DNA of 64,000 nt from Zanthoxylum bungeanum (Eukaryota > Streptophyta > Magnoliopsida > Sapindales > Rutaceae). The stretch spans positions 248,001-312,000 of the forward strand of contig SKCR01023733.1 in the NCBI GenBank assembly GCA_019454045.1, given 5' to 3'. The notes under the pieces were generated by a model. The model searched no databases and had not been told where the DNA came from. It worked only from the letters and a program-made list of their open reading frames with translations. Positions 1-64,000 of the stretch are shown in pieces (position 1 is the stretch's first letter; the number at the start of each line of letters is the position of its first letter). Made by a program: the position numbers and the translations under genes.

Positions 1-817
1 GTCATGATTATCCGATAATAAAGAGACTAGTTGCTCGTAATCTGATATATGCTTCGTACGGGGCAGAAACTGTACCAGCCCCAGGCCTTGCATGTGATCA
101 TCCGATACTGGAATTAACGAACCCGAGCCCGAGATTATTTGCGAGCACATTCGTATTTCGAATTTGACTGGGCACGCAAGTCAAATCAAGCGTCAAATCG
201 CTAGTCGCATCTAGTGTCACATCATTCGTCAATCAAGTAATAGATGTCTTTCACTTTGAGTGATTAACGCCAGTCACTATTCACTGATTGATGGGAAGTG
301 ATGGGTGTAGTTGATGGAAAGCATTTATGGCTTGTTTTTTGGTAAAAGTATTAATTGATTTTTTGAAAATAAAGTGTGTATTAGATACACAAATCCTTAC
401 CAACCAAAAAACTCATCTCTCATCTCTTTTCTCTCTTCTCAAACACGCCCAAGGGGCTGTGTTCTTCACTGGTTTTCTGCCTAAATACCGAGAGCCATAT
501 GGAAGCAAAATGTTTGATTTTTGTGGTAAAAATCAAGAGAGCTAGCACTCCGAGAGACATGCGAAGGTGATAGGGAAGTCCACCCATGAGCTTGGAATCA
601 TTTGACGAAGCTTGGAGCTTTTTCAAGGAGCAACAATGACCGAATTTGGAGGAGCCACAGCAGCTCACTGCCGAGCAGTCCATGGAGGCAGAAAATAATT
701 TGTGTTGCCTCGCGCGTCGCTCAACCGATCGATGTGAGTATTCCACAACTCCCTCGTATGTATTCACATGTATTTCTTGGTTTATATTCGATCCTCGGGA
801 CTTAGAGATCTCCAACA
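1..817 (+). repeat. 5' LTR of C1, partial and internally deleted
   Basis: Base 1 aligns with base 7497 of the 3' LTR, so about 700 bp of the LTR start lie outside the window. It ends TCTCCAACA at 817 and is followed at once by the primer binding site. Compared with the 3' LTR it lacks the 554 bp equivalent to 7611-8164; the join near 108-112 sits on the five-base repeat CTGGA. The missing part contains the hairpin array described at 7853-8170. Confidence 0.92.
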
Positions 818-818
818 A

Positions 819-830
819 TGGTATCAGAGC
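819..830 (+). other. Primer binding site (initiator Met tRNA), C1
   Basis: TGGTATCAGAGC begins two bases after the LTR end. This is the standard plant copia primer site, complementary to the 3' end of initiator-Met tRNA. It fixes the 5' LTR boundary and the + orientation of the element. Confidence 0.93.
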
Positions 831-3148
831 GATTGAAAAACATGAAATTTGATTAGGGCTTAAAATTTGGGTAAATTGATTTTGAGCATGAATTTATGAA
901 ATTGGATGAATTAATATGCTTAAATGTGTTTTAATTGAGGATTGATTGGATCAATTTGAAGAAAAATTGTTTGGAACAAATTTGCCCAATATCTTAGGCT
1001 TGGCCGAATAGATGGATGCCCTAAATTGTCTTGGATTTTTGTTTTTTGATTCATTGGATGAGTTGGAAACAATTGGGAATGATGATTTAATGTTGAATTG
1101 AATTTAATTGGATTGAATTTGAATTTGACACAAAATTCCCCTTTAGCCGAGAGTTATAAAGCATGTATGGGTTTGATTTTTGATTAAATTGTGTTGGACA
1201 CTATTTGATGTTAAAGAGCATGATTAATTAGGCTAATTGATGTTTTAGAAATGTTAATTGGGTAATTAATTATGATATACACTTTGGTAATTAAATTGGG
1301 AATTTGGAATTTGTAATTTAATTATATTGGGCCTAATTTTGGAAATTGGACTTTGAAAGTTGTTATTGGGCTTATTGGGCTTGGTTGTACCAAGTTAGGT
1401 TTAGGCAAAATTGGTTGGATCCAATTGGGCCCAAAACCGCATCCATAAAGCCCAAATGTGACTAATGGACTTTTAAAATTTAATTGGGCCTAAATTGATT
1501 TCTAGGCTTATGGGGTAATTCCCGGACTGGACTTTGGTTATTCGGTTTGACCCGAGTTGACCAAAACTCCACGCCTTAAGAAATTAATTAAAATCCCATT
1601 GGACCTTAATTAAATTAATGTTGGACGTTAATCGGGCTTTGAGACCAGTAACGATTAAATTTGGAATTTAAATCGTAAAAGGTTTATTAATAAAGTGTAG
1701 TATTTAATTTGGAATTAAATAGTGAATTAGTATTAAATACAAATTGAATTGGATTTAATTTTGTAGTTTAATTTAATTCGAGAATTTGTACTTTGAGTAC
1801 TTATTCGAAAAATGAGTTTGACTCGAGCAAAATCAAATCGTTGTTTGAATATTGGATGATCACTAATTATCAGATTAATTAATTTGATTAGATTGATTGA
1901 TAACATGCTTGTGTGAATACATGGTTGCGATGCATGAATAATGTATATCGGATGGATATTAGATGTGTGAGGCAATTTTAGAAATTGTTGTAATAAATTT
2001 GGAATTTATTAATTGGACATGCGTGTCCAGCCTTATTACCTCCTTATTCTTTGTATTCTCTTCTCACCTATTCCCTTCAATGTAAATGAGGTTTCTTTAG
2101 AAGTGTAGTGTAACGGGTAGAAGTAAATACTTGTGCTAGCTGGAGAGAGGAAATGGAGAGATTTGATCTAGGATCAATGTGTAAAGTATCCATCCGCATA
2201 TCATTATTATTTTATTCATATGCGCTTTATTATGTGTTTAGAATGCATGCTTAAGGGTGTATGATGATGAGGCCTTAACAAAGATGATAAATTGGTTGCC
2301 AATTTGCACGCGAAAAACCCTCACAAATATTAAGCGTTTTTCCTTCCATTGAGTGATTCTTACTCAAGATCCGAGATTGGCATTGGTTTGTTGGCCAAAG
2401 TCAAGGCCTTTGTCCGTCGAGGATGTGTTTGAATCACAAAGGCTTTGTTCCATATCGGTGTCTTGTCCGAGTTGTGGTTTGTTGGCCAAAGTCAAGACCA
2501 CTTCTTATTCATTGACATTGATTACGAAGCTTTCCATGGTCAATGGGTCGCGCTTAACTGGGATCACTAAGTTTGTTGTGCCAAAGCCAAGGCTTAGTTG
2601 ATTCAGAGGAAAAAGGTTAGGTAATATATTGGATATATTGGCATAAATAAGATATATGTTTCGGACTTGGATGTCCCCCTACTGGATCTAGGAATTGGAT
2701 TGGATCCAATTGATCTTAGAGATATACCTAGTTAATTATCATACAATTTGTTGGCCAAAGTCAAGATTGTGTGATATTTAACGGGATCCTAGCCCGCTAG
2801 GAAACACGGTTTCCCGAGTACTCGACAGAGGGTTAGAGTCTCGCCGAAAAATAGTGGGAGGCAAGAATTGAATTTGCAATATTCGTTTAATTACTTGCCA
2901 TACGCGCTCAAATAAATATCATTTGTCAAATAAATTAAATGTTAGTTGGACTAATATTTAAACGTTATTTTAATTAACAGTTGTACTGTATTCAAACTAT
3001 TCATTTATATTTGATTATATAATTGGATTATAATAATCAATATATTTGATTTAATTAAAAGTATAGTTGATTAATATAGTTGGACTAAATAATCATTATA
3101 TTTAATAGTACCTAAATCGTTGATTAAATAGTTGGACTATTAGAATCA
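831..3148 (+). other. C1 5' leader (noncoding)
   Basis: AT-rich untranslated leader of about 2.3 kb between primer site and gag. No coding frame is supported. It holds many short inverted repeats with a TGG centre (for example 1701-1721, 1991-2011, 3013-3038, 3069-3094, 3122-3147) and three copies of a direct repeat with core TTGTTGGCCAAAGTCAAG (2387-2405, 2478-2496, 2747-2765). A conserved CCGAGTACTCG palindrome lies near 2814. Homologous leaders are at 16061-18370 and 55015-56715 (+) and 41496-43782 (-). Confidence 0.8.
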
Positions 3149-3800
3149 AGATAAAATTGAAAGATTGACATTTAAAACATAATCCTAGGGAAAATGTATT
3201 TAAATGGTTTAATTTTCAATTGGGAATAATTTCAGGATAGTCCTGGAAATCTAATAAGTTACTTTATTTGATAAAATAACATATTAGGCCTTAGCCCGGA
3301 GTTAAGCAAAAAGTAGAGCATAATCTTTGGAAGATTCATGTGATGATAACTTTAGTGCTTAATCCATTAAGCTTGTCGTAGTAGACTCCTTAATTTCTGA
3401 ATCAGAACTAAGGATTAGATCCTTAAAGTATGATAAAGAAATTGAAGGATCTTCATAGATCTATAATTAGATCTTAGAAGTAAATATTGCAATACTAAAC
3501 TCTTGGAGAGTTAATGACTATTCTCAATGAGATAAAGTCAAAGTTTGCAATTAGTCAAGTAGCGCAAGGCGCACCTTACTTTGATATTCTAGAAAGCCAA
3601 GGCTTGGCCAAAAGCTTCAGGAGTGTTGAAAAGGGCAAAGGCAAAATCATTATAATCTTCTCGGAAGATAAATGACAAATCCCAAAATGTCTGCCTAAAT
3701 TGTGGCAAACGGGATCGCGGAAGCGTGACTGCCGTTTGGACAAAGCAGACATGAAGGAATTGAAGACAGGCAAGGCTCTGACTTCAAATATGTTTCTCAT
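3149..3800 (+). pseudogene. C1 gag remnant
   Basis: Aligned by eye to the better gag of C3 (56716 on). The start codon equivalent at about 3150 is altered. A middle block of roughly 190 bp is missing near 3497. The zinc knuckle at about 3689-3733 keeps CLNCGKR, but the histidine and the last cysteine are lost to base changes and a frameshift. The intact family protein is a capsid/nucleocapsid that packages element RNA; this copy cannot be functional. Confidence 0.75.
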
Positions 3801-6730
3801 AAATATGTTCACAACTAGTATTAAAATTGGATTTTAAATACTTAGTGTGATACATAGATATATACTGATGTTCAGAATCTGCTATGAGCAGGATACTGAC
3901 TTCAGATTGAGATTTATCTGCGAATTGGAAACGGGACGAAAGTCGTTGTTTTAACCGTAGATACCTAATTTTAGGAACTATCTTCGGGTGTGTACTTAAA
4001 TTTTTGTCATAATATGTCACTACTAGTATTAAAATGGATTTTAAATACTTAGTGGTACATAAATATGTACTAGTGTGCAGAATTGCTATGAGCAGGATAC
4101 TGACTTCAGTTGAGATTTATCTGGGAATTAGAAACGGACAACTGTCGTTGTTTTAACCGTAGATACCTAATTTAGGAACTATCCTTGGGTGTGTACTTAA
4201 ATTATGAAACTGTTATAATGTAACTAGTTTGACTAGAAACATTATCTCTAATCAGTGTTTAACCCGCTGCGGTTGAGCCTTTATATTCTAGAACACTAAA
4301 GTGTTTATTTTATAAAGATGATATTAAGATATACACATTAGATGTGAATAACAGCATTTATATTTTGAATATAAATAAAATCTCAACGTATAACATGACA
4401 AACAAATAGCTCAAACTAATTTGATCAGAAGAAACTAATTTGTGGATTGTTGTCTGGGACACAATCAAACAAGACTCGTATATCCGCACTTTTGAAGACT
4501 GGGTACTATGACTAATTTGATTCCATTCAAATAAAGTCTACGAATCTAATTTATTGGGCAATGTGCCTAAAACACCTTTACTTGGTAAAAGTGTAAATGC
4601 CACCAATCTGTTAGCCCCAGTTCATAGTGAAGCAAGTGGGCCCATGTCTTGCAAGGCTAGATGTGGATATGAATATTTCGTGACCTTTACGGATGTGGCA
4701 TCGCGTTATGGTTATGTGTCTCTTTTGAACACAAATCGGAAACTTTTACAGTTTCGACACGAAATAGACAAACAGATCGGCTAAATTATTAAACCTTCAC
4801 GGTAAGACCGTAATGGAAAATACTTAAGCAATAAGTTTCTAAAATACTTGAAAGAGTATAGTATTCTTTCAATAAGGATCCTCCCGGAACACATCAATTG
4901 ACGGTGTGTCCGAATGAGAGTAACCGAATTTTGTTGGACATGATAAGGTTAATCATGAGTCGCTCTGAGCTACCATTTCCTTCAATGGATACACATTTAC
5001 AATGCAGAACTTATTTTGAATAAGGTTCCATAAAAGTCTGTCTGACAGATTGCATATAGATATGAACATGAACGAAACCAGGTTTCTCATTCCTGAAGAT
5101 TTGGGATGCTTGGCATATGTTTGGGTGATACCAAACTAAAACCCAAATTGGATAAGTGCCAATTGTAGGTTATCCTAGGGATACCAAAGTATAGTACTTA
5201 TACAACTCACAAGAGAACAATTTAATTGTTGCTCGCCATGTGGTTTTCCTAAGAGGAATACCGATATGCAGTGGTAAGTGGGAGGATAGTAAAACTCGAT
5301 GAAAATCGAAAGTAAGTAATTATCCAGGCATCGATTCCTTAATAGAACATAAATAATTCATCAAGGATGAGGATGAAACTATACCATTAATCTTCGAATA
5401 CACAAGAACCACGTAGATCGGAGAGAGTCAGAAAATAACCTGGGGTATGGGTTTCTGATCTAACCTCATAAAGATGTCAATCTTTTGAGGAATACCAACT
5501 GACTACGTATGAGGAAGTGATACAAGGTATCGACTCCCTATTATGGCAAAGTGCCAGAACGTCCGAAATGGATTCCATGTATATCAACCAGTTTGGATAC
5601 TAGTTGATGTACCGCAAGGCATTGTGCATATTGGTACTATATAGTCTTCAAGGAAGACATACATGGAAGGCAACATACCAACGTACAAAGCTAGGCTTTT
5701 GGCGGAAAGGTATCGTTATCAACATTGTGTTGATTACGAGGAAACATTTTACCTGTTGCCATAGTATATCCATTTGGATAATGCTTGCTGATGCTGCATG
5801 TTTCATTTATGAAATATGACAGCTGAACGGGAAAATCGCTTTACTGAAAAGGAAACCTTTTGGAGGATGTTTAAAACATCATGTCGGTTTTTTTCATGCC
5901 AAAACTAGCAAACAAGGTTTGAAGGTTATTCGATCCATGTTTGGATTGAAGCAGGCATTAGGTTCTTGGAAGTATAGTTTTGATGTAATCATAATTGTTT
6001 ATGATTTAATTCAAAACGAAAATGATTCTTATATAAATAAAGAGGTTAGTGGGAGCGCACTGACAGTGGATGTCCTATAAATAATGTATATATGTCATTT
6101 CTTGGAAATGATATTCCCATAATACATTCGGTGAAAGCTTGGCTTTCATGAAAACTCTTCGAGAAATCATACATTGAAAAATGTAAGTGACCTGGTGTTT
6201 CATACGCTTTGAGCATATGGATTCACAAACAGGCCAATCCAAGTGATAGTCACTGGATTGAAATTAAGAACATCCTTTAGTATCTTAGAGATCTAAGGAT
6301 GTTGTCTTAAACTCTGGAGAAGGAAAACTTGAAGTGACTGGGATCACTACTGCAAGTTTCTTAACCGATAAAGATGACTATAAGTCACAAACTGTACTAT
6401 ACAGTTGAAAAACGGTACAGTAAGCTGGAAATCTTCCAAGCAAGATACTGTTACCGAATAAACAATAAATGCGGGTTATTGCTGCAGCTGAGGCAGCAAT
6501 AGAAGCCATTTGGGTCGATAACAAATCTAATTAGATTAGATATAGTTCTATTAGCAGCTGAGCTAGGCTACAGCGCATGCTAAAGAATTAATGGTCTCAT
6601 CAACGATCCAGATACATACTTCGATATTCATCTGATTCGTTCGGATCATACATAGTGGCGATGTGATGATCAAATAAATCGCATCAGATGATAATCATGC
6701 AAATCCGCTGACGAAACCCTTTTTCTCAGC
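3801..6730 (+). pseudogene. C1 pol remnant (protease, integrase, RT, RNase H)
   Basis: Protease-like sequence is near 3790-4300. The integrase zinc region and core lie at 4390-5110, including 4554-4784, which reads like the CESCLLGK..K.P region through TFTDVASRYGYV. RT is near 5500-6160 (FGLKQALGSW at about 5940, a copia RT hallmark). RNase H tail is near 6180-6730 (VSWKSSKQDTV, then the ANPLTK-type end). Many stops and frameshifts interrupt all domains. Family knowledge: the polyprotein would process, copy and integrate the element. Confidence 0.82.
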
Positions 6731-6784
6731 AGTTTGAGCCAACCGTACATAGTTCGGGTGTTAGACACTCGAGTGACTGGCTAT

Positions 6785-6800
6785 AGGCCAAATGGGAGAT
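6785..6800 (+). other. Polypurine tract, C1
   Basis: Purine-rich AAATGGGAGAT directly abuts the 3' LTR start TGTTGGAG. This is the usual primer for plus-strand DNA synthesis. Equivalent AAGTGGGAGAT tracts stand before the 3' LTRs of C2, C3 and (reversed) C4. Confidence 0.8.
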
Positions 6801-8870
6801 TGTTGGAGAATTATGACCCATAGCGTCACTATTTGTACAGATCATGGTGTTGTTGTACAAATTAACTATGTGACAAATGAGATTGCACTCTTATCATTTG
6901 TGATTAGATCACCAAGATATATAAATGATAGGAGGTTCTTATGATTTGTTCCTGGATTGAGAATGATATGAGACAGTATCAGTCCACGAAGGATAAATCT
7001 TTAAATATCCCTAGTCAGAGTATTATCGAGATTGGACATCGATAAATGCGTAAAAGACTAGTATTACACTTATTCGCGTTGTGAGGGCACAAACGATATA
7101 GTTCTCATATATTTGGGTATAGGATACTCATGCAAGTGTAATAGGAGGTTGTGTTTTACCGATGGTACGGGAAACAGCTTCGCTCTGGATAGACCCCCTC
7201 GGAATTCCATTGGGAGTATGACTATGTGTCTATGGAAGTCCGAAATCAAGGTAGGTGTATTTGGTCTTAACCTGAGACTTGCACCGCTAATACTTGCGAC
7301 AATCAATATACATTGGTTGTGGTCGTACAGGGCTTTAACAGGTTTCATGTACGCCTCTGCTGGGTATATTGAGAATCGTAATATGTTGGGTGTGATGTAG
7401 ACGGAAGTATCACTCCAGTCATATTGAGATGATGATCGCGTAGGGATACATAACTGGTTCTCTAAAAGGTTGCAACTGTCGGGATAAAATGACTTGGTCA
7501 TGATTATCCGATAATAAAGAGACTAGTTGCTCGTAATCCGATATATGCTTCGTACGGGGCAGAGAAACTGTACCAGCCCCAGGCCTTGCATGTGATCATC
7601 TGATACTGGATCGAAATACGCAATACTACGTATACTACGCCTGATATAGATCCTTATATTCCTGTAAGGATATTTCTAGAGAATTGGGTAGGCATGGCGC
7701 TTTGCTAGAAGCCAACCTTGTCTTGTAAATCGGTACAAGCGTAGTACTAGGTACTTACGTGTTCGGATAGTCCGATGACCGAATTTACTGCCAACATATC
7801 CGGGGATCTCATGGGTCGCTTCCCGAAGATTCACCGATGACGTATGACTCGCAATTTAATTAATCTGGGATTAATTAGATGAGAGAGAAAATTAATTTGG
7901 GATTAATTGCGGAGATATTTTATCTAGGATAAAATATCATTTAAAGAGAGAAAACGATTAATTTGGAATTAATCGATAAAATAATATATTCGATATATTA
8001 TACGAAATTGGATTTCGACGCGGAATTAAAATTAGATTTTAATTCAGGCGAACGAGTTAATTTAGAATTAATTCGTTAGCGACGTGAATAGTAATTATGC
8101 TAGCCATGATTATTTAATTAAATTAGATTTAATTACGACGCAACGGAAAATTCGTTAATCTGGAATTAGCGAACCCGAGCCCGAGATTATTTACGAGTGC
8201 ATTCGCATTTCAAATTCGAGTGCGGTACGTAAGTCAAATCTACCGTCAAATCACTAGTCGCATCTAGCGTCACATCATTCGTCAATCAAGTAATAGATGT
8301 CTTTCACTTTGAGTGATTGACGCCAGTCACTATTCACTGATGGATGGGAAGTGATGTGTGTAGTTGATGGAAAGCATTTATGGCTTGTTTTTTGGTAAAA
8401 GTATTAATTGATTTTTTGAAAATCAAGTGTGTATTAGATACACAAATCCTTACCAACCAAAAAACTCATCTCTCCTCTCTTTTCTCTCTTCTCAAACACG
8501 CCCAAGGGGCTGTGTTCTTTACTGGTTTTCTGCCTAAATGCCGAAAGCCCTAGGGAAGCAAAGTGTTTGATTTTTGTGGCAAAAATCAAGAGAGCTAGCA
8601 CTCCGAGAGACATGCGAAGGTGATAGGGAAGTCCACCCATGAGCTTGGAATCATTTGACGAAGCTTGGAGCTTGTTCAAGGAGCAATAATGGCCGAATTT
8701 GGAGGAGCCACAGCAGCTCACTGCCGAGCAGTCCATGGATGCAGAAAATATTTTTTGTTGCCTCGCGCGTCGCTCAACCGATCGATGTGAGTATTCTGTA
8801 ACTCCCTTGTATGTATTCACATGTATTTCTTGCTTTATATTCGATCCTCGGGACTTAGAGATCTCCAACA
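6801..8870 (+). repeat. 3' LTR of C1, full length (2,070 bp)
   Basis: Starts TGTTGGAGAATTATGACCC after the polypurine tract and ends TCTCCAACA, so it has TG...CA termini. It keeps the hairpin array that the 5' LTR has lost. It is followed by GTATG (8871-8875). I could not identify a clear TATA box. Confidence 0.93.
7853..8170 (+). repeat. Array of short inverted repeats with TGG/TAG centres in C1 LTR
   Basis: About ten head-to-tail inverted repeats, each a 6-12 bp arm, a three-base centre and the complementary arm. Examples: 7914-7938 arms GATATTTTATC/GATAAAATATC around TAG; 7955-7975 CGATTAATT/AATTAATCG around TGG; 7981-8001 around TCG; 8003-8017 CGAAAT/ATTTCG around TGG; 8023-8045 GAATTAAAAT/ATTTTAATTC around TAG; 8051-8077 around TAG with one mismatch; 8115-8135 TAATTAAAT/ATTTAATTA around TAG. 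Equivalent arrays are in every full-length copia LTR here (15092-15410, 34463-34837, 36495-36805, 44395-44715, 61490-61862). Function unknown. Confidence 0.88.
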
Positions 8871-8875
8871 GTATG

Positions 8876-10689
8876 TATGTAAGTGTATGATCTTGTAATG
8901 ATGTGTATTTGTATATGTGAATGAATATGTATATGTATGAGTACATGTTCATGCAATTATATACGTATGAAACGATAAGATAAATATGATTTAAGTGTAT
9001 AAGATTGGTAAAGAAAATAAGTTATGATTTTCAGATTTGTATTAGCACGTGCGGCAGTGCGTTATTGGGATAAGTTTGTTATTAACTGATGCAAACGATT
9101 TAGTTGTATAGAGATTGAGTTGGTATAAATTAAGCCTTTACTGAGTAATAGAAGTACGTGATTGATAGACTACGTATATGAATAGAAATGTATATTTAGT
9201 AAGATACTGTATCAATGTTTTCATATAAGAATTCTGAAAATGGATTATGTTTGATTGATAAGTAAATGAGATGATGACTATTAAGGATTATGGTATTTGA
9301 TTTCAAAATAATGCGTAAATTCATATGTGTGATATATATACGTATATGCATGACTAAACATATGATAAAGCAGTGTATGATTTTTATTCTCCATTTGATG
9401 TCGTATCCGATTGTTTTTATGAACTTGCGATTGAAAAGAGAAAAATGATTGATTGATTATGGTTGCTTGTTCCTTTCGGAACCTGATGATGTATGTGATT
9501 GCTTGCACAAGAGTGTGTATTCGGTATATGAATATGTAAGGGTACTGATTGATGATTTGAGGTGTATTAATCAGCATATATATTTGATTAAGATTTATTA
9601 TTATGTACTTGAGCAATTCAAGAGGGTATATATGATGTTATTATCGGTTATACTACATTCTATATGTTCGAATATAGGTATATGATGGTGCTAATGTTGA
9701 GAGCATCCCAGGTATGTATATTTGTTAGATATTTGAGTATATCCAATTGTTAAGTTTGGACTTGTATATATGTAAGCTTTAGTATAGAAAGTATTTGTAG
9801 ATATGAGCAAAGGTAAATAAAGATTTTAAAATTTGATGTATAACATTATTAAGTGATAGATTTAAGAGTTGGTACATGAGATGTTATTAGAATCATAAAT
9901 GCATATATAGTTATGAAATGGTTTTGATATGTGACGGAAAGAGAATAAAGATTAGTTGATAATTGGAAGAATTCCACATATGTGTAACAATCAGTAGGCA
10001 TTTGGGTATTGAGTTCGTATGGATGGTTAGTTACGGATCGATGAAAATTCAAGGGATTGTTAGGAAATTGGTAAAATTAGGATAAATAGGGGTTCTGATA
10101 TCATAATGATTTGATGGTTCATAGATATATACATTAGATAGTGAATGTTATAACATGTTTAACTTTTATGTTTCAATTGTGCATGGTTACTTACTGAGTT
10201 CTTATAACTCACACCAAACCAGTTGCTAGTTTTACAGGTTGGCTCCTAGATTGGTCAACCACTACAACTTTGGAAGTCATGCTCGAGACGTGGATCATCC
10301 AAGCAGCAGTCACCCTTGCAAGTGTCCTGGAAAGGGTTTAGAGGCCTAGGAGTTGTGATTGATGTTCTGTTATTTTCGTATTGAGCACGTGAATTGTATT
10401 TAATAAGTTAAAGTTTTAATTGTTTATGATGTTGTGGCCAGAGCCCTTGAGTGTTGATAGATGATATGGGCACGGAGCCTTTAGGTAATATTTTTTATGT
10501 GTTGGTGTGGACCTGAGGTCCATTTTGATATATGATGTTTATTTTAGAATCGCTTTAGTGCTGGACTGAGATCCAGGTTGTCCGGTTTTAGGATACATCA
10601 TACCGAATTTTCATAAATTTAGAGGCTTATGGAGATGGGTCAATCATGTCTCCTGCCGATAGCATTCTGCCTCTGGCGGGGTGTTAGAG
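8876..10689 (+). repeat. AT-rich fragment, probable 3' part of a gypsy LTR
   Basis: No coding sequence. 8876-10130 is AT-rich simple sequence full of TATATG-like words. From about 10190 (ACTTACTGAGTTCTTATAACTC) to the end GGCGGGGTGTTA it resembles the 3' part of plant Tekay/Del-type LTRs, which begin TGTAACACC and end GGTGTTACA; this is from memory of the family, not a search. Its left side is cut by C1 and its right side meets Tat protease sequence. It does not match the TGTAACACCCC LTR at 32070 over the parts visible. It could also be a solo LTR. Confidence 0.45.
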
Positions 10690-10699
10690 CGGGTTGGGC

Positions 10700-12777
10700 G
10701 TAGATAAGATTTTGGTGTATCTGAGGAGTGCGATGGATATTATATCGAATGAGGCATTGAACAGGCTGAGTTTGTAGTTCACCACATTGATAAAAGATGC
10801 TACCCCACTGTATGGGTTTGGGGGATCGACTGTTGTTCCAATTGGTCGGGTGTAGCTTACTATGACCATTAGAACAAGCCCCAATACTCGGATCATAATG
10901 ATAGATTTCACTGTGGTAGATTGGATGAGCAGTTATCAAGTAATTCGGGAAAGCCTTCCATGAAGTCAAGAGCAGCCATGTCGAGCTACTACTCAAAACT
11001 AAAATTCCTGACCAAATAATGAGTCGAGGTTGTCTGTGGGAGCCAATGAATGGTGAGAAACTTCTTTGCAATGACTTCGAATGAGACTTTTTTTATCACA
11101 GACGTTGCAGGGCAGAAAATGAAAGAGAGGAATGAAGAGTCAACAAAGGTGGGGACTACTGATCCCCGACCCAATGAGACTATCCAAAGTTGAAAGATTG
11201 GAGAGAAGCTAGAAGTTGTGGATCTCACTAGCTCTGGCAAATTGGTGAAGGTCGGGGTCGGGTTGGAATAAAGTCAGAAAAATGAGCTCATTGAGGCTGG
11301 ATTTCTCAGGGAAGTAAAGTACCCAGACTGGGTATCAAATGTTGTCTTGATCAAAAAGGCAAACGGAAAATGGAGAATGTGTGTGGATTTCTCCGACCTG
11401 AATAAAGATTCCCGAAAGATAGCTTCCAACTTTCCAAAGTTGACCAGTTAGTAGATTCAACAGCCTATCATAGGCTTCTCAACTTCATGGATGTGTTCTC
11501 GGGTTACAATCAGGTCAGGATGTTCCCTAGGATGAGGAGAAAACATCTTTCATTACTGCTCAGATGTTGTATTGTTACAAGGTGATGCCATTTGGGTTGA
11601 AATTACAAGGGTGGCATACAAGAGGTTAGTGAATCGGTTATTCAAGCCTCTCATCTGTAAAACAATGCATGTTTCTGTCAATGATATGATCATAATGTCA
11701 GTATTGCCCGAGATCATCTGAATGACCTCAGGGAAACTTTTGAGCTCCTGAGGAAATACGTGATGAAGTTGAACCTGGAGAAATATTCAATTGGTGTCTC
11801 CTCAGGAAAGTTATTGGGATATATGTTAAGTGCAAGGGGTATTGAAGCTAACCCATATAAGATCAAGACGGTAATAGATCTGAAATTTTGAAGGACAATA
11901 AAAGAAATACAAAGCCTGATGGGTCTAGTAGCACACTTAATCATTTCATTTTCAAAGCTACTGATAAGTGTTATATCTTATTTCAACTAATAAAGAAGGA
12001 AATGAAAGAGATATAGCGGACAAGTGAGTGTGAGGATACATTCCAACAGCTCAAGGAATACCTAACATGACCTCCATTTCTGACTAAAATAATTCCGGGT
12101 GATAAACTATTTTCGTACTTAGTTGTTTCACCGCATGTTGTTAGCTCGATACTGCACGTCCTTACTTCCAAGTATACCCCAATGAGGTATACATTGATCA
12201 CCCTCTTAGGTAAAATTTATACAGGCCTGAGATTTTAGGTCGTCTTGTGAAATGGTAAGTAAATTTAAGTGAATATAATATTTGTTATCTCCTACGGGTG
12301 TCCATCAAGGGGCAAACTCTAGCCAATTTTATGGCAGAATTCACGGAACCACATATACCGGTGGTCAGGAAAGAAGAAGAAAAATGGGAGTTATATGTGG
12401 ATAGGTCGGTCAGTTCACATGGATATGCGGCTGGTATTATTTTCACTAATGGGCTTGGTGAGGAGTTTAGTTATGCCATAAGGTTTGTATTTAAGGTTAC
12501 CAACAATAAGGCCGAGTATGAGGCTATCTTGGTCAGCCTGAGGTTGAGTGACGTTGTCGGGGTAGAGATGTTGTAGTTAAGAGTGATTCTCAATTGGAAA
12601 TCAAACCGTTGAATGATGGGTTTAAGTTTATGGAGCCCAATATGATAGCCTACCTCGTGGAGATGAAGAAATTGCTTGAAGGGATGAGGAATATAACTTT
12701 CGAGCAAAATAGTCGGGAGTGTAATCAACAGGCAGATTCATTGGCGCGATAGGCATCCTCAATCAAGTCCATGATAT
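10700..12777 (+). pseudogene. Tat-lineage gypsy pol remnant: protease, RT, RNase H
   Basis: Protease near 10705-11010 shows DIISNEALNRLSL and TPLYGFGGSTVVPIGRV, the Tat pattern following the DSG site. RT at about 11270-11900 reads YPDWVSNVVLIKKANGKWRM, then CVDFSDLNK, MPFGLK and GIEANPYKI, with several frameshifts. RNase H at 12298-12576 and on to about 12750 reads WELYVDRSVSSHGYAAGIIF, TNNKAEYEAI and later QADSLAR. The frame runs up to SSIKSMI, where Athila-like element A interrupts it; it resumes at 31434. Old and non-functional. Confidence 0.85.
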
Positions 12778-13907
12778 TGACCGGTGCGTAATCACACGCG
12801 TATAACACAAGCGCATGTATCGTTCAAGTAGTATAAAAGTATCGATCCCACGAGGACTTAAAACCTTTTGTTATTAATTTATGAAGTTAAATGTTTACAA
12901 GTATATAATGGATTGGTTGTTTGATTGGGTGGTGACTTTAAAACTTAAAACAAGTAAATAAAATTGCTTGAAAGTATATTGAAGAAAATTCAAATTTATA
13001 AAACTATCTAGGATTGTGAATCCTTCCAATATCTTTTTTAAAAGATGAAGTGGTTATTTTACGTTTGTGTAATATATTGGTCTATTAACCTGGAACACGA
13101 AATTATGTAAAAGCCTTTTCTGATGGTCAAATAAAAATACCCAGTATAATCCAATTAATCATATTCCTATGTTAGCCAAGTTATCTGAATTCATTAAGAT
13201 TAAGTTCCAATTATGGCTACCCCCGCCCGACAGGTATATTCCTATCCTGTAAGTAAATCTATTAAAGGGTTATCTATCCTCAAGGAAGATCGTGGGCTAT
13301 TGAGTCTAAGGTCTTTAACCTAAAATCTCTTCTCCAAGTTCATTTTAAGTTTACCGAATCAATCTTATTAATGGCGAGTTAACAAGATGCATTAAGACTA
13401 AGGCTCAATAAATAAACCTTTATATTACCCAAACCGTAATTTAACCCCTTATAAACCGGTGATATTGGACTTCATCACAACCCCAGATAATTGGTTTAAT
13501 TACGACACATATTTACGGGTAGTAGAAACTTAAATAAAAGAAAAGACATAAAGTAAATGTTGAAAAGTAAATGCTAAAAGTAAATGACGGAAAGTAAATG
13601 CTGAAAGTAAATTGCTGAAAGTAAATTGCTGAAAATTAAATGCTGAAAGTAAATTGCTGAAAAGTAAATAAAGTAAAAGTACAATAAAAGAAAATGTTGA
13701 GGTAAAAGGATCCACTTTTATTACTTCTATTTTAGATATCTCCCTTAATATAATATATTAACTCTGCATGATAATTACCTACCAGCCATATATGTGGTAT
13801 CCAGATTAAGTCAAATTAATAATTAATTACCAACCGACCAATCAGGCGGTATCCAGTTTAGTCAGGTTAAAACCAATTTAAATAATAACCGACCGACCAA
13901 TATGGCG
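12778..13907 (-). repeat. 3' LTR of element A, truncated
   Basis: Begins TGACCGGTGC on the + strand and is colinear with 29421 onward, at a few percent divergence by eye. It stops at TATGGCG (13907), where sequence switches to copia. About 900 bp of LTR, the polypurine tract and some 3' noncoding sequence are missing. TGGCG occurs in both parents at the junction, which points to microhomology-mediated joining. Confidence 0.9.
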
Positions 13908-14049
13908 ATGTGATGATCGAATAAATCGCATCAGATGATAACATTGCAAATCCGCTGACGAAAGCAGTTTCTCAGCAGAAGTTTGAGCGACCCGTGCATA
14001 GTTCAGGTGTAGGACACTTGAGTGATTGGCTATAGGCCAAGTGGGAGAT
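13903..14049 (+). pseudogene. 3'-terminal copia fragment (RNase H end and polypurine tract)
   Basis: 147 bp that match 21882-22022, the end of the C2 internal region, with only about three differences, ending in AAGTGGGAGAT. It lies upstream of the first LTR of C2, so it belongs to another copia internal region. The simplest reading is that C2 was once a tandem LTR-internal-LTR-internal-LTR array made by unequal recombination, and a deletion then removed the left part. Confidence 0.8.
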
Positions 14050-16046
14050 TGTTGGACAATTATGACCCATAGCATCACTATTTGTACAGAACATGGTGTT
14101 GTTGTACAAATTAACTATGTGACAAATGAAATTACTCTTTTATCATTTGTAATTGGATTACCGGGATATATAAATGATAAAAGTCCATATGATTAGTTCC
14201 GGATTAATAATATATGAGACAATATTAATCCACTGAGGTTTAATCATTAAAATATCCCTAGTCGTATTATTATCGAGATTGGACATCGATAATGCGGAAT
14301 AGACTAGTATTGCACTTGTGCGTGTAATGGGAGCATAACGGCATAGTTCTCATATATTTAAGTATTGGATACTTATGCAAGTGTGATAGGAGGTTGTGTT
14401 TACCGATGGTACGGAAATAGCTTCGCTCTGGATAGACCCCTCGGAATCCCATTGGTAGTATGACTATGTGTCTATGGGAGTCCGAATCAGGGTAGGTGTA
14501 TTTGGTCTTAACTTGAGACTTGCATCGCTGATACTTGCGACAATCAATATACTTTGGTTTTGGTCGTCCAGGGATTTAACAGGTTCTGTGTACGCCTCTT
14601 CTGGGTATACTGAGAATCGTAGTGTATTGGGTGTGATGTCAAGATGAAAGTATCACTCCAGTCATATGGAGATGATGATCACGCAGGATACGGAACTAGT
14701 ACTCTTATGTACTGCAGTCATCGGGATAATATGACTAGGTCATGATTATCCGATTATAGAGACTATTTACCAGAGATCCGATATATGCTTTGTACGGGGC
14801 AGACACAATTCCAGCCCCAGGCCTAGCATGTGACATCTGATACTGGATCGCAATACACAATACTACATATATTACGCCTGATATAGATTACATATTCCTT
14901 AAAAGAATATTTCTGGAGAATTGGGTAGGCACGGTGTTTTGCTAGAAGCCAACCATGTCTTGTAAATCGGTAAGAACGTGGTACCGGGTACGCACGTATT
15001 CGGATATTCCGATGACCGGATTTACTGCCAACATATCCAGGGATCTCATGGGTCGCTTCCCGAAGATTCACCGATGACGTATGACTCGAACATAATTAAT
15101 CTAGGATTAATTGGAAGAGAGAGAAAATTAATCTAGGATTAATTACAGAGAATTTTATCTAGGACAAAATTCTATTAATAGAGAGAGAATGATTAATTCA
15201 GAATTAATCGATAAAATAATATATTAGATATATTAAACAAAATTAGATTTCGATGCGGAATTAAAATTGGATTTTAATTTGGGAGAACAAATTAATTTAG
15301 AATTAATTCGCGAGCGACGTGAATAGTAATTTTACTAGACATAATTATTTAATTAAATTTGATTTAATTACGTCGCAATTGAAAATTCGTTAATTTGAAA
15401 TTAACGAACCCGAGCCCGGAATTTGTTTTCGGGCCCACTCGGATTTTGAATAAAAGTGGGACCCACACTTGTCACATCACCTAGTCAACTTTATCAACTT
15501 TTTGTTGATAGAAGTAGATGGGATTTGATGGTTGTTTGTTTCTTACACAAGCATTATTTAATTTGATGTGATAAATGACTTGAACCAACTTTTGGAAAAT
15601 TGGTAAATGGTATTTGATTTTGAAATCAAATAACAAAAAAACACATTCACTCATCTTCTTCCTTCTCTCTCCATTCACGCTGTTTTTCTCTCTTTCTCTC
15701 CCTCTTGGAGTTGGCTTGGCCGAATGGCCTTCTCCCTCTCACAAACTCTCCTTGGCCGAGAGTTACAAGAAGGAAACCAAGGGATTTTGTTGCAAAATAT
15801 CTTATGCTAGCACATCAAAGAGTTATACAAAGGTGATAGTGAAACAATCGCATAAGTTTGGAATTCATTAAACAAGCTTGGAAGCTCAACATACATCAAA
15901 GAAAGCTTGGAGCAACTTCCATGGAGGCAAAGTTTTGAAACTTCAACATCCAACCGAGCATTGTAAGTATTTTCCGCATTCTTACTTTGTTGTATTCACA
16001 TGATTTCTTGCTTAATTGATCTTGGTTTGACCTAGAAAACCCAACA
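14050..16046 (+). repeat. Left LTR of C2 (1,997 bp)
   Basis: TGTTGGACAATTATGACCC to AAAACCCAACA. It contains the inverted-repeat array at about 15092-15410, including GAATTTTATC/GACAAAATTC around TAG near 15162 and TTCGTTAATT/AATTAACGAA around TGA near 15386. A CT-rich stretch lies at about 15655-15710. Confidence 0.93.
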
Positions 16047-16047
16047 A

Positions 16048-16060
16048 TGGTATCAGAGCC
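16048..16060 (+). other. Primer binding site (initiator Met tRNA), C2
   Basis: TGGTATCAGAGCC, two bases after the LTR end. Confidence 0.93.
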
Positions 16061-18370
16061 ATAATTGAGCATGAAAATGAATTTAGGGTTCTTAAACTTT
16101 GATTTGGGTATTTTTGATTTGAGTATGTTTTGTTCAAATTGTTTGTTTGAGCATGCTTATAATATGTTAACTTTGAGTTGTGCATGATCAATTTGATGAA
16201 AAATTAATTGGATTAATTTTCCCCAAATTTTGAGGCTTGGCCGAATGTGAACCCATTTGTAGCTCTTGGTGATTTTTGAATTTTAGACAATTGGATGTGT
16301 TTAAAATGCATGGGATATATTAGTTTGTGATTTAATTGGATTGAAATCAAAATTGATATAAAAAGTCCCTTATTGCCGTGAGATATAGGAAGCATGTTGG
16401 AATTGATTTTGCTTCAATTTGTGTTGGACATAAGTTGATTAGTTAAAGCATGATTAATTAGTTTAAATTGGTATTTTTGAAATGTTAATTTGAATAATTA
16501 ATTATGGCTATACACTTTAGTTAATTGAATTGTGATATTAGGAATATTGGAATTTAATTAATAAGGCTTAATTTGGAATTGGGCTATTAATGTTGTATTT
16601 GGGCTTAATGGGCTTGGTTGGGCCAAGTTTGGTTTAAGATAATTGGTTGGATCCAATTGGGCCTAAAACCATTTCCATAAAGTCCAAATATGATAATTGG
16701 GCCTTTAGAATTTAATTGGGCCTGATGGGCCAAAATTAATTTTGTGGCAAAGGGTGATTCCTTATTGGGCTTTGGTTGCCAAAGTCCATGCCTTATGAAT
16801 TAATTAAAATCCCATTGGACTTTAATTAAATTGACATTGGATGTTAATTGGGCTTTGAGACCCATTATGATTAGATTTAGAATCTAAGTCGTAAAGGCTC
16901 ATTAATAAAGTGTAATTATTTAATTTGGAATTAAATAAAGAATTAGTATTGAATACAAATTAAATTGGATTTAATATTGTAGTTCGATATAATTCAAGAA
17001 TTCGTACTTTGAGTACTTATTCTGAAACGAGTTAGACTCGCCCAAATCAAATCGTTGTTTGAACATTGGATGATCATTAATTAAAGATTAATTAATTGGA
17101 TTAGATTGATTGATAACATGCTTTGTGTGAATACATGGATGTGATGTATGAATAATGTATATCGGATGGATATTAGATGGGTGAGGGTAATTTTGGAAAT
17201 TATTGTAATAAATTTAGAATTTATTAAATTGGACCTCCGTGTCCAACCTATTACCTCTTGACTCTTTTTATTTCTCTTCTCACCTATTCCCCTCAATGTA
17301 AATGAGGTTTCTTTAGAAGTGTTATGTAATTGGGTAGAAGTAAGATTTGTGCTAGCGGGAGAGAGGAAAGGGAGAGATTTGTTCTATGAACAAAATGTTT
17401 TAAATATCCATCCGCATATCATTATTAATTTATTTACCGCTCCTTATTATGCTTTTAGAATGCATGCTTAAGGGTGTATGATGAGACCTAATCAAAGAAA
17501 TAATTAAGTTGCCAATTAGGCGAAAAACCCTCAACAAATATTAAGCGATTTCCTTCCATTGAGTGATTCTCTTTCAAGATCCAAGATTGGCACTGGTTTG
17601 TTGGCCAAAGTCAAGACCTTTGTCCATCGCGGATGTGTTTGAATCATGAAGGCTTTGTTCCATATCGCATGTCTTGTCCAAGTTGTGATTTGTTGGCCAA
17701 AGTCAATCACTCACTTCTTGTCCATCGACATCGATTACGAAGCTTTCCAAAGTCAATGGGTCCCGCTTAACTGGAATCATTAAGCTTGTTATGCCAAAGC
17801 CAATGCTTAGTTGATTCAGAGGAAAAAGGTTAGGGAATATATCGGATATATTGGCATTTATTAGATATATGTTTCGGACTTGGATGTCCACCTACTGGAT
17901 CTAGGAATTGGATGAGATCCAATTGATCTTAGAGATCTACCTAGTTAAATATCATACAACTTGTTGGCCAAAGTCAAGGTTGTGTGTTATTTAACGGGAT
18001 CCTAGCCCACTAGGAAACTAGGTTTCCCGAGTACTCAACAGAGGGTTAGAGGCTCGCCGAAAAATAGTGGGAGGCAAGTATTAAATTTGCAATTTCGTTT
18101 AGATACTTGCCAATACGCGCTCATTTCAATTTTTCGTCATTAAAAATAAATATATTAGTTGGACTAATATTTAATGGTTGTTTTAATTTAACAATTTGAC
18201 TGTATTCAAACTACTTCATTTATAGTTGATTATATAATTGGATTATAGTAATCAGTATATTTGAATTTAACCAATCAAATAGTAGTTGATTATATAGTTA
18301 GACTATAGTAATCATTAAATTCAATTGTACCTAAAATCGTTGATTGGATAGTTGGACTATAGCAATCAAG
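16061..18370 (+). other. C2 5' leader (noncoding)
   Basis: Colinear with the C1 leader. It contains the direct repeat TTGTTGGCCAAAGTCAA at 17597-17615, 17689-17707 and near 17961-17977. Inverted repeats with a TGG/TAG centre lie at 18152-18170, 18228-18253, 18288-18313 and 18342-18367, the last directly before the gag start region. No coding frame is supported. Confidence 0.8.
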
Positions 18371-19110
18371 ATAACTGAAAGATTAGCGTTTAAAACATAA
18401 TCCTGGGTGAAAATTTCTTTAAACAGCTCCAATTTTTAGATTGGGAATAAAACCTCAGGATAGTCCTAGGAACTGAGAAGTTATTCTATTTGATAGAGAA
18501 ACATCTCGGGCCTGAGCCCGGAGTTGAGCAAATAGTGGAGCATGAGTTTTGGAAGACTCATGGTGATGATAACTTTAGTGCTCAATCATTTATGCTTAAT
18601 GCAATGACACTTTAATTTTTTCATCAAAACTAAGGATTAGATCATTATACCATGATGTTGAAATTAAATATCTTCATAGATCTAACCTTAGATCTTAGAA
18701 GTATGAATTGCAAAAGAAGCTCTTTCTCTCGCTTATGTCAGAGGGTACATCTGTCGAGCACTAGGTGTCGAAGATGATTGCTAACATCGATCAGCTAGGT
18801 TAGCTGGGCATTACCTACGTGGCCGAGACTACCAAAGATTTGATCTTATAGTCTTTACCCGAAAGCTGGGGCAGATTCATTATGAACCAAGAGTAACTCT
18901 TGGAAAGTTGATGGCTATGCTCTAGAAGGCAGAGCCAGAGCTTCTAAAATGGGCAAAGGCAAAATCGTCACAGTCTTCTAGGAAGACAAAGACATATCCC
19001 AAGATGTCTTCCTAAACTGTGGCAAACGGAGTCACTGAAGCGTGACTGTCGTATGGACAAGGCAGACATGAAGGAAGTGAAGGCGGGGCAAGGCTCTGGC
19101 TTCAAGAATG
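18371..19110 (+). pseudogene. C2 gag remnant
   Basis: Matches C3 gag with many stops and indels. An in-frame block of about 90 bp is absent after the GAGCTTCTAAA codons (18955 region), and the same block is absent in C4. The knuckle at about 19007-19049 reads FLNCGKRSH: the first cysteine has become phenylalanine and a lost base follows the histidine. Confidence 0.8.
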
Positions 19111-22000
19111 TTTGTCATAAACATGTTCAGTATTAGTTGCAAAATGGATTTTTGATACTAAATGTGGTACATAAATATGTACTGATGTGCAGAATCTGCT
19201 GATTAGCAGGAGACTGACTTCAGTTAAGTTCGACCTGCGAGTCAAAAATGGGACGTGAGTCACTGTTTTAATCATAGAAACCTAAGTTTTGGAACTGCCA
19301 TTGGGACATGTACCTGAATTAGGAAATTGTTATAATGTACCTAGTTTGACTAGAAACATTATCTCTATATCTAAGTTTAACCTGTTGCGGGTATACGTTT
19401 ATATTCTAGAACACTAAGTGTTTTATTATATATAAAGATGATATTGAGATAAACACATTGGATGTGAATAACAGTATTTATATTTAGAATATAAATGAAT
19501 CTCAAACATATAACATGACAAACAAATAGCTCAAACTGAATTAATCAGATGAGACTTATTTATGGCATTATTGTCTGGGACACATTAACGAGACTCGTAT
19601 ATCCACACTTTCAAAGAGTGGGTACTAGGACGGATTTGATTCTAATCAAATGATGTCTACGAATCTAGTTTATTAGGCAAAGTGCATAAAACACCTTTTG
19701 TTTGGTAAAAGTGCAAGTGCCACCGATCTGTTAGCCCTCGTTCATAGTGACGTGAGTGGGCCCATGTCTAGCTAGGCTAGAGGTGGATATGAATACTTCG
19801 CAACCTTTACGGATGTGGCATCGCGTTATGGTTATGTGTTTCTTTTGAAACATAAATCGGAAACTTTTGATAAATTCAAAGAGTTTCGACACGAAGTAGA
19901 CATACAGACCGGCTCAAGTATAAAACCATCACGGTTAGACCGTGGTGGAAAATACTTAAGCAATAATTTTCTCGAATATTTGAAAGAGTATAGTATTCTT
20001 TCAATGTGGACTCTTCACGGAACACCTCATTTTGACGGTGTGTCCGAACAGAGAAACCGAACTTTGTTGGACATGGTAAGGTTAATTATGAGTTGCTCTG
20101 AGCTACCATTTTCCTTATAGGGATACGCATTAAAAAGTGCAATACTTATTTTGAATAAGGTTCCATAAAAATCTGTTGGACAGACTTCATATTAGATATG
20201 AACAGGAAAGAAACCAGGTTTTCTCATTCCTGAAGATTTGGGTATGCTGGGCATATGTTTGGATGATACCAAACTAGAACTCAAATCGGATAAGTGCCTA
20301 TTTGTAGGTTATCCTAGGGAAACCAAAGTATAGTACTTATACAACTCACAAGAGAACAATTTAATTGTTGCTCTCCATGTGGTTTTCCTAAAAGAATACC
20401 TATATGCAGTGGTAAGTGGGAGGAAAGTAAATATCAATGAAAATCGGAGTAATACTGTTCCAGGCACCGATTCCTTAACGGAACACAAACAGTTCATCAG
20501 GGATGAAACTGTACCATAATCTTCGAATACACAAGAACCCCGTAAGTCGGAGAGATTTAGAAAACAACATGGGAGGTATGGGTTTCTGATCTTACCTCAT
20601 AAAGATGTCAATCTTATTGAGGAAGACGAACCGACTACGTATGAGGAAGTGATACAAGGTATCGACTCCTTTCATGGCAAAGTGTCATGATGTCCGAAAT
20701 GGATTCCATGTATACCAACCAAGTTTGGATACTGGTTGATATACCGGAAGGCATTGTGCCTATTGGTACTATATGAGTCTTCAAGTAAGACATACATGGA
20801 TGGCAACATATAAATGTACAAAGCTAGGCTTGTACAGAAAAGGTATCGTCATCAACATGATGTCGATTACGATGAAACCTTTTAACCGTTGCCATGATTA
20901 AATCCATTTGGATAATGCTTGCTGATGTTGCATGTTTCATTTATGAAATATGGCAGTTGAACGTCAAAATCGTTTTCCTTAAACGGAAACCTTTTGGAGG
21001 ATATTTACAACATCCTGACGGTTTTGTCATACCAAAACATGCAAACTAGGTTTGCAAGTTAATTCTATCTATTTATGGATTGAAGCAAGCATTGCGTTCT
21101 TGGAACCAGCGTTTTGATGTAATCATAATGGTATATGATTTAATTCAAAACGAAAATGATTCTTGTGTATATAAGAAGGTTAGTGGAAGCACACTGATAA
21201 TGAATGTCCTATAAAATGATGATATATCATTTCTTGGAAATGACATTCCCATAATACAATCGGTGAAAGCTTGACTTTCATGCAAATTCTCCATAGAATA
21301 CTTGTGAGAGGCAACCTTTATTCTAGGAATAAGGATCTACTGGGATAGATCTAAAAGTTGTTGGCATTCTCCGAGGACTCGTACATTGAAAGATATGTAC
21401 GCGACCCGGTGTCTCATATGCTTTGAGCATATGGAGTCACAATCAGACCAATCCAAGTGATGGTCACTGGATTGATGTTAAGAACATCCTTAAGTATCTT
21501 AGAGGAACATAGGATGCTTTCTTAAGCTATGGAGAATGAGAACTTGAAGTGACTGGGTTCATTGTTGCAAGTTTCCTAACCGATAAAAACGACTATAGGT
21601 CGTAATAAGGATACTATATAGTTTGAATAATGGAACAGTAAGTTGGAAATCTTCCAAGCAAGATACTGTTGCTGAATAAACAACAAAAGCGAAATATTGC
21701 TGCAGCTGAGGCAGCAAAAAAAGCAATTTTGGATCTGTAAAATTCCTAATTAGATTAGGAGTAGTTCTGTTAGCAGTTGAGCTAGGCTACAACACTGGCT
21801 AAAGAATTAATGGTCTCATCAATGATCCAAGTATATACTTCAATCATTTCATCTGATTCGTCGAATCATACATCGTGGTGATGTGATGATCGAATAAATC
21901 GCATCAGATGATAACATTGCAAATCCGCTGACGAAAACAGTTTCTCAGCAGAAGTTTGAGCGGCCCGTACATAGTTCAGGTGTAGGACACTTGAGTGATT
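19111..22000 (+). pseudogene. C2 pol remnant (protease, integrase, RT, RNase H)
   Basis: Protease-like sequence at about 19120-19420. The integrase zinc region is at 19540-19700. The best-preserved stretch is the integrase core at 19815-20120, which keeps RLDRGGKYLS (second Asp) and GVSEQRNRTLLDMVR (catalytic Glu). RT at about 20600-21330 includes YGLKQALRSWNQRFD. RNase H runs from about 21400 to 22000. Frameshifts and stops are frequent. Confidence 0.85.
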
Positions 22001-22008
22001 GGCTATAG

Positions 22009-22022
22009 GCCAAGTGGGAGAT
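22009..22022 (+). other. Polypurine tract, C2
   Basis: CCAAGTGGGAGAT ends at the base before the TGTTGGAC start of the right LTR. Confidence 0.8.
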
Positions 22023-23429
22023 TGTTGGACAATTATGACCCATAGCATCACTATTTGTACAAAACATGGTTTTGTTGTACAAATTAACTATGTGACAAAG
22101 GAAATTGCTCTTTTATCATTTGTAATTGGATTTCCGGGATATATAAATGATAAAAGTCCATATGATTAGTTTCGGATTAATAAGATATGAGACAGTATAA
22201 TCCACTGAGGTTTAATCATTAAAATATCCCTAGTCGTAGTATTATCGAGATTGGACATCGATAATGCGGAATAGACTAGTATTGCACTTGTGCGTGTTAT
22301 GGGAGCATAACGTCATAGTTCTCATATATTTAAGTATTGGATACATATGCAAGTGTGATAGGAGGTTGTGTTTACCGATGGTACGGAAATAGCTTCGCTC
22401 TGGATAGACCCCTCGGAATCCCATTGGTACTATGACTATGTGTCTATGGGAGTCCGAATCAGGGTAGGTGTATTTGGTCTTAACCTGAGACTTGCATCGC
22501 TGATACTTGCGACAATCAATATACTTTGGTTTTGGTCGTCCAGGGATTTAACAGGTTCTGTGTACGCCTCTTCTGGGTATACTGAGAATCGTAGTGTATT
22601 GGGTGTGATGTCAAGATGGAAGTATCACTCCAGTCATATGGAGATGATGATCACGCAGGATACGGAACTAGTACTCTTATGTACTGCAGTCATCGGGATA
22701 ATATGACTAGGTCATGATTATCCTATTATAGAGACTAGTTACCAGAGATCCGATATATGCTTTGTACGGGGCAGACACAATTCCAGCCCCAGGCCTAGCA
22801 TGTGACATCTGATACTGGATCGCAATACACAATACTACATATACTACGCCTGATATAGATTACATATTCCTTAAAAGAATATTTCTGGAGAATTGGGTAG
22901 GCACGGTGGTTGTTTGTTTCTTACACAAGCATTATTTAATTTGATGTGATAAATGACTTGTACCAACTTTTGGAAAAGTGGTAAATGGTATTTGATTTTT
23001 GAAATCAAATAACAAAAAAACACATTCACTCATCTTCTTCCTTCTCTCTCCATTCACGCTGTTTTTTCTCTCTTTCTCTCCCTCTTGGAGTTGGCTGGCC
23101 GAATGGCCTTCTCCCTCTCACAAACTCTCCTTGGCCGAGAGTTACAAGAAGGAAACCAAGGGATTTTGTTGCAAAATCTCTTATGCTAGCACATCAAAGA
23201 GTTATACAAAGGTGATAGGGAAACAATCTCATGAGTTTGGAATTCATTCAACAAGCTTGGAAGCTCAACATACATCAAAGAAAGCTTGAAACAACTTCCA
23301 TGGAGGCAAATTTTTGAACTTCTCTTCAACATCCAACCGAGCATTGTAAGTATTTTCCGCATTCTTACTTTGTTGTATTCACATGATTTCTTGCTTAATT
23401 GATCTTGGTTTGACCTAGAAAACCCAACA
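22023..23429 (+). repeat. Right LTR of C2 with 594-bp internal deletion
   Basis: Matches the left LTR except that the equivalent of 14937-15530 is missing, joined at GCACGGTG/GTTGTTTG (about 22908). The missing segment contains the whole inverted-repeat array. 1,407 bp plus the deletion gives about 2,000 bp, as in the left LTR. Confidence 0.92.
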
Positions 23430-24160
23430 CATTCTCCATATACACAGCCAAAAAAATATTAATCAACTCATTTTGCCCACAATAGTCACAAGTGCAGTTG
23501 AAAAGAGAGTAATATTTTTGTCCTAAAGTTATATCAGAATTCACACATTTTTTTAAACAATGGAATGATTTTTTTTTTGATTTTTTTGATTTTTTTCTTG
23601 ATTTTTGATTGATTTTTTTTATTTATATACAATATCTTCCATCTATGTAGCGAGTGTTGGGTCGGTGGCTCCCAAACCAGTTGGCTTTAGGGCACCAGGT
23701 GTTAAGACACCCCTACGGACTTAATTACTCAGACTTCAGATATATATATTTTTGCAATATCTTTGATCCATGTAGCGAGCTTTGGGCCAGTGACTCCCAA
23801 ACCAGTTGGCTTTAGGACACTAGGTGTTAAAACACCCCTACGGACTTAATAACTCGGATCTCAGACGTTTTTTTTTTACTCCATCATTTTTTATAGATGC
23901 TTCCTCCAATTAAACTAGAGCACTGAATATTTCAAAATTTTCAATTACAGTTCATGTTTGTATGTTACCATGTATGCTGATAATACCTGTCAACTGAGCT
24001 TATGAAGATTCATTTTAGTCAGTTTTATGGAGAATTCACAAATTAAATAATTTAAAAGGAAATAAACAAAAATTAACTTGTTCCAAAATAGGTTGGGATA
24101 CGTCTCAGGAATCGAAATTCTTACACAGCTATCTCATACTAATTTCACCTGATTAATCAA
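23430..24160 (-). other. Element A 3' noncoding region
   Basis: Homologous to 47313-48135 of element B. It contains a pair of diverged direct repeats, 23630-23740 and 23755-23867, each with TGTAGCGAG, CCCAAACCAGTTGG and a CACC-rich tail, separated by AT-rich sequence. Homopolymer T runs on the + strand are A runs in the element sense. No ORF is supported. Confidence 0.8.
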
Positions 24161-25219
24161 ATAAAAAACACAAAATATGCAAAATATTTTTTTGGTTTTT
24201 TGTAAAATTTTTCAAATTTTTTTTGGCTTTTTCGAAAAATTTTGACTAAAAAATTTTCGGTCATGCCATTTCTTGGTCTTTTCTTTGTACAATCTGGCAT
24301 TCTCATAAGCCTGTAGACGAAACTCTTCCAATTCGTTGAGTTGGTGAATTCGTTTCTCTCCTGCAGCTTGTGAATCAAGATTCAACTTCTTCAGTGCCCA
24401 GTACGCCTTGTGTTCAAGCTCAACTGGCAGATCGCATGCTTTCCCAAACACCATACGTTATGGGGACATACCAATGGGTGTCTTGTAAGCTGTTCGATAG
24501 GCCCATAATGCGTCATCCAATTTAGTTGACCAGTCTCTCCTTGTTAATCTAACAGTTCTCTCTAAGATTCTTTTGATTTCTCTGTTTGAAACTTCAACAT
24601 GTCCATTTGACTGTGGATGATAAGCAGTGGCAACCTTGTAAGTAACTCCGAATTTGGATAGGAGTGCATCAAAGTATCTGTTGTAGAAATATGAGCCACC
24701 ATCACTGATAATTGCCCGAGGTGTTCCGAACCGAGTGAAAATATTCTTTTTCAGGAATTTGATCACCACTTTTGAATCATTGGATGACAGTGCAATTGCT
24801 TCGACCCATTTGGATACGTAGTCTACAGCAACCAGGATGTACAGGTTTCCGAATGATGGAATAAAGGGTCCTATAAAATCAATACCCCACACATCGAATA
24901 TCTCCACTTCCAAAATGTTTTGCAAAGGTCTTTCATTTCTCTTGGAAATATTCCCCGTTCTCTGGCACCTGTCACTTTGAAGAGCAAAAAGATAAGCATC
25001 TTTAAAAAGAGTGGGCCAGAACAAACCTGATTGTAGGACTTTGGCTGCAGTTTTGTTTCCGCTGAAGTGTCCGCCATATGGTGATGAATAACAGTGTTGC
25101 AAAACACTGTTGACCTCCTCATGTGGAACACACTGTCTCAATAATTGATCAGTACAATGTTTGAACAAGTACGGCTCATCCCAGACATAGTGCTTGACTT
25201 CTTTAAAGAATTTCTTCCT
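24157..25219 (-). pseudogene. Element A integrase remnant
   Basis: The main open stretch is 24458-25168, continuing in the same frame at 24212-24454 after a TAA that replaces the tyrosine codon in the family motif MSPYR. The zinc-binding region keeps CQRTGN, but its first cysteine reads serine (QSDRCQRTG). The catalytic triad is visible: [14 protein letters not shown] and [13 protein letters not shown]. The C-terminal part PVELEHKAYWALKKLN is typical of Athila-type integrase. The enzyme inserts element DNA; this copy is interrupted. Confidence 0.9.
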
Positions 25220-25850
25220 TTACTGAGTTGTCCATTCCAACGGCCATTTTCCTGATACAATAAAGTTGACATAGTCAGCATACCAAGGGACATCCTGCTG
25301 TTTCATGGCAAACAGCTGTTCATCTGGAAGAGTTTCTTTGATTGTCAGTTCTTTGCCAACTGTTTCTTCATTCTCAAGCCTCGATAGATGATCTGCCACC
25401 TGATTCTCTGTCCCTTTCCTGTCTCGAATTTCCACATCAAATTCTTGCAGAAGAAGTATCCAATAGATTAATCTGGGTTTGGCATCTTTCTTCGTGATCA
25501 AGTATTTGATTTTTGAATGATCTGTGTAGACCACCATTTTGGGACCTAGCAGATAGAAGCAGAATTTGTCAAAAGCATACACAACTCTGAGCAACTCCTT
25601 TTCGGTGATTGTGTAGTTGAGTTGAGCATCATTCAAAGTTCTGCTGGAGTAGTAAATGGTGTGGAAAATCTTTGCTTTGCGTTGTCCCAAAATTGCACCT
25701 ACAGCAAAATCACTAGCATCACACGTCACTTCAAATGGAAGAGTCCAGTCTGGTGCTACAATGATGGGGGCATAAATCAGCTTCTATTTTAAGATCTCAA
25801 AGCTTCCTGGCATTCTTTGGAGAAGTTGAAAGGCACATCCTTCTCCAGAA
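25220..25850 (-). pseudogene. Element A RNase H domain remnant
   Basis: 25220-25729 reads [17 protein letters not shown], then [30 protein letters not shown] and [12 protein letters not shown], the gypsy RNase H signature with its connection to the integrase zinc region. The upstream 100 bp belong to the RT/RNase H linker and contain stops. In the family it degrades the RNA strand of the RNA-DNA hybrid. Confidence 0.9.
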
Positions 25851-26700
25851 GATTGCACAGAGGTTTAGCAATCTTGGAAAAGTCTTTGATAAATCTCCTT
25901 TAAAAACCTGTATGTCCGAGAAAACTCCGAATCCCTTTTACTGATGTCGGTGGAGGTAGTTTTTCAATTATTTCAATCTTTACTTTGTCTACCTCGATTC
26001 CCTTTTGTGAGATCCAGTGTCCAAGAACAATGCCTTTCTGCACCATGAAGTGGCATTTCTCCCAGTTGAGTACCAGGTTGGTATCTTCACATCTTTGTAA
26101 CACATATTCCAAATTTTACAAGCAGTGGTCAAAAGAGTCTCCAAACACAGAAAAATCATCCATGAATACCTCCATACTCTGCTCCAGCATGTCTGAGAAG
26201 ATGGCCATCATGCAACGCTGAAATGTGGCGGGTGCATTACATAATCCAAATGGCATCCTATGGAAAGCAAAAGTACCATAGGGACATGTAAATGTGGTTT
26301 TCTCCTGATCTTCTAGGGCGATAGCAATCTGATTGTACCCTGAATATCCATCCAGAAAGCAATAGAACTCATGTCTCGCCATTCTGTCCAACATTTGATC
26401 AATGAATGACAGCGGAAAATGGTCCTTTCTCGTGGCTTTTTTCAGTTTTCGGTAGTCCATGCATACTCTCCATCCAGTCACTGTTCTTGTTGGAATTAGC
26501 TCGTTCTTTTCATTTATGACTACAGTGATTCCTCCTTTCTTTGGCACACACTGTATAGGACTCACCCAAGTGCTGTCTGAGATGGGGTAAATGATGCCAG
26601 CATCCAACCATTTGATGATTTCTTTCTTTATGACCTCCTTCATGATTGGATTGAGTCTCTGTTGATGCTCCACTGTGGGTTTGTACTCATTGTTTGATCA
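25851..26700 (-). pseudogene. Element A reverse transcriptase remnant
   Basis: 26116-26673 begins with EHQQRLNPIMKEVIKKEI and includes CMDYRKLKKATRKDHFPL, FLDGYSGYNQI, MPFGLCNAPATFQRC and the catalytic MEVFMDDFSVFG box. An in-frame TAA at 26116-26118 separates it from 25900-26112 (VLNWEKCHFMVQKGIVLGH, RSFLGHTGF). The FMDD box is typical of Athila. A frameshift precedes the start of the open stretch. Confidence 0.92.
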
Positions 26701-27212
26701 GATCTTGTGCATGTAAAATGATGGACTAATGCCTCGAATTTCTGCTATAGTCCAGCCAATGGCTCTTTTGTGCTCTCGTATACTCTCAGCAATTTTTCAT
26801 CCTACTCCAATGTTAGTGAAGAAGAAATAATAACAGGTAATTCAGAAGAGTTTCCAAGAAATGCATACCTGAGATGGCTCGGAAGTAACTTCAGCTCCAA
26901 CTATGGTGGTTCTTCAATCGAAGGCTTGATTCGATCTTTCTTTGGAAGTTCCAGACTTTCCACTTGTGGTGTCGATTTGAATCGGAATGGTTTGTCAATG
27001 TAGTTGATACATTCCAGGATTTCAGCATCTAGCTCGCTGTCAGTCATGTTGGTGATGCAAGCTTCAAGTTTTTCTGTGGGAGTTGTATCAGTATCCTGAA
27101 CGATACTATCAACAACATCAATTCTGAAACATTTTTTCTTTTTTTTCATCGCTCGGGAATTTCATGGCTTTGAAAACATTAAAGGTAACTTCTTGGTCTT
27201 GAACTTTCATGG
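26701..27212 (-). pseudogene. Element A protease-RT linker
   Basis: Open stretch 26901-27149 contains LEACITNMTDSELDAEIL and KPSIEEPP, the spacer seen between protease and RT in Athila pol. It is followed (toward lower coordinates) by LPSHLRYAFLGNSSELPVII in another frame. No enzymatic motif is expected here. Confidence 0.78.
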
Positions 27213-27640
27213 TCAGTTCTCCTTTTTGTACATCAATAACAGTTCGTTATGTCGCCAAGAATGGTCTTCCAAGGATGATAGGTACATCTTTGTCTTCTTC
27301 CATGTCAAGGATAATGAAATATGCTGGAAGAATGAGTTTGTCGACTTTGACCAGCACATCTTCAACAACACCTCTTGGAAATGGTGTGTTCGATCAGCAA
27401 GTTGTAGTGAGACTGAGGTAGGCATTGCTTCTCCAATTTGCAGTTTCCTGCAAATGGAAAAAGGCATTAAATTAACACTTGCACCTAAGTCACATAAAGC
27501 CTTACCGATATAGTGTTCTCCAATGGTGCATGGGACAGTGAAACTGTCAGGATCTTTCAACTTCGAGGGAAGTTTCCTCTGAATGATGGCACTGCATTCT
27601 TCCGTCAATGCTACTGTCTCGTAATCTCTCAATCTCTATT
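27213..27640 (-). pseudogene. Element A aspartic protease remnant
   Basis: 27213-27632 reads CTIGEHYIGKALCDLGAS and VNLMPFSICRKL. The active-site triad is D-L-G within ALCDLGAS, as usual in Athila. The frame shifts after FQEVLLKMC, so the C-terminal half is out of frame. The protease would cleave the Gag-Pol polyprotein. Confidence 0.9.
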
Positions 27641-29223
27641 TTCGTGAAAGAATGTCTTTCATGAATTTGACGTAGCTGGGCATTTCTTCTAAGGCTTCTG
27701 CGAATGGAATGTTGATATACAGCTTTTTGAACACCTCCAGAAATCGAGCAAATTGCTTGTCCAGCTTGTTTTTCTGAAGTCGTTGTGGAAAAGGTGGAGG
27801 TGGAGTGATCTAATCTTTTTCTTTTTCCTTTGCTTCTTTTTCCTCCATCTGTGGAACTGCATCTTTTGGAACTTCCTCAATTGTTGCCTTGATTCCAACA
27901 TCTTTGTTGATTTCAGTACCGCTTTTCAAGGTGATGGCTTGACATTGCTCCTTCCCTCGGTTCCTTGGATTGATTCTGTGTTGCTGGGAAGATTACCTGG
28001 CGGTCTGTAACTCTGAGCATTGGCCAGTTGTCCGATTTGATTCTCCAGTGCTTTGATGGAAGAAGATTGGCTCTGTAACATAGCATCGTACTTTTTTAAC
28101 TAAGCCAGCACTTCTGCTATTCCTGGTTCATTTGCCTACTCATGGCCTTTATTTTGTTGCTGGAATCCAAGTGGTGGATAGTTCTGCTGTTGGAATCCAA
28201 GTGGTGGATAGTTCTGCTGTTAGAATCCAGGTGGTGGATTATTCTTTTGCCCTGAATTGTTGCTCCATGAAAAATTGGGATGATTCCTCCACCCTGGGTT
28301 GTAGGTGTTGGAATATGGATTGTTCCTCTATCTGTTGAAATTGTTGACATAATTCACCGTCTCTTCAAGTTGGTTTGGTTTTGGTGCTCCTCCATATGGT
28401 GAACTTGTGGATCCAGTGGTAAGAGTCTCCATGAATTTGCATATCTGATCCAGCTTGGCGTTGAGTGCTATATTGGCTCCAACTTCATAAATTCCTGCAA
28501 TTCTTTGGATCATGCTCCTTTCTGTTGGCCATAAGGAATTGTTGTTGGCCATTTCTTCGATTAGGTCCCAGGCTTGATCTTCTCATTTTGCCTTTAAAGC
28601 TCCTCTAGCAGCAGCATCGATTGTGGTTCTCATCAGTCCAGAAAGTCCATTATAGAAAGTTTGGACTTGAAGCCATTTTGGAATCTCATGGTGAGGACTT
28701 TTCCGGAGCAAATATTTGTACCTTTCCCAAGCTTCGTAGAGAGTTTCTGAGTCTTGTTGTACAAATGATGTGATGTCATTCCTCAGCTTTCCAGTTCTGG
28801 CTGGTGGAAAGTACTTTGCAAGAATTTAATGGCTAAAGTGTTCCAAGTTGTGATGGAACCTGCTGGTAGTGAATGTAGCCAAGCTTTAGCTCTGTCATTC
28901 AAGGAGTATGGAAAAACCCGCAGTCTCATTGCTTCTTCAGCTTCTCGGTTGTAGTTGAAAGTGCCAAAAACTTCCAGAAATTTGCTGATGTGGGTATTAG
29001 GATCTTCAGTTGCTTTCCCCCCAAATTGCACTGACTGTTGAATCATCTGAATGCATGTTTTGTTGTCACATGCATTTGCTGGTAAAGAAGGAAGTACAAT
29101 ACAGGAAATGAAGCCGTCGACCACCGGATGGTTCTGTCTCGAATGGGTATTGGTGGTGCACCTCCAAGGTTCAGGTTCCATGTTGATAATTTCTTCTTGG
29201 CCTTCTCGCCTTTCCCTTCTCAA
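27641..29223 (-). pseudogene. Element A gag remnant
   Basis: 28783-29223 carries the retrotransposon gag domain: MRLRVFPYSLNDRAKAWLHS, then LPAGSITTWNTLAIKFL, followed by a frameshift. The rest continues with KLRNDITSFVQQDSETLYEA and then 28328-28552 (IYEVGANIALNAKLDQI). Three near-repeats of QQNYPPLGF lie at about 28140-28230. The coiled region near 28010-28080 reads SIKALENQIGQLANAQ. I see no intact CCHC knuckle. Several stops are present. Confidence 0.87.
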
Positions 29224-29396
29224 CTGTCTAATGGTTCTTTCAATTTATGGGTCAAGCGGTCGGAGTTCAAAGCAACTGGTTCGTCTCATGTAGTTTCTGA
29301 GAACCTGAAACACAAGAAAATAAAAATAATAAGTAAAAATAAATTAGATACAAGTAACGTATCTAACCCCAAAACTAATAGTGAAAGATAAATAAG

Positions 29397-29414
29397 TCCC
29401 CGGCAACGGCACCA
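29397..29414 (-). other. Primer binding site (Asp tRNA), element A
   Basis: The + strand reads TCCCCGGCAACGGCACCA, the 3' end of plant tRNA-Asp with one G-to-A difference, so the minus strand is its complement. The LTR edge is six bases away at 29421. This fixes the minus orientation. Confidence 0.92.
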
Positions 29415-29420
29415 AAAACT

Positions 29421-31433
29421 TGACCGGTGCTTAATCACACGCGTATAACGCAATCATACGTATCGTTCAAGTAGTATAAAAGTATTGATCCCATGAGGAC
29501 TTAAAACCTTTTGTTATTAATTTATGAAGTTAAATATTTACAAGTATCTAATGGATTGGTTGTTTGATTGGGTGGTGACTTTAAAACTTAAAACAAGTAA
29601 ATAAAATTGCTTGAATGTAGATTGAAGAAAATTCAAATTTATAAAACTATCCAGGGTTATGAATCCTTCCAATATCTTTTTTAAAATATGAAGTGATTAT
29701 TTTACGTTTGTGTAATATATTGGTCTATTATCCTGGAACACGAAATTATGTAAAAGCCTCTTTCGATGGTCAAATACAAATACCCAATATAACCCAATTA
29801 ATCATATTCCTATGTTAACCAAGTTATCTGAATTCATTAAGATTCAGTTCCAATTATGGCTACCCCCGCCCGACAGGTATATTCCTATCCTGTAAGGAAA
29901 TCTATTAAAGGGTTATCTATCCTCAAGGAAGATCGTGGGCTTTTGAATCTAAGGTCTTTAACCTAAAATCTCTTTTCCAAGTTCATTTTAAGTTTACCGA
30001 ATCAATCTTATTAATGGCCAGTTAACAAGATGCATTAAGACTAAGGCTCAATAAATAAACCTTTATATTACCCAAACCGTAATTTAACCCCTTATAAACC
30101 GATGATATTGGACTTCATCACAACCCGAGATAACTGGTTTAGTTACGACACATATTTACGGGTAGTAGAAACTTAAATAAAAGAAAAGACATAAAGTAAA
30201 TGCTGAAAAGTAAATGCTAAAAGTAAATGACGGAAAGTAAATGCTGAAAGTAAATTGCTGAAAAGTAAATGTTAAAAGTAAATTGCTGAAAAGTAAATAA
30301 AGTAAAAGTACAATAAAAGAAAATGTTGAGGTAAAAGGATCCACTTTTATTACTTCTATTTTAGATATCTCCCTTAATATAATATATTAACTTTGCATGA
30401 TAATTACCAACCAGCCATATAGGCGGTATCCAGATTAAGTCAAATTAATATTTAATTACCAACCGACCAATCAGGCGGTATCCAGTTTAGTCAGGTTAAA
30501 ACCAATTTAAATAATTACCAACCGACCAATATGGCGGTATCCTCGTTAAGTCAGGTTTTAACTAGTTTATATATTTTAATTAAGGGAGATTAATCTAAAT
30601 ATTAGTAATAAAAGTTTTACCTTTTACCCTAGTAAAGGGGAGTTACCTCCTCATTACTGAAAAGTAAAAACTAAAAATTAAAGAAAGAAAAGTATTGTGC
30701 ATAAAAGTAAATTGCGGAAAGTAAAAACTGAAAAGTAAGGAAAAGAAAGTGCGAAAGCGGAAATTAATTACTGAAAGCTGTAAATAAACAAACAAGATAC
30801 AATCTTCTTAATATTCTTAAGGAATTCCTTAGAATAAAGTATGAATTTACAAATTAAATGGCTTGGTATTTATAGGCAAAATTTTGCCCCTATCAAATCA
30901 TCCACCAAATCCATTATTAATTGCTCCACTAATTGCTATCATGTTTGGTGGGAGTTTGACTATTTTTATTTTTTATTTATTTATTTGCTTTGAAAATGAC
31001 TTTAATAATTACACATAACACACTTACGGATGTTTCATCAATTTCGGTCATGAAATCTTCAGAATTCGAAATTATTTTGTTCTTCAAAGTTGTAGCTCAT
31101 TGAGTCTTCCTTAATCTGGAACTTGAATCAGCTCAATCCGATATCGGAGTAAAACTTTATGCCCAAAATACGACAGATGCGCAAAATTGGAATTTCCAAA
31201 ACTGCACTTCGTTAAAACGCCCTTTCAAGTTTCCAATCTCCAAAATTAATATGTCAAGTCCAATATTTGCCCTTATTTGACCCATATTTCGTCTTAAATG
31301 ATTTCATTGAGTCCCAATATTATTTTATCTGCAAAATAAACTAAAACATATCAAAAGGTTCATCAAACCCGAGAAACTAAACAAAATATTAAGTAAAATG
31401 GGCGGTAAATATTGATATATTTTTCGCTCATCA
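29421..31433 (-). repeat. 5' LTR of element A (2,013 bp)
   Basis: On the + strand TGACCGGTGC to TTCGCTCATCA; TG...CA termini in both senses. It contains about four copies of a roughly 55-bp tandem unit with core ACCGACCAATATGGCGGTAT (30404-30560). TTAAGTAAATG-type AAAGTAAATGCTGAA repeats lie at 30185-30300. Confidence 0.92.
30866..30874 (-). promoter_or_regulatory. Probable TATA box of element A LTR
   Basis: TATAAATAC in the element sense, about 560 bp from the LTR 5' edge. It is in the same relative place as the TATAAATAG of element B, which supports it as the LTR promoter. Confidence 0.6.
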
Positions 31434-32069
31434 TATATCACAAGACATTCCCTTGGAAATATTCAGGCTGAAAAGTGTGGGTGATGGAGATGTGATGGAA
31501 GTAGAAGCAGAAGCCCAGCCATTCTAGATGGACCCGATTAGGAGATTCATGGAATATAGAGAGTTGTCTAAGGGCAAGAAAGAGGCAAGAAGGGAAAAGT
31601 ATCGTAGTGCTTGTTTCTGCCTTATGGATGGTGTTTTGTATATGAGAGGGCACATGATGTCGTATCTGGGGTGTCTTAGACCTGAAGAGGCTAATTATCT
31701 TCTTAAGGAGATCCATGAAGGGATTTACAAGAGTCATGCCAGGGAAAAATTTGATTACGCATAAGGCGCTCAAACAGGGATATTATTGGCCTACAATACA
31801 TTAAGACGAGTCCGTTATGGCTCGTGCTTGTGATGGATGTCAGACAACTGCAAACGTGCCTAAGCAACCACCCTTGGTCGTTTGCCCAATAAGGATTGGA
31901 TCTTTTTGGTCCACCACATGTGGGTAAATGACATGCAAAGTATGTCATTGTGGCTATTGATTATTTCACTGAGTGGATAGAGGCTGAGCCATTGTCCACC
32001 ATCATATAGAAAAAGACTACAGAATTCATGAAGCAGAATATTATCTGACGGTTCGGCATTCATGGAGCT
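31434..32069 (+). pseudogene. Tat-lineage gypsy pol remnant: integrase
   Basis: Continues the frame interrupted at 12777. 31528-31764 reads FMEYRELSKGKKEARREK and DGVLYMRGHM, then ANYLLKEIHEGIYKSHA. The zinc site follows as GYYWPT...ACDGCQTTANVPKQPP (31775-31870) with frameshifts. The core starts DYFTEWIEAEPLSTII near 31960. It is cut at 32069, before the second catalytic Asp, by sequence beginning TGTAACACCCC. Confidence 0.85.
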
Positions 32070-33426
32070 TGTAACACCCCGGCTATTTTATCATGTTTAT
32101 CATGGTCATATAGTTCATGCATGTGATATATTATTCTTATGTGGGGTTTGTGTGTGGACCGACCCGTATAAGTCAAGTTCAGTCACCATGTAAAACGTTG
32201 GAAAATTTTAGCATTTTCATTTGTTTTGGTGTTCAAACTTAACTAGCATTCGCATTTGTAATACGTTCTTCATGTTTTTTGAACGAAACTTTCCAGAGAA
32301 TTTTCGTTCGAGTTGTGTTCCTTAATATGTTCGAACATAACTCTCAAGTAGGCATGTGTGCGACAGACGTTAGAACGGACCTACGATTTTTAGATAATAA
32401 ATTTTGGAATTTTAGCCCACTATATAATAGCCCTCTTATTTTTCTTCCTCATCTATCTTCCTCTCTCACTACCCACGCACAACACCTCAATTTTTCTTGA
32501 AATCAAGTTGATATTGGAGTGATTTTCATGCATTTCCAAGAGTTAAATAAGGTAAGTAAGTTCCTTACCTTCCATTTTAGCTTTTGTTTTTCGATTTATC
32601 ATATATTTCTCAAGCTTATGAGAAACCTACGTATGACCCACACCCATTTTTCACGATCTTGGTTAGTTAGCAAGTTAATCATGCTTATATAGGAGTTTAT
32701 TAATATGATTTATGCATGGATTGAGTTAAGTCAAGACCTAGGGTTTGGGTTTGGGTGGTCATTTCTATGAAAGTGAGGAGCTATTGAGTATGATTTTCAT
32801 GATATAGGCTTGGGATAAGCTAGATTCATGTTACTATTATTGAGATGATAGTTGGTAAAGTATGAATTTGGAGCCAGGCAAGTTGAGTGAGCAGATTTGG
32901 GGGTTTGGCTGTTAGTCCCCCTTGTTGGTTAGTGAATGGTATTTCCCTTTTTATGTTTCAAGTTACTACAGTTATAGTACGTCTTACATACAATTTATGT
33001 ATTATAATTTGTGAGGAGTTTCATGTTATACAGTTTATATTTCCTGATTTTCAAGTTGGATTACATCTATATTGCTCACGTTCTCATTTTACAGCTCATG
33101 TTCACACTTTCATGTTTTTAAAAGCCCTATCTATACGTATTTAGATTGTGTCCACATATCACATGTTTACCATTTACGTTATCAGGTTGTGTGTTGCTAT
33201 TATAGAGGTACTGGTTAGGAAATCTGCTCGGACAATATTCATTTCATACTTATTCTAAAATATGTAATGAACCTCGTACGAGCATTGTATGTATAATCCA
33301 GTACATACATTAGTTCAGGGTTTATGAGTTTCTAGTTCATGATTTATAGCTACAGGTCACGAATTACAATTTTTGTCCCATGTTTCACAGTTAAGTTTCA
33401 ATTCCAATTTGTGCTATAGTTTTAAC
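32070..33426 (+). repeat. 5' part of a TGTAACACCCC-type gypsy LTR
   Basis: Begins TGTAACACCCCGGC inside the Tat integrase and continues until C3 interrupts it at 33427. No protein is encoded. The TGTAACACC start, CATG-rich texture and CT-rich stretch after a TATA box fit a Tekay/Del-type LTR; this is inference. The continuation is at 62314-64000 and the far end lies outside the window. Confidence 0.6.
32421..32427 (+). promoter_or_regulatory. Probable TATA box in the TGTAACACCCC LTR
   Basis: TATATAA about 350 bp into the LTR, followed by a CT-rich stretch (TTTTTCTTCCTC) typical of plant initiator regions. Confidence 0.5.
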
Positions 33427-35322
33427 TGTTGGACAATTATGACCCATAGCATCACTATTTCTAAAAGACATGGTGTTTTTGTACAAATTAAATATGTGAC
33501 AAAGGAAAAGCTCTTTTATCATTTTGTAATTGGATTACTTGGATATATAAATGATAAAAGTCCATATGATTAGTACCAGATTAATAAGATATGAGACAAT
33601 ATTAATCCACGAACAGTTTAATCATTAAATATCCTTAGTCGTAGTATTATCGAGACTGGATATCGATAATGTGGAATAGACTAGTATTACACTTGTGCGC
33701 GTTATGGAAGCTTAACGGCATAGTTCTCATATATTTAAGTATTTGATACTTATGCAAGTGGGATAAGAGGTTCTGTTAGCCGTTGGACCGGGAACAGCTT
33801 CGCTCTGGATAGACCCTCGGAGTCTCATTGGTATTATGACTATGTGTCTATGGGAATCCGAATCAAGGTAGGTATATGTGGTCTTAACCTGAGACTTGCA
33901 TCGCTAATACTTGCGACAATCAGTATAATTTGGTTTTGGTCATCCGGAGCTTTAACAGGTTCTTTGTACGCCTCTTCTGGGTATACTGAGAATCGTAGTG
34001 TATTGGGTGTGATGTCAAGATGGAAGTATCACTTCAGTCATATGGAGAGGATGATCACACATGATACAAAACTAGTACTCTTAAATGCTGCAACTATCGG
34101 GATAGTATGACTAGGTCACAATTATCCGATTACAAAGACTAGTTGTTGATGATCCGATATATTCTTTGTACGGGGCAGACACAATTCCAGCCCTAGGCCT
34201 AGCATGTGACATCCGATACTGGATCGTATTACGCAATACTTAGTATACTACGTCTGATACAGATTATATATTCCTCGTTGAATATTTCTGGAGAATTGGG
34301 TAGACACGGTGCTTTGCTAGAAGCCAACCATGTCTTGTAAATCGGTAAGAATGTGGTACGGGGTACGCACGTGTTCGGATAGTCCGATGATCGTATTTAC
34401 TGCCAACATATCAAGGGATCTCTTGGGTCGCTTCCCAAAGATTCACCGATGATATTTGACTCGAACAGAATTAATTTGGGATTAATTATGAGAGAGAAAA
34501 TTAATCTAGGATTAATTGCGGCAATAATTTATCTGGGATTAAATTCGCATAGAAGAGAGAACACGATTAATTTGGAATTAATCGGTAAAATAGATTTAAT
34601 AGTTAAATTGGATTTTTCTATTTAATTTATTTATTTGGGCTAAAATAATATATTGGATATATTAAATTGAAATTGGATTTCAATACTGAATTAGAATTGG
34701 ATTTTAATTCAAGCGAACGAATTAATTTGAAATTAATTCGTGAGCGACTATCGTAATAATTTTGTGAGGCATTATTATTTAATTAAATTGGATTTAATTA
34801 TGTCGCAACGGAAAATTCGTTTAATCGGATTAAACGAACCCGAGCCCAAAGTGTGTTGTGTAAGCCAACTTGAATTTTGAATTTAAAGAGGTGGGACCCG
34901 CAACTTACATCAAGTGTTTGACATGTGATGGAAGTAGTTGGCAATAGTAATTAATTCATTTAATTCTCTCAACCACCAACTTTGGTAACACAACTTGCTT
35001 TTTGGAAAAGATATACAAAACTTTTGGAAAGTGAAACAAAACATTTTTTCTCTTCTCCCTCCTCCAATTGCCGTGACTTCCTCTCTTCCATTTGGAAATT
35101 TTGTTGCAAAATTTCAAGCAAGCTAGCACTTGGGAGTTGAACTAAGGTGATAGGGAAACTCACCCTTGAGTTTGGAATTCGATTTTAATGCTTGGAGCTT
35201 CCACATACAAAGAAAGTTTTTGAAATCTCTCATCCGATCAAAGTGAGTATTTCCGCAACTCCACTTCTTATTCACGCTAGAATCTTGTTTAGGATCATTG
35301 GGATGTCTTAGAGACACTAACA
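33427..35322 (+). repeat. 5' LTR of C3 (1,896 bp)
   Basis: TGTTGGACAATTATGACCC to GAGACACTAACA. The inverted-repeat array is at about 34463-34837, with arms such as CGATTAATT/AATTAATCG around TGG near 34564. Confidence 0.92.
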
Positions 35323-35323
35323 A

Positions 35324-35336
35324 TGGTATCATAAGC
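35324..35336 (+). other. Primer binding site, C3 (mutated)
   Basis: TGGTATCATAAGCC; the first eight bases match the initiator-Met site TGGTATCAGAGCC, then it diverges. Confidence 0.85.
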
Positions 35337-35888
35337 CACCTAAACTTGATTTTAATTTCTAAGGTTTATATACTTGAATTGGGAATTTTGCTTGGAGCAT
35401 GTCTAAATTTAAATTGATTGTTGGGTTATGCTTGGATGATGGTAACTTAGAGTTATACATTGAAGGATTTGTGAAAAATTGATTGGATCTAATTTTCCCC
35501 TAAACCCAAGCATGGCCGAATACTAGTCCTAGAACACTCATGGTGATTTTTTGAAAATTTAACAATTGGATATGTTATTGGCATGAAATGAATATTGATT
35601 GTTGATTTAATTGGATTGAATTGTTGATTTAATTGGATTGAAATCAAAATTGGATATTATTTTTGCATATTGCCGTGAGTTATAGCATGTTGGAATGAGT
35701 TGATTTTGCCTCAATTTTGTGTTGGACATGAATTTGAGAATTAAGCATGATTAATTAGATTAATTGATGTTTTGGAAATATTAGATTAATTAATTAATTA
35801 ATTGTGGTAATTGCACTTTAATTAGATTAATATGTAATTTGGAATAATATATTAATTTAATTTGTTGTATTTGGGCTAATGGGCTTGG
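35337..35888 (+). other. C3 leader, first part
   Basis: AT-rich leader homologous to the C1 and C2 leaders. It ends in CTTGG (35884-35888), the left target duplication of C4. It resumes at 55020. No ORF is supported. Confidence 0.85.
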
Positions 35889-37848
35889 TGTTGGATTTCT
35901 AGGTTATCCCAAGATCAAATTAAGCTATGAAAACATGTGAATACATCAAAGTAAAGTTGCGGAATACTCACTTTGATCGGCTTTTGCGATGCGATGAAAC
36001 AAAAAAATTCTGCTCCAAGCTTTCTTCTTTGTTGGTTTCGGTCATGCTCCATTGTGTGCTCCAAGCTCCAAGCTTTGTAAATGGATTCCATGCTCATAGA
36101 TGGGTTTCCCTATCACCTTTGTAAGACCCCTTTGAGTGCTAGCTCTTGAGATTTTGCAACAAAATCATGAAGAAAATGAAGCCTAGCTTCACGCCCAAAA
36201 GAGAAAAAAAATGCACCATTGCCGTGAGTTTGAGGAAGAGAGGAGAGAGGAAGTGTTGTGTTGGATGTGTAATCTAAAAATTACTAAAATGAAAAGTCAT
36301 ATACCAAATGTATTAAAAAATTATATATGTCTTTCAACCATCACACTTGTGTGTTTAACACACTATCACCAACCACCAACTTCCATCACATTAAAGTGAT
36401 AAAGTTGACTAGTGATGTGACGCGTGATGTGACTTGTTGGCCTCACTTGATTCTAAATGTGAGTGGTCCCGCAAACACTCCCGGGCTTGGGTTCGCTAAT
36501 TCCGAATTAACGAATTTTTCGTTGCGACGTAATTAAATCAAATTTAATTAAATATTATGCCTAGCAAAATTACTATTCACGTCGTTAGCGAATTAATTCT
36601 AAATTAACTCGTTTGCCCGAATTAAAATCTAATTTTAATTCCGCGTCGAAATCCAATTTCGTATAATATATCGAATATATTATTTTATCGATTAATTCCA
36701 AATTAATCGTTCTCTCTCTTTCAATAGTATTTTATCCCAGATAAAATATCTCCGTAATTAATCCCAGATTAATTTTCTCTCTCTTTAATTAATCACAGAT
36801 TAATAATGTGCGAGTCATACGTCATTGGTGAATCTTCGGGAAGCGACCCATGAGATCCCCGGATATGTTGGCAGTAAATTCGGTCGTCGGACTATCCAAA
36901 CACGTACGTACCTAGTACTACATTTTTACCGATTTACAAGACATGGTTGGCTTCTAGCAAAGTACCGTGCCTACCCAATTCTCCAGAAATATTCTTAAAG
37001 GAATTAAGATCTATATCAGGCGTAGTATACGTAGTATTGCGTATTACGATCCAGTATCGGATGTCACGTGCTAGGCCTGGGGCTGGAATTGTGTTGCCCC
37101 GTACGAAGCACATATCGGATCACTGGTAACTAGTCTCTATAATCGGATAAACATGACCTAGTCATATTATCCCGATAGCTGTAGCATATAAGAGCACCAG
37201 TTCTGTATCCTACGTGACCATCATCTCCATATGACTGAAATGATACTTCCATCTTGACATCACACCCAATACACTACGATTCTCAATATACCCAGAAGAG
37301 GCGTACACAGAACTTGTTAAAGCCCTGGACGACCAAAACCAAAATATATTGGTTGTCGCAAGTATTAGCGGTGCAAGTCTCAGGTTAAGACCAAATACAC
37401 CTACCCTGATTCGGACTTCGATAGACACATAGTCATACTACCAATGGAATTCCGAGGGGTCTATCCAGAGTGAAGTTGTTTCTGTACCATCGGTAAACAC
37501 AACCTCCTATTACACTTGCATAATTATCCAATACTTAAATATATGATAACTATGCCGTTATACTCCCACAACGCGCACAAGTGCAATACTAGTCTATTTC
37601 GCATTATCGATGTCCAATCTCAATAATACTCCGACTAGGGATGTTTTAATGATTAAACCTACATTGATTGATATTGTCTCATATCTTATCAATCCGGAAC
37701 TAATCATATGGACTTTTATCATTTATATATATCCCGATAATCTAATTACAAATGATAAATAAGCAATTTCCTTTGTCACATAGTTAATTTGTACAACAAC
37801 ACAATGTTCTGTACAAATAGTGATGCTATGGGTCATAATTGTCCAACA
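35889..37848 (-). repeat. 3' LTR of C4 (1,960 bp)
   Basis: + strand TGTTGGATTTCTAGG to GTCATAATTGTCCAACA. The inverted-repeat array is at about 36495-36805, for example ATTTTATC/GATAAAAT around CCA near 36730. Confidence 0.93.
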
Positions 37849-37862
37849 ATCTCCCACTTGGC
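37849..37862 (-). other. Polypurine tract, C4
   Basis: ATCTCCCACTTGG on the + strand, i.e. CCAAGTGGGAGAT in the element sense, abutting the 3' LTR. Confidence 0.8.
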
Positions 37863-39461
37863 CTATAGCCAATCACTCAAGTGTCCTACACTTGAACTAT
37901 GTACGGTTCGCTCAAACTTCTGCTGAGAAACTGCTTTCGTCAGCGGATTTGCAATGTTATCATCTGATGCGATTTATTCGATCATCACACATCACCACAT
38001 GTATGATCCGAACGAATCAGATGAATTTGAAGTATATTCTTGGATCGTTGATGAGACCATTAATTTTTTAGCCTGTGTTGTAGCCTAGCTCAGCTGCTAA
38101 CAGAACTACTCCTAATACAATTAGGATTATTTAGATCCAAAGTGCTTCTATTGCTGCCTCAGCTGCAACAATATTCCACTTTGTTGTTTATTCGGCAACA
38201 GTATCTTGCTTGGAAGATCTCCAGCTCACTGTTCCGTTATTCAAACTATATAGTACTCTTATTGCGACTTATAGTCGTTTTTGTCGGTTAGGAAACTTGC
38301 AACAGTGATCTCAGTCACTTCAAGTTTTCCTTCTCCATAGTTTAAGAAAGCATCCTTAGTTCTTCTAAGATACGTAAAGATGTTCTTAACATCAATCCAG
38401 TGACTATCACTTGGATTGGCCTGATTGTGACTCCATATGCTCAAAGCATATGAGACACCAGGTCACATACATATTTTTCAATGTACGGGTTCTCGGAGAG
38501 TGCCAACAACTTTTAAATCTATCCCAGTAGATCCTTATTCCTAGAATAAATGTTGTCTCTCCCAAGTATTCTACGAAGAATTTTCATGAAAGCCAAGCTT
38601 TCACACGATTGTATTATGGGAATATCATTTCCAAGAAATGATATATCTCATTATTTAGGACAGTCACTGTCAGTGCGCTCCCACTAACCTCCTTATATAC
38701 GCAAGAATCATTTCGTTTTGATTAAATCATATACCATTATGATTACATCAAAACTACAGTTCCAAGAACGCAATGCTTGCTTCAATCCATCAATGGATTG
38801 AATTAACTTGCAAACCTTGTTTGCTTGTTTCGGTACGACAAAACCGTCAGGATGTTGTAACCATCTTCCAAACAAAAGGTTTTCGTTTAAGGAAAGCGAT
38901 TTTGACGTTCAGCTGCCATATTTCATTAATGAAACATGCAACATCAGCAAGCATTATCCAAATGGATTTAACCATGGCAACGGTTAAAAGGTTTCGTCGT
39001 AATCGACACAATGTTGATAATGATAAATTTTTCGCTACAAGCCTAGCTTTGTACGTTGTATGTGGACATCCATGTATGTCTTCCTTGAAGACACATATAG
39101 TACCAATAGGCACAATACCTTCCGGTACATCAACTAGTGTCCAAACTTAGTTGGTATACATGGAATCCATTTCGGACATCATGACACTTTTCCATAATAG
39201 GGAGTCGATACCTTGTATCACTTCCTCATAAGTAGTCGGTTCGTGTTCCTCAATAAGATTGACATCTTTACGAGGTGAGATCAGAAACCCATACCTCCCA
39301 GGTTGTTTTCTGACTCTCTCTGACTTATGCGGTTCTCGTGTATTCGAAGATTGTGGTACAGTTTCATCCCTCATGAACTGTTTGTGTTCCATTAAGGAAT
39401 CGATGCCTGGAACAGTATTACTTCGATTTTCATCGAGTTTTACTTTCCTCCCACTTACCAC
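37863..39461 (-). pseudogene. C4 RT and RNase H remnant
   Basis: 39147-39461 encodes the integrase-RT linker and RT start (RKQPGRYGFLISPRKDV, then TTYEEVIQGIDSLLW). RT continues at 38847-39113 (TYKARLVAK, then ADVACFINEIWQLNVKIAFL) with frameshifts. RNase H-side sequence at 38259-38444 reads QANPSDSHWIDVKNI and YLRRTKDAFLNYGEGKLEV. It ends near 37870, next to the polypurine tract. Confidence 0.85.
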
Positions 39462-40740
39462 TGCATATAGGTATTCCTCTTAGGAAAACAGCATGGCGAG
39501 CAACAATTACATTGTTATCTTATGAGTTGTATAAGTACTATACTTTGGTTACCCTAGGATAACCTACAAATTAGGCACTTATCCGATTTGGGTTTTAGTT
39601 TGGCATCATCCAAACATATGCCTAGCATACCCAAATCTTCAGGAATGAGAAAACCCGGTTTCTTTCCTGTTCATATCTAATATGAAATCTGTCAAACATA
39701 TTTTTATGGAACCTTATTCAAAATAAGTGTTGCACTATTAAATGTGTATCCCTTGAAGGAAAATGGTAGCTTAGAGCGACTCATGATTAACCTTATCATG
39801 TCGAACAAAATTTGGTTTCTCCGTTCGGACACACCGTCAAATTGAGGTGTTCCGTGAAGAGTCTACTGTGAAAGAATACTATACTCTTTCAAGTAATTGA
39901 TAAACTTATTGCTTAATTATTTTCCACCACGGTCTAACCGTGACGGTTTAATATTTTAGCCGATCTGTTTGTCTACTTCGTGTCGAAACTCTTTGAATTT
40001 ATCAAAAGTTTCTGATTCGTGTTTCAAAAGAAACACATAACCATAACGCGATGCCACATCCGTAAAGGTTACGAAGTATTCATATCTACCTCTAGCCTAG
40101 CTAGATATGGGCCCACTTACGTCACTATGAATGAGGGCTTACAGATCGATGGCACTTACACTTTTACCGAGTAAAAGGTGTTTTAGGCACTTTGACTAAT
40201 AAACTAGATTCATAGACATTATTTGAATAGAATCAAATCTGTCCTAGTATCCACTCTTCAAAAGTGTGGATATACGAGTTGTTTAATGTGTCACAGACAA
40301 CAATGCAACAAATAAGTCTCATCTGATCAAATCAGTTTGAGCTATTTGTTTGTCATGTTATACGTTTGAGATTCATTTATATTCTAATATAAATACTGTT
40401 ATTCACATATAATGTGCTTATCTCAATATCATCTTTTTATAAAATGAAACACTTTAGTGTTCTAGAATATAAAGGTATACCCGCAACGAGTTATACTCTA
40501 ATATAGAGAAAATGTTTCTAGTCAAACTAGGTACATTTTAACAGTTTCCTAATTTAAGTACACACCTGAAGGGTAGTTCCTAACTTAGGTTCTACGGTTA
40601 AAACAGCGACTCTCGTCCCGTTTCCAATTCGCAGATCAATCTCAACTGAAGTCAGTATCCTGCTAATCAGCAGATTCCGCACATCAGTACATATCTTATG
40701 TACCACATATATTATCAAAATCCAATTTTGAAACTAATAG
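39462..40740 (-). pseudogene. C4 protease and integrase remnant
   Basis: Reading right to left: protease-like sequence at about 40440-40740, the integrase zinc region at about 40150-40400, then the core through about 39660. The core aligns with C2 19815-20120 and C3 58190-58640 but is broken by stops and indels. 39462-39660 is the variable linker toward RT. Confidence 0.78.
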
Positions 40741-41495
40741 CGAACATATTTATGACAAACATTACTTGAAGCCGGAGCCTTGCCCCTCTTCACTTCATTC
40801 ATGTCTGCCTTGTCCATATGGCAGTCACGCTTCCAGTGACCCCGTTTGCCATAGTTTAGGCAGACATCTTGGGATATGTCATTTGTCTTCCTTGAAGACA
40901 TTGATGATTTTGCCTTTGCCCCTTTTAGAAGCTCTGGCTCTGCCTCCTAGAGAATAGCCATCAACTCTCCAAGAGTTTACTCTTAGTTCACAATGAACCT
41001 GCCCCAGCTTTCGGGTAGAGACTATAAGATCAAATCTTTGGCAGTCTCAGCCACGTAGGTTTTTCCCAGCTAACCTTGCTGATCGATGTCAGCAATCATC
41101 TATGACACCTAGTGCTCGACAGATGTACCCTCTGACATACGTGAGCGAAAGAGCTTCTTTTGCAATTTGTACTTCTAATATCTAAGACTAGATCTATGAA
41201 GATCTTTAATTTCATCATCATGGTACAAGGATCTAATCCTTAATTTTGACGACGGAATTAAAGTGTCATTGTGGTAAGCATAAATGATTGAGCACTAAAG
41301 TTATCATCACATGAATCTTCCAAAGATCATGTTCTACTATTTGCTCAATTCCGGGCTTAGGCCCGAGATTTTTATCTATCAAATAAAGTAACTCCTCAAT
41401 TCCCAAGACTATCCTGAGGTTTTATTCCTAATTTGAAAATTAAAGCCGTTTAAAGATATTTTTACCCAGGTCATGTTTTAAACGCTAATCTTTCA
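40741..41495 (-). pseudogene. C4 gag remnant
   Basis: The start region at about 41495 aligns with the C3 gag start. The zinc knuckle at 40821-40862 reads CLNYGKRGHWKRDC, so the second cysteine has become tyrosine. It has the same in-frame deletion of about 90 bp before the knuckle as C2 (near 40925). Stops interrupt the rest. Confidence 0.82.
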
Positions 41496-43782
41496 TTATC
41501 TTGATTGCTATAGTCCAACTATCCAATCAACGATTTCAGGTACTATTGAATATAATGATTACTATAGTCTAACTATATAATCAACTATAATTTAATTTTT
41601 AAATTCAAATATATTGATTACTATAATCCCATTATATAATCAACTATAATTGAAGTAGTTTGAATACAGTCCAACTGTTAATTTAAAACAACGATTAAAT
41701 ATTAGTCCAACTCTATATATTTATAAGTAATGACGAAAAATTGAAATGAGCGCGTATTTGCAAGTATCTAACGAAATTGTAAATTTAATACTTGCCTCCT
41801 ACTATTTTTCGGCGAGCCTCTAACCCTCTGTTGAGTACTCGGGAAACCTTGTTTCCTAGTGGGCTAGGATCCCGTTAAATAACACACAACCTTGACTTTG
41901 GCCAACAAGCTGTATGATATTTAACTAGGTAGATCTCTAAGATCAATTGGATCTCATCCAATTCCTAGATCCAGTAGGTGGACATCCAAGTCCGAAACAT
42001 ATATCTAATATATGCCAATATATCCAATATATTGCCTAACTTTTTTCCTTTGAATCAATTAAGCATTGGCTTTGGCAAAACAAACTTAATGATTCCAGTT
42101 AAGCAGGACCCATTGACCTTGGAAAGCTTCGTAATCGATGTCGATGGACAAGAAGTGATCTTGACTTTGGCCAACAAATCATAACTTGGACAAGACATGC
42201 GATATGGAACAAAGCCTTCATGATTCAAACACATCCGCGATGGACAAAGGTCGTGACTTTGGCCAACAAACCAGTGCCAATCTTGGATCTTGAGAATGAA
42301 TCATTCAATGGAATGAAAAACGCTTAATATTTGTTGAGGGTTTTTCACGTAATTGGCAACCAATTAATTATCTTGATTAAGGTCTCATCATACACCCTTA
42401 AACATGCATTCTAAAAGCATAATAAGGCGCGATAAATAAATTTAATAATGATATGCGGATGGATATTTAAACATTTTGTTCCTAGAACAAATCTCTCCAT
42501 TTCTTCTCTCCCGCTAGCACAAATCTTACTTCTACCCAATTACATAACACTTCTAAAGAAACCTCATTTACATTGAGGGGAATATGTGAGAAGAGAAATA
42601 CAAAGAATCAAGAGGTAATAGGCTGGACACGCAGGTCCAATTTAATAAATTCTAAATTTATTACAACAATTTCCAAAATTGCCCTCACCCATCTAATATC
42701 CATCTGATATACATTATTCATACATCACATCCATGTATTCACACAAAGCATGTTATCAATCAATCTAATCCAATTAATTAATCTGAAATTAATGACCATC
42801 CAATGTTCAAACAACGATTTGATTTGCGCGAGTCAAACTCGTTTTAATATAAGTACTCAAAGTACGAATTCTTGAATTATATTAAACTACAATATTAAAT
42901 TCAATTTAATTTGTATTCAATATTAATTCTTTATTTAATTCTAAATTAAATAACTACACTTTATTAACGAGCCTTTACGACTTAGATTCTAAATCTAATC
43001 TAAACGGGTCTCAAAGCCCAATTAACATCCAATGTCAATTTAATTAAAGTCCAATGGGCTTTCAATTAATTTATAAGGCATGGACTTTGGCAACCAAAGC
43101 CCAATAAGGAATCACCATTTTGCCAAAAATCAATTTAGGCCCATTAGGCCCAATTAAAATTTTAAAGGCCCATTTAATTATATTTAGACTTTATGGAAAT
43201 GGTTTTAAGCCCAATTGGATCCAACCAATTAACCTAAACCATACTTGGCCCAAACCAAGCCCATTAAGCCCAATTCCAAATTGAGCCCAACTAATTAAAT
43301 TTCAATATTCCCAATATCACAATTTAATTAATTCAAGTGTATTAGCCATAATTAATTAGTCAAATTAACATTTCCAAAATATCAATTTACATAATTAATC
43401 ATGCTTTCTAAATATCAATTCATGTCTAACACAATTGAAGCAAAATCAATCCCATTTCCATGCTTATTGCTCACGGCAATTTGGGGTTTTTATGTCCGAT
43501 TCCGATTTCAATCCAATTGAATCTCAAATCAAGGTTTCCCAAGTCTTTCAACTCATCCAATGATCAAAAAACAAAATTACCATGACTTTAGGGCACTTCA
43601 ACACATTCGTCCAAGCATACTAGTTGGGGAAAAATTGATCCAATTCAATTTTCATCAAATTGATCATGCATAACTCTAAGTTATCATCATTCAAGCATAT
43701 TCAAACAATCAATTTCATCAAATCATGCTCAAATCAATTTTACCCAAATTTTACCCTAAATCAAATTTCATGCTTAATCAAG
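41496..43782 (-). other. C4 5' leader (noncoding)
   Basis: Minus-strand copy of the copia leader. The direct repeat CTTGACTTTGGCCAACAA (reverse sense) appears near 41893, 42161 and 42249. Inverted repeats with a CCA/CTA centre (TGG/TAG in the element sense) lie at about 41510-41700 and beyond. A short open stretch at 43660-43848 spans leader and LTR and is not supported as a gene. Confidence 0.8.
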
Positions 43783-43796
43783 GCTCTTGATACTAT
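43783..43796 (-). other. Primer binding site, C4 (mutated)
   Basis: In the element sense TAGTATCAAGAGCC, against the consensus TGGTATCAGAGCC, directly inside the 5' LTR edge. Confidence 0.8.
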
Positions 43797-44812
43797 TGTT
43801 GGGTTTCTAGGTTATCCCAAGATCAAATTAAGCTATGAAAACATGTGAATACATCAAAGTAAAGTTGTGGAATACTCATTTTGATCGGCTTTTGTGATGC
43901 AATGAAACACAAAAATTCTGCTCCAAGCTTTCTTCTTTGTTGGTGTCGGTCATGCTCCATTTGTGTGCTCCAAGCTCCAAGCTTTGTAAATGGATTCCAT
44001 GCTCATAGATGGGTTTCCCTATCACCTTTGTAAGACCCCTTTGAGTGCTAGCTCTTGAGATTTTGCAACAAAATCATGAAGAAAATGAAGCCTAGCTTCA
44101 CTCCCAAGAGAGAAAAAAAATTGCACAATTGCCGTGAGTTTGAGGAAGAGGGAGAGAAGAAGTGTTGTGTTGGTTGTGTAATCTAAAAATTACTAAAATG
44201 AAAAGTCATATACCAAATGTATTAAAAAATTATATATGTCTTTCAACCATCACAATTGTGTGTTTAACACACTATCACCAACCACCAACTTCCATCACAT
44301 TAAAGTGATAAAGTTGACTAGTGATGTGACGCGTGATGTGACTTGTGGGCCCCACTTGATTCTAAATGGAAATGGTCTCGCAAACAGTCCCGGGCTCGGG
44401 TTCGCTAATTTCGAATTAACGAATTTTCCGTTGCGACGTAATTAAATCAAATTTAATTAAATAATTTTGCCTAGCAAAATTACTATTCACGTCGCTAGCG
44501 AATTAATTCTAATTAACTCGTTGCCCGAATTAAAATCTAATTTTAATTTCGCGTCGAAATTCAATTTCGTATAATATATCGAATATATTATTTTATCGAT
44601 TAATTTCAAATTAATCGTTCTCTCTCTTTCAATAGTATTTTATCCCAGATAAAATATCTTCGTAATTAATCCCAGATTAATTTTCTCTCTCTATTAATTA
44701 ATCCCATATTAATAATGTGCGAGTCATACGTCATTGGTGAATCTTCAGGAACCGACCCATGAGATCCCCGGATATGTTGGCAGTAAATTCGGTCATCGGA
44801 CTATCTGAACAC
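43797..44812 (-). repeat. 5' LTR of C4, part 1
   Basis: Starts TGTTGGGTTTCTAGG. Stops at AACAC (44808-44812), the left target duplication of element B. It contains the inverted-repeat array at 44395-44715. It continues at 54068. Confidence 0.93.
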
Positions 44813-46194
44813 TGACCGGCGTAAACACACACGTATAACGCAAGCGCACGTATCGTTCAAGTAGTATAAAAATATCGATCCCACGAGGACTTAATTCCTA
44901 CTGTTGTTATTAATTGTTGAATCTATTAATTTACAAATATCTAATTAAATGGAGAAGAGAGAGATTGTTTGTTTGTTTGGTTGAATGTGGCTTTGCTAAA
45001 TAAATAGATAAATAAAAAGACAAAAGAAAATACTAAGGAAAATAACAAAAGATACATAGATCTAGGGTTGTGATTTATTCCAATACCATTATAAAGATGA
45101 AGTGATTATTTATAGTTAGGAAATACAATGATTTATTAACCTGGAACACGAAATTATGCGAAAGCATCTGTCGATGGTCAGACACAAATATCCAGTATAA
45201 CCCAATTGAACCATATTCCTATGTCAACCACATTATCTGGATTCATTAAGATTAAGTTCCAATTATGGCTACCCTCGCCCGACAGGTATATTCCTATCCT
45301 GTAAGGAAATCTATTAAAGGGTTATCTATCCTCAAGGAAGATCGTGGGCTATTGAGTCTAAGGTTTTAAACTTAAAATCCCTATGTCTAGTTCATTTTAA
45401 GTTTACCTAATCAATTTTATTAATGGCCAATTAATAAAAAGCATTAAGATTAAGATTCAATAAATAAATCTTTATATTACCCAAACTATAATCTAACCCT
45501 TATAAACTGGTGATATTGAAATTCATCACAACCCCAGATAACTATTTAGTTACAACACATAGCTAGGACTAATAACTGAAAATAAAGACATAAAGTAAAA
45601 ATACTGAAAAGTAAAAGACATAAAGTAAAACTGAAAAGTAAAATAAATGCTAAGGTAAAAGGAATTACTTTTACTACTACTACTAATTTAGATATCTCCC
45701 ATAAAATAATATATAAACTTGTTATAATATTACCAACCGACCAATCTGGCGGTATCCTGATTAAGTCAAATTAAGTCCAACCAGCCATATAGGCGGTACC
45801 ATAATTAAATTACCAACCGACCAATATAGCGGTATCCTTTTTAAGTCAGGTTTAAACCAGATTAAAATAAATTGCCAACGACCAATATAGCGGTATCATT
45901 TATTAATCAGTATTTTAATTAGTAAATATATTATTTTTAAGGGAGATTAATCTAAATAGTAACAGTAAAAGAATTACCTTTCACCCTAGCTGGGAAATTA
46001 CTTTCTCATGAATAGTAAAAACTGTAAAAAGTAAAAAGTAAAAATTAAATTACTATTATTACAAATGGTAATTAAAATTAATTACAAACCAAAAAATAAA
46101 AAATTAAAATTAAAATATTTTTAGAGAGAGGAACTCTCTCTTCATCAAAGAGATGAGAGAGAGAAAGGCACACTGAAATCTGAAATTTCGCGCT

Positions 46195-46203
46195 CTATTT
46201 ATA
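46195..46203 (-). promoter_or_regulatory. TATA box of element B 3' LTR
   Basis: TATAAATAG in the element sense, a consensus plant TATA box, just downstream of the ACGT cluster. The identical box in the 5' LTR at 53309-53317 is the one that would drive the element RNA. Confidence 0.75.
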
Positions 46204-46223
46204 GGAAAATTTTTCACTGTTCG

Positions 46224-46763
46224 GGCGTCGCGACGCCAAGGACCTCAGCGTCGCGACGCTGGATTTGTCGACGTGGCACAATGAGAAGGCGACACGTAGC
46301 AAGGCGGCTAACTATTCACGCGACACGTGTCAAGGCGGCTAATTCTCAATTATTGTGATGACGTCATTGATGACGTCATGCTGACGTGGCGCTGACGTGG
46401 CAATGACGTGGCGATGACATGGCGCTGGCGTGTGTTGCAATTGTCGGCACAATAGGATTTCGACACGTGTCACGCTGTGATTGGCTGATGCTGACGTGGC
46501 ATGACACATGGCAAATTTGACTCGTTGACCGCTGACATGGCTGATGACGAGGCGACGTGTCAAGTCAGAGTGTCGGCAGCATATGATGTTGACACGTGGC
46601 ACGGCGCACGTTAGCAGATTCGTGTGTGATGGTGACACGTGTCACGGCGCACGTTAGCAAAGTCAAACTTCTCAAATTCCGATCTGTTGACCTGGTGCAC
46701 GTTAGCAGATTCGGCGCATGCTGGGAGTCGCGACGCGCAAGGCTTCAGCGTCGCGACGCTGAA
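46224..46763 (-). promoter_or_regulatory. ACGT (bZIP-type) motif cluster with GCGTCGCGACGC palindromes, 3' LTR of B
   Basis: I count 16 ACGT cores in 46271-46702, against fewer than two expected by chance. They include four CACGTG G-boxes (near 46324, 46464, 46593, 46636) and two TGACGTCA palindromes (near 46359, 46371). The cluster is bordered by the palindromes GGCGTCGCGACGCC (46224-46237), CAGCGTCGCGACGCTG (46246-46261) and a 20-bp one at 46744-46763. In plants such motifs bind bZIP factors (ABA, stress, light); that role is inference here. Confidence 0.7.
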
Positions 46764-46946
46764 ATGACGATTTTGCCCTTTTTGTCCAGTTTTTCCTGTT
46801 TTGCTCCAAATCACCTCCAGATTGTCCTGAAACTTTATTTATCTACAAAATACACAAAACACATCAAAACATTCACAAAACTCAAGAAACTATACAAAAT
46901 ATTAAGTTTAATGAGTGGGAAATAGTGATATAAATATCACTCATCA

Positions 46947-46963
46947 CACACCCCAAACCTAAC
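46947..46963 (-). other. Polypurine tract, element B
   Basis: CACACCCCAAACCTAAC on the + strand, purine-rich AGGTTTGGGGTGTG in the element sense, abutting the 3' LTR. Confidence 0.85.
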
Positions 46964-48345
46964 ATTTTGCTAGTCCTCGAGCAAAATACAAAATAAAATA
47001 ACATAACAAATTTAACTAAGCCATTTTCGTAGGGATCACGGTTGCATTTAGCATATGCAACAAGCCTTTAAACCCCTAGGTGTCCCTAGTGGACGAGTTG
47101 TAGTCTCGTGAGGGTTTACAGCAATGATACCCACAAACATTTTATAAAAGTAAAAATGTAGTGAAACTAATGCACACAAAAGCAAAAAGACAAGAGAAAA
47201 GAGAATAAAGAAGTTAGTGACTAATCAGGTGAAACTTCTACTCCAAGTTACTAGTTGTTTTGTTTCTTTCTAAATTACCGAATAAGTAAATTCTCCGATT
47301 ATTTTTATCATTCTCCATATACACAGCCAACAAAATATTAATCAACTCATTTTTGCCCACAACAGTCATAAGTGCAGTTGATAAGAGAGTAATATTTTTG
47401 TCCTAAAGTTCTATCAGATTTCGCACCTTTTTGGAACAATGGAATAATTTTTCTCATTTTCTGATTTTTTCTTTGATTTTTCACTTTTCTATTTTTTATT
47501 TATATGCAATATCTTCCATCTATGTAGCGAGTGTTGGGTCGGTGGCTCCCAAACCAGTTGGCTTTAGGGCACCAGGTGTTAAGACACCCCAACGGACTTA
47601 ATTACTCAGACTTCAGATATATATATATATATTTTTGCAGCATCTTCGATCCATGTAGCGAGCTTTGGGCCAATGACTCCCAAACCAGTTGGTTTTAGGG
47701 CACTAGGTGTTAAAACACCCTTACAGACTTAATAACTCGGATCTCAGACGTTTTTTTTTTTTTTTTTTTTTTTACTCCATTGCTTTTTAGAGATGTTTCC
47801 TCCAATTAAACTAGAGCACTGAATATTACAAACTTTTCAATTTTAACTCATGTCCGTATGTTTCCATGTAAGTTCATAATACATGTCAACTGAACATATG
47901 AAGATCCATTTTTAGTCAGATTTATGGAGAATTCACAAATTAAATAATTAAAATGAAATAACAAAAATTAACTTGTTTCAAAAATAGGTCGGAGATACGT
48001 CTCAGGAGTGGAAACTCCTTACTCAGCTATCTTTTACCAATTTCACATTTTTAGTCAAAATAAAAACATAAAAATGCAAAATATTTTTGTAATTTTTGAA
48101 AAATTTTCAATTTTTTTTGTATTTTTCGAAAAATTTTGGACTAAAAATAAAAACAACAAACAAACTAAAAACAAGGTACTAATCAATTAAAGAACTCCTA
48201 TTGATTTTAACGGAATTTTGTTGCATAAATGAAAAATTTTAACGGAAAGTATTAACACAAAAGTTATGCACCCCCAAACCTAAATTAAGCATTGTCCCTA
48301 ATGCGTTCAAAACATAAACAAAATGTAGGAACAATGGTACCGAGT
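46964..48345 (-). other. Element B 3' noncoding region
   Basis: No ORF is supported. Includes a pair of diverged direct repeats, 47507-47618 and 47638-47750, with TGTAGCGAG, CCCAAACCAGTTGG and CTCAGAC, and a 24-T run at 47751-47774. Homology to element A covers 47313-48135 and ends where A enters integrase coding sequence. A second CACCCCCAAACCTAAAT tract near 48269 resembles the polypurine tract. Confidence 0.8.
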
Positions 48346-49376
48346 TTATGCGTCAGTCTCGTCCTCGTCGCTATCTGAAAGTGGATATGGTGGCATCTGA
48401 TTCTCCTGCATTCCCATATGTCGTGCCATTCCTTGCTGCAGTTGAACCAAATATCTCAGCTTCGTTTCCACTCTGGCGACTCTCTCAGGCAAGGTACGAG
48501 ACTGTGCTGCTCTGCGTGACTGTGAGGGTGGCTGCTGTGGAGCAGCTGCAGGTGCTGAGGAAGATGGTCCGGCAGGTATCTGCCTCTCTGCTCGGAGCTG
48601 CTGTATCAGTCGGGGAGTCAGAGCTGTCATAGGCTGCATAAGTTCTTCTTGCGGGTCAACTGGAACCATACCCAAAGTGCATAAGGAAGTGATCAGGTAA
48701 GGGTAATAAAGTCCAGCTTGCGATTGGGTAGCAGCCCAAGCAATATGTGTAGAAATCAGAACTCCCACATCAATCGATAATCCCTTCATCAAACAGTACA
48801 ATAAAGTCATCCTCTCTCGGGTGACAAAAGTAATATGGTTCCTGGTATGAGAGATCTCGTAATGAAATGAAACCAAACTCTCGCATCTGGTTTAAGAAAT
48901 CTAGAACTCATCTTCATGTACTCCCCACTGCTGCTCATCTCCCATGTAGCATTGGGGATACACAACTCATCAGTCAGTTGCGAGATCTCAATCTCATTCC
49001 TCGACTCTGTATACTCATCTACCTCCATCTCAGGGATCCCATAGAACTTGTTGATTGTCACCGAATCAAAAGCAACATGTTTCCCTCTCACCATAGTATG
49101 AAAAACGACATGCTGAGCAGCATTCGCATAAAACTCTCTGACAAGTGAAATGCTCGCAGGTCTGGCTTGCATACAAAGCTTCTCCCAGCGCCGGTCGGTG
49201 ATCACTCTATCAATATCCGGAAACATCCCAGAGGGAATCTCAAATCCTCTCTCAATGATCCCGACCTTCTTTGTCAATCCTCTCTCATAGCGCTGTTCTG
49301 CAGCTGCTGAGACAAATTTTGTAGTGTCAAAACTGGGTTCAGCAGATGTTGAAGCTCTGGATCTCTTTGGTGGCAT
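48346..49376 (-). CDS. Putative plant transposon protein ORF (single frameshift)
   Basis: Start ATG at 49374-49376 (MPPKRSRASTSAEPSF). The N-terminal part, 48807-49376, has the features of the plant family named 'putative plant transposon protein' (Transposase_32 type): ERGFEIPSGMFPDIDRVI, VREFYANAAQHV, VRGKHVAFDSVTINKFYGIP and PDARVWFHFITRSLIP. Near 48830 the frame shifts by one base and the family pattern goes on in 48346-48876 (TFVTRERMTLLYCLMKGL, then SIDVG). The C-terminal third is Pro/Gln/Ser-rich, with a short predicted coiled part (RVARVETKLRYLVQLQQGM) and an acidic end SDSDEDETDA. Despite the name no transposase activity is established. It occupies the env-like position of Athila elements. 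Confidence 0.72.
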
Positions 49377-50286
49377 TTTTCAGAAATTTCGGCAGAATCT
49401 CCTCTGTTTTCCTCAAATCCTCAACAACACAAAACAACAAAATCATCGCAAACACTCCAAATCAATCGGTCACCGCACTTCGCCCCCAATTACTACGAAT
49501 CAAATTAATTCACAATCCAACACTTCGTAATTCAAAATTCACAGTCAACCAATTCACAATTCAATTTTTCAATTTACCCAATTACCAAATCAATTTTTTA
49601 TCAAATCATTACCGTATTTTCAAATTCTGATTTTGGCAGTGGTACTCTCGGCAGTGTATTTGGTTGGCAGTGATGGTGAAGGAGGTTCTCGGCAAGGATG
49701 GCTTGGTTCCGGTTTGCGACGGTGGTGGCTAATATTCGGCAAGACAGTGGCAATTTGGCTCGGCAATGGGCTGGTTTGTCTCAGTTTAGTCGCAAGTGAT
49801 GACTTCCGGTGATGTCTCACGGTGGTGGATGAAGGCTTCGGCTCAGTGGTGGTCCAAAGCTTCTCGGGTGATGGCTTCTGGTTTCGGCTGCTGTTTGGTC
49901 GATGGAAGGCCGATTTGGTTCGTTGGCTCGCGGTTGAGTCACGGCAAGGGTGGCTCGCGGTGGTTGGTGAAGACTCTTGCGGTTTCGGTGGTGGTGGAGA
50001 TTTGAGAGAAAATGGTGAGATCTGGGTGGTTTCGGCTTGTGGCGAAGGTGATGGTTAACAATGGAGGTTCACGATGGGGGTTGTGCGTGGTTGTGAGTAG
50101 AGAGAGAATGGTGATGGACGGTTTGGCTTGCTCTCAGTTTGGTAGATCTCGGCTTGTGTTGGCTGGAGAAGGCTTGGTGAAGGTTGTGGCTGTTGGAGGC
50201 GTTTGAGGAAGAAGAAGAAGTAAAAATGAGATCTGCGGTGCCTCTGCTTATGTTCTGTGATTTCGTGTCAGCGTCGCGACGCTGAA
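49377..50286 (-). other. GC-rich CCACC-rich leader upstream of the transposon-protein ORF
   Basis: In the element sense a long CCACCACCG and AACC-rich tract without a convincing ORF. It is preceded by a pyrimidine patch ACTTCTTCTTCTTCCTC near 50205-50222 and the palindrome at 50268-50285. Base composition is unlike the AT-rich neighbours. It could be an untranslated leader with its own promoter, or captured host sequence. The open stretch 49620-49820 is low complexity and not called as a gene. Confidence 0.5.
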
Positions 50287-50288
50287 TA

Positions 50289-50313
<25 letters not shown>
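50268..50313 (-). repeat. GCGTCGCGACGC palindrome next to a 25-base poly-A/T run
   Basis: TCAGCGTCGCGACGCTGA (50268-50285) is an 18-bp perfect palindrome identical in its core to those bordering the LTR ACGT cluster. It is followed on the + strand by 25 T (50289-50313), i.e. poly-A in the element sense. Confidence 0.85.
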
Positions 50314-50319
<6 letters not shown>

Positions 50320-50728
50320 ACCATGTCTTGTGACGGATAAATCCATAGGGACGCGTCTCAAAAGATGTCTCCTTACTTGGCCGTCGCCTGGATCAACTTT
50401 GTATCTTCGTGATTTTGTCAAATTTTATTATGAAAATCCCGCTTGTATTGGCCTGCTTTGTTAAAAAATTCCGTTTTTATTTTTCCTGCAAAACTAACAC
50501 ACAAAATTAAAAAGTTCACACAAAAATATGAAAAATAAATTACAACAAATTGCATGGGTTGCCTCCCTGCTAGCGCTAAATTTTTCGTCTTCAGCCAGAC
50601 GTGACTGAAATTTATCTGTTAAGGAGGTTTCAGTGTCGTTTTGGATGTCCTATCAAAGACAATCCCGTGAGCGTTGCTTTTGAAGGGTCTCTTCCAACGG
50701 TAAAGTGGTAAAAAGAATTTTGTCTTAT
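50314..50728 (-). other. Element B spacer with GGGAGGCAACCC stem-loop
   Basis: Noncoding. In the element sense GCTAGCAGGGAGGCAACCCA (about 50553-50572) is a short stem-loop that I recall as a conserved Athila-type motif after pol. Here it directly follows the gag-like ORF, as expected if protease to integrase had been deleted. Confidence 0.5.
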
Positions 50729-51790
50729 TCAATGATCGTGCCACCTTTTTAATCTTTGTCGCTCAATAGTTCCTGCAAAGAAAGAAATAAAATTAGGAGG
50801 TCTCGTATGGTGCTTGACTTGGAATGGAAGTTCCATTCTTTCAAGCTTCTGGGTGATTTCTTTGATCAGTACTCCCCAAAACAGCGATGTTTTTCCTGAA
50901 TGCTCTGGATCTTTAATAAGGTCAGACATTTGCTCTTCTATTTGCTCTGCTTCTTGCTCCATCTGAGGATGAAAAGATGAGTCAGACATTAGGTCTTCAT
51001 CCTCTGATTCGGGTGAATTGATTAGCTCAGGTAGATCTTCATCAAACATTTGTGCAATGGAATCTCCAAGATCTTCATTTTGAGGATACAGAATTCCATC
51101 CTCAATTTTTGATGCAGTTGGTACAAACAGCTTAGTTTCATCCTCGTCAGAATCTGAATAATATAAATCAAATCGAGACTTTGTCGGTTCGGGTTTCTGA
51201 ACTGATACCTCTGGTTGTTGATACTGCTCAGCCTCCTCCTCTGTTAAGGTGTCATTGTGGATTTCTGGGAACTCGAAGGCTTCATCAGTGTCATCTGAAA
51301 CTGGTTCTTGAGATATGATGTTCTGGTTTTCTGTTAATTGTCTGATCTGATCTGTCATTCTCTGCATGGATTCTGCGTTACTCTGAATTTGTGCATCGAA
51401 TCGAGCTTCCTATTCTTTGAACATGTGAATCAATTGATCTTCCTCGGATTGTTGTGATTCTTGATAAGGATCGAAGGAAGATGGTGGATAAGATGGAAAA
51501 TGTGATGGTTCAGTGAAATATGTTGGCTCATCATACCATGAAGGATTCTGATAGTTCTGCCACCCTGAATTGTAGTTGTACTCGCAATAATCGCTTGGGT
51601 GGTTACCATTACATATGTCACATCTCCACATTGAATTCTGTTGAGCAAAAGTAGTATTACTTGGTTCTGGCATCCAGTGATAGTCATTGGGCTGAACAAC
51701 AGGCCTCAGAAAACTGGACTGTTGCTCCCAGATTTGGGGTGTATCTTCTTGTAAAGTTCGTGATTTCTCAATCTCCCAGTAGTGTTCCAT
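50729..51790 (-). CDS. Gag-like zinc-knuckle protein with in-frame TAG
   Basis: From ATG at 51788-51790 the frame is open to 50729 except for one TAG at 51410-51412, giving 126 codons, then the stop, then about 226 more. The first part has a CX2CX3HX4C knuckle (CDICNGNHPSDYC), the spacing seen in Athila Gag. After the TAG the frame continues with EARFDAQIQSNAESMQRM, the coiled segment of Athila Gag, and then a long acidic region including YYSDSDEDETKLF. The capsid-type gag domain seen in element A (28783-29223) is absent. Probable role: RNA binding or packaging (inference). Confidence 0.7.
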
Positions 51791-51902
51791 TTTTAAATCA
51801 CCTGAAAATACAATAAAGAAATAAAAATTACAAAATAAAAGAAAGAAAATTAGATATAAGTAAATTAGATAGTTTCAAAATTAACAACTCAAGAAAAATA
51901 AG

Positions 51903-51920
51903 TCCCCGGCAACGGCGCCA
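51903..51920 (-). other. Primer binding site (Asp tRNA), element B
   Basis: TCCCCGGCAACGGCGCCA on the + strand equals the 3' end of plant tRNA-Asp over all 18 bases; the minus strand is its complement. Six bases separate it from the 5' LTR. Confidence 0.95.
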
Positions 51921-53308
51921 AAAACTTGACCGGCGTAAACACACACGTATAACGCAAGCGCACGTATCGTTCAAGTAGTATAAAAATATCAATCCCACGA
52001 GGACTTAATTCCTACTGTTGTTATTAATTGTTGAATCTATTAATTTACAAATATCTAATTAAATGGAGAAGAGAGAGATTGTTTGTTTGGTTGGTTGAAT
52101 GTGGCTTTGCTAAATAAATAGATAAATAAAAAGACAAAAGAAAATACTAAGGAAAATAACAAAAGATACATAGATCTAGGGTTGTGATTTATTCCAATAC
52201 CATTATAAAGATGAAGTGATTATTTTATAGTTAGGAAATACAATGATTTATTAACCTGGAACACGAAATTATGCGAAAGCATCTGTCGATGGTCAGACAC
52301 AAATATCCAGTATAACCCAATTGAACCATATTCCTATGTCAACCACATTATCTGGATTCATTAAGATTAAGTTCCAATTATGGCTACCCTCGCCCGACAG
52401 GTATATTCCTATCATGTAAGGAAATCTATTAAAGGGTTATCTATCCTCAAGAAAGATCGTGGGCTATTGAGTCTAAGGTTTTAAACTTAAAATCCCTATG
52501 TCTAGTTCATTTTAAGTTTACCTAATCAATTTTATTAATGGCCAATTAATAAAAAGCATTAAGATTAAGATTCAATAAATAAATCTTTATATTACCCAAA
52601 CTATAATCTAACCCTTATAAACTGGTGATATTGAAATTCATCACAACCCCAGATAACTATTTAGTTACAACACATAGCTAGGACTAATAACTGAAAAATA
52701 AAAGACATAAAGTAAAAATACTGAAAAGTAAAAGACATAAAGTAAAACTGAAAAGTAAAATAAATGCTAAGGTAAAAGGAATTACTTTTACTACTACTAA
52801 TTTAGATATCTCCCATAAAATAATATATAAACTTGTTATAATATTACCAACCGACCAATCTGGCGGTATCCTGATTAAGTCAAATTAAGTCCAACCAGCC
52901 ATATAGGCGGTACCATAATTAAATTACCAACCGACCAATATAGCGGTATCCTTTTTAAGTCAGGTTTAAACCAGATTAAAATAAATTGCCAACCGACCAA
53001 TATAGCGGTATCATTTATTAATCAGTATTTTAATTAGTAAATATATTATTTTTAAGGGAGATTAATCTAAATAGTAACAGTAAAAGAATTACCTTTCACC
53101 CTAGCTGGGAAATTACTTTCTCATGAATAGTAAAAACTGTAAAAAGTAAAAAGTAAAATTAAATTACTATTATTACAAATGGTAATTAAAATTAATTACA
53201 AACCAAAAAATAAAAAATTAAAATTAAAATATTTTTAGAGAGAGGAACTCTCTCTTCATCAAAGAGATGAGAGAGAGAAAGGCACACTGAAATCTGAAAT
53301 TTCGCGCT

Positions 53309-53317
53309 CTATTTATA
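53309..53317 (-). promoter_or_regulatory. TATA box of element B 5' LTR
   Basis: TATAAATAG in the element sense, with the ACGT cluster (53338-53878) directly upstream. This is the likely promoter of the full-length element RNA; initiation would fall about 30 bp further on the minus strand. Confidence 0.78.
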
Positions 53318-53337
53318 GGAAAATTTTTCACTGTTCG

Positions 53338-53878
53338 GGCGTCGCGACGCCAAGGACCTCAGCGTCGCGACGCTGGATTTGTCGACGTGGCACAATGAGA
53401 AGGCGACACGTAGCAAGGCGGCTGACTATTCACGCGACACGTGTCAAGGCGGCTAATTCTCAATTATTGTGATGACGTCATTGATGACGTCATGCTGACG
53501 TGGCGCTGACGTGGCAATGACGTGGCGATGACATGGCGCTGGCGTGTGTTGCAATTGTCGGCACAATAGGATTTCGACACGTGTCACGCTGTGATTGGCT
53601 GATGCTGACGTGGCATGACACATGGCAAATTTGACTCGTTGACCGCTGACATGGCTGATGACGAGGCGACACGTGTCAAGTCAGAGTGTCGGCAGCATAT
53701 GATGTTGACACGTGGCACGGCGCACGTTAGCAGATTCGTTGTGATGGTGACACGTGTCACGGCGCACGTTAGCAAAGTCAAACTTCTCAAATTCCGATCT
53801 GTTGACCTGGTGCACGTTAGCAGATTCGGCGCATGCTGGGAGTCGCGACGCGCAAGGCTTCAGCGTCGCGACGCTGAA
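53338..53878 (-). promoter_or_regulatory. ACGT motif cluster, 5' LTR of B
   Basis: Same arrangement as 46224-46763: palindromes at 53338-53351, 53360-53375 and 53859-53878 enclose about 17 ACGT cores with several CACGTG G-boxes and two TGACGTCA. Element A lacks it in the equivalent U3 (30880-31433). Confidence 0.72.
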
Positions 53879-54062
53879 ATGACGATTTTGCCCTTTTTGT
53901 CCAGTTTTTCCTGTTTTGCTCCAAATCACCTCCAGATTGTCCTGAAACTTTATTTATCTACAAAATAACACAAAACACATCAAAACATTCACAAAACTCA
54001 AGAAACTATACAAAATATTAAGTTTAATGAGTGGGAAATAGTGATATAAATATCACTCATCA

Positions 54063-55014
54063 AACACGTACGTACCTAGTACTACATTTTTACCGATTTA
54101 CAAGACATGGTTGGCTTATAGCAAAGCACCGTGCCTACCCAATTCTCCAGAAATATTCTTAAAGGAATATGTTATCTATATCAAGCGTAGTATATATAGT
54201 ATTGCGTATTACGATCCAGTATCGGATGTCATGTGCTAGGCCTGGGGCTGGAATTGTGTCTGCCCCGTACGAAGCACATATCGGATCTCTGGTAACTAGT
54301 CTCTATAATCGGATAAACATGACCTAGTCATATTATCCCGATAGCTGCAGCATATAAGAGCACCAGTTCCGTATCCTACATGACCATCATCTCTATATGA
54401 CTGAAGTGATACTTCCATCTTGACATCACACCCAATACACTACAATTCTCAATATACCCAGAAGAGGCGTACACAGAACCTGCTAAAGCCCTGGATGACC
54501 AAAACCAAAGTATATTGATTGTCGCAAGTATTAACGGTGTAAGTCTCAAGTTAAGACCAAATACACCTACCTTGATTCGGAATTCCATAGACACATAGTC
54601 ATACTACCAATGGAATTCTGAGGGGTCTATCCAGAGCGAAGCTATTTCCGTATCATCGGTAAACACAACCTCCTATTACACTTGCATAAGTATCCAATAC
54701 TTAAATATATGAGAACTATGTTGTTATGCTCCCACAACGAGCACAAGTGCAATACTAGTCTATTCCGCATTATCGATGTCCAATCTCGATAATACTCCGA
54801 CTATGGATGTTTTAATGATTAAACCTTCATGGATTGATAATGTCTCATATCTTATCAATCCGGAACTAATCATATGGACTTTTATCATTTATATATATCC
54901 CGGTAATCTAATTACAAATGATAAAAGAGTAATTTCCTTTGTCACATAGTTAATTTGTACAACAACACAATGTTCTGTACAAATAGTGATGCTATGGGTC
55001 ATAATTGTCCAACA
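54063..55014 (-). repeat. 5' LTR of C4, part 2
   Basis: Begins with the right copy of AACAC and continues C4 LTR sequence (GTACGTACCTAGTACTAC), colinear with 36898-37848. Ends GTCCAACA, followed by CTTGG. Confidence 0.93.
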
Positions 55015-56715
55015 CTTGGTTGGGCCAAGTATGGTTTTGGACAATTGGGTTGGATCCAATTGGGCCTAAAACCATTTCCATAAAGTCCAAATATGACTAT
55101 TGGGCCTTTAATAATTTAATTGGGCCTAATGGGCCTAAATTGATTTTTGGAATACGGTGATTCCTAATTGAGCCATGAAATTTTGGGTTTGATCCATTAT
55201 GGCCAAAGCCCATGCCTAAAGAATTAATTAAAAGCTCATTGGACTTTAATTGAATATGCATTGGATGCTAATTGGGCCTTTGAGACCCATTTGGATTGGA
55301 TTTGGAATCCAAGTCTTTAAGGCACAAAAATAAGTGTAATTATTTAATTTGGAATTAAATATGAATTAGTATTGGATACAATTTAAATTGGATTTAAAAT
55401 TGTAGTTCGATATAATTCAAAAATACGTACTTTGAGTATTTATTCTTAAACGAGTTGGACTCGCGCAAATCAAATCGTTGTATGAACATTGGATGGTCAT
55501 TAATCGACGATTAATTAATTGGATTAGATTGATTGACAACATGCTTTGTGTGAATACTTGGATGTATTTGTATGAATAATGTATATCAGATTGATATTAG
55601 TTAGGTGGGGGTAATTTTGGAAATTGTTGTAAATTTGGAATTTATTAAATTGGACCTGCGTGTCCAGCCTTTCACCTCCTTATCTCTTTGTATTTCTCTT
55701 CTCAACAATTCCCCTAAATGTAAATGAGGTTTCTTTATTGTATTATGTAATTGGGTAGAAGTATGTAAGTGCTAGCGGGAGAGAGGAAAGAGAGAGATTT
55801 GTTCTAGGAACAAATTGTATTATATATCCATCCGTATATCATTATTAAATTTTATCGCGCCTTATTATGCTTTTAGAATGCATATTTAAGGGTGTATGAT
55901 GAGACCTAATCAAAGATATTAAATTGGTTGCCAATTTACGTGAAAAACCCTCACTCTAATATTAAGCGTTTTCCTTCCATTGAGTGGTTTTTTCTCAAGA
56001 TCCACACTTTGATTTGTTGGCCAAAGTCAAGATCATTGTCCATCGCGGATGTATTTGAACCACGAAAGCTTTGTTATATAACGCATGTCTTGGGCAGTTG
56101 TGACTTGTTAGCCAAAGTCAAGGTCACTTCTTGTTCATCGACGTGGATTACGAAGCTTTCCCACTGTCAATGGGTCGCGCTTAACTGGAATCATTAATCT
56201 TGTTGAGCCAAAGCCAAGGCTTAGTTGATTCAGATGAAAAGGTTAGGAAATATATATTGGATATATATCTTGGACTTGGAGGTCCACCTACTGGATCTAG
56301 GAATTGGATAGGATCCAATTGATCTTAGAGATCTACCTAGTAAAGTTTCATACAGCTTGTTGGCCAAAGTCAAGGTTGTGTGTTATTTGACGAGATCCTA
56401 GCTTATTAGGAAACTTGGTTTCCCGAGTACTCAACAGAGGGTTAGAGGCTCGCCGAAAAATAGTGGGAGGCCAGTATTAAATTTGCAATTTCGTTGTTAT
56501 AAATATATTTTATCTAATACTCGCTCTTTTATTTTATTTATCGTCGTTATAAATATATTAGTTGGACTAATATTGTTTTATTGCTTTCTTTGAACAGTTA
56601 GACTGTACAAGACACTACTCCACTTGTAGTTGGTTATATAGTTGGACTATAGTAACCATTACATTTAGAGTGTACCTGATATCGTTGATTGGATAGTTGG
56701 ACTATTGCAATTGAG
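55015..56715 (+). other. C3 leader, second part
   Basis: Resumes after the right CTTGG. Carries the direct repeat TTGTTGGCCAAAGTCAAG near 56014, 56104 (one change) and 56356. Inverted repeats with a TGG/TAG centre include ACAGT/ACTGT near 56594, 56632-56657 and 56687-56712; the last ends three bases before the gag ATG. No ORF is supported. Confidence 0.85.
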
Positions 56716-57590
56716 ATGGCTGGAAAGATTAGCATTAGGGACATCGTCATGGGCGATAATGTCTTTAACGGCTCCAATTTTACAGATTGGGAGATGAACC
56801 TCAAGATAGTCCTATGGGTTGAGAAGCTACTCTATTAGATAGAGAGACCTCTCGGGCCTGAGCCCGGACCTGAACAAATAGTAGAGCGTGAGCTTTGGAA
56901 GACTCACTGTGATGATAACTTTACTGCTCAGTCCGTCATGCTTGCTGCAATGAATCATCAATTTCTTCGTCAGAACAAAGGATTGGATCCTTATAACATG
57001 ATGTTGAAATTGAAGGATCTTCACAGAACTAAACTTAGATCTCAGAAGTACGAATTGCAAAAGAAGCACTTTCGCTCGCGTATGTCAGAGGGTACATCTG
57101 TCGAGCACTATGTGTCGTAGATGATTGCTGACATCGAACAGCTAGGTCAGCTGGGCATAACCTTCAAGGCCGAGACTTCTATAGATTTGATCTTACAGTC
57201 TCTGCCCGACTGTTGGGGCGGGTTTGTCATGAACTACAACATGATGAACCAAGAAAAGACTCTTGGAGAATTAATGGAAATGCTGAAAGAAGCAGAGCCA
57301 GAGCTTCTAAAGGACAAGAAGTGCGAGGCGCATCTTACTTCGACATCTCAGAAGGCCAAGGCTTGGCCGAAGGCTTCTGGAGGTGTGAATTAAAAGAAGA
57401 AAAAGGGCAAGGCCAAATCATCACAGTCTTCTGGGAAGACTAAGGACATATCCCAAGACGTCTGCCTACACTGTGACAAACGGGGTCACTGGAAGCATGA
57501 CTGCCGTGAGTACAAGGCGCACATGAAGGAAGTGAAGCGGGCAAGGCTCCCGCTTCAGGTATGTTTGTTATTAAAATATATATGTCTACA
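56716..57590 (+). pseudogene. C3 gag (three in-frame stops)
   Basis: ATG at 56716-56718 (MAGKISIRDIVMGDN). One frame holds through the zinc knuckle CLHCDKRGHWKHDC (57463-57504), about 263 codons, broken only by TAG 56836-56838, TAG 57118-57120 and TAA 57391-57393. It shows the copia gag pattern (LNLPDCW-type LPDCWGGFVMNYNM, and ELMEMLKEAEPELL). It retains the block deleted in C2 and C4. An indel near 57540 puts the protease in another frame. The three stops make it non-functional unless suppressed. Confidence 0.87.
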
Positions 57591-57970
57591 TCTTGTTTTA
57601 AAAATTGGATTTTTGATTCTGGATGTGGTACTCACATATGTACTGATGTGCAGGATCTGTAGATTAGCAGGAGACTGGCTTAAGGTGAGATTGACCTACA
57701 AGTTGGAAATGGGACGAGAGTCACTGTTTTGGCTGTAGGGACCTATGTTTTGAATTTGCCCTCTGGGCATGTAATTACATTAGGTGATTGTTATTTTGTA
57801 CCTAGTTTGACTAGGAACATCATCTATGTATCTTGTTTAACCCGATGCGGGTATACCTTTATATTCAGAAACACTGGGTGTTTTTTATATAAAGATGACA
57901 TTTTGATATGTACAGTAGATGTTAATAATGGTCTTTATATTTTGAATATAATGAATCTCAAACATATAAC
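57591..57970 (+). pseudogene. C3 protease remnant
   Basis: NWIFDSGCGTHICTDVQDL, with the D-S-G active site at 57615-57623, is followed by a TAG at about 57660. 57729-57974 continues VGTYVLNLPSGHVITLGDCY and FVPSLTRNIIYVSCL, the usual copia sequence between protease and integrase. It would cleave the polyprotein. Confidence 0.85.
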
Positions 57971-58700
57971 ATGACAAACAAAAGGCTCAAATTGAGTAAC
58001 ACGGATGAAACCTATTTGTGGCATTGTAGTCTGGGACACATTAACAGGACTCGTATATCCACTCTTTCGAATAATGGATACTTGGACGGATTTGATCCTA
58101 ATTCATATGATGTCTGCGAATCTTGTTTATTAGGCAAAATGCCCAAAACGCCATTTAGCGGTAAAGGTGTACGTGCCACTGAGCTGTTAGCCCTCGTTCA
58201 AAGTGACGTATGTGGGCCCATGTCTACCTAGGCTAGAGGTGGATATGAATACTTCGCAACCTTTATGGATGTTGCATCGTGTTATGGTTATGTGTATCTT
58301 ATGAGCAACAAGTTAGAAACTTTTGAGAAATTCAAAGAGTTTTGACACGAAGTAGAAAAACAGACCGGCAAAAGTATTAAAACATTACGGTCAGACAGTG
58401 GTGGAGAATACTTGAGCAAATGAGTTTCTCGATTACTTGAAAGAATATGGTATTCTTTCACAGTGGACTCCTCCCGAAACACCTTAATTGAACGGTGTGT
58501 CCTAACGGAGAAACCGAACTTTGTTGGACATGGTAAGGTCAATAATGAGTCGCACTGAGCTACCAATTTCCTTCTGGGATACGCATTGAACAGTACAATA
58601 CTTATTTTGAATAAGGTTCCATCAAAGTCTGTTGGACGCACTCCATATAATATGGACAGGAAAGAAATCGGGTTTCTCATTCCTGAAGATTTAGGGATGT
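57971..58700 (+). pseudogene. C3 integrase remnant
   Basis: 57971-58231 holds the zinc-binding pre-integrase region: YLWHCSLGHINRTRIS and CESCLLGKMPKTPFSG (His-His-Cys-Cys). The core starts ALVQSDVCGPMST (first Asp) before a TAG at about 58230. The second Asp is in RSDSGGEY (about 58388). In the GVSERRNRT box the catalytic Glu codon is TAA (about 58503), so this copy is dead at the active site. Confidence 0.87.
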
Positions 58701-60436
58701 TGGGCATATGTGTAAACGTTTGGATGGTACCAAACTAGAACCCAAATCGGATAAGTGCCTATTTGTAGGTTATCCTAGGGAAACCAAAGTATATTACTTC
58801 TACAACCCATAAGAGAACAAAGTATTTGTTGCTCTCCATGCGGTTTTCTTTGAAAATGAATTCCTATATGCAGTGGCAAGTGGGAGGAAAGTAGAACTCG
58901 ATGAAAATTAGAGTGATACTGTTCCTGGCACCGACTCCCTCACAAAACACGAACAGTTCATCAGGGATGAGACTGTACCACAATCTTCTAATACACAAGA
59001 ACCGCATAGGTCGGAGAGAGTCAGAAAACAACCTGAGAGGTATGGGTTTCTGATCTCACCTCATATAGATATCAATCTTATTGAGGAAGACGAACCGACT
59101 ACGTATGAGGTAGTGATACAAGGTATCGACTCCGCTTTATGGCAAGGTACCATGAAGTCCGAAAAGGATTCCATGTATACCAACCAAGTTTGGACATTTG
59201 TTGATGTACCAGAAGGCATTGTGCCTATTGGTAGTAAATTGGTCTTCATGGTGAAGACAGACATGGATGGCAATATACAAACTTACAAAGCTAGGCTTGT
59301 AGCGAAAGGGTATCATCAACGACATGGTGTCAATTACGACAAAACTTTTTCACCAGTTGCCATGATTAAATCCATTCGGATAATGCTTTTTATTGCTACA
59401 TAGTTTGATTATGAAATATGGCAGATGGACGTCAAAACCGCTTTCCTTAACGGAAACCTTTTGGAGGATGTTATATATAACATCCTGATGGTTTTTACGT
59501 GCCAAAATATGCAAACAAGGTTTGCAAGTTAAATCAATCCATTTATGGATTGAAGCAAGCATTGCGTTCTTGGAACCAATGTTTTGATGAGATCGTAATA
59601 GAATATGGTTTCATTCAAAACGAATATGATTCTTGTGTATATAAGAAGGTTAGTGGGGGCGCATTGACATTCACTGTCCTACATGTTGATGATGTATTGC
59701 TTCTTAGCAATGACATTCACATGAAACAATCGGTGAAAGTTTGGCTTTCATTAAAATTCTCTATAATGGGATAGATCTAAAAGTTGTCGGCACTCTCCGA
59801 GAACTCGTACATTGACAAACATGTATGTGATCTAGTGTCTTATATGCTCTGAGCTTGTGTAGTCACTATCAGGCCGATCTAGGTGATAGTCACTAGATTG
59901 ATGTTAAGAACATCCTTGAGTATCTTAGACGAACTAATGATGTTTTCTTAATCTATGGAGAAGAAGAACTTGAGCTGACTGGGTACACCGATGTAAGTTT
60001 CCAAACTGATAAAGACGACTGTAAGTCGCAATAAGGGTACATATTTTGTTTGAATAACGGAGCAGTGAGCTGAAAAATATTCCTAGCAAGATACTATTAC
60101 AGATTGAACAACAAAAGCGGAATATATTGTTGCGGCTGAGGCAGCAAAAGAAGCATTTTGGATCTATAAATTCCTAATTGGATTAGGAGTAGTTTTGTTA
60201 GGAGCTGAGCTGGACTATAGCGCAGGCTAAGGAACCACGGTCTCATCAATGATCCAAGTATGTACTTTGACGGTTTCATCTGATTCGTGAGATCACAAAT
60301 CGTGGCGATGTGAAGATCGAAAATATCATTTCAGATGATAGCCTTGCAAATCCACTGACGAAAGCTATATCTCAGCAAAAGTTTGAGCGACCCATACATA
60401 GTTCAGGTGTTGGACACTTGAGTGACTGGCTATAGG
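58701..60436 (+). pseudogene. C3 RT and RNase H remnant
   Basis: 58701-59100 is the integrase-RT linker. RT spans 59113-59780: 59113-59403 has TYKARLVAKGYHQRHGVNYD and FSPVAMIKSIRIM; 59499-59774 has YGLKQALRSWNQCFDE and the catalytic LHVDDVLLLSNDI box (YVDD replaced by HVDD). RNase H lies at about 59900-60350 with TDVSFQTDKDDC and a KQRKQ-like end, mostly out of frame. Confidence 0.88.
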
Positions 60437-60449
60437 CCAAGTGGGAGAT
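60437..60449 (+). other. Polypurine tract, C3
   Basis: CCAAGTGGGAGAT, abutting TGTTGGACAATTATG. Confidence 0.82.
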
Positions 60450-62313
60450 TGTTGGACAATTATGACCCATAGCTTCACTATTTGTAAAAGACATGGTGTT
60501 TTTGTACAAAGTAACTATGTGACAAAGGAAATTACTCTTTTATCATTTTATAATTGGATTACTTGGATATGTAAATGATAAAAGACCATATGATTAGTAC
60601 CAGATTAATAAGATATGAGAGAGTATTAATCCACAAATGGTTTAATCATTAAATATCCCTAGTCGTAGTATTATCGAGACTGGACATCGATAATTCGAAA
60701 TAGACTAGTTTTACACTTGTTCGCGTTATGGAAGCTTAACGACATAGTTCTCATATATTTAAGTATTTGATACTTATGCAAGTGTGATAGGAGGTTCTGT
60801 TAGCCGTTGGACCGGGAACATCTTGGCTCTGGATAGACCCCTCAGAGTCTCATTGGTATTATGACTATGTGTTTATGAGAATCCGAATTAGGGTAGGTAA
60901 ATGTGGTCTTAAAATGAGACTTGCATCGCTAATACTTGCGACAATCAGTATACTTTGGTTTTGATCATCTGGAGCTTTAAGACGTTCTGTGTATGCCTCT
61001 TCTGGGTAAACTGAGAATCATAGTGTATTGGGTGTGATGTGAAGATGGAAGTATCACTTCAGTCATATGGAAATGATGATCACGCAGGATACAGAACTAG
61101 TACTCTTAAATGCTGCAGCTATCGGGATAGTATGACTAGGTCATGATTATCCGATTACAGAGATTAGTTGCTAATTATCTGATATATGTTTCGTACGGGA
61201 CAGACACAATTCCAGCCCTAGGCCAAGCATGTGACATCCGATACTGGATCGTTTACACAATACTTAGTATACTACGCCTGATACAGATTATATATTCCTC
61301 GTTGAATATTTCTGGAGAATTGGGTAGGCACAGTGCTTTCCTAGAAGCCAACCCTATCTTGTAAATCGGTAAGAATGTGGTACGGGCTACGCACGTGTTC
61401 GGATAGTCCGATGATCGTATTTACTCCCAATATATCCATAGATCTCTTGGGTCGCTTCCCAAAGATTCACCAATGACATTTGACTCGAACAGAATTAATC
61501 TGGGATTAATTATGAGAGATAAAATTAATCTAGGATTAATTGCGGCAAGAATTTATCTAGGATTAAATTCGCATATATGAGAGAACGCGATTAATTTGGA
61601 ATTAATCGGTAAAATAAATTTAATAGTTAAATTGGATTTTTCTATTTAATTTATTTATTTGGGCTAAAATAATATATTGGATATATTAAATTGAAATTGG
61701 ATTTCTATACTGAATTAGAATTGGATTTTAATTCTAGCGAACGAATTAATTTGGAATTAATTCATGAGCGACTATCGTAATAATTTTTTGAGGCATTATT
61801 ATTTAATTAAATTGGATTTAATTATGTCGCAACGGAAAATTCGTTTAATCGGATTAAACGAACCCGAGCCCAAAGTGTGTTGTGTAAGCCAACTTGAATT
61901 TTGAATTTAAAGAGGTGGGACCCGCAACTTACATCAAGTGTTTGACATATGATGGAAATAGTTGGAAATAGTAATTAATTCATTAATTCTCTCAACCACC
62001 AAATTTGGTAACACAACTTGCTTTTTGGAAAATATATACAAAACTTTTGGAAAGTGAAACAAAACATATTCTCTCTTCTCCCTCCTCCAATTGTCGTGAC
62101 TTCCTCTCTTCCCTTTGGAAATTTTGTTGCAAAATTTCAAGCAAGCTAGCACTTGGGAGTTGAACTAAGGTGATAGGGAAACTCACCCTTGAGTTTGGAA
62201 TTCGATTTTAAAGCTTGAAGCTTCCACATACAAAGAAAGTTTTTGAAATCTCTCATCCGATCAAAGTGAGTATTTCTGCAACTCCACTTCTTATTCACAC
62301 TAGAATCATGTTT
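60450..62313 (+). repeat. 3' LTR of C3, right end missing
   Basis: Colinear with 33427-35290. The last matching bases are CTAGAATCATGTTTA; the remaining 30 or so bases (through GAGACACTAACA in the 5' LTR) are absent and flanking CATGTTTACAGTTT-type repeat follows. The inverted-repeat array is at 61490-61862. Confidence 0.9.
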
Positions 62314-64000
62314 ACAGTTTTCAATTTTAGTCTTTAGCTTTCAGTTCAAGTTTACAGTTTAAAACCATGCTTACAGTTTTCGATTCATGTTAACATTTTT
62401 ATATTTGAGTTCATGTTTTATAGCTCTCGTACATGTTTTACTGATTCAGTTCATGTATATGTTTTCAGTTCATTGTTTACAGATTCAGTTCATGCTTACG
62501 TTTTCAGTTCATGATTTAGTTTTCAGTTTGCAGTTCATGTCATGATTTTCAGCCACGTTTTAGTGTTCATTATACAATTGTTTGCCATGATTACAGTTTC
62601 GAGCTTGTTTATAGTTTGAGACCATATTTTTAGTTTTCAGTTGAAGGATCACAATTCACGTTTACAACTCAAGTTTCTCAATTGCAATTTATGTTATAGT
62701 ATATGATTTACACAGCTAGCCCATGGTTTATATGTTCTTAGTTTCCATTTTCTATGTTTTCAGCCCATACTTTATATGTCACAGTTCATGATTTCAATTT
62801 TCAGCTTATGATTTGTATGACTTCAGTTCATGATTTACAACTTTTAGCTCACGATTTACAGTTCGAGCGTCATATTCTTAAATTTACAGCCTACACTGTA
62901 CAGTTCGCAATTATGTTTTGAAGTCCATAGTCAATATTTTAATGTTCATGTTTTACCATCATATTTACAGTTACGTTTCACAGCTTACAGTTTATGTTAC
63001 GTATGCCAAGCTTACAGTTTATAAGACTTATAGTTCATGATTTTCTCAAAAAGCATAGCTTAACTTTTATGTTTTATAGTAAATGACTTACATGTTTTGA
63101 AGTACAAGTAAATAATTATTTTCAAAACGCCAGTAGAGTGTCGTACCCTCAGATCAGCTTCAGGTTCAGCATGATTAATGGTTCATTTAACCCTCTTAGG
63201 CCATTACAGTTACATTTCAACATGCCTATTGGTTCAGATTACCTTTTTAAGTTATTATAGTTAAGCTACCTTTGCTTATGGAGTGCTAGGTTTATGCTAA
63301 GTAGATAATATATATATATATTATATATATATATATATTATATATATATATATATTAGGGTTCATCTTCCCATGTCTATGAGATGCTAGGTCCCGCTAAG
63401 TAGGTTACACGCCCCAAGTTACTATAGTGGCAAAGTTTTCATGTTTTCATACACATGCAAGCGTACGAGAGGGCAACAGTCGAATTTCGACACGTATGGT
63501 GATGTGGGGGAGACGTCCCAATCCCAATCATTACATATGTAACCTTTCAAGTTAAATATTTTTCATATTTTACAGTTCATGTCACGTTTACAGTTTTAGC
63601 CATGTTATCAAGTTACAGGTTTATAATTACAGTATACAATTACAACTTCAGATCATGTTTACAGTTTCCAGTAAATAGTACAATTTTCAGTAACGAGCAC
63701 ATTTTCTAGTAAATAGTATAATTTCTAATAAATAGTATAGTTTTCAGTAAGAGTACAGTTTCTAGTAAAAAAGACAGTTTCTAGTAAATAGTAAAGTTTT
63801 TAGTATAGAGTATAGCTTTTAGTGTAGAGTACTATTTTCAGTATAGTGTAAGTTTTCAGTTAAGTTTATAGTTTACAAGTCATGTTATTATTTTTCAAGT
63901 CATGTTTGAGGATTATAGTCACGTTTGTAGTTCCAGTCTAAGATTCAATTCACAGTTTGCACATCATGTGTACAATTGACAGTCAAGTTTATGGGTTTCA
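62314..64000 (+). repeat. Continuation of the TGTAACACCCC-type LTR: degenerate CATG/ACAGTT repeats
   Basis: No gene. 62314-63070 and 63540-64000 are loosely repeated words such as TTCAGTTCATGTTTACAG and TTTCTAGTAAATAGTA. The texture matches 33000-33426 on the other side of C3, so C3 landed within it. 63120-63530 is less repetitive and contains ATGCTAGGTTTATGCTAAG and GATGCTAGGTCCCGCTAAG, a diverged repeat. It runs off the window. Confidence 0.6.
63306..63357 (+). repeat. AT dinucleotide microsatellite
   Basis: TA repeats of about 50 bp in three blocks separated by single extra T or A bases (ATATTATAT). Confidence 0.95.

Follow-up and report, generated by a model that had tools for sequence, protein, structure and literature searches.

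Strand-specific hairpins with a UNG triloop along copia retrotransposons of Zanthoxylum bungeanum: a possible RNA packaging code read by Gag

The window, a stretch of 64,000 nucleotides of Zanthoxylum bungeanum DNA (contig SKCR01023733.1), holds four related copia elements, A, B, C and D, delimited by self-comparison and by the ends of their LTRs (Table 1). Pfam matches to copia gag, gag_pre-integrs, rve (integrase) and fragments of RVT_2 fix the sense strand of the elements and agree with the original prediction, which had placed an array of inverted repeats in a copia LTR; the coding regions of the copies in the window are broken. Element D is interrupted by element C between 35888 and 55015, and the 5' LTR of element C is itself split by a nested element at 44813-54067. 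As for the primer binding site, TGGTATCAGAGC, presumably that of tRNA-Met, it lies directly 3' of the 5' LTR at 819 and 16048. Both matches to the zinc knuckle in the Gag remnant of element D score below the Pfam cut-off. Finally, TATATAAA is found about 118 nt into the LTR in four of the five LTRs examined, with TATGTAAA instead in D2; the array occupies LTR positions of about 1050-1370, so that TATATAAA, if it is a TATA box, would place it within the transcribed 5' end of the element.

Table 1. Copia elements of the window and the hairpins marked in the array of element A (positions are those of the window).
Feature	Position	Strand	Evidence or remark
LTR (3') of element A, TGTTGG...CCAACA, holds the array	6801..8870	+	self-comparison, LTR ends
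Element A, primer binding site TGGTATCAGAGC at 819 and long leader	819..3400	+	dispersed TNG hairpins; 3' end reaches the start of gag
Element B	14050..23429	+	5' LTR array at about 15089-15409; hairpins in leader and coding region; 3' LTR without the array segment
Element C	35889..55014	-	arrays at about 36490-36810 and 44399-44719
Element D	33427..62314	+	arrays at about 34466-34847 and 61491-61871
Element D, Gag remnant with probable CCHC zinc knuckle, proposed reader of the loops	57394..57735	+	zf-CCHC_5 E 0.0015, zf-CCHC_3 E 0.0038
Element D, copia reverse transcriptase (RVT_2), two fragments	58912..59771	+	E 1.7e-17 and 1.7e-19
Array of consecutive UNG-triloop hairpins, LTR of element A	7854..8173	+	reading, scan, folding
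Hairpin, loop TGG, arm 9	7857..7877	+	scan
Hairpin, loop TGG, T.G (G-U) closing pair	7890..7908	+	C-G closing pair in copies B, C, D
Hairpin, loop TAG, arm 11	7914..7938	+	scan
Hairpin, loop TGG, arm 9	7955..7975	+	scan
Hairpin, loop TCG, arm 9	7981..8001	+	scan
Hairpin, loop TGG, arm 6	8003..8017	+	outer pair C-G in A and C, T-A in D
Hairpin, loop TAG, arm 10	8023..8045	+	scan
Hairpin, loop TAG, arm 15	8048..8080	+	one G-U and one mismatch
Imperfect hairpin round CTAG	8092..8110	+	counterpart in C, 44462-44482 (-), perfect with loop TAG
Hairpin, loop TAG, arm 9	8115..8135	+	loop TTG in B and C, TGG in D
Imperfect hairpin, loop TGG	8151..8173	+	one mismatch and one G-U

Regarding the array, direct reading and a scan for perfect inverted repeats (arm of at least 6, spacer of exactly 3 nt) found eight of them within 7853-8170, centred on TGG, TAG or TCG as the original prediction had described. 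Dinucleotide-preserving shuffles of this segment contained 0.28 on average and 3 at most, with 0/1000 reaching eight, and spacers of 0-2 and 4-11 nt returned 0 or 1 repeat each, which is the chance level. When G-U pairs and one mismatch were allowed, 11 hairpins could be marked in copy A; within this copy, the stems mostly differ from one another. The sense strand of 7853-8170 has a predicted minimum free energy of -79.5 against -51.4 ± 4.4 for 100 shuffles (z -6.4), and the antisense strand folds about as strongly (z -5.9); overall stability therefore cannot pick the strand, and the strand claim rests on the loop. Hairpins are found in each of the six LTR copies that keep the segment, in agreement with the original prediction, and their number and perfection vary (aligned stretches: A 7790-8230, B 15028-15470, C 36440-36872(-), C 44349-44781(-), D 34405-34900 and D 61430-61924). 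The example it gave of one pair lost from both arms was also correct: GATATTTTATC-TAG-GATAAAATATC in A is GAATTTTATC-TAG-GACAAAATTC in B, one pair shorter and with one A.C mismatch remaining.

The array is the densest part of a larger, element-wide set of hairpins, and the earlier observation was right but understated. The LTR, the long leader and gag-pol of elements A-D contain 148 perfect TNG-centred hairpins (arm of at least 6), and shuffles of the same elements contain 1.07 on average and 4 at most (100 shuffles); comparison with shuffled controls, which the original prediction had proposed for repeats with a 3-nt centre, thus left an excess far above the shuffles both in the array and in the elements. 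By alignment column, the hairpins fall into 59 loci, of which the leader piece (its end running into gag) has 22, the coding piece 21 and the LTR 16. A feature confined to the LTR is ruled out by this distribution, and the extent first given, 7853..8170, was too narrow. Over the whole window, 72 repeats with arms of at least 8 have a 3-nt centre, a few of them within an AT microsatellite (63.3 kb), and each of the other spacers from 0 to 11 has 1-17. Counted by region, with the microsatellite at 63301-63359 left out, 3-nt spacers are the most frequent in the array-bearing LTRs and in the internal regions of A-D; the 3' LTR of B, where the array is lost, has only three such repeats (arm of at least 7), and the stretches 9.0-13.9, 23.4-33.4, 44.8-54.1 and 62.3-64.0 kb have 0, 2, 3 and 0, none with a TNG centre. 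The array has a G+C content of 26%, a composition in which chance repeats might be expected; the shuffles rule out AT-richness as the cause, and with counts in other stretches of the window at chance level or close to it, the probability of a chance origin is practically negligible.

The hairpins are specific in strand and loop. On the sense strand of A-D, 148 of 2997 TNG centres are flanked by such arms, against 1 of 1973 CNA centres for the antisense; when loops are classed by their first and third base (16 classes), TNG stands at 4.95%, ANG at 0.66% and the rest at 0.39% or less. The closing pair is T-A in 97 hairpins, C-G in 34, G-C in 12 and A-T in 5. As for the arms, 62 distinct 6-nt sequences occur among the 148 hairpins (TTAATT 12 times, ATATAT 10), and the information is at most 0.58 bit per position; the arms are AT-rich, with a pyrimidine adjoining the loop, and show no clear stem consensus. 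A search of the window against Rfam 15 gave no match at the gathering score. In folding predictions covering 138 of the 148 hairpins, with two segments of C and D left out, 100 fall in the minimum free energy fold of their own 123-nt window. The longest perfect arm among the TNG hairpins of the window has 11 bp, which is too short for plant Dicer substrates, miRNA-like stems having about 20 bp or more. The idea that the hairpins are small RNA (miRNA-like) precursors, or a target of host silencing, can draw on the palindrome-rich LTR regions of maize Sireviruses, which attract small RNAs (Bousios 2016, as cited in excerpts of PMC10760457); given these arms, and a loop identity that it leaves unexplained, it is very improbable.

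Sirevirus LTR palindromes are the closest described sequence feature found. According to excerpts of the reports on them, they too are short palindromes grouped into arrays within plant copia LTRs (PMC2829016), and several are odd-centred and would leave a 3-nt loop, such as CACCGGACTGTCCGGTG of OPIE-2 (PMC2829016) and CACCGGACNNNGTCCGGTG (PMC10760457). In the same excerpts of PMC2829016, however, 12 of 13 palindromes have a CGG-CCG core, whereas the window hairpins are AT-rich and none listed has this core; identity between copies of one element is mostly above 85% (range 66.5-100%), whereas the window stems are varied and share the loop alone; and the palindromes make up CpG islands, located in the LTR and close to env, whereas the window hairpins extend through leader and gag-pol. 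The likeness fails, then, on core, copy similarity and location. The original prediction had known of no described equivalent, which was too strong: palindrome arrays in copia LTRs were already on record, though with these three differences. A regulatory role has been proposed for the Sirevirus arrays (PMC2829016, in excerpt), and double-stranded DNA palindromes serving as cis-regulatory sites would suit the mid-LTR clustering of the hairpins, seen in the window family and in two of the relatives described below (L004 and L007). Against such sites are the strand specificity of the loop (148 against 1), the diversity of the arms, with no clear binding-site consensus, and the hairpins in the coding region; overall, this explanation is improbable.

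Base changes between the copies are also informative. The loci compared were those with a perfect stem and a TNG loop in at least one copy, a choice that favours low divergence and high pairing there and does not create double changes; the LTR rows used for loci, covariation, divergence and pair states were A2, B1, C3 and D1, while D2, C5 and B2, being partial or nearly identical copies, were not included. Projected comparisons between elements contain 85 double changes, and 68 of them bring back a Watson-Crick pair (permuted mean 13.5, maximum 27; n = 1000). Projected cells overlap and are not independent events, so the changes were recounted once per pair: compensating changes then number 11/156 in the leader (shuffled 4.9, 0/500), 7/134 in the LTR (2.4, 0/500) and 7/149 in the coding piece (3.8, 12/500), the last a modest excess. 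When partners were slid by 1-3 columns, 0-4 compensating pairs were obtained and 29-54% of cells were paired, against 93-94%, a contrast that is partly built in because the helices were taken from the same sequences. The original claim that arms change with pairing kept is therefore borne out by covariation over the whole element and not by the flagged array alone, where both-side changes in the six copies, 3/98 against 2.3 shuffled (179/500), are not significant because the array is too conserved among them.

Distinct pair states include 45 G-U and 22 A-C (p 0.007 against 1:1, 0.086 against the background transition ratio), and together with those of the relative L001 (14 and 6, counted from both sides) they amount to 59 and 28 (p 0.001 for equality, 0.040 for the background transition ratio); the excess of G-U over A-C states is modest. 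Pairwise divergence is 0.067 in the three inner pairs of the stem and 0.137-0.151 further out; in the loop, it is 0.175 at the first base, 0.363 at the middle one and 0.129 at the third, with 0.183 in the flanks. The third loop base is constrained and the middle base is free. The middle base lies above the same-context background in the commonest contexts, and reaches 0.544 in the LTR; methylation context was considered as the cause of its fast change and explains it only in part.

Relatives of the elements were sought outside the window. A protein search found copia reverse transcriptases, the named ones being mostly from plants among the best 120 of 1032. A profile scan of bacterial and archaeal genome contigs with a reverse transcriptase alignment gave six copia loci, and a plasmid collection gave two further ones, L007 and L008, 99% alike; a repeat search of the plasmid collection returned the same two records and nothing further, and no copies were found in viral contigs, searched by protein and LTR pattern, or in phages. 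These loci in bacterial records are probably contaminating plant DNA, since they have copia reading frames and four of the eight share the same primer-site motif. For the hairpin comparison with them, one segment each was used for elements C and D.

Some relatives have their own set of loops ending in G on the sense strand. In L001, this is the case for 27/32 three-nt and 25/30 four-nt loops (shuffled means 0.66 and 0.86), with AGAG 9 times; in L004, for 27/29 three-nt loops (0.60), with GAG 14 times; in L007, for 15/18 three-nt and 8/11 four-nt loops (0.1 and 0.4; 20 shuffles), with GGAG 5 times; and in L003, for 4/5 four-nt loops (0.10), where numbers are small. For each loop length there are 0-2 loops of the antisense type, equal or close to the mean of the shuffles. 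In the G-ending loops of 3-4 nt, position -3 is G or T in 45/52 cases for L001, 28/31 for L004 and 20/23 for L007 (L008 being left out as 99% the same as L007), with a background of about 0.54. No excess of G-ending loops was found in L002 (2/5 three-nt, 0/6 four-nt), L005 (0/2, 1/3) and L006 (0/4, 1/3); L005 (3.2 kb) and L006 (3.6 kb) are mostly coding, so absence weighs less there. Hairpin density in L001, L004 and L007 is 2.4-2.7 per kb inside the long ORF and 4.5-7.1 per kb outside it; the ORFs of L002 and L006 have 0-0.3 per kb. In a reverse transcriptase tree built from 19 of the 120 best proteins (of 1032 found) and seven of the eight loci, hairpin-positive and hairpin-negative loci are interleaved. 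Gag of L002, L004 and L006 has one CCHC knuckle each, above the cut-off; the scanned pieces of L001 and L007 lie downstream of gag and held none.

Two LTR/leader copies of L001 repeat the covariation found in the window: pairing is preserved in 27 double changes (10.3 on average and 19 at most in 1000 permutations), lost in 14 and replaced by G-U in 3; the middle piece, with only 52% aligned identity, is poor evidence. In one hairpin, the AGAG loop is unchanged and three adjacent stem pairs have changed. The correction of quasi-palindromes is a known process, and compensating changes that lie side by side, like these three, could be a mutational by-product, with fold-back or template switching during reverse transcription perfecting imperfect repeats. 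Yet this process does not predict a fixed U..G loop of exactly 3 nt on a single strand, and G-U states outnumber A-C ones; single-sided changes are common between elements, which indicates that change is often stepwise. As the origin of the hairpins it is accordingly held to be improbable, although it may still supply part of the variation. In LTR pairs of the same element, 7/310 pair comparisons are one-sided (counted from both sides), none shows a double change and 53 more are gapped; with respect to a DNA process acting after insertion, these changes, one-sided only, are too few to be decisive.

Other systems in which an RNA is selected by many or few structures offer further comparisons. 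In the model of dispersed packaging signals, proposed for MS2, HBV and other RNA viruses (PMC6281560, in excerpt), many stem-loops share a short recognition motif within variable surroundings. In the present elements, many stem-loops likewise lie along the genome, the loop is shared and the stems vary, and structure is conserved across relatives (for the array alone, 3 against 2.3, 179/500); those signals are described for viral coat proteins in the available part of that review, whereas the present hairpins belong to an LTR retrotransposon. Retroviral Psi stem-loops also have an unpaired G at the apex, such as GGAG in HIV-1 Psi (excerpts of PMC9142903, PMC4100767 and PMC7601788), which also occurs 5 times in L007; an unpaired G in the apical loop is present in the window hairpins by sequence and predicted fold, and a CCHC knuckle, as in retroviral nucleocapsid, is found in the copia Gag of L002, L004 and L006 (the match of element D being below cut-off). 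The same excerpts place retroviral signals in the 5' leader, whereas the 59 loci of the window are spread over the element. As for Ty1 and Ty3, their Gag must also select its own retrotransposon RNA; the signals described in the consulted parts of PMC8396678 and PMC11381356 are a 5' packaging region, a pseudoknot and dimerisation palindromes, not a repeated loop code. For BARE, packaging and dimerisation signals are mentioned, with no comparable array in the sections of PMC3735527 at hand. In the open-access literature, no description was recognised of loop-specific hairpins spread over a retrotransposon.

The most likely account of the array and of the element-wide set is a selected code of RNA hairpins. 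The original prediction had offered an RNA fold, a DNA cruciform or regulatory element, or a product of template switching; the first fits best with strand, G-U states and covariation, and the other two have the low probabilities given above. A conserved loop on stems that are free but for pairing, on one strand of an element that replicates through RNA, suggests that a protein recognises the loop in the transcript, and Gag would be the obvious candidate. According to the proposed mechanism, short hairpins would fold in the sense (genomic) transcript of the plant Ty1/copia element; the stem is free apart from pairing and AT-richness, with the U-N-G loop kept and the closing pair mostly pyrimidine-purine; the Gag encoded by the element would take up the unpaired loop G with its one CCHC zinc knuckle; the many weak sites on one RNA would let Gag select and condense its own genomic RNA, in the way suggested for dispersed signals in RNA viruses; and Gag and loop would co-evolve, giving each family its own loop motif. 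The chance that the sense-transcript hairpins do present an unpaired G to the zinc knuckle of their own Gag, as a dispersed packaging code, is put at slightly under even.

The nucleocapsid protein of HIV has a preference for KXG. In excerpts of the literature on it, this protein has high affinity for unpaired guanines (TG, UG, TGG, GXG) in loops or single strands (PMC4100767); its zinc fingers recognise guanine that is not paired, and when unpaired guanosines are mutated at several Gag sites, the effects on HIV-1 packaging are synergistic (PMC9142903); and in all solved complexes the second knuckle holds guanine, the first accepting guanine, thymine or cytosine (PMC7601788). Against a reading by Gag, partial sources report that mutation of the GGAG apical loop of HIV-1 abolished nucleocapsid binding and did not significantly affect packaging (PMC7601788), and that yeast Ty1 Gag binds RNAs with low specificity (PMC8396678). 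L002 and L006 have a CCHC Gag but no excess of G-ending loops, so a knuckle is not sufficient. The interleaving of positive and negative loci in the tree, the sub-threshold knuckle of element D and the broken coding regions of the window copies were also noted on the side against Gag.

The hairpins may instead be selected in RNA for another function, such as binding of a host RNA-binding protein, a more compact or more stable RNA, translational or splicing control, or dimer formation by the genomic RNA. The evidence from strand, loop and covariation is equally expected in that case, most hairpins tested are present in their local minimum free energy folds, and for dimerisation a trinucleotide loop has been implicated in HTLV-1 (PMC9142903, in excerpt). 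A fixed loop on free stems, however, points to a protein reader, and loops that are specific to a family are easier to explain by a reader that the element encodes; these other functions, taken together, are unlikely, if well short of negligible. Returning to Gag as the reader, the proposal can be widened to several plant Ty1/copia families, each with tens of hairpins in LTR, leader and coding region as a genome-wide packaging code, with family-specific (N)(G/U)NG loops read by its own Gag knuckle, compensating mutations even in gag-pol, and repeated gain and loss between families; this broader form is advanced tentatively, as a serious possibility that falls somewhat short of an even chance.

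In conclusion, how the Gag of plant retrotransposons tells its own RNA from that of the host is, to our knowledge, poorly understood, and a Gag that grips and packs its own RNA by hairpins would be a surprise for this class of mobile elements. If the loops are Gag sites, a packaging code could be read straight from genome sequence, providing a signature for which Gag packages which elements, non-autonomous ones included. It might also account for part of the 'palindromes' of copia LTRs, and it would extend the idea of dispersed packaging signals from viruses to LTR retrotransposons.

In the four related Ty1/copia elements A-D, the middle base of the three-nucleotide T-N-G loop that closes the short sense-strand inverted repeats (TNG hairpins) changes at about twice the rate of the flanking DNA, with a value of 0.54 in the LTR; these changes are mostly exchanges between A and G. 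Regarding single elements, the two LTRs of element B are ∼97% identical by self-comparison of the window, outside a segment of ∼590 bp that carries the hairpin array (14939-15529) and is absent from the 3′ LTR at position 22907. The coding region of element A holds two copies of a 202-bp unit (3793-4203).

Two other retroelements occur in the window, and the hairpin scan did not find the hairpin feature in either the nested LTR element, whose 2.1 kb LTRs are 99.1% identical to each other, or the gypsy-type element.

Other retroelement features of the window
Feature	Position	Strand	Details
Degraded gypsy-type element	24461-29244	minus	rve, RNase H, RVT_1, Retrotrans_gag
Nested LTR element	44813-54067		inserted in an LTR of element C
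ORF pieces of PF20167 (plant transposon protein)	48349-49379	minus	within the nested LTR element

As for the bacterial records, two "plasmids" listed in PLSDB for Streptomyces camelliae and Kitasatospora cathayae (L007, NZ_CP115302.1, and L008, NZ_CP115454.1) consist of copia retrotransposon sequence, are 99.4% identical to each other, and are probably plant contamination; the copia loci L001-L006, which lie in genome assemblies, look like similar cases. The hairpin atcatt-GGG-aatgat is identical in L001 (position 6999) and L004 (position 4282), whose families share ∼70% identity around it, and in both families it appears to occupy the same position within the pol ORF.
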